Shown piece after piece: positions 1-28,516 of a DNA stretch of 28,516 nt. The first letter of the stretch is position 1; every line of letters begins with the position of its first letter. Position numbers and translations under genes: made by a program. The DNA lies in IMG/VR virus record IMGVR_UViG_3300006869_000071, positions 1-28,516 of that record; one strand, written 5' to 3'. The stretch is from a virus. Under the pieces are notes generated by a model. That model was not told where the DNA came from. It searched no databases and worked only from the letters and a program-made list of their open reading frames with translations.

Positions 1-728
1 TTAATGGTCATGATTTCTATTCTACCGTTGCTATCGCTACTGAAGGTTTGGAAGGACTAAGTGCGGATAAGAAAGCTGATAATTATTTAGGAAAAGTTAA
101 TAAAAATTTAAGGCAGAAAGCTAAAGCTTATAGTCTCGGCATTCCATATGGGATGGAAGAGTATGCTTTAGGGAAAACTTTAAATATTCCTCAGTCTGAA
201 GCAAAAAGGCTTATTAATCAGTATTTAAATGCTTATCCTGAGCTTAAAAAGTGGATGGAACGTAGTAATGAGATGTGTGTTACACAGGGCTATGTTAAGT
301 CTGAAGCTGGTAGAATACGTCACTTTCCTAAAGCTCCTAAGATATGGTACAGCCATGGTAAAGATATATTAGATTCTTTGAAGCTATGGTCTAAGTACCA
401 TGAGCGACCAAAGTTATATCAACAAATGAAATTTTTACGTAAAGAAGTTAAAAACTCTCTTAATAATGCTAAAAACTTTCAAATTCAAAGTTTAGCAGCT
501 TCTATTACTAATAGAGCTTGTATAGCGATTAATAGGGAGTTAAAGCGCTTAAAGATTGACGGCTATGTATGTGCCCAAGTTCATGATCAAATTATTACTA
601 GAGTTCCTGAGGAGCATGCGGAAAGATGTCGTAAGATTGTCCAATATTTAATGGAAAATACTTATAAAATTAGTTTGCCTTTATCGGCACCAGCAGAAAT
701 TGGAAAGGACTTTTATGAAGCGCATTAA
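1..728 (+). CDS. Family A DNA polymerase, C-terminal part (5' end outside window)
   Basis: This is the last ~242 residues of a replicative family A (PolA-type) DNA polymerase; the frame is open from base 3, so the true start lies left of the window. It should carry out template-directed DNA synthesis for phage replication. The finger-domain O-helix motif is visible as R-Q-K-A-K-A-Y-x-LGIPYG (around bases 111-152, the R...K...YG pattern). A palm segment NFQIQSLAASI follows, and the catalytic motif C VHD lies at about 579-587, inside AQVHDQ. Motif A, the exonuclease domain and the thumb would be upstream. The insertion between O-helix and motif C (around KAPKIWYSHGKD) is typical of phage versions rather than bacterial Pol I. 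The end overlaps the next gene by 14 bases, with that gene's ribosome site inside the polymerase codons. Family call is secure; subfamily is not resolved. Confidence 0.95.
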   Translation, partial: NGHDFYSTVAIATEGLEGLSADKKADNYLGKVNKNLRQKAKAYSLGIPYGMEEYALGKTLNIPQSEAKRLINQYLNAYPELKKWMERSNEMCVTQGYVKSEAGRIRHFPKAPKIWYSHGKDILDSLKLWSKYHERPKLYQQMKFLRKEVKNSLNNAKNFQIQSLAASITNRACIAINRELKRLKIDGYVCAQVHDQIITRVPEEHAERCRKIVQYLMENTYKISLPLSAPAEIGKDFYEAH

Positions 729-1083
729 GATGACTGAAGCCGAATGGGCACAAGAATGGCTAGAAGCGCTGCAAATGGAAGAAGAGCTTAACATGGCTTC
801 TTATAATGTTGGCGATAGGGTTGAAATTAAGAAAGAGCGTAGTAAGTATAATGGAAAATATGGGGATGTTATAGAGGTAATTCACGATAAGTGGTATGGT
901 CATCTGCATAAGTACGTTGTGCGTTTTGATGATATGGAGCCTATGATGTTTGAAGAGGATGAGTTGTATAAATCATGGCATAGAGGATCTAAGTGTGAAT
1001 GTGGTGGCGAATATGATTCTATAGAAAATCACTATGATTGGTGTCCAAAGTATTATACTTGGAAGCATAAGTTTAAGAAATAA
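715..1083 (+). CDS. Small KOW/SH3-like protein with a C-terminal Cys-rich putative zinc site
   Basis: A 122-residue protein of unknown role. I chose ATG 715 because AAGGA lies five bases upstream; a longer reading from TTG 700 lacks a ribosome site. Residues ~1-28 look helical and acidic. Residues ~31-86 (VGDRVEIKKERSKYNGKYG then YVVRFDD) resemble a KOW/SH3-type small beta barrel, a fold used for nucleic-acid or protein contacts. Residues 94-110 carry CxCGG...HYDWC (C94, C96, H106, C110), which could bind zinc. It overlaps the polymerase end by 14 bases, which suggests translational coupling and a replication-period role. No enzyme signature is visible. The gene is secure; the function is inference from fold resemblance only. 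Confidence 0.8.
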   Translation: MKRIKMTEAEWAQEWLEALQMEEELNMASYNVGDRVEIKKERSKYNGKYGDVIEVIHDKWYGHLHKYVVRFDDMEPMMFEEDELYKSWHRGSKCECGGEYDSIENHYDWCPKYYTWKHKFKK

Positions 1084-1119
1084 GGAGCTAATAAAGGCTT
1101 TTTAATATTGGAGTATTAT

Positions 1120-1434
1120 ATGAGTAAAATTAAAATTAGAGAGTCCGTTGCTAGAGGTTCGTTTTCCTGTAAAGGTGAAGCTTCGACAGGAAGTATTGAT
1201 ATTGAAGGAAGATCTTTTGGAGGTAATGAAAATGCCACATTGATTACTCTTAGTGACGGGCAGTTTAAGTTTACACAATTTATTAGGCTATCTGATGATA
1301 CAGTTCAGTTAATGATTAGAGGAGATTGGGAAATAAGAGAATTTATTTTAGCTTTAAAAGAATTTGAACAAAGATTTTTAACTGCTAATGAGGAGTACAC
1401 TAATGATAAACTTTATAGTGAAAATAATTATTAG
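1120..1434 (+). CDS. Hypothetical early phage protein (104 aa)
   Basis: I do not recognise this family. The start at ATG 1120 is supported by GGAG six bases upstream; TTG 1108 is a less likely longer start. The protein begins with alternating charged and small residues (MSKIKIRESVARGSFSCKG) and continues as probable beta strands (ATLITLSDGQFKFTQFIRL). It ends in a helix (REFILALKEFEQRFL) and a polar tail. No signal peptide, membrane span or catalytic motif is apparent. Its last 32 bases overlap the start of the next gene in another frame, and the next gene's ribosome site (AGGAG) lies in its coding sequence, so the two are likely coupled. It sits in the same plus-strand transcript as the polymerase. 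Confidence 0.75.
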   Translation: MSKIKIRESVARGSFSCKGEASTGSIDIEGRSFGGNENATLITLSDGQFKFTQFIRLSDDTVQLMIRGDWEIREFILALKEFEQRFLTANEEYTNDKLYSENNY

Positions 1435-1657
1435 ATATTTAAAAGGAGCTTGGCAATCATTTAAAATTGGCAAGCAAGAACAAATAGTTAACAAAGCCAA
1501 AAAGGAGGCAAAACGTGAAGTTAAAGAAGCTAATGACAGTTATACTGAGCTTATGGATCTGTACACCGATTATAGCCAAGGAAGTCAAGGAAAATCCGCT
1601 GAAGAAAGCCAAGTTGAAGAAAACCAAGGTCCAGAAGGAGATAAAGAAAAATCCTAA
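1403..1657 (+). CDS. Small amphipathic/coiled-coil protein overlapping an exported protein gene (possible spanin-pair member)
   Basis: An 84-residue product if read from ATG 1403, which has AGGAG seven bases upstream; ATG 1388 is possible but lacks such a site. The N-terminus (MINFIVKIIIRYLKGAW) is a short hydrophobic or amphipathic stretch, marginal as a membrane span. A lysine/glutamate-rich helix (residues ~30-55) and a polar, acidic, disordered tail rich in Gln, Gly and Glu follow. Its second half (1515-1657) is shared in a different frame with the next, exported protein. The nested layout resembles Rz/Rz1-type lysis genes, but the weak N-terminal anchor and lack of a clear periplasmic domain leave that unproven. 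The ribosome site favours a real gene, though part of the frame might be constrained mainly by the overlapping gene. Confidence 0.55.
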   Translation: MINFIVKIIIRYLKGAWQSFKIGKQEQIVNKAKKEAKREVKEANDSYTELMDLYTDYSQGSQGKSAEESQVEENQGPEGDKEKS

Positions 1658-1940
1658 AGAGGATCTGGAGCTGAATAAGGCTGTGGATAAAAATCCTAAA
1701 GAGGACATTGACTGGAACAAAATTAGGGTAGAAAGTAATATAGTTACGTGCCCTGGAGTGCTTGAAAAGTGCATTGATACTGCTAAAGAACAAAATGAGG
1801 CTATTAAGAAGCAGGGTAAGGTTATTAAGGAGCAAGATAAGCTTGTTAAAGATCTTAAAAAGCAGAATAAGAGTCAAAAAAGTACTATTAATCAATTAAC
1901 TATTGGAAGTGTTTTGAGCGTACTTCTGCTACTACTATAG
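1515..1940 (+). CDS. Exported coiled-coil protein with C-terminal membrane anchor, spanin-like candidate
   Basis: A 141-residue protein starting at GTG 1515, which is strongly supported by AAGGAGG six bases upstream. Residues 1-21 are a signal peptide (basic MKLKK, then a hydrophobic core ending TPIIA, a plausible signal peptidase I site). The nearby LWIC is a poor lipobox because Ile precedes Cys. Residues ~25-75 are lysine-rich with repeated NPKED-type segments, then TCPGVLEKC carries two cysteines that could pair. Residues ~85-125 are a coiled coil (EQNEAIKKQGKVIKEQDK). The last ~14 residues are hydrophobic (LTIGSVLSVLLLLL), a probable tail anchor ending at the stop. A periplasmic coiled coil tethered at both ends recalls unimolecular spanins, but other envelope roles are possible. 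It overlaps the preceding gene by 143 bases out of frame. Confidence 0.7.
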   Translation: MKLKKLMTVILSLWICTPIIAKEVKENPLKKAKLKKTKVQKEIKKNPKEDLELNKAVDKNPKEDIDWNKIRVESNIVTCPGVLEKCIDTAKEQNEAIKKQGKVIKEQDKLVKDLKKQNKSQKSTINQLTIGSVLSVLLLLL

Positions 1941-1947
1941 GCTAGTA

Positions 1948-2493
1948 ATGATAAAGGTAAGTGATTATATATATAAAAAGTGTGTAAACTTTGCCCATGA
2001 TCGTATTGGATTAAGCGCTGATGAGTATAAATATCGTGGAGAGTCTAGCGTGCCTAAAATGGTTGAAGATGTTATTATCGGTACTGTAGGAGAATGGGGC
2101 GCTTATAGGTTCCTGCGTGATCAAGGTATTAAAGTTTCTAAGCCTGATATGAAGATATACGAGGTTAAGCGTAAAAGCTTTGAGGCTGATCTTATGGCTG
2201 AAGATGCTATATATCATGTAAAGAGCCAATCTGTAATATCAAGTAAGCGATATGGACATAGTTGGCTGCTGCAGAGGTACGATAAAGTAGTTAATAATCC
2301 TAAGGATAATGAGTATTTTATATTTACTGAAGTAGATGGTAAAAATGTGCGCATATTGGGTATTATTAAATGCTGTTTATTAAAAGAGCGTGGGTTATAT
2401 GGAGAGTGTAAGGTGCCTTGGTATAGAAAAACTAAAGTAGCCATATATTTAGATGATATTAACATGCCAGAATTATTTGATTATAAGGAGTAG
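1948..2493 (+). CDS. PD-(D/E)XK-like phage nuclease (predicted)
   Basis: A 181-residue protein beginning at ATG 1948, with AGG about six bases upstream and only seven bases after the previous stop. The layout fits a PD-(D/E)XK nuclease core. An N-terminal helix carries GTVGEWGAYRFL with a conserved-looking Glu (E49), a beta hairpin with KPDMKIY follows, then D81 (EADLMAED) and a strand ending YHVKSQS (K92), giving a D-x9-H-x-K version of the active site. After this come SWLLQ and a strand FIFTEVDG. Such small nucleases are common in phage replication regions, where they may trim, resolve or degrade DNA. The fold assignment is by motif pattern alone, and the His in place of the usual Glu/Gln makes the catalytic claim moderate. 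It could also be a restriction-like or host-DNA-degrading enzyme. Confidence 0.65.
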   Translation: MIKVSDYIYKKCVNFAHDRIGLSADEYKYRGESSVPKMVEDVIIGTVGEWGAYRFLRDQGIKVSKPDMKIYEVKRKSFEADLMAEDAIYHVKSQSVISSKRYGHSWLLQRYDKVVNNPKDNEYFIFTEVDGKNVRILGIIKCCLLKERGLYGECKVPWYRKTKVAIYLDDINMPELFDYKE

Positions 2494-2496
2494 TGG

Positions 2497-2715
2497 ATGA
2501 AAAAATTTAAAGAAGGTAGGGATGTGTTAAGGGTACAAGGGTATGATGGAAATTGGAATTATGATAGTTATATGCATGGTATGTATAATGGCATGGAGTT
2601 GATGCTATCTTTAATAGAAGGAAGAGAGCCTGAGTTTAAAGAGGCTCCTTTACAATATAAATGTATTAAAAAGGAAATATTTAATGAGCAAAAAATTAAA
2701 AGTAAAGACATTTAG
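2497..2715 (+). CDS. Short conserved phage protein with GNWNYDSYMHGMYNGM motif
   Basis: A 72-residue protein with a clear start: AAGGAG lies six bases before ATG 2497, overlapping the stop region of the nuclease gene. The centre (DGNWNYDSYMHGMYNGMELML then LIEGREPEF) matches, from memory, a short protein found repeatedly in early regions of unrelated tailed phages. I know of no assigned function. The Gly/Tyr/His/Asn-rich segment followed by a helix suggests a compact binding domain. No membrane segment or catalytic motif can be seen. Its last 32 bases overlap the next gene. The gene is secure; the role is unknown. Confidence 0.8.
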   Translation: MKKFKEGRDVLRVQGYDGNWNYDSYMHGMYNGMELMLSLIEGREPEFKEAPLQYKCIKKEIFNEQKIKSKDI

Positions 2716-3007
2716 ACAATCCGGTTTGCCGGTAGATTTAGACCAGTTTGATGCTTTTGATAAAGAGTGGAAAGATGGATATGATGCTATTATGGAAAAA
2801 TTTGGTCGTGATATGCAGAAAATTCATGAGCATACAGAAATGCTTCAAGAGCAGTTAAATGCTAAATATGATACTGTAACTGAGTGGGATTTTATGGCAG
2901 ATTCACATGATTTATTAAGAGCTGTAGAGAAGTATGGACCTATAATAACTGCGACGCATAAAGAAACAGGAGAATTGCTGTACATTATAGCGGATCAAGG
3001 TCTTTAA
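2684..3007 (+). CDS. Hypothetical protein, last gene of the plus-strand module (107 aa)
   Basis: Begins at ATG 2684 with AAGGA eight bases upstream, 32 bases inside the preceding gene. The product is mostly helical: residues ~20-65 (DKEWKDGYDAIMEKFGRDM onward) look like a long amphipathic helix or coiled coil. A compact C-terminal part contains DLLRAVEKYGPIITATHKE and a final strand LLYIIAD. No family recognised and no catalytic motif seen. It is the final gene before the plus-strand terminator at 3044-3069, and its last 23 bases overlap the 3' end of the convergent rusA-like gene. GGTCTTTAA is repeated in tandem across its stop (2999-3016), encoding KDLKDL in the opposite gene. Confidence 0.75.
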   Translation: MSKKLKVKTFRQSGLPVDLDQFDAFDKEWKDGYDAIMEKFGRDMQKIHEHTEMLQEQLNAKYDTVTEWDFMADSHDLLRAVEKYGPIITATHKETGELLYIIADQGL

Positions 3008-3404
3008 GGTCTTTAATTCCTATTGTAATTATTAAACGTGCTTGACCGTCTTTTGACGGTCTTTTTTTTGATATTAAGTCGCAAAATATTTTATCATTAA
3101 CATTTAAGTTTTGACAGCCTGCTGGTGGTTCTATGTTGTAGTACTTGGGATCTGTTAAAAGGTCTAATAAGGGTTTTTCAAAGTTAGTTACATCATGCGT
3201 TCTAGAGCTAATATTGCCTTTTTTAGTGAAGAAACTGGGCATAGCAGCCCATATCTCTACCGTATAATAATGAGACTTTGGATCAAAAGTATTCCTTAGC
3301 CTTTTTAATTTCTCTTGATCCTGGTCTCGATTTAGTAGATTATGGACGTTATACGACCACTCTATAGCTTCCCTAGTTTTAAACGAACGCTGTTTGTGAT
3401 ACAT
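2985..3404 (-). CDS. rusA: RusA-like Holliday junction resolvase (N-terminus probably extends upstream to about 3461)
   Basis: RusA-family endonucleases cut four-way DNA junctions, for example branched replication products before packaging. The visible signature is RTHDVTNFEKPLLDLL (D71, T73-N74, K77, D81), the phage version of the RusA DxDNxxK...D motif, then NVNDKIFCDL with D104 at the second acidic site and a final strand ARLIITI. From ATG 3404 the product is 139 residues, but this ATG has no ribosome site. The same frame stays open to 3470 and encodes ELPIGTFSINKMYHKQRSFKT, which matches the usual RusA N-terminus. No ATG, GTG or TTG lies in the extension. ATT 3461, four bases after GAGG, or a -1 frameshift from the 55-residue gene that overlaps this region could supply the start. 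Being last in the late strand is unusual for a recombination enzyme. Confidence 0.8.
   Translation of the reverse strand: MYHKQRSFKTREAIEWSYNVHNLLNRDQDQEKLKRLRNTFDPKSHYYTVEIWAAMPSFFTKKGNISSRTHDVTNFEKPLLDLLTDPKYYNIEPPAGCQNLNVNDKIFCDLISKKRPSKDGQARLIITIGIKDLKDLDPL
3044..3069 (+). terminator. Strong rho-independent terminator of the plus-strand module, inside rusA
   Basis: A perfect 7-bp stem (GACCGTC / GACGGTC) with a TTTT loop is followed directly by eight Ts on the plus strand. It lies 37 bases after the last plus-strand stop codon. On the minus strand the same bases encode residues of the RusA-like protein (KKRPSKDGQ), and there is no T-tract in that direction, so it should stop only plus-strand transcripts. 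Confidence 0.9.
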
Positions 3405-3448
3405 TTTATTGATTGAAAATGTGCCAATGGGAAGCTCAAAAGTTTCTT

Positions 3449-3616
3449 TTATTTCTTTAATAAAGCCTCTTTAACTTTAGCGACGAGTTCGTCGTCTACA
3501 GTGTTATCGCTAAGCTTTACCAACTTTTCTAGTAAAAAAATAATAATCTCTTTTACAAAAGCTTCTGTCATTAAAGCTGATAGTATTGCCATTCCAATTT
3601 GTTTTAATACTGCCAT
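3449..3616 (-). CDS. Short amphipathic/hydrophobic phage protein (55 aa)
   Basis: A 55-residue gene starting at ATG 3616 with AAGGAG about seven bases upstream and one base after the stop of the cysteine hydrolase gene. The product (MAVLKQIGMAILSALM then FVKEIIIFLLEKLVKL, ending DDELVAKVKEALLKK) is a hydrophobic or amphipathic helix pair with a charged C-terminal helix. Similar short proteins with a DDELVA.VK.AL ending occur in many phages, from memory, with no settled role; membrane association or a lysis-linked role next to the hydrolase is possible. Its last codons overlap the open frame of the rusA-like gene, so the two are likely translationally linked. Confidence 0.75.
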   Translation of the reverse strand: MAVLKQIGMAILSALMTEAFVKEIIIFLLEKLVKLSDNTVDDELVAKVKEALLKK

Positions 3617-3617
3617 G

Positions 3618-4139
3618 TTATTCTCCTTTTAATTCCCAAGTATTGTCTGGGTTTTGCTTAAAGTGTGTTTTTATTATATGTTCTATTTCATGCGGTTTTA
3701 TAGTATCTGGATTATAGTCTAATTTTGAGCACATCTTTTTTAATACTTTTAAATATATAAGTTCCGAGCAATTGCGACCTTCTTTCCAAGGATTTTTAGA
3801 TATAAGTCCTAAGTCTATTAAAAAAATACCTAAGTTTTGTAACATGCCATACTTTTTACCGCATTCTTGCCAACATGATTTACGTATTTCTAGTTCCAAT
3901 TTTTTGTCTACTAAGAGTGTATATTCCGCTACTATTTCGTGCTTAGTGTTGAAAATAGATTCATGTTCGTAGTTAACATTGCCTTCACTGGCTTGGTAGT
4001 AGCCGGCTCCCCAATCATGCCTAATAACTTCACGAGCAACATGGCTGTAAGGCTTTTTAGTCCACCACATTATAAGACGTGAAAATATAGGCATTTTAAC
4101 TATAGACTTTGTAAATACAATCTTAAGTTCTGTTTTCAT
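3618..4139 (-). CDS. Permuted NlpC/P60-type cysteine hydrolase (YiiX/LRAT-like)
   Basis: A 173-residue protein with the order expected of circularly permuted papain-like amidases. An N-terminal strand and helix (IFSRLIMWWTKKPYSHV) carry the candidate catalytic His (H33), followed by beta strands (YYQASEG; AEYTLLVD). A helical segment (GKKYGMLQNLGIFLIDLGL) leads to the nucleophile helix RNCSELIYL with Cys C124. A late IKPHEIEHI motif follows. Members of this class act on amide or ester bonds in peptides or lipids. In a phage it could cleave cell-wall peptides at lysis or entry, but the substrate cannot be read from sequence. No signal peptide is seen. ATG 4139 is one base from the preceding stop, with only a weak ribosome site, so translation is probably coupled to the upstream virion gene. 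Confidence 0.65.
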   Translation of the reverse strand: MKTELKIVFTKSIVKMPIFSRLIMWWTKKPYSHVAREVIRHDWGAGYYQASEGNVNYEHESIFNTKHEIVAEYTLLVDKKLELEIRKSCWQECGKKYGMLQNLGIFLIDLGLISKNPWKEGRNCSELIYLKVLKKMCSKLDYNPDTIKPHEIEHIIKTHFKQNPDNTWELKGE

Positions 4140-4140
4140 G

Positions 4141-4962
4141 CTATTCTCTGAAGTATTCCAATGTTAACATAAAATCATGCTTTTCCCCCACTGGATGCCT
4201 CATTATTACTTGAAATTGATTTGTATTAAATGGGACTCCTGTGGAAGTTTTACTCATATATTTAGCTGCTCTTCCATCTGTTTCAATTTTTTGATCTACT
4301 CCTACATATTTAAAATTTATACCTCCTGCAAATTCTTTCGCATGATATACTCCGCTAGATGCTGGGTATTCCCAAGCACTGTTAGTTGTACTATCTATTA
4401 CGCCTCCTACAACCCACATTCTAACATCGGTGGTTATAGCTGTATGAATATCCACTGTTCCAGAAATTACTTCATAGTCATAATCTGGTTTTATAGTTAA
4501 TCTCGTTTCTACACAGTATGTGTCTATATCTGATTGAGTAGTTACCTCAGTTCCGTCTGATTTATAAAATTTTAATATATAATCTGCCCTGTCTACATTT
4601 TTCCAGTTTTTTGAATGTACGCTATTTAGCTTTGAAGTAGTAAATTCAAATGGATGTCCTAAATAGGTCCAGCCTTTTTTACCATAGGCGGTTCTATTTA
4701 TTTGCCTACCTTCTTCATCTATTTCTAACAAGTCTATATTTTTTAATCTATTAATTTGATCTGCGGTAGTAGTATAGTAAGATACTCCGTTACCTATTTG
4801 TAATTTTCCAGAACTAATTTTATCTAATATGTCTGAATTATTACCTGCTGCTATGCGCTTTTCATCTGGTATCTGATACTCTTCATTAGGAACTATTTCT
4901 TTTCCTACAATACTATGGTTAACTGTGTCAATATTTTTTATGTAACATGGTATAAAACTCAT
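4141..4962 (-). CDS. Putative virion/receptor-facing beta-rich protein (273 aa)
   Basis: I do not recognise a named family. The N-terminal part (YIKNIDTVNHSIVGKEIVPNEEYQIPDEKR) reads as a small beta domain that recurs in distal phage tail proteins. Residues ~85-130 (GWTYLGHPFEFTTSKLNS) start a larger beta-rich domain with many aromatic and Ser/Thr residues, ending in a strand (FMLTLEYF). There are no repeats, membrane segments or catalytic motifs. Its position at the end of a run of appendage-like proteins and its composition suggest a fibre-tip or decoration protein. Start ATG 4962 lies ten bases after the preceding stop. Confidence 0.6.
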   Translation of the reverse strand: MSFIPCYIKNIDTVNHSIVGKEIVPNEEYQIPDEKRIAAGNNSDILDKISSGKLQIGNGVSYYTTTADQINRLKNIDLLEIDEEGRQINRTAYGKKGWTYLGHPFEFTTSKLNSVHSKNWKNVDRADYILKFYKSDGTEVTTQSDIDTYCVETRLTIKPDYDYEVISGTVDIHTAITTDVRMWVVGGVIDSTTNSAWEYPASSGVYHAKEFAGGINFKYVGVDQKIETDGRAAKYMSKTSTGVPFNTNQFQVIMRHPVGEKHDFMLTLEYFRE

Positions 4963-4971
4963 ATTTAATCC

Positions 4972-5667
4972 TTATGGTAATGCTTTAAATTGCAATAATA
5001 CTGATGCATCAGATGCGTTATTTCCATTATCTATATACTTAACATATATTTCATCACCTTGTTGAAAGTCTTGATCAATGATATCATCTACAAAAAATTG
5101 AGTATTTGTTTTTGAGACACTGTAAAATGCTGTACCAGTTGTAGAGTTTATTCTAAACTCTAAAGTATAATCTGCATTACTTTTAGAGTTACTAAATGCA
5201 AATTCTCCTAAATTTGATTTTGTAGGTACAATAACTGGGGTAGAGTCTCCAGGTATTAACGAACTGTAACCTAGAAAAGTATTGTCAGATACTGTACCAT
5301 TGTGCTGCAGTATTAAAGTATATCTAGGTGTATTGAGTGCAGTATCTGCTGTAGTAGAAGCCTCTTTAATTGCCAATTCTGTATTAGTTTCTGTCAGTAC
5401 TGAACCAGTTGGATCAAATTTTTGACTGTAAGCATTGTCTGGATGTTTTATGTATGCTATTCCTCTAGCAACACTCAAGTCTTCAGTTCCATCGTTAACA
5501 ACTACGTCTCCGCTTGTTATTAATGGACTTAATTCCGTTACTGAATCAGAACTAGCTAATAACATATAATCAGTAACTTCTACAGTTATTTGTCCAGAAG
5601 CTGGTATTGGCAATCCTAAAGAAGTTATATTTATTATTGATCCTGTAGTGTTTTTTAATATTTTCAT
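4972..5667 (-). CDS. Putative virion appendage protein (231 aa), N-terminal domain resembling the downstream gene
   Basis: The protein begins MKILKNTTGSIINITSLGL then IPASGQITVEV, a small beta domain similar in layout to the start of the next protein (residues ~1-60, followed by ..DGTEDLSVARGIAYI). Such domains occur, from memory, in distal structural proteins of podo- and siphoviruses. The rest is Ser/Thr/Asn-rich beta structure (YTLILQHNG; YTLEFRINS; DEIYVKYIDNG) with no catalytic motif. The start codon shares one base with the stop of the preceding gene (TAATG), and GGAG sits ten bases upstream, so translation is coupled. A role as structural or receptor-facing protein is inference from context. 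Confidence 0.6.
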   Translation of the reverse strand: MKILKNTTGSIINITSLGLPIPASGQITVEVTDYMLLASSDSVTELSPLITSGDVVVNDGTEDLSVARGIAYIKHPDNAYSQKFDPTGSVLTETNTELAIKEASTTADTALNTPRYTLILQHNGTVSDNTFLGYSSLIPGDSTPVIVPTKSNLGEFAFSNSKSNADYTLEFRINSTTGTAFYSVSKTNTQFFVDDIIDQDFQQGDEIYVKYIDNGNNASDASVLLQFKALP

Positions 5668-6191
5668 TAACTGGCATCTCCTTTTACGTAGACTGTTACT
5701 ACTGGGTTTTTAGCTGAGCCAGATTTAACTTTAGCTGCCAGTTCTTTTCCTGTAGTTATAGAGACGCTGTAAGTTTGTTTTTTAAATCTTTGAGCCGTTA
5801 GACTAATAGTAGCTAATTCTGTATATGTAGTACCGTCATGCTCTTCAATTGCAATTTCGAATGTATTTGAATTTTGATTTGATACAGAAATTTGTGTAAT
5901 AAGAGCATCGGTAAGATCTACTGGACGCCCTGTAATGTTTGAGGGTACTGTTTCATTGTTAAGATATGCTCCAGAGCTTACATTTCCTGAGCGTCCAAAA
6001 TTAAAACCTGGACTAGCTCCTGTACCACCTCCAGCGGCTAGTTCATCTAATTGGGCTTGTATATCGGTGCCAGTAAGACCGCTAGTTACGTTATCGGCTG
6101 GAATGTTTTCAGCATCTAGAACGTATTCTTCGTGGAAGTCTAGCTCGACTCCGTTTTTTTCACCTATAATGACTTTTACGTTATCAGCCAC
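5667..6191 (-). CDS. Putative tail fibre/virion protein (174 aa)
   Basis: Starts at GTG 6191 with AGGAG about five bases upstream. Residues ~30-55 (NVTSGLTGTDIQAQLDELA) form the short trimer-like helix typical of tail fibre proteins. A Gly-rich hinge (AGGGTGASPGFNFG) and a beta domain (SGAYLNNETVPSNITG; FEIAIEEHDG) ending VVTVYVKGD follow. This arrangement of a coiled segment, glycine hinge and beta tip is common among distal fibre proteins. It is the first gene after the terminator-like hairpin at 6255-6274, so its level may differ from the genes before it. No enzymatic signature is seen. Confidence 0.65.
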   Translation of the reverse strand: MADNVKVIIGEKNGVELDFHEEYVLDAENIPADNVTSGLTGTDIQAQLDELAAGGGTGASPGFNFGRSGNVSSGAYLNNETVPSNITGRPVDLTDALITQISVSNQNSNTFEIAIEEHDGTTYTELATISLTAQRFKKQTYSVSITTGKELAAKVKSGSAKNPVVTVYVKGDAS

Positions 6192-6254
6192 GTTAGCTCC
6201 TGTTTAGTTTTTAACTATTATTATAAAGACAAGGGCTGTAGAGCCCCTGCCTAT

Positions 6255-6274
6255 AAAAAGCCTAAAGATTAGGC
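6255..6274 (-). terminator. Rho-independent terminator whose stem includes the stop codon of the upstream gene
   Basis: On the minus strand a perfect 6-bp stem (GCCTAA / TTAGGC, loop TCT) is followed by TTTTT. The TAA in the 5' arm is the stop codon of the 346-residue protein gene. A second imperfect hairpin (AGGGGCT / AGCCCTT, one G-U pair) follows at about 6228-6246. The 77-base gap also holds a TATAAT at 6220-6225 without a matching -35 box. Confidence 0.7.
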
Positions 6275-7309
6275 GTTTTTCTTAACAAATTTTAACTTAA
6301 CAAGTAAGTCAGTAGCATTTTTAGCAATACCAGCTTGCCAAACATACTGTCCAGATCCGGAAGGGATTGTACTAGTTAAAGCACTTCCGTCCCAGTAGTA
6401 CTTATCTCCTACAGTAGCAGAAGTAAGAACACCGGTAACTACAGCATCGTTAGCAGCAAATTTAACAGGGTTTCCAGATAGTACAGTTTCTAAAGCAATA
6501 CCAACACCATAGTTGTTTGCATTGATAGGCATTGGGCTTACTGTATCGTTAGCACTGAAATAAACTAAGTCACCAGCGTCAACATTTGCGCCAGTGTTAG
6601 AAATTTCTTGATCGTACTCGTTAGAAGCTAGTAAATATAGCTCGTCTAAAGCACCTTCTACGTTTGTTGAAGTAAAGTAACTATTAGCATCTTCAATGCC
6701 GATTAGAGAAGCACCTTCTCCGTTAGTGTTTGAAGCGTAGTCACCGTGCTTAAGGTCTAACTTTTCTAAAGCTGCATAAATAGCATCGTTGTCTGCAAGT
6801 ACGTTAGATTCAGTAAAGTCGTAAGTACTAGAAGTGTCACCACCGATTTGAGCTTCTAATTCGTTTAGAGCTGCTTCCATGCTATTTCCTGCGTAGTATG
6901 CACTAGCATCTTCGATACCAATAACTGCAGCACCTTCGCCAGTAGACGTAGAAGCTAGTAAGCTCATAGGGATAGCATCGTCAGAAGCACTATCAATTGT
7001 CAAAGTTGTAGGATCTCCTACGTTTGTTAATTGATTAGATCCCATTGATTGATCGCCAGTGAAAGCTCGTGTTCCAGCAACTAAGATGTACTGAGTGTGG
7101 TCGTCATCGCCTAGCCCAGTTAAAGAACCGTGATCGATGTCACCAAAGTCTAACATTGATGGATCAATTTTACCAGCAGCATCTAGTACAATTGGTTTTC
7201 CAGCATCGGCAACGCCTGCTGAAGAGTTAATAAAATCAGATTGCTCGTAAGCACCTGCACTTTCTTCGTAGTCTCCGTTTGAATCTACAAAAATAAATGA
7301 TTTAGCCAT
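6269..7309 (-). CDS. Tail fibre-like virion protein with two internal repeats (346 aa)
   Basis: Starts at ATG 7309 behind a full AAGGAGG site that overlaps the stop of the upstream gene. The N-terminal half is typical of phage fibres: KIDPSMLDFGDIDHGSL followed by GDDDHTQYILVAGTRAFTG, a motif frequently seen in fibre shafts. Two similar units follow, GEGAAVIGIEDASAYYAG...MEAALNELEAQIGG (about residues 123-157) and GEGASLIGIEDANSYFTS...VEGALDELYLLASN (about 198-232). The C-terminal ~110 residues (VDAGDLVYFSANDTV; TVGDKYYWDGSALTS; QAGIAKNATDLLVKLKF) look like a small beta barrel also present in the 155-residue protein upstream. No hydrolase motif seen. Likely a structural appendage component. 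Confidence 0.7.
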   Translation of the reverse strand: MAKSFIFVDSNGDYEESAGAYEQSDFINSSAGVADAGKPIVLDAAGKIDPSMLDFGDIDHGSLTGLGDDDHTQYILVAGTRAFTGDQSMGSNQLTNVGDPTTLTIDSASDDAIPMSLLASTSTGEGAAVIGIEDASAYYAGNSMEAALNELEAQIGGDTSSTYDFTESNVLADNDAIYAALEKLDLKHGDYASNTNGEGASLIGIEDANSYFTSTNVEGALDELYLLASNEYDQEISNTGANVDAGDLVYFSANDTVSPMPINANNYGVGIALETVLSGNPVKFAANDAVVTGVLTSATVGDKYYWDGSALTSTIPSGSGQYVWQAGIAKNATDLLVKLKFVKKNA

Positions 7310-7741
7310 TTAGTCCTCCTTAAGGATTCCGGTGTCTGGATCATAGCCAAAAGCACCTTCAATCCCATGTTTGTTTTTAAGTTCTTCTATAAATTTACGA
7401 TGTTTCTCTTTAAGTTGCTCAAGTTTCTGCTTGTTTGTTTTGACTTTTTCATTCAATCGTTGAATTTCATAATCCATGATAGTTACTTTTTGCTTCAGAA
7501 TGTTTTTCTGTCCTTCTATCAGGGCAATATCCTTTTGCGTTAACTGCATTAGTAGTGTTTGCTCTGCTTGCTCGCTGTGGTTAGCGTTTAGTTTTAGTAT
7601 TTCTACTTCGTCTAAGCACTTTTCAGCCGGCTCTTTAGACTCTGTAGATTCTTCAACTTTAGCGGGAGCTTTTAGTTTTTCAGTTTTAGCCTTTTTCACT
7701 ACTTTTTTTGCTACTTTTTTCTTTGTTTGTTTTTTAGTCAT
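7310..7741 (-). CDS. Lysine-rich coiled-coil protein (143 aa)
   Basis: Residues 1-45 are strongly basic and low in complexity (KKQTKKKVAKKVVKKAKTEK), then acidic. Residues ~50-125 form a long coiled coil (ALIEGQKNILKQKVTIMDY onward). The tail GAFGYDPDTGILKED is, from memory, a frequent ending of small phage virion-associated proteins. The start at ATG 7741 has AAAGGA six bases upstream. Its stop overlaps the ribosome site of the fibre-like gene 6269-7309. No catalytic or membrane signature. A structural or DNA-associated role is possible from the charge pattern, but this is inference. Confidence 0.7.
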   Translation of the reverse strand: MTKKQTKKKVAKKVVKKAKTEKLKAPAKVEESTESKEPAEKCLDEVEILKLNANHSEQAEQTLLMQLTQKDIALIEGQKNILKQKVTIMDYEIQRLNEKVKTNKQKLEQLKEKHRKFIEELKNKHGIEGAFGYDPDTGILKED

Positions 7742-7782
7742 ATTTAGTCCTTTACTTTAGTCTTTTATAGTATTTATTATTA

Positions 7783-8250
7783 TTATGCTCGTTTAACAAC
7801 CCTTTCTACCTGTATTATTATACTTGATGTTGATCTTGGAGTGCCTATGCGTATTACATAGGAGCCTGATGCTGTAGGCGGGTTAGCTGTTATAGCTCCT
7901 GCTGTAGCATCGCTAAGGTAGTATTTTTTAGTAACGTCTAAGCCTCCAAATACTGATGCCGTATATCCGGTTACTTGGACGTTGCAGTCAGTAGAGGTAT
8001 TTTTTGTAACACATATCCCTATTATATTTGAATTTGTTAGAGTATCGGCTTGAGCTTTGACTACTGTTCCAGCACTTAGTCTTACTATATCGCCTACGCT
8101 AACAGTAGCATCGCAGGTCATGTTTTCTATTATGTTGTCGCCTGTAGCTAAGTTAGTATAATCTGCAACGGTGTTTGCATATTCAGAGTTTTGCGGATTT
8201 GCACCACCTCTCTTAAATATATCATTTTCGTTGCACTTATTTTTACTCAT
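7783..8250 (-). CDS. Putative virion protein with VGDIVRLS beta-barrel domain (155 aa)
   Basis: The product has a short polar N-terminus (KRGGANPQNSEYANTVADY) then a beta-rich domain: CDATVSVGDIVRLSAGTVV, IIGICVTKN, LDVTKKYYLSDATAGAI, TASGSYVIRIG, IIIQVERVV. This pattern (a strand, VGD-V, an 'Ax' strand, then KYYLSD) recurs in phage head and tail decoration proteins and resembles the C-terminal domain of the 346-residue protein in this window (VDAGDLVYFS ... GDKYYWDGSA). Start ATG 8250 has AAAGGA upstream. No enzymatic motif. A surface or appendage role is inferred from composition and neighbours. Confidence 0.65.
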   Translation of the reverse strand: MSKNKCNENDIFKRGGANPQNSEYANTVADYTNLATGDNIIENMTCDATVSVGDIVRLSAGTVVKAQADTLTNSNIIGICVTKNTSTDCNVQVTGYTASVFGGLDVTKKYYLSDATAGAITANPPTASGSYVIRIGTPRSTSSIIIQVERVVKRA

Positions 8251-8296
8251 TCGAGTCCTTTGAGATTAGTTATAGCTTAATTTTTACGAGCTAGAA

Positions 8297-8974
8297 CTAG
8301 GCTTTGGTATTATCTTGAAGTTTTTTTCGTTTTTCTTCTTCGACTTTATTTTTTTTCTTTTTGAAGTGGTTACGAATGTCTTCTACTATTGATACAGGTC
8401 TTAGGTTTTTACCCTTATTTCGCTCTTTAGCTTCCGCCACGGCTTTATCGAAAGCTGCCTTTTGCTGCGCTTTGCTCATGCTACGCTGCTTTTTAGTAAG
8501 ATCAGAGCCTCTTCCTAGTGATTCTACTGAGCCTAGTATGGGCATTGCTGCTGTAGCATCCTCGCCTGTAGCTAGAGCTGCTATAGCTCCTACTACTGGT
8601 AAGCCTTTTAGGCTGCGTCCAATTTTAGCTAAGCGCTTTAGCTTTGAAGCTTTTTTAGCCTTGGCAATTTTATTTTCCCAGGCGCCAATTTTAGATATTT
8701 TTTTAGTTTCTGCTTTTTTGTCAATTACAGGGGCGCTAAAATTGCCTTTAGTTACCTTTTTGTCTGAGATTTTTTCTGTATAGCCTTTACCTTTAGAGGT
8801 TTGCGAGGTATTAATGCGCTCTGTAAAGCCTGGAGCCCGGTCAACAACTTTAAATTTTCCCTCTTTAGCGCCTTGAGACATTTTTTGACGAAATTGTTCA
8901 TATTCTTCCTTAGTTTTGGTTTTTTTAGCCTGAGCTATAATACGGTTAAATTCTTCTTTAGTATATTCTTTCAT
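8297..8974 (-). CDS. Basic lysine-rich protein with a central hydrophobic segment (225 aa)
   Basis: I do not recognise a family. The N-terminal half is highly charged (MKEYTKEEFNRIIAQAKKTK; RQKMSQGAKEGKFKVVDRAP). Residues ~120-150 (LKGLPVVGAIAALATGEDA then AAMPILGSVESLG) are small and hydrophobic, a possible membrane-interacting or buried helix pair. The C-terminal ~70 residues are again basic helix. The overall shape (charged arms around a GxxxG-like hydrophobic patch) recalls virion proteins ejected into the host, but no homology can be claimed. The start at ATG 8974 follows one base after the upstream stop and has only a weak site (GGGA), so translational coupling is likely. Confidence 0.55.
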   Translation of the reverse strand: MKEYTKEEFNRIIAQAKKTKTKEEYEQFRQKMSQGAKEGKFKVVDRAPGFTERINTSQTSKGKGYTEKISDKKVTKGNFSAPVIDKKAETKKISKIGAWENKIAKAKKASKLKRLAKIGRSLKGLPVVGAIAALATGEDATAAMPILGSVESLGRGSDLTKKQRSMSKAQQKAAFDKAVAEAKERNKGKNLRPVSIVEDIRNHFKKKKNKVEEEKRKKLQDNTKA

Positions 8975-8975
8975 A

Positions 8976-9254
8976 TTAACAGTCCCATTTTCTTAGTGAT
9001 TTGTTTATACGACTATTTGGATCGTTTGCTGTTTTAGCACTTGTTAATTTACTTTTCATTCCTTTCATGCGGGCACAGAAAGATTTGCGTCTTTTAGCCT
9101 TTGCTTTTGATTTTATTGCTGCTTTAGCACTTACTGGAGCCTTTAAATTTGAGCCAGTAGCTTTATTGTAAGCATCTCGACCTTTTTGATTTAATCCGCC
9201 TTTTGGATTTTTATGCTCTATTTTTAGCGCAAATTCTTTTTTCTTTTTGTCCAC
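8976..9254 (-). CDS. DUF6321-family small basic protein
   Basis: A 92-residue protein with the DUF6321 pattern as I remember it: NPKGGLNQKGRDAYNKATG (residues 16-34), AKRRKSFCARMKGMK (53-67) and ANDPNSRINKSLRKWDC (76-92, ending in Cys). The family is widespread in phages and prophages and has no assigned function. The two conserved cysteines (C60, C92) and many lysines might suit a small nucleic-acid or metal-binding module, but that is speculation. It starts with GTG 9254, whose G is the last base of the holin-like gene's stop (TAGTG), with GGAGG six bases upstream. The two genes are therefore tightly coupled. Confidence 0.75.
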   Translation of the reverse strand: MDKKKKEFALKIEHKNPKGGLNQKGRDAYNKATGSNLKAPVSAKAAIKSKAKAKRRKSFCARMKGMKSKLTSAKTANDPNSRINKSLRKWDC

Positions 9255-9514
9255 TATGAGCCTCCATTAAGTATTACTAGCACTGCTGTGGCTATTGAGC
9301 CTATTACGGCTAGTACGCCTAGTAGTTTGCCGGCACCTTTCATTTGGTTAACATGGTCTTTTATAGGCAGTAGGGCTTCTTCTACGTTTTCAGTGCGCTT
9401 CATGTGAGATTTTAGGTGGGCATTGTGGATACCTTGTAGATTCTCTATGGCACCTATTCTGGTTTCCATAGATTCTAGTTTGTGAATTATTATTTTAGTA
9501 TCTTTACTGTCCAC
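9254..9514 (-). CDS. Holin-like protein: N-terminal coiled coil plus C-terminal membrane span (86 aa)
   Basis: Starts at GTG 9514, supported by AAGGAG six bases upstream. Residues ~5-60 form an amphipathic coiled coil (KIIIHKLESMETRIGAIEN; RTENVEEALLPIKDHVNQM). Residues ~63-83 (LLGVLAVIGSIATAVLVIL) make one clear transmembrane helix, ending NGGS. This layout is shared by XhlA-like haemolysin/holin-associated proteins and some phage tail-linked membrane proteins. In a phage it may help permeabilise the inner membrane at lysis, but a virion-associated membrane anchor cannot be excluded because all neighbours are structural. Coupled to the DUF6321 gene by a TAGTG overlap. Confidence 0.6.
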   Translation of the reverse strand: MDSKDTKIIIHKLESMETRIGAIENLQGIHNAHLKSHMKRTENVEEALLPIKDHVNQMKGAGKLLGVLAVIGSIATAVLVILNGGS

Positions 9515-9524
9515 CGTTAGCTCC

Positions 9525-11603
9525 TTAGAATGTATCTACTTCTGTGTGCGCTGGAAGCTCTTCAAGCGTAACTTGAGTATCTCCAAGTAATATCTGCCCT
9601 TCCGGTCCAAACTCTGTACTATTAAAAGTTAATGTTGTTGCTGTTGCCGTAAAAATATGACTTCGACTAAATTGAGAATATTCAAAACCAGAATCTCCCG
9701 GTCCACCTTCTCTACGAGCCCTAGCTATAGTGCTCCCGTTATGTACTGCCTCAAGAAGCATACCGCCCCCATTACTTCCACTAAAGTAGGGGTTCATAGT
9801 CACTTTATAAGTATTACCTATAACTAGATTTTGAAATCTTAAATCTACAATGTCGGTAACATTACTAAGTACGTTAGAACTAAGAGTTTTTGTTTGCCAC
9901 TTAGTAAAATTGGGCTGAATAACATCGGGCAGTTCGGCGATTTTAGTAATGTTTATCCAAGTATTAACAGCATCATCACTAATACTACTATTTCCAGAAC
10001 CTTTTCTTAGTTGTAGTTCATCACCCTTTTGTAATTGTAAAGTAGCTGAACCAACTTCTCCAGTAGTGCTTTCTACTATTGTAAGTCCTATTTTCTGTGT
10101 TCTAGTTCCGTTTATATATATATCAATATTGCCATCATCTGCTGTGCCTAATCTTACTGCAGAAGATATAGAATAGATACCTCCTTCTGGGGCTGTAAAT
10201 GTTCCGCTGGACCATGCTGCGTGAGTATCTATTATATTTGTGAAATCAATTGGAGTAACGTCTGAAGTAACTGATCCAGTAGTTGATCCTCTACCTAGTA
10301 CGTATACTGTGCGACCGCTTGAGTCGGATGCTTTTAAGTCTGGTTGTGCTAAAATTGATATTACTCTTCGAACACCTCCAACGGCTCCGGAAGCTCCATC
10401 ATTATGAGGTCTAAGAACATCTCCAGCTTTTAAAGGAATTGATACTGTAACACTTCCCCCAGCATTAATAGGAGTTAGGTACGTTAACGCCTTTCTATCG
10501 GCTTGTGTAATTGATTGGATTGAAGTCGTTAATTGATTTGAGTTTAAGGACCACCCAATATAGCCTAAACTGGAAAAAGCATCCGTATACGTAGCAGTAA
10601 CTAGACAGTCTTTTCTAGCTGTAACAGAAAAACCATTTGCAGACGTGCTTTCTATTTCAAGTATACCTGCGCCATCTTCTGTAAATGAGTCTACTGTAGG
10701 TATTTTATTATTAGTAGATCCGTTTGACGAGCCATCAAAGGTTTCCACATAATGAAATCCTATGTCGCCAATAGCACTTGTTTCTGCTGGACCAACTCTA
10801 AAGTTGTCAATTTTAATATCGTAATCATCTGTATCATTGCTGCCAATATGCACTAAAACTCTGTATGATGTTGAACCACCGCTAAAGGTTGCATAGCCCA
10901 GGTACTTTCCTGCAGGGCTTTTGGCTTCTACGCCAGCTTCGACTAGGTTTATTAGTCGGCTGTTAGTAACATCGTAGAGGTACACCTTAATATTATCAGT
11001 GCTATAATCTGCTGTAACGCTATAGTCAAAACTAACTGCGGCTAGTTGACCTTTATCGGCATCATCAATGCTAAAATCATAACTAATTCCTTCACCTTGT
11101 CTTGAAGCTGCTCCATTTTTTTCAATTAAAAAGCTTTTAGTTCCTCGAAGCGGGCTAGAGCTAGAAGCGGTAAATAGAATACTAGCACTTCCTCCAGTAC
11201 CATCTACTGGAACTTCAGAAGAGTCATTGTAAGTTGACCAGCCTGTAGTCCCACCTTCAGCGTCATTATTTTCTATATAGTTTATGCCGCTAGAACCGCT
11301 ACCAACTGTTTTCCACTGAGTTCCGTCATAGACGTATAAGCCTTCCGAGCGGCTAGTACCATCTGAGTAGAAAAACTGTCCTTGGATTGGTGAGCCTGGA
11401 TCGGCATCTAGGGGGTTAAGCTTTTGAGAGTCTATCTTTGTTCCAACAAATTCCCAGGCAGAGTCTCTGTAGATATACAGACCTTCAGTATTTGTAGTAC
11501 CGTCGTCGTAGTAGATCATGCCTTCTACGGGACTAGTTGGGGCTGCACTTAGTCCGTTCTGTTTAAGCGTATTTAGGCTTATATTTTTACCAATAAAGCT
11601 CAT
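9525..11603 (-). CDS. Large multidomain tail fibre/receptor-binding protein (692 aa)
   Basis: The N-terminus has two copies of a short unit, SPVEGMIYYDDGTTNTEGLY and SPIQGQFFYSDGTSRSEGLY, each followed by a W-x-x-V strand (about residues 22-100), a fibre attachment or collar repeat frequent in phage tails. Residues ~105-275 (NYIENNDAEGGTTGWSTYND ... DYDIKIDNFRVGP) look like a carbohydrate-binding jelly roll of the CBM4/9 type. Residues ~280-420 and ~430-560 contain C1q/TNF-like sandwiches (WSSGTFTAPEGGIYSISSAV; IDIYINGTRTQKIG; LQLQKGDELQLRKG). The last ~130 residues form another beta domain. Domain names come from pattern only. A receptor- or glycan-binding role is probable. It is first after a 202-base noncoding gap and has AGGAG nine bases before ATG 11603. 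Confidence 0.75.
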   Translation of the reverse strand: MSFIGKNISLNTLKQNGLSAAPTSPVEGMIYYDDGTTNTEGLYIYRDSAWEFVGTKIDSQKLNPLDADPGSPIQGQFFYSDGTSRSEGLYVYDGTQWKTVGSGSSGINYIENNDAEGGTTGWSTYNDSSEVPVDGTGGSASILFTASSSSPLRGTKSFLIEKNGAASRQGEGISYDFSIDDADKGQLAAVSFDYSVTADYSTDNIKVYLYDVTNSRLINLVEAGVEAKSPAGKYLGYATFSGGSTSYRVLVHIGSNDTDDYDIKIDNFRVGPAETSAIGDIGFHYVETFDGSSNGSTNNKIPTVDSFTEDGAGILEIESTSANGFSVTARKDCLVTATYTDAFSSLGYIGWSLNSNQLTTSIQSITQADRKALTYLTPINAGGSVTVSIPLKAGDVLRPHNDGASGAVGGVRRVISILAQPDLKASDSSGRTVYVLGRGSTTGSVTSDVTPIDFTNIIDTHAAWSSGTFTAPEGGIYSISSAVRLGTADDGNIDIYINGTRTQKIGLTIVESTTGEVGSATLQLQKGDELQLRKGSGNSSISDDAVNTWINITKIAELPDVIQPNFTKWQTKTLSSNVLSNVTDIVDLRFQNLVIGNTYKVTMNPYFSGSNGGGMLLEAVHNGSTIARARREGGPGDSGFEYSQFSRSHIFTATATTLTFNSTEFGPEGQILLGDTQVTLEELPAHTEVDTF

Positions 11604-11805
11604 TCTATGTTCTCCTATGTAGTTAATTTTAGCACTTTGAAGTGATAAAGCTAAGTTGTTGATTTTATTAACTATGAGGGTTTTTAAGCCCTTGTAGGTT
11701 CTTTTATGTTATAGTGTTATATTTTGCTTTAGATTTTAAGGGCTATATGTAGCTATATAGCCCTGTTTAGTTATTTTTAGTTCTTTCGAGACTATCTAAT
11801 ACTAA
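11604..11805 (-). other. 202-base noncoding gap within the appendage block
   Basis: No reading frame with a ribosome site is present on either strand. The gap is AT-rich. It holds the hairpin at 11739-11764 and a later AAGGGCT (minus strand, near 11690) that could alternatively pair with the hairpin's 3' arm. Several TATAAC/TATAAT-like hexamers occur, but I see no matching -35 box. It probably forms the leader of the 692-residue fibre gene. Confidence 0.6.
11739..11764 (-). promoter_or_regulatory. 10-bp perfect hairpin in the fibre gene leader
   Basis: AGGGCTATAT pairs with ATATAGCCCT around a six-base loop (AGCTAC). On the minus strand only TTAAAATC follows, so it is not a convincing terminator in that direction; the plus side is also not a clean T-tract. 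It may be an RNA-stability or processing element, or part of alternative structures with the downstream AAGGGCT. Confidence 0.5.
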
Positions 11806-12138
11806 TTATACTATAAACCAGTTAGATCCGTCAAATACGTACCGGTGTGAGGCGTAGTCACTGTTAATAACATGGGTTGCGCTGCCATCGATATTATTGC
11901 CGTTTCCTGACACTGTTTTATTATTAGTGCTTGCATTGCCCGCTGCATCTTTTATGACTATGTAGTCGTCTGTAGCTGGTGAGGCTGGCAAAGTAATGGT
12001 GTAGGCAGTGCCTGTAACCATATAGGTTTTACCGGCTTCAGCGTTAAAGGCTGATGCTTGAGCTTCTACGTCATGCACTGGGATAGCGTCATTTACGAAG
12101 TCAAAATTTGATGTAAAAGGGTTAAATTTTATTCCCAT
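11806..12138 (-). CDS. Fibre-tip-like virion protein (110 aa)
   Basis: A short protein that begins MGIKFNPFTSNFDFVNDA, a start seen in many phage tail-associated proteins. It continues with a beta tip domain: YMVTGTAYTITLPASPATDD, YIVIKDAAGNASTNNKTVSG, NIDGSATHVINSDYASHRYV and a final WFIV. The same LP...IKDASG..TNN.TV..SG..ID pattern ends the 218-residue protein at 23125-23781, so the two likely share a domain. The start ATG 12138 has AAGGAG seven bases upstream, and that site lies inside the last codons of the homing endonuclease gene. It is probably a distal tail component and has no catalytic motif. Confidence 0.7.
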   Translation of the reverse strand: MGIKFNPFTSNFDFVNDAIPVHDVEAQASAFNAEAGKTYMVTGTAYTITLPASPATDDYIVIKDAAGNASTNNKTVSGNGNNIDGSATHVINSDYASHRYVFDGSNWFIV

Positions 12139-12811
12139 TATTAATCTCCTTAATTTTTATAAATTTATAGTTTTGTGTGTGTAGTCTTTTTCCATTACAT
12201 ACAAGATTTACTTTAGATTTATTTAGTTTAAGTTTTCTTGCTGCCTCAGCTTGGGAATTGTAAATTTTTCCGTTATTAAGACATAATATTTTTATTGCGT
12301 TTTTTGGAATTCTATTAGTATTAGCTAATTTAGCATTTTCTATGCACTTTTTAGAAGGTTTTCTACCTTTTAAGGCTTTTGATATATTTTCACAATGCTG
12401 TTTAGATCTTATTTTTCCTTTTAAGGCTTTAGATATTTTATCTTTAGTAGATTGTTGCATTGATAAACATCCATCTCCTCCTAAAGTCATATTAATTAAT
12501 TTACAAGTTTTAGACTTTTGAGATATCTTTCTTACTTCAGCTTCTTTAATAAATTTTTTAGTAGTTAAAGCTATTACTCTCATTAAAGGTCTATATCCTT
12601 CTCTTTTTAATTTACTAATCCAATTTATTTTATGTTTGTTGCTTTTTTTGTTATTTACATGATCGCTATACCTCTTATTTAAATTATTAGTTCTTCCTAT
12701 ATACCTAACTTCATTTGTTAATGGATCTACTAATTCATAAACATACATAACTTCCTTGTTATGCATGTTAATAAAACTTGGTATATTTTTAATATTACGA
12801 TTTAATGACAT
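12122..12811 (-). CDS. Free-standing GIY-YIG homing endonuclease with NUMOD3 and NUMOD1 DNA-binding modules
   Basis: Homing endonucleases cut DNA lacking the element, which promotes their own spread. Residues ~20-115 form the GIY-YIG domain: the first motif is degenerate (MYVYELVDP), but YIG is intact (37-39), followed by R40, R47, H51, an acidic EAE (90-92) that can supply the catalytic Glu, and LINMTLGGDG (N107). Residues ~121-163 hold NUMOD3 repeats (TKDKISKALKGK; CENISKALKGRKPS). Residues ~171-217 hold a NUMOD1 helix-turn-helix (IKILCLNNGKIYNSQAEAAR; LNKSKVNLVCNGK). No intron is seen: the flanking genes look complete, so it is free-standing. It overlaps each neighbour by 17 bases. The start at ATG 12811 has only a weak AGG and lies inside the end of the upstream gene. 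It is more AT- and Lys/Asn-rich than its neighbours, consistent with transfer. Confidence 0.9.
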   Translation of the reverse strand: MSLNRNIKNIPSFINMHNKEVMYVYELVDPLTNEVRYIGRTNNLNKRYSDHVNNKKSNKHKINWISKLKREGYRPLMRVIALTTKKFIKEAEVRKISQKSKTCKLINMTLGGDGCLSMQQSTKDKISKALKGKIRSKQHCENISKALKGRKPSKKCIENAKLANTNRIPKNAIKILCLNNGKIYNSQAEAARKLKLNKSKVNLVCNGKRLHTQNYKFIKIKEINNGNKI

Positions 12812-14150
12812 TTATTAACCTATTATTAGCATCGTATGTTAAAGTTAGTGTAGCTATTGTAACAGTAGCTAGTTTATACGTTACGGTACTTATTTCTCCC
12901 AAACCATTTCCAGCGGCTACGTATGTTAAAGCTACTTCATCAAACTCATCTGGAACTAGAGATCCTGCAAGTCTTTTTTCTAAATTGTCAATATCAGTTT
13001 CAATATTATTTAGAGATGTGTCAATATCACTAAGCGTTGAATTTGCCGTACTTTGATTTGCAGCCGTTGAGGCTCCTGCTGGTAGTGGTAGACTAGCGGC
13101 ACTTACAGGTTGAGTCTCGGCTAGATCGGCTTTTCCTTCTAATTCAGTAAGTAGGGCAGCCATAGTCGTTTGAGTAGCAAAGTCCTTACCGTCAATAGAG
13201 CTTAGCGTGGATTCTGTAGCGGCACCGGCTGGTAGTGGAAGTGAGGCTGCACTTACAGGTTGCGTTTCAGTAACATCGGCTTTAGCTTGAAGCTCAGTTA
13301 GGATGGCGGCACTTGTAGTTTGAGTAGCAAAGTCTTTGCCGTCAATAGAGCTTAGCGTTGCTTCTGTAGCTGCTCCAGTTGGTAGAGGTTGACTAGCTTG
13401 GCTTACAGGTTGCGTCTCTGCCAAATCTGCCTTTGCCTCAAGTTCGGTCTGTAGAGCATCTAACTTGGCTTGGATAGATTGTAGTCGTTCTAGCACTGTA
13501 TTTGAAGTTGGGGTAGCGCTTACTTCACCAATTCGGCTATTGGTGTCTTCAATGTCTGCTTCAATTTGTTGCAGCTCAGTAATAGCTGAGTCCTGTTTGG
13601 CTTCTGTAGCTGATCCACTTGGAAGTGGTAAAGAGGCTACTGATACAGGTTGAGTTTCTCCTAAGTCTGCTTTAGCTTGCAGCTCAGTCAGTAAAGCAGC
13701 TAGTGTAGTTTGGGTAGCAAAGTCTTTACCGTCAATAGAGCTTAGCGTTGCTTCAGTTGCAGCGCCAGTAGGTAGAGGTAGACTTGAAGCACTAACAGGC
13801 TGCGTCTCAGTAACATCGGCTTTAGCTTGAAGCTCAGTTAATAAAGCTGCCAACGTAGTTTGTGTAGCAAAGTCTGTAGCTGCTAAAGCTGCTAGTGTAG
13901 TTTGGGTAGCAAAGTCTTTGCCCTCTAGAGCACTTAAAGTAGTTTGAGTAGCAAAGTCCTTGCCCTCTAAAGCGCTAAGAGTTGTTTGAGTAGCAAAATC
14001 TTTTCCGTCTAATGAGGTTAAAAGCGTGGTTTGACCGTCGAGCTCAGTATTAACATCGCCTAATTCGGTTATAATAGTATCTTGCTTGGCTTCTGTAGCT
14101 CCTCCTGAAATTGAAATGGAGCCTGCTGGTGGGTATGTAAAAACTGCCAT
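12795..14150 (-). CDS. Repetitive tail fibre/spike shaft protein (451 aa)
   Basis: Starts at ATG 14150 with GGAGG upstream. The N-terminus (MAVFTYPPAGSISISGGATE then AKQDTIITEL) and the repeated ATEA(K/T) segments are typical of phage fibre proteins. From about residue 48 to 365 the protein is built of ~50-residue units of the form DFATQTTLAALLTELQAKAD, then ETQPVSASSLPLPTGAATEA, with 14-residue DFATQTTLSALEGK units near the start. Units are near identical, implying recent duplication. Residues ~370-395 form a short coiled coil (NSTLSDIDTSLNNIETDID). The C-terminal domain ends YDANNRLINVIKS, resembling intact fibre ends, so the endonuclease gene that overlaps its last 17 bases has not truncated it. 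Probably a trimeric shaft. Confidence 0.8.
   Translation of the reverse strand: MAVFTYPPAGSISISGGATEAKQDTIITELGDVNTELDGQTTLLTSLDGKDFATQTTLSALEGKDFATQTTLSALEGKDFATQTTLAALAATDFATQTTLAALLTELQAKADVTETQPVSASSLPLPTGAATEATLSSIDGKDFATQTTLAALLTELQAKADLGETQPVSVASLPLPSGSATEAKQDSAITELQQIEADIEDTNSRIGEVSATPTSNTVLERLQSIQAKLDALQTELEAKADLAETQPVSQASQPLPTGAATEATLSSIDGKDFATQTTSAAILTELQAKADVTETQPVSAASLPLPAGAATESTLSSIDGKDFATQTTMAALLTELEGKADLAETQPVSAASLPLPAGASTAANQSTANSTLSDIDTSLNNIETDIDNLEKRLAGSLVPDEFDEVALTYVAAGNGLGEISTVTYKLATVTIATLTLTYDANNRLINVIKS
13060..14010 (-). repeat. Tandem ~150-bp coding repeats (with 42-bp sub-units) in the fibre gene
   Basis: Within the 451-residue fibre gene about five copies of a ~50-codon unit, and near the 5' end several copies of a 14-codon unit, follow each other. 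Short stretches such as GCAAAGTC and TCAATAGAGCTTAGCGT (plus strand) recur almost unchanged. Boundaries are approximate, read by eye from the protein pattern. Confidence 0.75.
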
Positions 14151-14151
14151 G

Positions 14152-14502
14152 TTATCCTCCTATCTGCTTAGCGGTCATATTGGCTGTCATAGAGCCGGTG
14201 CCGGACGTGTTAGTAAATGATAGTTTTAGGTGCGTGAAAGGCATGTCGGAGAATATAATGACGTGATCGCCACTATTTCCTGTAATAGAGATAGCGTCTA
14301 AACCTTCTAAATTGTAGTAGGTTCCTTTTTCTCCATTTTTAGCCTGTACTGCCATAGTGCCTACTGGGCTGCTTCCGCTCCACATAACATGGATTGATGC
14401 TTTGTCTAGATTTGTAACTACAATTTCTTCTGAATCTTGGTTAGACGAGATGTCTACTTCATCGAAGGGTTTGTAGCCTTTAATTACGTTTTTTCGTGCC
14501 AT
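14152..14502 (-). CDS. Virion-associated beta-sandwich protein upstream of the fibre (116 aa)
   Basis: A 116-residue protein beginning MARKNVIKGYKPFDEVDISS. Beta strands follow: ASIHVMWSGSSPVGTMAVQA, GLDAISITGNSGDHVIIFSD, PFTHLKLSFTNTSGTGSMTA. The pattern (a W-S-G-SSPVGT strand, then pF..l+l.y..tsGTG) matches, from memory, small proteins lying beside fibre genes in several phage groups, probably adaptor or chaperone-like structural proteins. Start ATG 14502 has GGAG seven bases upstream. It is the first full gene after the candidate promoter at 14545-14573. No enzyme motif. Confidence 0.7.
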   Translation of the reverse strand: MARKNVIKGYKPFDEVDISSNQDSEEIVVTNLDKASIHVMWSGSSPVGTMAVQAKNGEKGTYYNLEGLDAISITGNSGDHVIIFSDMPFTHLKLSFTNTSGTGSMTANMTAKQIGG

Positions 14503-14544
14503 TAAGGACTCCTTTTGGGTTAAGCTGTTTTCCAGCTAGTCGTT

Positions 14545-14573
14545 ATTATAGTTTAGCTGTTATTTAATTTCAA
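14545..14573 (-). promoter_or_regulatory. Candidate sigma70-type promoter before the appendage gene block
   Basis: On the minus strand TTGAAA (14568-14573) and TATAAT (14545-14550) are separated by exactly 17 bases, matching a host sigma70 promoter with one mismatch in the -35 box. Predicted transcription would begin near 14538, ahead of the 116-residue protein. The -35 box overlaps the last codons of the 25-residue microprotein. It is the only TATAAT in the minus-strand gaps with a well-placed -35 partner. Confidence 0.5.
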
Positions 14574-14637
14574 TGTCTCCAGTTTCGAACATTTCTAATA
14601 AAATAACTGTAAATAGTACTATTCCTAATAAGATCAT
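14560..14637 (-). CDS. 25-residue single-span membrane microprotein
   Basis: A very short gene: ATG 14637 with AAAGGAG six bases upstream, then 25 codons and TAA. The product starts MILLGIVLFTVILLEMF, one plausible transmembrane helix, and ends with an acidic/polar tail GDIEIK. It lies 16 bases after the stop of the 794-residue ejection-type protein. The ribosome site is as good as those of the large genes around it, which argues against chance. The role is unknown; small membrane effectors in phages include holin or antiholin partners and superinfection-exclusion peptides, but nothing here selects between these. Confidence 0.5.
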   Translation of the reverse strand: MILLGIVLFTVILLEMFETGDIEIK

Positions 14638-14653
14638 AACTTGCTCCTTTTAC

Positions 14654-17038
14654 TTAATTTCTTTTTTCTACTTGCTCTATTGATGTCATTTCATCGTCAG
14701 CCATGTCTAGTGCTTCGTATTTCCCTAAACTTTCACTTTGAGCTCTTTGTGCCCTTTCTTCTTGTTCTGCTCCAAAGTTAGCTTGAAGTAGTCCAATATT
14801 TTTAGGAATTAAAGCAGTATCTGCTGGTATGTTTAATAATGTCCCTATTTTTAATCTTTGTTGATAATTTAAAGTATCTGGGTTGTTAGCTATATATTCC
14901 ATAGATTGATCTTGTATTCGTTTATATAGATTTGGGTATATATTTTCTAATACTTCTACTTTTTCTCTAGTTAAAGATCCTTTTTCTAGATCATCTAATA
15001 CTGACATGGGATTATCTATAGCTTCCATATATCTTTCAAATTTTGCCATTTCAATACTAGAAGGACTGTAGTCTTTATTATTTTTTAAAGTTTGTATAGT
15101 TCCTTGGGCTGTTATTTTTTTAGGAATCTTATCATCTATAAAATGAACCATGTTGTTTATCATTGGAGTTACTGCTTGTACTGTATTTGGTGCAAAATTA
15201 TTTAAAGATGCTGTATTTCTTATTAGTTTTTCTGCTAATACATTAGGATCTTTATACTTTTCTATATTTGCTCTTATATTATTTAGAGCTTGTTTTTTAT
15301 CCAGTGGTTTTTTTCCTTTTTCATCCATAGCAATTGCTGATTTTAATATAGTATATTTTTTTGCAGGTTCTTTAAATTGCTTTAACTTTGCCAAGTTTGT
15401 ATTTTTAAAAAATCTATTAAGGCTGTTATTGGTTTTTTTAACAATTTCTTTGTTTGTTCTTTCTACGTGTGCAGCAACTATGTACTTGTTAAATGCTTTT
15501 GATTTTAATAGAGCTTTTCCTCCTAGTATAGTTCCGGTAACTGTAGGGTCTATTATAGCTCCAGTCATTCCCATCATCATGTCTCTTACGTTTAGTATAC
15601 TGTTTATATCCTCGTCAGCCATTTTTCCTACTTGAGTATTTCTAGGATTTAAGAATTTAGTAGACAGGCTATAACCTTGATTATGTTTTTTTAAACTGTT
15701 TAATAAATTCTCATCTATCAACTCAGCTTTTTTATATAATGTTTCATTTAACATGGTTCTTGCTTGATATATTGCGTTTTCAAACTCTGTAGGATCTTTT
15801 ACACTTTCAAATTTTATATTAGAATCTAGTTGTTGTCTAAGAGTTCTAAGCTGTGAAGGTTTTAGTTTTTCGTATGTTAGTGGAAGACCTTCTTTTAGAT
15901 TTCCTCCTAAATGTACTTCATCTATATTATTAACTATTTTTTCTAGAGCTCTAGCTTGTATTCTATCTCCTTCACTGACCGATTTTTTTAATCTTTGTAC
16001 TTGATCGTCTAAGAACTTCATTACTGGCACTATTGTGTCTACATTATTTAACTCGTCAATTCCTTTTTTTGATATAGCACTGTCTAAAGTTTCATATGCA
16101 TCATCTAATCCTTTTATAGACTTTTCTTTTATATCTTCAAATCTTTTTAATACGTTACTATTTGATTTAAATTTATCTAATAAACCTTCATCATAAAGAA
16201 AATTCATAATTTTTTTAGCTTCTTCTGGATCATCGAAAGACTTAGAAAATGAAGATGTATCTTTTATTTTAAATGCTTTTTTTGTTGCTTTTATTGGGTC
16301 CATAAATCCCAATTTTAATTTTGCTGCGGATTTATCAGCGATGTCTTTAGCTTTTGGTATGGTAGCCTGCACTCCTCCAAAAAGTTTACTAGCTGCTCCT
16401 CCCATCACTGCTCCTGTTCCTGCTGCGACAAGTGCGTTGGTAGCGTTAAACTCAGCATCTCCTAATATATCTTCTCTTAGTAGATCATGGACGTTAAAAG
16501 CTGCTGCTTCCATAGCCGATCCTAGATTTTCTGCTGATACTTTTTCGACTAGTTTTTTAGTAAATTTTTTATTTGCGGCGTTTTTAGTCAGAGTTTTTAA
16601 TATTTCTTTACCTGCTTTTTGACTAGCTTTTGCTATTAAAGATGGAGCAGTTTTAGCTGCTACTTTGCCTACTAAGGATGTTCCTCCAGATGCTGCAGCG
16701 GCTGCTATTGAAGCTCCTATATCGCCTCCGTAGAATTCTAAGGCATTTCTTTTTTTAATTTCTTTTAGTTCTTTTCTGGTATATAGTCCTGCTTTAATTG
16801 CAGCTAGTTCTGAGGCAGAATATGTTAATCCTGAAGCAGCTCCTAAGCCAAAAGCTTCTAAGCTTCTGTTTCCATACTTTCTTTCTAGTTCGATTTCTTT
16901 ACCTACTTCTTCAATATCTTCAGGAGTTAGATCTGATTTTAATTCTGGTAATTCGGACTCTACTCCATAGTACTCATTGTCCGGAGCCTCTATTCCTATA
17001 ACATCATCTAAATTTATTTTTATCTTATCATCTGCCAT
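14654..17038 (-). CDS. Large internal virion/ejection-type protein (794 aa)
   Basis: A long protein starting ATG 17038 (AAGGA upstream), two bases after the preceding stop. Residues ~60-150 and ~195-225 are rich in Gly/Ala with helical character (AFGLGAASGLTYSASELAAI; IAAAAASGGTSLVGKVAAK; NALVAAGTGAVMGGAASKLF), suited to membrane interaction. The middle is basic helical (EKIVNNIDEVHLGG; LRTLRQQLDSN), and the C-terminus ends in an acidic charged tail. No transglycosylase, peptidase or nuclease motif is visible. Size, composition and position after the nozzle and chaperone genes match internal core or ejection proteins of podoviruses that leave the capsid with the DNA and help form a channel. 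Assignment rests on context and composition. Confidence 0.7.
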   Translation of the reverse strand: MADDKIKINLDDVIGIEAPDNEYYGVESELPELKSDLTPEDIEEVGKEIELERKYGNRSLEAFGLGAASGLTYSASELAAIKAGLYTRKELKEIKKRNALEFYGGDIGASIAAAAASGGTSLVGKVAAKTAPSLIAKASQKAGKEILKTLTKNAANKKFTKKLVEKVSAENLGSAMEAAAFNVHDLLREDILGDAEFNATNALVAAGTGAVMGGAASKLFGGVQATIPKAKDIADKSAAKLKLGFMDPIKATKKAFKIKDTSSFSKSFDDPEEAKKIMNFLYDEGLLDKFKSNSNVLKRFEDIKEKSIKGLDDAYETLDSAISKKGIDELNNVDTIVPVMKFLDDQVQRLKKSVSEGDRIQARALEKIVNNIDEVHLGGNLKEGLPLTYEKLKPSQLRTLRQQLDSNIKFESVKDPTEFENAIYQARTMLNETLYKKAELIDENLLNSLKKHNQGYSLSTKFLNPRNTQVGKMADEDINSILNVRDMMMGMTGAIIDPTVTGTILGGKALLKSKAFNKYIVAAHVERTNKEIVKKTNNSLNRFFKNTNLAKLKQFKEPAKKYTILKSAIAMDEKGKKPLDKKQALNNIRANIEKYKDPNVLAEKLIRNTASLNNFAPNTVQAVTPMINNMVHFIDDKIPKKITAQGTIQTLKNNKDYSPSSIEMAKFERYMEAIDNPMSVLDDLEKGSLTREKVEVLENIYPNLYKRIQDQSMEYIANNPDTLNYQQRLKIGTLLNIPADTALIPKNIGLLQANFGAEQEERAQRAQSESLGKYEALDMADDEMTSIEQVEKRN

Positions 17039-17039
17039 A

Positions 17040-18854
17040 TTATTCCTTGTGCCACAATCCTTTTTCTTTTAATGCATTTATCGCCTCTTCTCTAGTTGCA
17101 TTTTTATATTTAGGAGTGTTTAGAACACTTTCAATATTTTTCTCATTTTTAGCTTTTGCTGAGTGGGAGGTGTAATCTGAAATTTTATATCCTTTTGTGA
17201 CTACTGCTTTAGATGGTATTCCGTAAGATCTTGATAATTTAGTAAATTCTTTATTTACTTTGTCTACCCTGTTTAAAGTTGCTTTATTCTTATTTACTAC
17301 TGATTTTATTAAATTTTGTTTTTGTTGTTTTGTAAGCATTTCGCCAGTAGTCATTTTTGCTACAAGTCTTTTTAATGATGAAGGGATTTTAGCGTTTAAT
17401 TCCATTCCATCAGGAGTTTCTAAAAATGCTCCTATATCCTTTAATGTTTTAAACTCTCCTTCTCTTACTACTGAAGTGGGGTCAAATGTTTTATAAAATA
17501 GATATATTAAAGATGCATCAGCAGGACCGGAGTTTTCTTCTATATTTCTCTGCATAGTTTCTAAATTTACTAACATGTCTCCTATGCCTATTTTATCTAT
17601 TTCTGATCTATATGTGTTATTTAACTCTCTTGCTTGTTTTTGTGCACCTTCATCTAAAAAATATATAGGTACGTCATCTCCCTTTCCTTCTAATATAGCT
17701 TTTTGGATTATTTTTTGTTTTTGAAGATTTTCATATTCTTTTGATTTTAGAGCCATTTCTTGAGCCATTTTATTCATTCTTACTCTGGACTCTTTATCTT
17801 TTATTATTAGCTCTTTTTTGCTAATTTCTTCTGCGGCTTTTTTATAATGATTAGATAGCAGAAGTTGTGCATGTTCTTTTTTTACGTTTCCTGCCTCTAT
17901 TTGCTGCTCTACGTCTTTATTTATAGCGTCTTGTAGCATTTTAAATGCAGTGTCTTCAGTTTTGGTAATGGCTGATCCATAAGAAGACATGGCTAGTGCT
18001 ATTGCCATTAATACTTTTGGACCAGTGTCCATATCTCTTAGATATCTTCCTGAGTCTATTTTATGGTCCTTATATTTATCTAAAGCATCTTGTACTGCCT
18101 TAAAATCGTTTTCTGTTTTTTGTTTAAAATCTTCTAAATCTTTTTTTTCTGAAGCTATTTGTCTATCATTAGCTTCTTTTTCCGCTCTTTTTTCTTTTAA
18201 AGGAGCTTGTTTTATTAGAATATCTTCTTCTGTGGGAGTAGAAGCTTTATCTATAGCATTTTGAAGCTCTTCTTTTTGCCTAGCATCTAGGCTTGCTCTT
18301 AGTGCCTCCTCACCTTCTTTTTTAGCTATAAGTTGCTCCATTTCAGGATCTTCTTCGAATTTATAACCTTTGCTAAGCATAAAATCTTTTTTAGTTTGGT
18401 ACTCGTTTATTAATTGCTGCTCTTCAATTTCTACTGCGCCTTGCCTTTCTTTTTCTAATTTTAAAGCTGCAGAGTCTTCTTGTTCCATTAATTGCAACTC
18501 ATTTATTATATCGTCTTGAGACGGAGTTCCAGCCATGTTAGGTGTTCTAGCTTTTATTCTAGTTATAGCTGTTTGATATCTACGATCTGCATTTTGTTGA
18601 GTTTCTATTTGAGATTCTGTAGTAGAGGGTAAGTCTTGTTCCGGTTTTATTACTGGAGGTACTGGCTCTACTGGCTGTATAGGAGCTAGTGGAGGCTGTA
18701 TAATTTCTTGTTGAGTTATGGGATCTATAATTGGCTGCTCAACTATTGGCTGCTCAGCTACTGTCTGTTCTACTATTGGCTGTTCGGCAGCTATTTCTTC
18801 CACAGGCATTGTGTCTTCTATCATAGGTTGTTCATTATTTATATTTTCAGCCAT
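17040..18854 (-). CDS. Large coiled-coil internal virion protein (604 aa)
   Basis: Residues 1-85 are a low-complexity, disordered stretch rich in Pro, Gln, Glu and Ile with repeated EQPIVEQ-like units. Residues ~90-385 are a long charged coiled coil (EKERQGAVEIEEQQLINEY; KKDLEDFKQKTENDFKAVQD) interrupted near residue 285 by a short hydrophobic patch (PKVLMAIALAMSSYGSAIT). The C-terminal third contains PADASLIYLFYKTFDPTSVVREGEFKT (about 445-470), a motif I associate with large virion proteins delivered or attached at the tail of phages with complex podovirus-like particles. No enzymatic site seen. The gene lies two bases upstream of the 794-residue partner, which suggests a common complex. Confidence 0.7.
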   Translation of the reverse strand: MAENINNEQPMIEDTMPVEEIAAEQPIVEQTVAEQPIVEQPIIDPITQQEIIQPPLAPIQPVEPVPPVIKPEQDLPSTTESQIETQQNADRRYQTAITRIKARTPNMAGTPSQDDIINELQLMEQEDSAALKLEKERQGAVEIEEQQLINEYQTKKDFMLSKGYKFEEDPEMEQLIAKKEGEEALRASLDARQKEELQNAIDKASTPTEEDILIKQAPLKEKRAEKEANDRQIASEKKDLEDFKQKTENDFKAVQDALDKYKDHKIDSGRYLRDMDTGPKVLMAIALAMSSYGSAITKTEDTAFKMLQDAINKDVEQQIEAGNVKKEHAQLLLSNHYKKAAEEISKKELIIKDKESRVRMNKMAQEMALKSKEYENLQKQKIIQKAILEGKGDDVPIYFLDEGAQKQARELNNTYRSEIDKIGIGDMLVNLETMQRNIEENSGPADASLIYLFYKTFDPTSVVREGEFKTLKDIGAFLETPDGMELNAKIPSSLKRLVAKMTTGEMLTKQQKQNLIKSVVNKNKATLNRVDKVNKEFTKLSRSYGIPSKAVVTKGYKISDYTSHSAKAKNEKNIESVLNTPKYKNATREEAINALKEKGLWHKE

Positions 18855-18866
18855 TTTAAGCTCCTA

Positions 18867-20096
18867 TTAAGATTTCTTTTTCTTTTTTTCTAATTCTTTA
18901 AGTCTTTCATTTAACTGTACTTGGGCAGCTAGAATTGATCCAAATCCTTTTCCATAGTCTACCATTTTTCCATATTCAGTATTTTTTACCATGCTTTTGC
19001 CAATTTTTCCTGCTTTTTCAAGATCTTGAGCCATTACAGAAAAGTGACGACCTTCTCCAGCTCCGGGCATGGATGGGTTTTTATATTCGTAGCTATACGC
19101 TTTTAATTTATCTAAAAAATCTTTAGAATTCATAGAATCTTTATTTGATTTTTTATTTTTATCTGAGTATGAAACTGATTCTTTTTTATTTTTGTCTGAT
19201 AACTGAGCTTGTGCCTGTCTCATCATAGCTCTTCCTTCAGATTTTGAAGTAGATGCTACATCTTCTATTCCAGATCCTAGACCTGATATAGCAGATTTTA
19301 TAGATTCTTTCTTTTTATCTTCTTTTTCATTATCTTTTTTATTTGTATTATCATTTTTAGATTCTATTTTAATATTTTTCTTTTGGTTTTTATCAGAGGG
19401 TGCAAATGCAGCTAAAGCTGTTCCTCCTGCCTTAAGTCCAGCTCCCATAAGACCAATATCTTGACCTCTTTGAGTTAATTCTGCACCTCTACGTCCCATG
19501 CTATGAGCACCTCTACCGGCTACTGCTGCTCTTTGGGCTTCAAACTGTTGTTGATTTATTTGCCTGGCAAGTTGTTGAGCTGCTAGATCTTGTTGCGATC
19601 CTAAAGCTTGTCTAGCGGCTAGTTGGGCACCTAGTTGCTGCTGGCTTTGGGATGCTAAAGATCCAAGTTGTTGTTGAGCGGCTTGTTGTTCTTGCATGCG
19701 AGTTACTGCTGATTGTTGTGCTATGTCACGTGCTGCAGCTTGTTGACTTCTCATTAGTTGTCTTTGGGCTGCTGCTCCTCCAGAACCTCTGGTACGACCT
19801 GCTGCTGCAAGTTGCTGAGCAAGGCTTCGATCCTGAGATTGTCTCATTTGTGCTTCAGCTAAAGATGGACCTTCTCCACGACTTTGAGCTTCTAATCTTT
19901 GCACTAGTCCACGTCTTGCGCCTACGTCTTCTTTTAACTGACCTGCAAGCTCGTCTTGACCGGCTATAGCTTTTCTAGATTCAGTTTCTCCACGTCTACG
20001 TAGTGCGTCGGCTCTAGACCTAGCTTCTCCAGTTTGTTCGATTCCTCGCTCGTATAAGCCTCTAAATCTTCTGTTTGTCCAACTACCTTTGCCCAT
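18867..20096 (-). CDS. Gln/Ala-rich virion protein with a C-terminal S74-type chaperone-like domain (409 aa)
   Basis: The first ~200 residues are a Gln/Ala/Arg-rich helix (RMQEQQAAQQQLGSLASQ) with a Gly patch (residues ~215-230). Three similar motifs follow: SDKNQKKNI (234), SDKNKKESV (300) and SDKNKKSNK (311), matching the SDxxxKxxI hallmark of the peptidase S74 intramolecular chaperone family. The last ~80 residues fit that domain: LKAYSYEYKN (331-340), PGAGEGRHFSVMAQDLEKAG (344-363), KMVDYGKGFGSILAAQVQL (377-395), then a C-terminal heptad-like helix ending in lysines. The domain commonly assists trimerisation or folding of phage tail proteins and then cleaves itself off. Here it caps a non-fibre, helical protein, so the chaperone may act on an ejection or tail-core protein. 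The Ser-Lys pair needed for self-cleavage seems retained. Confidence 0.75.
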   Translation of the reverse strand: MGKGSWTNRRFRGLYERGIEQTGEARSRADALRRRGETESRKAIAGQDELAGQLKEDVGARRGLVQRLEAQSRGEGPSLAEAQMRQSQDRSLAQQLAAAGRTRGSGGAAAQRQLMRSQQAAARDIAQQSAVTRMQEQQAAQQQLGSLASQSQQQLGAQLAARQALGSQQDLAAQQLARQINQQQFEAQRAAVAGRGAHSMGRRGAELTQRGQDIGLMGAGLKAGGTALAAFAPSDKNQKKNIKIESKNDNTNKKDNEKEDKKKESIKSAISGLGSGIEDVASTSKSEGRAMMRQAQAQLSDKNKKESVSYSDKNKKSNKDSMNSKDFLDKLKAYSYEYKNPSMPGAGEGRHFSVMAQDLEKAGKIGKSMVKNTEYGKMVDYGKGFGSILAAQVQLNERLKELEKKKKKS

Positions 20097-20157
20097 TTTT
20101 TATTCTCCTATAATTATAATACTAAAAAATATTTAAATTGTAAAGTTACTTTTAGCA

Positions 20158-23115
20158 CTATTCTCCTTTTGATGTTCCGTAAGTATTAGATCTATCGACT
20201 GCTAATCGTTGACCTTTTACGCCTACTTCAAATAACATGTTGGAAATACTAAGACCTTCACCTATTTCTTGGTCCTGAATTTCTTCAATGCGTATTTTAA
20301 TTGATTGGCATTTTTGAGTTTTTAGATCTAATCTAATTTGATGTACGTTTCCGTCCCCGCCATAAGCCTTAGTTATTGGATTTCCATAAGGCGAGTCTTC
20401 TCCGTATGCAGTATCGTCTGTAAAATCTGCTGTATCTATTATTTTTTCTTGTGTAAAAGCTTCATTAAAATTATAAGCTACTCGTATGCGGAGCTTGTGC
20501 TTGCTTTTAAATTTAGATAGAAGATAAAACTTGTAAACTCGTTGAAATCCTTGAACTTGTGCAAACGAGATCCATCCTGTTTCAAGGCTTAGATCTATAC
20601 TAGATCCATGATCATTAAACTTATCATCGTCTTCTTTGTATAGTACAGCATCTGGTCTAAGATAGTAGTAGTCTTCGTTAAGCACTACTGCACTTACTCC
20701 TCTATGATTTCCAAAAGTGGTCCATTGTTGTACGTAAAAGTCGTATACTAAACACTCACCTTCTCTAGTTGTAAACCGGACTTGGTTTTTGTCCGATATA
20801 ACTGCAGCACTAGTTACTGTTAAGTCATTGAAATCTTCTACGGCTGCTCCAATGTATTGTAGGGAGAGTCCTCTGTCTAGTAGGTATATGCCTTTTCTTG
20901 ATTTGAACATGGTGCCTAGGGGTGTTAAAACTACTGATTTTCCGTCAATAGCTCCTACTTCTGAGCTTACTTGCTCAGGCTCGATAAAAGTATCTTGTTC
21001 GCCTAAATTATTTGGACCATCTCCAGATATGTAAAATATAGCATCCTGCTTGAATATTATTAGCTTGTCGTCCATTGTCTGCATTGCTGTAATAGAGCCG
21101 CCTACGTTAGATACGTATTTGTATAGAGTATCGTTAAACTCAACCGGCTGATTTTCATCTCTTGTCTTGCTAAAAACTATTTTATCTCTATCTTCTAGTC
21201 CTGCTAAAAATATACGATCATTATGTGCTTCTATTATTTGGCTAGAAGGAGCTGGAATATTGTCTAAAAATCCACCAGTAGTGTATAAAATTTCATTGTC
21301 TATTAAATCTGTATCTGATACCGTATCTGTGACGTCTACAGTGTTTACGGTAGGATCATTAAATGTTGGATTAGTTGTTGAAGTTACTTTGTAGAAAATT
21401 GTCCCACCAGCTTCAGTTCTGTAAAGCTCTATTATTACATTTTCTTTATCTGTAAGACGAAGGCTAGGTACTGTAACTGTTTGAGTTTGAGTAGCTGTTC
21501 CTCCTGATAGAGCAATTGATATAGGTATAGATGGAGCTGATCTGTGAATTTGTCCATAATTATCTGTCCAGGCGTATACTGCACTGTACTGGTATGTTCC
21601 ATCTTCCATCGATCCGCCAGTAGTTGCTGTGCCTCCGTCTACTTTATCTTCTGGAAATAGTTGAAAGCCGTGTTCTACTACTACGTTACCGTCGTACATT
21701 TTAAGAGTTCCTCCGGTAATGTGCAGGTTATCTCCTAGTTCGTCGTTTTGGTATGGATCGCTAATATTAAAGTTTAGTTCTGTGCTGTTAATTCCTAGTA
21801 CGGAAAAGAAAGTCCCATCATCAGTTACTGTCTTTCCTTTAATGAGTGAGCCTATTACAAACTTGTTTTCTTCTAGTAATGATACTTTAGGTAGCATGGT
21901 GGTTAATCCACCTCCGATGCTTGGGCTTATTTTACTAATGATACAGCCGTCAGATTCTACTACAAAGTATGTGCTTTGCAAAGTTGATTGGTGCACTGTA
22001 GTAACATAGTACTTAGAATTTGTTGAAAATGCTTTTGAGGCTAATCCTACGCTTCTAATGAGTACTGATGCCGTTCCTACTGTTCCAGCAACGTCTACTG
22101 TGTTTGATTTTACGTAAGTGTCTTTAGCTGATGCTGCTTCTATTTCGTAAAAAGTTATGTAGTCTGAGCTATCTGGTCGCTGAATGGTAGTTACATTTAC
22201 TGCATCTGATATTGTCTCTATAACTGTAGCTGCTAATATTTCTCCAGTTATTGTTAGAGCTCTTATGTTTATTTTTACTTCTGTTCCGTTTGAGTAGGTT
22301 ATAAGTATTCTGTCGTTAGCGTCGGTATATACGTCTATAGCTTTGCTAGGAGTTTCTCCGGCTACAGTTACGATAGAGCTTATATTTCCTATTAAATCTA
22401 CAGATAGTACGCTTAGTACTGCACCTGTGTTGTTATAGCTTATAATATTTTTATTTGCTGCAGCAGCAACGTCATATATTTTATCAGTAGCATTTAGATC
22501 TGAGACTGCAGTAGATTCTGAGCTTATTGTTGTAGGTGCTATTAGATTTACAGTTTTATATTTAATATCTGTTCCATCTATGTAGAATATAAATAAAGTA
22601 TTTTGGATATTAGTAATTCTAGGCTTAGTTCCTGTGGCACTAATAGAAGCATCGGATAAGATAAAGTTTCCACTTTGATTGTCTTTAATGGTTAGCCGAA
22701 TTCCTCTAGAATCTTCATATGTAAATGCATTTAGATTGTCTGATGAAACTAAATCTACATTGCTTTTGCTGTAATCATCTCTAGTTACTGGGCTAGAAGT
22801 TGGAAAAGCGCTAAAAATTTTACCTTTATTTGTCCATTTATCAATAGCTTCTGATCTAGAGTAGTATTGGTTATCTGTCATTAATCCAAGTTCGTCTCTA
22901 AATTTAGTTAAAGTTTTTGCATTTAATATAGAGTTATTATTGATATCTTTAGTAATTATTAATTCGTATCCGTTTCTTTTTCTTAATTTTTTTAAGGTAT
23001 CAAAGATAGCATTTTCTAACCGTCTTAGGTATCCTATATTTTCTTGCTTTTCATCTATTTTGGTATCTATACCAACTTGAAAAGGAATGGATATAAGTCT
23101 TTTTGGTAAAGCCAC
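20158..23115 (-). CDS. Tail nozzle / head-stabilisation protein (985 aa)
   Basis: A long beta-rich protein beginning GTG 23115 (GAGG upstream). The N-terminus (MALPKRLISIPFQVGIDTKI then NIGYLRRLENAIFDTLKKLR with RNGY) matches the stabilisation/nozzle protein family of podovirus tails (P22 gp10/T7 gp12-like), which builds the tube below the adaptor ring. The C-terminal third has the conserved propeller segments: IIEAHNDRIFLAGLEDRDKI, FSKTRDENQPVEF, MDDKLIIFKQDAIFYISGDG, VGAIDGKSVVLTPLGTMFKS, GIYLLDRGLSLQYIGAAVED, VYDFYVQQWTTF. The central region carries Ser/Thr/Val-rich beta structure that could be an extra domain. It follows the adaptor and two short genes, as expected for tail assembly. Family call by remembered motif patterns. 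Confidence 0.85.
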   Translation of the reverse strand: MALPKRLISIPFQVGIDTKIDEKQENIGYLRRLENAIFDTLKKLRKRNGYELIITKDINNNSILNAKTLTKFRDELGLMTDNQYYSRSEAIDKWTNKGKIFSAFPTSSPVTRDDYSKSNVDLVSSDNLNAFTYEDSRGIRLTIKDNQSGNFILSDASISATGTKPRITNIQNTLFIFYIDGTDIKYKTVNLIAPTTISSESTAVSDLNATDKIYDVAAAANKNIISYNNTGAVLSVLSVDLIGNISSIVTVAGETPSKAIDVYTDANDRILITYSNGTEVKINIRALTITGEILAATVIETISDAVNVTTIQRPDSSDYITFYEIEAASAKDTYVKSNTVDVAGTVGTASVLIRSVGLASKAFSTNSKYYVTTVHQSTLQSTYFVVESDGCIISKISPSIGGGLTTMLPKVSLLEENKFVIGSLIKGKTVTDDGTFFSVLGINSTELNFNISDPYQNDELGDNLHITGGTLKMYDGNVVVEHGFQLFPEDKVDGGTATTGGSMEDGTYQYSAVYAWTDNYGQIHRSAPSIPISIALSGGTATQTQTVTVPSLRLTDKENVIIELYRTEAGGTIFYKVTSTTNPTFNDPTVNTVDVTDTVSDTDLIDNEILYTTGGFLDNIPAPSSQIIEAHNDRIFLAGLEDRDKIVFSKTRDENQPVEFNDTLYKYVSNVGGSITAMQTMDDKLIIFKQDAIFYISGDGPNNLGEQDTFIEPEQVSSEVGAIDGKSVVLTPLGTMFKSRKGIYLLDRGLSLQYIGAAVEDFNDLTVTSAAVISDKNQVRFTTREGECLVYDFYVQQWTTFGNHRGVSAVVLNEDYYYLRPDAVLYKEDDDKFNDHGSSIDLSLETGWISFAQVQGFQRVYKFYLLSKFKSKHKLRIRVAYNFNEAFTQEKIIDTADFTDDTAYGEDSPYGNPITKAYGGDGNVHQIRLDLKTQKCQSIKIRIEEIQDQEIGEGLSISNMLFEVGVKGQRLAVDRSNTYGTSKGE

Positions 23116-23124
23116 ATTAACCTC

Positions 23125-23781
23125 TTATGATTTGTGCCATGCTGAAGAACCGTCTCCAACTATCATGGTGCTTGAATTATCTGAAGCTATTATTAGAGAA
23201 GATTCATTATCTATAGTATCTGATCCTGATACATTAACGGTTATATTATTTGTATATGATTGTCCAGATGCATCTTTGATTATGTAAATTCTACCTGTTG
23301 AAACTGAGTTAGCTAAAGGTAGGGTTATAGCACGAGGAGAAGTAGTATCAACAATAAGATAAACAAAGGTATCCGAGGCGCTAATAGCGATGTCGCCGGC
23401 AACACTCGTCGTCTCAAATAGTTGAGCATTACCAGGAGTCGAAGCAAGAGCTCCACCAGAGGTGATCTGAATTGCAACACCACCAGAATTAGTAAAATAG
23501 AGATCTCCACTAGATACGTAGACTGATGAGGCATTTGAGGCTCCTGTTAGTGTTGATCCGTTGTTAATGTATTGAGTGCTTAGTAGGCTAAATGGTTTAT
23601 TAGAGTTAAAGTCTAAGTTTTCATTTATATTTAGACCTGCTGTAGGTACTTGAGTTCCTTTTCCGCTTGTATGATCGTGTGAGTCTATAGTTTCTATAGC
23701 TGTATTTAGGTCTGTAGCCCACTCCGGTCCTAATGTGACCGTAGGTGTTGGTAGGTCTAAATTCATAAAAGTTGTCGCCAT
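23125..23781 (-). CDS. Tail fibre-like protein with SHDHTSGKG motif and tip domain (218 aa)
   Basis: Starts MATTFMNLDLPTPTVTLGPE with WATDLNTAIETIDSHDHTSG, then KGTQVPTAGLNINENL. This GP.WA..LN.A...ID.HDH..GKG pattern is familiar from short phage tail spike and fibre proteins that attach to the tail. The second half (ASDTFVYLIVDTTSPRAITL, then YIIKDASGQSYTNNITV) shares the LP...IKDASG..TNN.TV..S..ID tip domain with the 110-residue protein at 11806-12138. No hydrolase motif. The start has GGAG nine bases upstream. Position between the adaptor/109-residue gene and the nozzle protein places it in the tail. Confidence 0.75.
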   Translation of the reverse strand: MATTFMNLDLPTPTVTLGPEWATDLNTAIETIDSHDHTSGKGTQVPTAGLNINENLDFNSNKPFSLLSTQYINNGSTLTGASNASSVYVSSGDLYFTNSGGVAIQITSGGALASTPGNAQLFETTSVAGDIAISASDTFVYLIVDTTSPRAITLPLANSVSTGRIYIIKDASGQSYTNNITVNVSGSDTIDNESSLIIASDNSSTMIVGDGSSAWHKS

Positions 23782-23790
23782 TATTATCTC

Positions 23791-24120
23791 CTAAAAAATC
23801 CAAATGTCTACTTGTACTGCATGGGAGCATGCTATACTTAGACTCGTAGTCGGTTGAGGATTTGTATCTTGTAAATCCCATATTCTAGAGTCTGCTCTTT
23901 TTCTTACTATAAACCATCCGAGTGGTTTGCGTCCTAGTTTGTGCTTAATTTCATTAGATACTCCAGCTTCTAAGCATATATCTTTTACTAAAACTCCGTC
24001 TAATGGTGTAAAGTTTAAAACGTATTTTGCAAATTGTTCTACATTTTCTTGTACTTGCTTTACTTCTCTGTCTTTAGCATCTATTTTTTTAAATGCTTTT
24101 ACGCTATTATTTCGAGCCAC
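23791..24120 (-). CDS. Small conserved podovirus tail-region protein (109 aa)
   Basis: Starts at GTG 24120 (GGAG six bases upstream). The N-terminal third is a helix (NNSVKAFKKIDAKDREVKQV). The C-terminal part, FTPLDGVLVKDICLEAGVSN, then IKHKLGRKPLGWFIVRKRAD and VQVDIWIF, matches a pattern I recall from short proteins between the adaptor and nozzle genes in many podoviruses (HxLGRxPxGW). A baseplate, fibre-hub or tail-needle part is plausible; no function is known to me. The adaptor gene ends two bases upstream. Confidence 0.7.
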   Translation of the reverse strand: MARNNSVKAFKKIDAKDREVKQVQENVEQFAKYVLNFTPLDGVLVKDICLEAGVSNEIKHKLGRKPLGWFIVRKRADSRIWDLQDTNPQPTTSLSIACSHAVQVDIWIF

Positions 24121-24122
24121 TA

Positions 24123-24824
24123 TTAGCTCCTAGTTCGACCGTAGAAAAAGTCGTCATTTTCGATATAAATATCTGATATAGATTCTGGTTCTCCTGCATC
24201 TCTATTTTTAGATGATTCCTCTATGCGTCTTTTTAAGTCTGCTTTTTGCGCCATAAGTACGCTTACGTCTGACTCTTCTTTATTTAACATTTTAATAGCT
24301 GCATCTACTATTACGTATTCTGCGTAGTAGTTGATGTCGTCAAATGTATCAGTGTCGTCTACTAGTTCTGTACTTTTAGGTATGTACCATACTCTTACTT
24401 CTATATTTGAATCTGGTGCTGGGCTAAGTCTTAACTTGTTTCCTACTAGCCTGTATCGTACGTTTGTAATTCCGATATAGTCCCATACTCCGAAGTGTTG
24501 AAACCTGTTACGCTCATTAAAGTTAAATGGCTTTAGTGTAAAGTAATCGTCTCCGTTTAGCTTTGCGTCTAAGGCTCTTAGTTTGTAAAAATCATTATTT
24601 GGGAATATAGTTGAAAGCTCGTATGATTCTTGTCCGCCTACTGTAGTAAAAGTTGTTTCTTCTACGTAGTAGTCTTCTCCGTAAGATTGTACTAATATAT
24701 CATGCAATTCTGCGATTGAACTGTTTATGTAATAATTTAATTCTGTATCGTCAACAAATTGACTTTCTTCCATATCTGCTCGCTCTCTGGATCTTTCTCT
24801 TAATTGTGCAAGTGTGATAGACAT
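24123..24824 (-). CDS. Head-tail adaptor protein (SU10/T7 gp11-like)
   Basis: A 233-residue protein beginning MSITLAQLRERSRERADMEE, followed by SQFVDDTELNYYINSSIAEL (an N-terminal helical bundle with the Asp-Glu-Leu-Asn-x-x-Ile pattern of podovirus adaptors). Beta segments follow (GEDYYVEETTFTTVGGQESYELS; RLSPAPDSNIEVRVWYIPKS), then a C-terminal helix YAEYVIVDAAIKMLNKEESD and an acidic DDFFYGR end. Adaptors of this family form a dodecameric ring below the portal and connect to the nozzle; placement between the head and tail blocks fits. The start ATG 24824 lies only ~15 bases beyond the terminator at 24839-24862, so its supply depends on read-through or an unseen promoter. Family call by motif pattern. 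Confidence 0.8.
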   Translation of the reverse strand: MSITLAQLRERSRERADMEESQFVDDTELNYYINSSIAELHDILVQSYGEDYYVEETTFTTVGGQESYELSTIFPNNDFYKLRALDAKLNGDDYFTLKPFNFNERNRFQHFGVWDYIGITNVRYRLVGNKLRLSPAPDSNIEVRVWYIPKSTELVDDTDTFDDINYYAEYVIVDAAIKMLNKEESDVSVLMAQKADLKRRIEESSKNRDAGEPESISDIYIENDDFFYGRTRS

Positions 24825-24838
24825 GGTATCTCCTGTGT

Positions 24839-24862
24839 AAAAAAGCCCCTCATTCGGGGGCT
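24839..24862 (-). terminator. Strong rho-independent terminator between head and tail genes
   Basis: On the minus strand AGCCCC and GGGGCT form a perfect 6-bp GC-rich stem (loop CGAATGA), followed by TTTTTT. The hairpin ends just before the ribosome site (CAGGAG) of the adaptor gene, leaving no space for a promoter. It likely lets head genes be expressed more strongly than tail genes, with partial read-through. Confidence 0.85.
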
Positions 24863-24873
24863 ATTAATCCTTT

Positions 24874-25149
24874 TTAGTCTTCTTTTTCTTCTTCTAGCAT
24901 GCAGAGTGTTATAAAAGACTTAAGTGCGCTTTTAAGTGCTCCTGCATCGCCGCTTTTAATAGAGCTGATTAGTTCTTCTGCGGCTACGTCATAGCCATTT
25001 TGATTGTACTCAACTTCTGCTCCATCTTCTACTTTTTTAGGCTTCATTACTTCTTCTTTCATAGAATCATAGTCGCTAGAGCCACTAAGTTTTTTTCTAA
25101 TTTTTAAAAGTATTGCGCCTTTTTTCTTTTCATCTATTGGCAATGGCAT
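24874..25149 (-). CDS. Small acidic head-region protein (91 aa)
   Basis: Unknown family. Residues 1-35 are lysine-rich helix (MPLPIDEKKKGAILLKIRKK), the middle is acidic (KKVEDGAEVEYNQNGYDVAA), and the C-terminal ~40 residues form an amphipathic helix (EELISSIKSGDAGALKSALK) ending in Glu/Asp. It is the last gene before the head-tail terminator and follows the decoration-like gene by 12 bases. A small helical head protein or assembly cofactor is plausible, but no motif is diagnostic. GGAG with a seven-base spacer supports ATG 25149. Confidence 0.65.
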   Translation of the reverse strand: MPLPIDEKKKGAILLKIRKKLSGSSDYDSMKEEVMKPKKVEDGAEVEYNQNGYDVAAEELISSIKSGDAGALKSALKSFITLCMLEEEKED

Positions 25150-25161
25150 TTTAGGCTCCTA

Positions 25162-25497
25162 TTATTTTACACTAGAGTTTTTAACGTCAACAACCACGAA
25201 AATGTCTGAAGAAGCTTGAGTAGCAGATGCTTCTACTACGATTGTTTTAGCAGAAACTACGTCGTGAGAGTCTACGTGAAATGAAGCTGCAACTCCACCG
25301 ATTACTGAAACTCCCATTAACTTACTGTAAGAATCTTCTAAAGTAATTGTGTACTGGTTAGTTGAGTGAGAAACTGAAGCAACACCAGCTCCGTCAATTG
25401 AGCTTACGTCTCCAGATCCATCAGTGCTAATTACAACGTGAAGGCTCTTCATTTCTTTTTCTAATGATTGGTGTCTTTGAAATCTTCTATTTGCCAT
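25162..25497 (-). CDS. Putative head decoration-type protein (111 aa)
   Basis: After a basic N-terminus (MANRRFQRHQSLEKEMKSL) the product is a compact beta domain: HVVISTDGSGDVSSIDGAGV, ASVSHSTNQYTITLEDSYSK, LMGVSVIGGVAASFHVDSHD, IVVEASATQASSDIFVVVDV. This small immunoglobulin-like or barrel layout recurs in head proteins of environmental phages (uncertain recall). Its place two genes after the capsid protein suggests it decorates or cements the shell, though a head completion role is possible. The start has AGGAG about six bases upstream. Confidence 0.6.
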   Translation of the reverse strand: MANRRFQRHQSLEKEMKSLHVVISTDGSGDVSSIDGAGVASVSHSTNQYTITLEDSYSKLMGVSVIGGVAASFHVDSHDVVSAKTIVVEASATQASSDIFVVVDVKNSSVK

Positions 25498-25539
25498 GAT
25501 AATCTCCTTTTAGTCAGACCTCGACAATGAGGGCTGCGA

Positions 25540-25737
25540 TTATTTTTTGTGTTTTTGTTTATGTTCAAGTTGTGCTGCTTGCTTAGCTCGAAACATATCT
25601 TTCATAGAAGCATGCTCTTTATTTTTAAGTTTTTTTCTCATTTCACTAGATATTTTATCTCTAGCTGCTTTAGACTTTTTATACTTAGAGTACTTTTGTT
25701 TTAAAGCTGCAGCAAAGTTTTTTTTCATGTCTTCCAT
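25540..25737 (-). CDS. Small basic protein after the capsid gene (65 aa)
   Basis: A 65-residue, strongly basic helical protein (KNFAAALKQKYSKYKKSKAA; RKKLKNKEHASMKDMFRAKQ, ending EHKQKHKK). Translation likely starts at ATG 25737 behind AGGA six bases upstream; ATG 25728 is an alternative. No family recognised. It could bind DNA or the capsid interior, inferred from charge only. The gene begins just downstream of the 12-bp hairpin at 25751-25780, which may modulate its translation and protect the capsid transcript. Confidence 0.6.
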   Translation of the reverse strand: MEDMKKNFAAALKQKYSKYKKSKAARDKISSEMRKKLKNKEHASMKDMFRAKQAAQLEHKQKHKK

Positions 25738-25750
25738 AGTTAGTCCTAGA

Positions 25751-25780
25751 AGCTCCTTAGCCCATAAAGGCTAAAGAGCT
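25751..25780 (-). promoter_or_regulatory. 12-bp stem-loop between capsid and downstream gene
   Basis: On the minus strand AGCTCTTTAGCC pairs with GGCTAAGGAGCT (one U-G wobble) around a six-base loop (TTTATG). It begins 11 bases after the capsid stop codon. No T-tract follows, so it is not a clear terminator. The 3' arm contains AAGGAG, a ribosome-site-like sequence, which would be hidden when folded. A transcript-stabilising or translation-controlling role is suggested. Confidence 0.6.
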
Positions 25781-25791
25781 TATATTAAAAA

Positions 25792-26997
25792 TTAAGAAAG
25801 AGTGATGTTAGCGTTGAAACCAGGGGCTTTACATCCTAATTGAGCATAGTACCCAACTCGAACTTCTACAGCATCCGCATTAGTTTCTCTTAACATTTTA
25901 AGTCCATCAGAATCTAAGATCTTGGGAGCTTTACCAAGAGAGTAAAGTTTCCAGTGCTCCATAGAAAGCATAAAAGCTTTGTTTTCTGGGCAGTTTTGAT
26001 CAGGGATACATCTGATTGGTCCACGAGGTCCGTGAATCATGATTCCTCTGAATCCGATTTCACCAACTTTGTGATCAATGTATTGAACTTTAGATCCTAA
26101 AGCTTTTTCTAAATCAGAAAATTTGCTGTAGCTCATGAAGCAGTACTCAGGCTTTCCACCTTCTCTACCAACTCTAGCAGCAGCATCTACAAGAGCTTCT
26201 TCGATTGGCTGAGCAGATCCGTCGTAACGAATACCAGCTAAACGAGTAGCATCTGAAGATCGGTCAACGCCAAAAAAGTTATCTCCACTAGTAGGAGCAC
26301 TGTTTGGAAGCCAAGCTAAAAGACCTTTAATTTTAAGATCATAATCACCTTCTACGAAGATGAAGTCATCATTAGCAGATCCAGAACCACCATCGATAGC
26401 AGTTTGAGCATCTACAGTTAGAACACCAGAGTCTCTGTTTACACCATTAACAGTTACAGATCCAGATTTTACAGATCCACCACCATCAGCAGTAGAAACT
26501 ACAATTTCCATTCCTACTTCAAAGTTAGTTACATCTTCAACATTTTTAAGTTGGATTGAAGTACCAGTTGAACCAGTAGCAACTTGACCGATTGAACCAG
26601 AACCAGATCCGTAAAGAGAGATAGCTAGTGAACGAGTAGCACTTTCGATAGCACCATCGATTTCAGAAGTAGCAGCTTCGATGAATGCGTTAGCATTTCC
26701 TTTAGAAGCTTCGATAGTTTCATTATCGATAGAAGCAAGAGAGTAATCTTTGTTACGAGTAAGTAAGAAAGCTTTGTATTGAGAGTTAGTTTTGTTAGAT
26801 TGAGCAGTACTAAAAGTAGCAGATCGACCTTGAGGAATTCCAAATTTGATTGGAAGTTTAAGGTTTTCTCCACCAAAGTTTTCGTACTTAGATAACATAG
26901 CTAGAAGAGGATTATCTTTGTAAACCATGTTTTCAATTCTTTGATCAGTGTAGTGTTGTTTAAGCGCCGAAGCGAATGAAGTTAAATCTAAAGACAT
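25792..26997 (-). CDS. Major capsid protein (HK97-fold type)
   Basis: A 401-residue protein placed directly after the scaffold gene, as usual for the shell subunit. The N-terminal arm (MSLDLTSFASALKQHYTDQR, NMVYKDNPLLAMLSKYENFG) and the E-loop/P-domain region (KLPIKFGIPQGRSATFSTAQ) resemble HK97-like capsid proteins of podoviruses. A helix follows (NANAFIEAATSEIDGAIESA), then a ~70-residue beta insertion (VEDVTNFEVGMEIVVSTADG; LTVDAQTAIDGGSG). The C-terminal A-domain contains KPEYCFMSYSKFSDLEKALG, GFRGIMIHGPRGPIRCIPDQ and VGYYAQLGCKAPGFNANITL. Codon choice looks more even and less AT-biased than in neighbours, as expected for a very highly expressed gene. ATG 26997 has AAAGGAG upstream. The call is strong from context and pattern. 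Confidence 0.9.
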   Translation of the reverse strand: MSLDLTSFASALKQHYTDQRIENMVYKDNPLLAMLSKYENFGGENLKLPIKFGIPQGRSATFSTAQSNKTNSQYKAFLLTRNKDYSLASIDNETIEASKGNANAFIEAATSEIDGAIESATRSLAISLYGSGSGSIGQVATGSTGTSIQLKNVEDVTNFEVGMEIVVSTADGGGSVKSGSVTVNGVNRDSGVLTVDAQTAIDGGSGSANDDFIFVEGDYDLKIKGLLAWLPNSAPTSGDNFFGVDRSSDATRLAGIRYDGSAQPIEEALVDAAARVGREGGKPEYCFMSYSKFSDLEKALGSKVQYIDHKVGEIGFRGIMIHGPRGPIRCIPDQNCPENKAFMLSMEHWKLYSLGKAPKILDSDGLKMLRETNADAVEVRVGYYAQLGCKAPGFNANITLS

Positions 26998-27032
26998 TTT
27001 AGACTCCTTTATTTTAAGTTAGTTAGTTGTTA

Positions 27033-27941
27033 TTATTCTTCCCACTTGAGCATTCTGGCTATAGCAGCCTTAGACTCATCATTACTTAAATACTTGGAAC
27101 CTTGTGTGGAAACCTGTGTTCCTAAGTCGTTAGATAGTGTTGGCGATTCTACCCTTTTTTCTGAAGCTGGTGCTTCTGGCTTGCTGTAAAGACCTTTTAA
27201 CTTGTTAGTCTCGTATAATTTCTTTGCTTCTTCGAAGAGATATTCCTCAACTTGGTCAGCAGCTTCTTTGTTGCTGAGAATGTTTCCAGTTTCGGCGTGG
27301 TGTGACTCTATAAGCTCATAAACTAAGTCTACTGAATCATTGGCTCTTATCATTTCATAGTCTTCAGAGGTGTTGACAAAATCTGTTAATTCTGTCATAA
27401 AGTTCTGAATAGTCTCTTGATACTTAGTTTCTTCTGCTTTCTTATCTCTTTCTAATATTTCGTTTCTAATATCTTCTAATTCTCGTGAGTATTTATTTTC
27501 TATTTCCTGTCTCATTAGTTCCATTTGCATGTCTTGAGTCAGTTTTCCGTCATTTAAAGCTAGTTCTGTCAGTTTATCGTAGCTAAGTCCTAGTTCTGCT
27601 AAAGTTTCTAGAGGATTTTTCTTTAATCTATACTCTAAAGGTACTTCAGGCTCTTTTTGATTAGCTAACTCTTCTTGTTCTTTTTTCCATGCTTCGTACT
27701 CGCTATATTTTGCCTCAACTTCTTTTTGACGTGCTCTAAACTCCTTTTCTTTTCTAGATAGAGCTGCAAATTTTTCAGCAAAGTTGGCGTCTTCAGGGCT
27801 TTTTACTTCCTCTTCAGATTTAGACTCTTCTGCTACTTTTTCGTTCATAGCATCGCTGATTGACTGTTCCGCTTGTACTTCTTCCGCAGGATTTACAGAT
27901 AGATCTGTGACTGCTTCTGATTGCATTGATTGTTCTGACAT
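27033..27941 (-). CDS. Scaffold protein
   Basis: A 302-residue, acidic, mostly helical protein between portal and capsid genes, the expected position for the scaffold that guides procapsid assembly and then leaves. Residues ~10-50 are disordered and Glu/Ser-rich (VTDLSVNPAEEVQAEQSISD). Residues ~55-110 (AEKFAALSRKEKEFRARQKE) and ~125-185 form coiled coils. The C-terminus (KYLSNDESKAAIARMLKWEE) is a short helix that may contact the capsid protein, as in other scaffolds. No protease motif is visible. ATG 27941 has AAGGAG about six bases upstream. Confidence 0.85.
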   Translation of the reverse strand: MSEQSMQSEAVTDLSVNPAEEVQAEQSISDAMNEKVAEESKSEEEVKSPEDANFAEKFAALSRKEKEFRARQKEVEAKYSEYEAWKKEQEELANQKEPEVPLEYRLKKNPLETLAELGLSYDKLTELALNDGKLTQDMQMELMRQEIENKYSRELEDIRNEILERDKKAEETKYQETIQNFMTELTDFVNTSEDYEMIRANDSVDLVYELIESHHAETGNILSNKEAADQVEEYLFEEAKKLYETNKLKGLYSKPEAPASEKRVESPTLSNDLGTQVSTQGSKYLSNDESKAAIARMLKWEE

Positions 27942-27966
27942 GTTGTCTCCTTTTTTTACTTTGTGC

Positions 27967-28003
27967 TTTTAGGTACTTAGCCTAAAAACGGACATTGTGG
28001 TCC
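27967..28003 (-). promoter_or_regulatory. Two overlapping hairpins between portal and scaffold genes
   Basis: On the minus strand GGAC/GTCC (27990-28003, six-base loop) is followed by G and TTTTT, a weak terminator-like element. Next, TTTTAGG/CCTAAAA (27967-27987, 7 bp, seven-base loop) uses part of that T-tract, so the two structures compete. It may set scaffold and capsid levels relative to portal. The 76-base gap also holds TATAAT at 28005-28010 without a matching -35. Confidence 0.4.
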
Positions 28004-28018
28004 AATTATATTCTGATG

Positions 28019-28516
28019 TTATACAATAGGAGGTTCTTGACCTTCTACTGGTAGTAAATCGCTAGTTGGCGCAGCCTCTGGTTGAGCAATTGGAGCTTCT
28101 GCTGGCATAACCTGGTTTTGAGGAGGCATTGAGCCGGCTTGTGCAGCTAAAGCGGCTTCTTGTTCAGCTTGCATTGCTGCTGCTTCTGCTTTTTCTAATA
28201 AGTCTTGGCAGTCTTCCATGTAGCGTCTTAAAAGCTCTAAATTCTCTTCTGGAGCTCCTTCTGATCGGTACTTAAGGTAAGCCATTTGAGCTTTTTGCTT
28301 AGCCATGTCTAGATTCTGATACGGCTCTGGTGGCTCATATATAGAGTCGTCTATCATGGATTCGATTTGGCGCTCAATATTATCTATGTCTGCGTTATAT
28401 AGTGAGTTTGCTTGCTCTAGATCTGGGAAGTCTAGTAGCTTCATTCCGTCTTCTTTAGATATAAAGCCTGCTTGAAGCAGTTCTTGTACGTCTTGCAGTC
28501 TACCTGCTGGAGTAGT
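28019..28516 (-). CDS. Portal protein, C-terminal part (5' end outside window)
   Basis: The frame is open to the window edge, so only the last 165 residues are seen. TPAGRLQDVQELLQAGFISK followed by EDGMKLLDFPDLEQANSLYN is a segment I recognise from the C-terminal region of podovirus portal proteins. After this come IDNIERQIESMIDDSIYEPP, MAKQKAQMAYLKYRSEGAPE and ENLELLRRYMEDCQDLLEKA, a helical stretch, then a Gln/Ala-rich and Pro-rich tail (PPQNQVMPAEAPIAQPEAAP) typical of the disordered portal end. The portal ring is the DNA entrance and the start point for capsid assembly. The annotated start at 28444 would be an internal methionine, not the true start. Confidence 0.85.
   Translation of the reverse strand, partial: TTPAGRLQDVQELLQAGFISKEDGMKLLDFPDLEQANSLYNADIDNIERQIESMIDDSIYEPPEPYQNLDMAKQKAQMAYLKYRSEGAPEENLELLRRYMEDCQDLLEKAEAAAMQAEQEAALAAQAGSMPPQNQVMPAEAPIAQPEAAPTSDLLPVEGQEPPIV

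Follow-up and report, generated by a model that had tools for sequence, protein, structure and literature searches.

How did a gene for a GIY-YIG endonuclease come to lie where two tail genes of a phage meet, and what became of its neighbours? The question is raised by the window (the whole 28,516-nucleotide stretch analysed here, IMG/VR virus record IMGVR_UViG_3300006869_000071), in which the following genes succeed one another.

12795 to 14150, minus strand: upstream 451-aa repetitive gene; its C-terminal domain belongs to a tail-gene module that is widespread (C-terminal profile match E 2e-16).
12122 to 12748, minus strand: putative homing endonuclease gene in its likeliest coding extent, 208 aa from Met22, with a GIY-YIG domain, NUMOD3 helices and an I-TevI/I-HmuI-type DNA-binding end.
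11806 to 12138, minus strand: downstream 110-aa tail-associated gene (MGIKFNPFTSNFDF...), matching phrog_972 (tail fibre proximal subunit, 1.7e-8) and 96% identical in the empty relative described below.

The window matched the annotated phages neither in DNA nor in capsid, so the phage stays unclassified. What is new is that such a phage carries a free-standing GIY-YIG homing endonuclease in its tail operon; the type itself is well known. Our reading, which we hold to be quite likely, is that a free-standing, I-TevI-like GIY-YIG homing endonuclease gene invaded the seam of the two tail genes, with cleavage and mobility presumed.

The identity of the gene product is the first step. Counted from its first ATG (12811), an open reading frame of 229 aa is present at 12122-12811 on the minus strand, where a reading of the sequence without database searches had placed a GIY-YIG homing endonuclease, and profile searches bear this out: in Pfam the GIY-YIG domain (E 1.3e-6) and an I-HmuI/NUMOD-like C-terminal part (2.8e-7) pass the cut-off, with a weak NUMOD3 match (0.017), and in PHROGs the frame matches phrog_314, homing endonuclease (4.7e-16). 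In an alignment of 26 homologues, numbered from Met22, residues Y4, Y16, G18, R26, H30 and E71 are invariant and N86 is conserved at 90% or more, and the predicted catalytic residues Tyr, Tyr, Arg, His, Glu and Asn are all kept. The AlphaFold2 model has a mean pLDDT of 88 but a pTM of 0.49, which means that each domain is modelled well but their placement relative to one another is not. The top Foldseek matches of this model were the I-TevI DNA-binding domain, GIY-YIG restriction enzymes, I-HmuI and the I-TevI catalytic domain, with probabilities of 0.98-1.00 despite every match missing E 0.001; 1i3j (the I-TevI DNA-binding domain) and 1u3e reached probability 1.00 with E > 1e-3, and 1ln0 (the I-TevI catalytic domain) had a TM score of 0.71 by target. 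A profile search against PDB sequences also finds I-HmuI and I-TevI. As the earlier reading had noticed, the composition is unlike that of the neighbours: the gene has 24.3% GC against 42-44% in both of them, the lowest of 25 genes checked, and Lys and Asn make up 30% of its residues. Taken as a prediction from sequence and modelled structure, an I-TevI-like free-standing GIY-YIG homing endonuclease is a well-supported product of this gene.

The borders of the gene bear on how it would be expressed, and four further features are needed here.

12749 to 12811, minus strand: stretch read as coding from ATG 12811 but probably made up of spacer and the upstream gene's end; most homologues have no counterpart to it, 12811 lacks a strong ribosome site and 12748 is a rival start.
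12740 to 12769, minus strand: predicted RNA hairpin AACATGCATAAC-AAGGAA-GTTATGTATGTT with a 12-bp stem, the ribosome site in the loop (12752-12757) and the AUG (12746-12748) in the stem.
12146 to 12151, minus strand: AAGGAG ribosome site of the downstream gene, recognised from sequence within Lys-Glu codons of the endonuclease.
12113 to 12131, minus strand: 19-nt TAAAATTTAACCCTTTTAC, the same in the full and the empty allele; it is the right border of the insert and contains the endonuclease TAA stop.

Homologous endonucleases mostly start 2-5 residues ahead of the GIY motif, and the ATG at 12748 (Met22) has AAGGA 4 nt upstream, within the hairpin. Because of the homologues' starts, this Shine-Dalgarno site and the 12-bp hairpin, a start at 12748 is more likely than one at 12811, and the spacer to the upstream gene would then be 46 bp; the extent given above rests on Pfam/PHROGs, the homologues' starts, AlphaFold2 and Foldseek. 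The 17-bp overlap with the upstream gene that had been claimed is thus probably wrong, since it needs ATG 12811, although there would be nothing strange in such an overlap, given that in T4 one of 20 bp is described for segC and one of 11 bp for segF, each with the gene upstream (PMC2988022). At the other end the earlier description holds: the stop TAA (12122-12124) lies inside the downstream gene, giving a 17-base overlap with the start of 11806-12138, and the last codons of the endonuclease do contain the next gene's AAGGAG.

The hairpin has a predicted energy of -13.0 kcal/mol, a stability reached at only nine loci (56,974 30-nt windows, both strands), and only one other stem of at least 12 bp exists on the minus strand. 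Folding z-scores are -2.6 for the hairpin region and -4.3 for the start region of the endonuclease. Across the wider endonuclease family, structure at starts with z<-2 occurs in 10/65 against 8/150 (Fisher p 0.018), a modest enrichment that is suggestive only. The hairpin was noticed after the fact and is known from near-identical copies, without covariation, and no late promoter was identified. Hairpins that hide the ribosome site or start have been described for T4 segB, I-TevI, I-TevII, I-TevIII and Aeh1 mobE (PMC2988022), and the one here may keep expression of the endonuclease low or late. A start codon buried in a stable hairpin, together with the very AT-rich composition, could also be expected of an inactive remnant of a homing endonuclease. 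We regard that as very improbable, as the gene has an open frame, the expected catalytic residues and a complete DNA-binding end, and the frame is also open in the two further IMG/VR contigs that bear it (99.97-99.99% identical to the window). Elsewhere in the window, at 25750-25785 on the minus strand, lies its strongest hairpin (-20.6 kcal/mol, 14-bp stem), just after the major capsid gene (25792-26997).

Whether the gene is a recent arrival can be judged from relatives. IMGVR_UViG_3300036713_000194 is 96.9% identical to the window across 14 kb, and in it the same two neighbours are joined directly without the insert, as TAGGAGGCACCATG (ACTTAGGAGGCACCATGG). The upstream 451-aa protein, mostly KDFATQTTLAALLTELQAKADVTETQPVSAASLPLP-type repeats, is 91% identical to its 454-aa homologue there. 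By comparison with this empty relative both neighbours are intact, in line with the earlier claim of an insertion between complete genes, and no intron is indicated, because the empty allele joins two genes simply and the insert lies between genes, not within one. The names 'fibre' for the upstream and 'tip' for the downstream gene proved loose: the downstream gene does match tail families (phrog_972), but no firm tail family was matched by the upstream one. Similarity to the empty relative varies along the genome. The capsid-side genes at 22000-26997 are 99.6-100% identical in most 300-bp blocks and 14000-22000 is ~89-99% identical, so that recent exchange appears uneven.

The junction itself is far more widespread than the endonuclease. 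It belongs to a two-gene tail module, in which a C-terminal ATLTLTYD..V.S domain is followed, almost without a gap, by a gene starting M..KFNPFTGxFD. In the distant relatives L054-L058 and L046-L048 both modules are present with stop and start codons overlapping or a few bases apart. A pattern scan for the FNPFTG motif placed the upstream module 60 bases or less from the start in at least 103 of ~122 loci among the matches listed (L059-L178), and an insert of 600-900 bp at the junction was seen in none of these ~122 FNPFTG-type loci. The annotated cyanophage S-B28 has the junction, also empty; its upstream-module protein is annotated merely as 'hypothetical protein'. In a second junction scan (24 loci) the insert occurred only in two near-identical contigs, and of 80 endonuclease relatives just two, both near-identical copies, sit at this junction. 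A search of bacterial genome contigs yielded no relative. A GIY-YIG gene in locus L026 was considered as a relative at the same junction and rejected, being distant and preceded by an unrelated 149-aa gene, though a large tail-like ORF is close by. In that different phage the GIY-YIG endonuclease gene (6912-7622) lies 0.6 kb past a 1948-aa tail-like ORF.

In the close relative and in the distant phages, then, the two tail genes are adjacent, as the sequence-only reading had expected of relatives lacking the gene; carriage of the gene by all relatives, which it had named as evidence against itself, is not what we found, the close relative and the sampled phages being without it. Because the close relative and the sampled distant junctions lack the gene, parsimony over one close empty relative and the distant phages suggests that the window's lineage gained it. 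A GIY-YIG nuclease of benefit to host or phage, acting in repair or in attack on competitors and forming a stable, non-mobile part of the tail operon, has in its favour that the GIY-YIG group includes UvrC and restriction-like enzymes, which are likewise among the fold matches, but its C-terminal half matches the DNA-binding parts of I-TevI and I-HmuI, the gene is missing from the close relative and every sampled distant junction, and several other endonuclease relatives adjoin unrelated genes (DNA polymerase, head protease or helicase); we find a resident nuclease scarcely credible.

If the gene was gained by invasion, its flanks may record how. Two stretches beside the insert depart from the empty relative.

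12795 to 13200, minus strand: tract of foreign sequence that flanks the insert within the upstream gene's 3' end, recognised by identity profile, GC and AU test.
12059 to 12138, minus strand: short diverged downstream flank of ~80 bases, 77-88% identical to the empty relative.

Measured against the single close empty relative that serves as reference, identity is 57% in the 60 bases adjoining the insert, 65% at 12915-13034, 77% at 13035-13094 and ~95% by 13215; the lowest 200-bp window (58%) is the one next to the insert, and all windows beyond it (13200-27024) have at least 82%. GC falls to 33% in the final 200 bases of the upstream gene, compared with 48% in the empty relative and 46% in the remainder of the gene, and the protein that these bases encode scores best with L054-L056, not with the close relative. 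A donor of the AT-rich tract was not found, the best protein match being L054 (35/54 residues). A tree of the C-terminal domain (61 columns, many weak branches) rejects the window and the close relative as a clade, with a p-AU of 0.002. Because of the identity profile, the GC shift, the best matches and the AU test, the endonuclease-bearing allele is the recombinant one, and the tract replaces the C-terminal domain of the upstream gene over its last ~200-400 bp.

This pattern matches co-conversion during homing, but modules exchanged without any cutting would look much the same. An AT-rich cassette of C-terminal domain plus a real endonuclease gene could have been swapped between tail modules by homologous or illegitimate recombination, with the endonuclease as a passenger. 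Such modules recombine anyway in this phage, as the distal part of the 692-aa fibre (9525-10780) differs with no endonuclease beside it, and a two-gene junction common to very diverse phages is a ready crossover point. The divergence that peaks at the insert and decays with distance, and the retention of all expected catalytic residues, speak against a passenger without excluding it, and we consider it unlikely. Under the invasion that we favour, two phages would meet in a mixed infection, and the enzyme would cut the one that lacks the gene, at its empty junction or close by. Repair templated by the genome that carries the endonuclease would then copy the gene with its flanks, and the copied flank would take the place of the upstream tail gene's C-terminal domain. 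The ribosome site of the downstream gene now lies within the last codons of the endonuclease.

The sequence-only reading had further proposed that the gene could spread fibre alleles by marker conversion. A footprint is there, in the last ~200-400 bp of the upstream gene; it does not extend to the receptor-binding tip. The distal part of the 692-aa fibre (9525-10780) is ~42-67% identical to the close relative in 150-bp blocks, the proximal part is 87-97% identical, and the distal part has sub-threshold C1q/BclA_C matches. Conversion of this fibre tip by the endonuclease was considered and rejected: ~1.3 kb at ~94% identity separates it from the insert, so that its transfer is not indicated, and the distal-fibre difference is best seen as a separate module swap.

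The arrangement recalls the intronless homing of the T4 Seg family (SegF, SegG, SegB), in which, as here, a stand-alone gene lies between conserved genes and a GIY-YIG domain is combined with a C-terminal DNA-binding part and a flank conversion pattern. Co-conversion of flanks and marker exclusion have been described for seg genes, and a start-codon hairpin was reported for segB (PMC2988022), as the candidate hairpin lies at the start here. Unlike the T4 seg genes, the present gene belongs to an operon of tail genes, in a phage that is unclassified and matches no annotated phage in DNA, and its right end overlaps the next gene and holds its ribosome site. I-TevI, encoded in the intron of T4 td, has the same two-part architecture and a hairpin over its start, but sequence identity to it is low and no intron is indicated here. 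Homing endonucleases beside tail fibre loci have already been noted: in the Markadamsvirinae of the BASEL collection, putative ones are variably present around the lateral tail fibre loci of otherwise similar phages (PMC8594841). That case concerns a different phage group and is a mention in a figure legend, which carries no footprint analysis.

The tail-gene seam is common to more than 100 sampled viral loci. A speculative and rather doubtful extension is that the endonuclease exploits the conservation of this two-gene tail junction across very different phages; it could then home between phages with hardly anything else in common and reshuffle the upstream tail protein's C-terminal domains. 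The fibre-tip variation in the window is an event apart from the endonuclease insertion. What the locus offers is a pair of full and empty alleles with an unusually clear footprint of flank replacement in an uncultured, unclassified phage, and it illustrates how part of a neighbouring tail gene could travel with a homing endonuclease.
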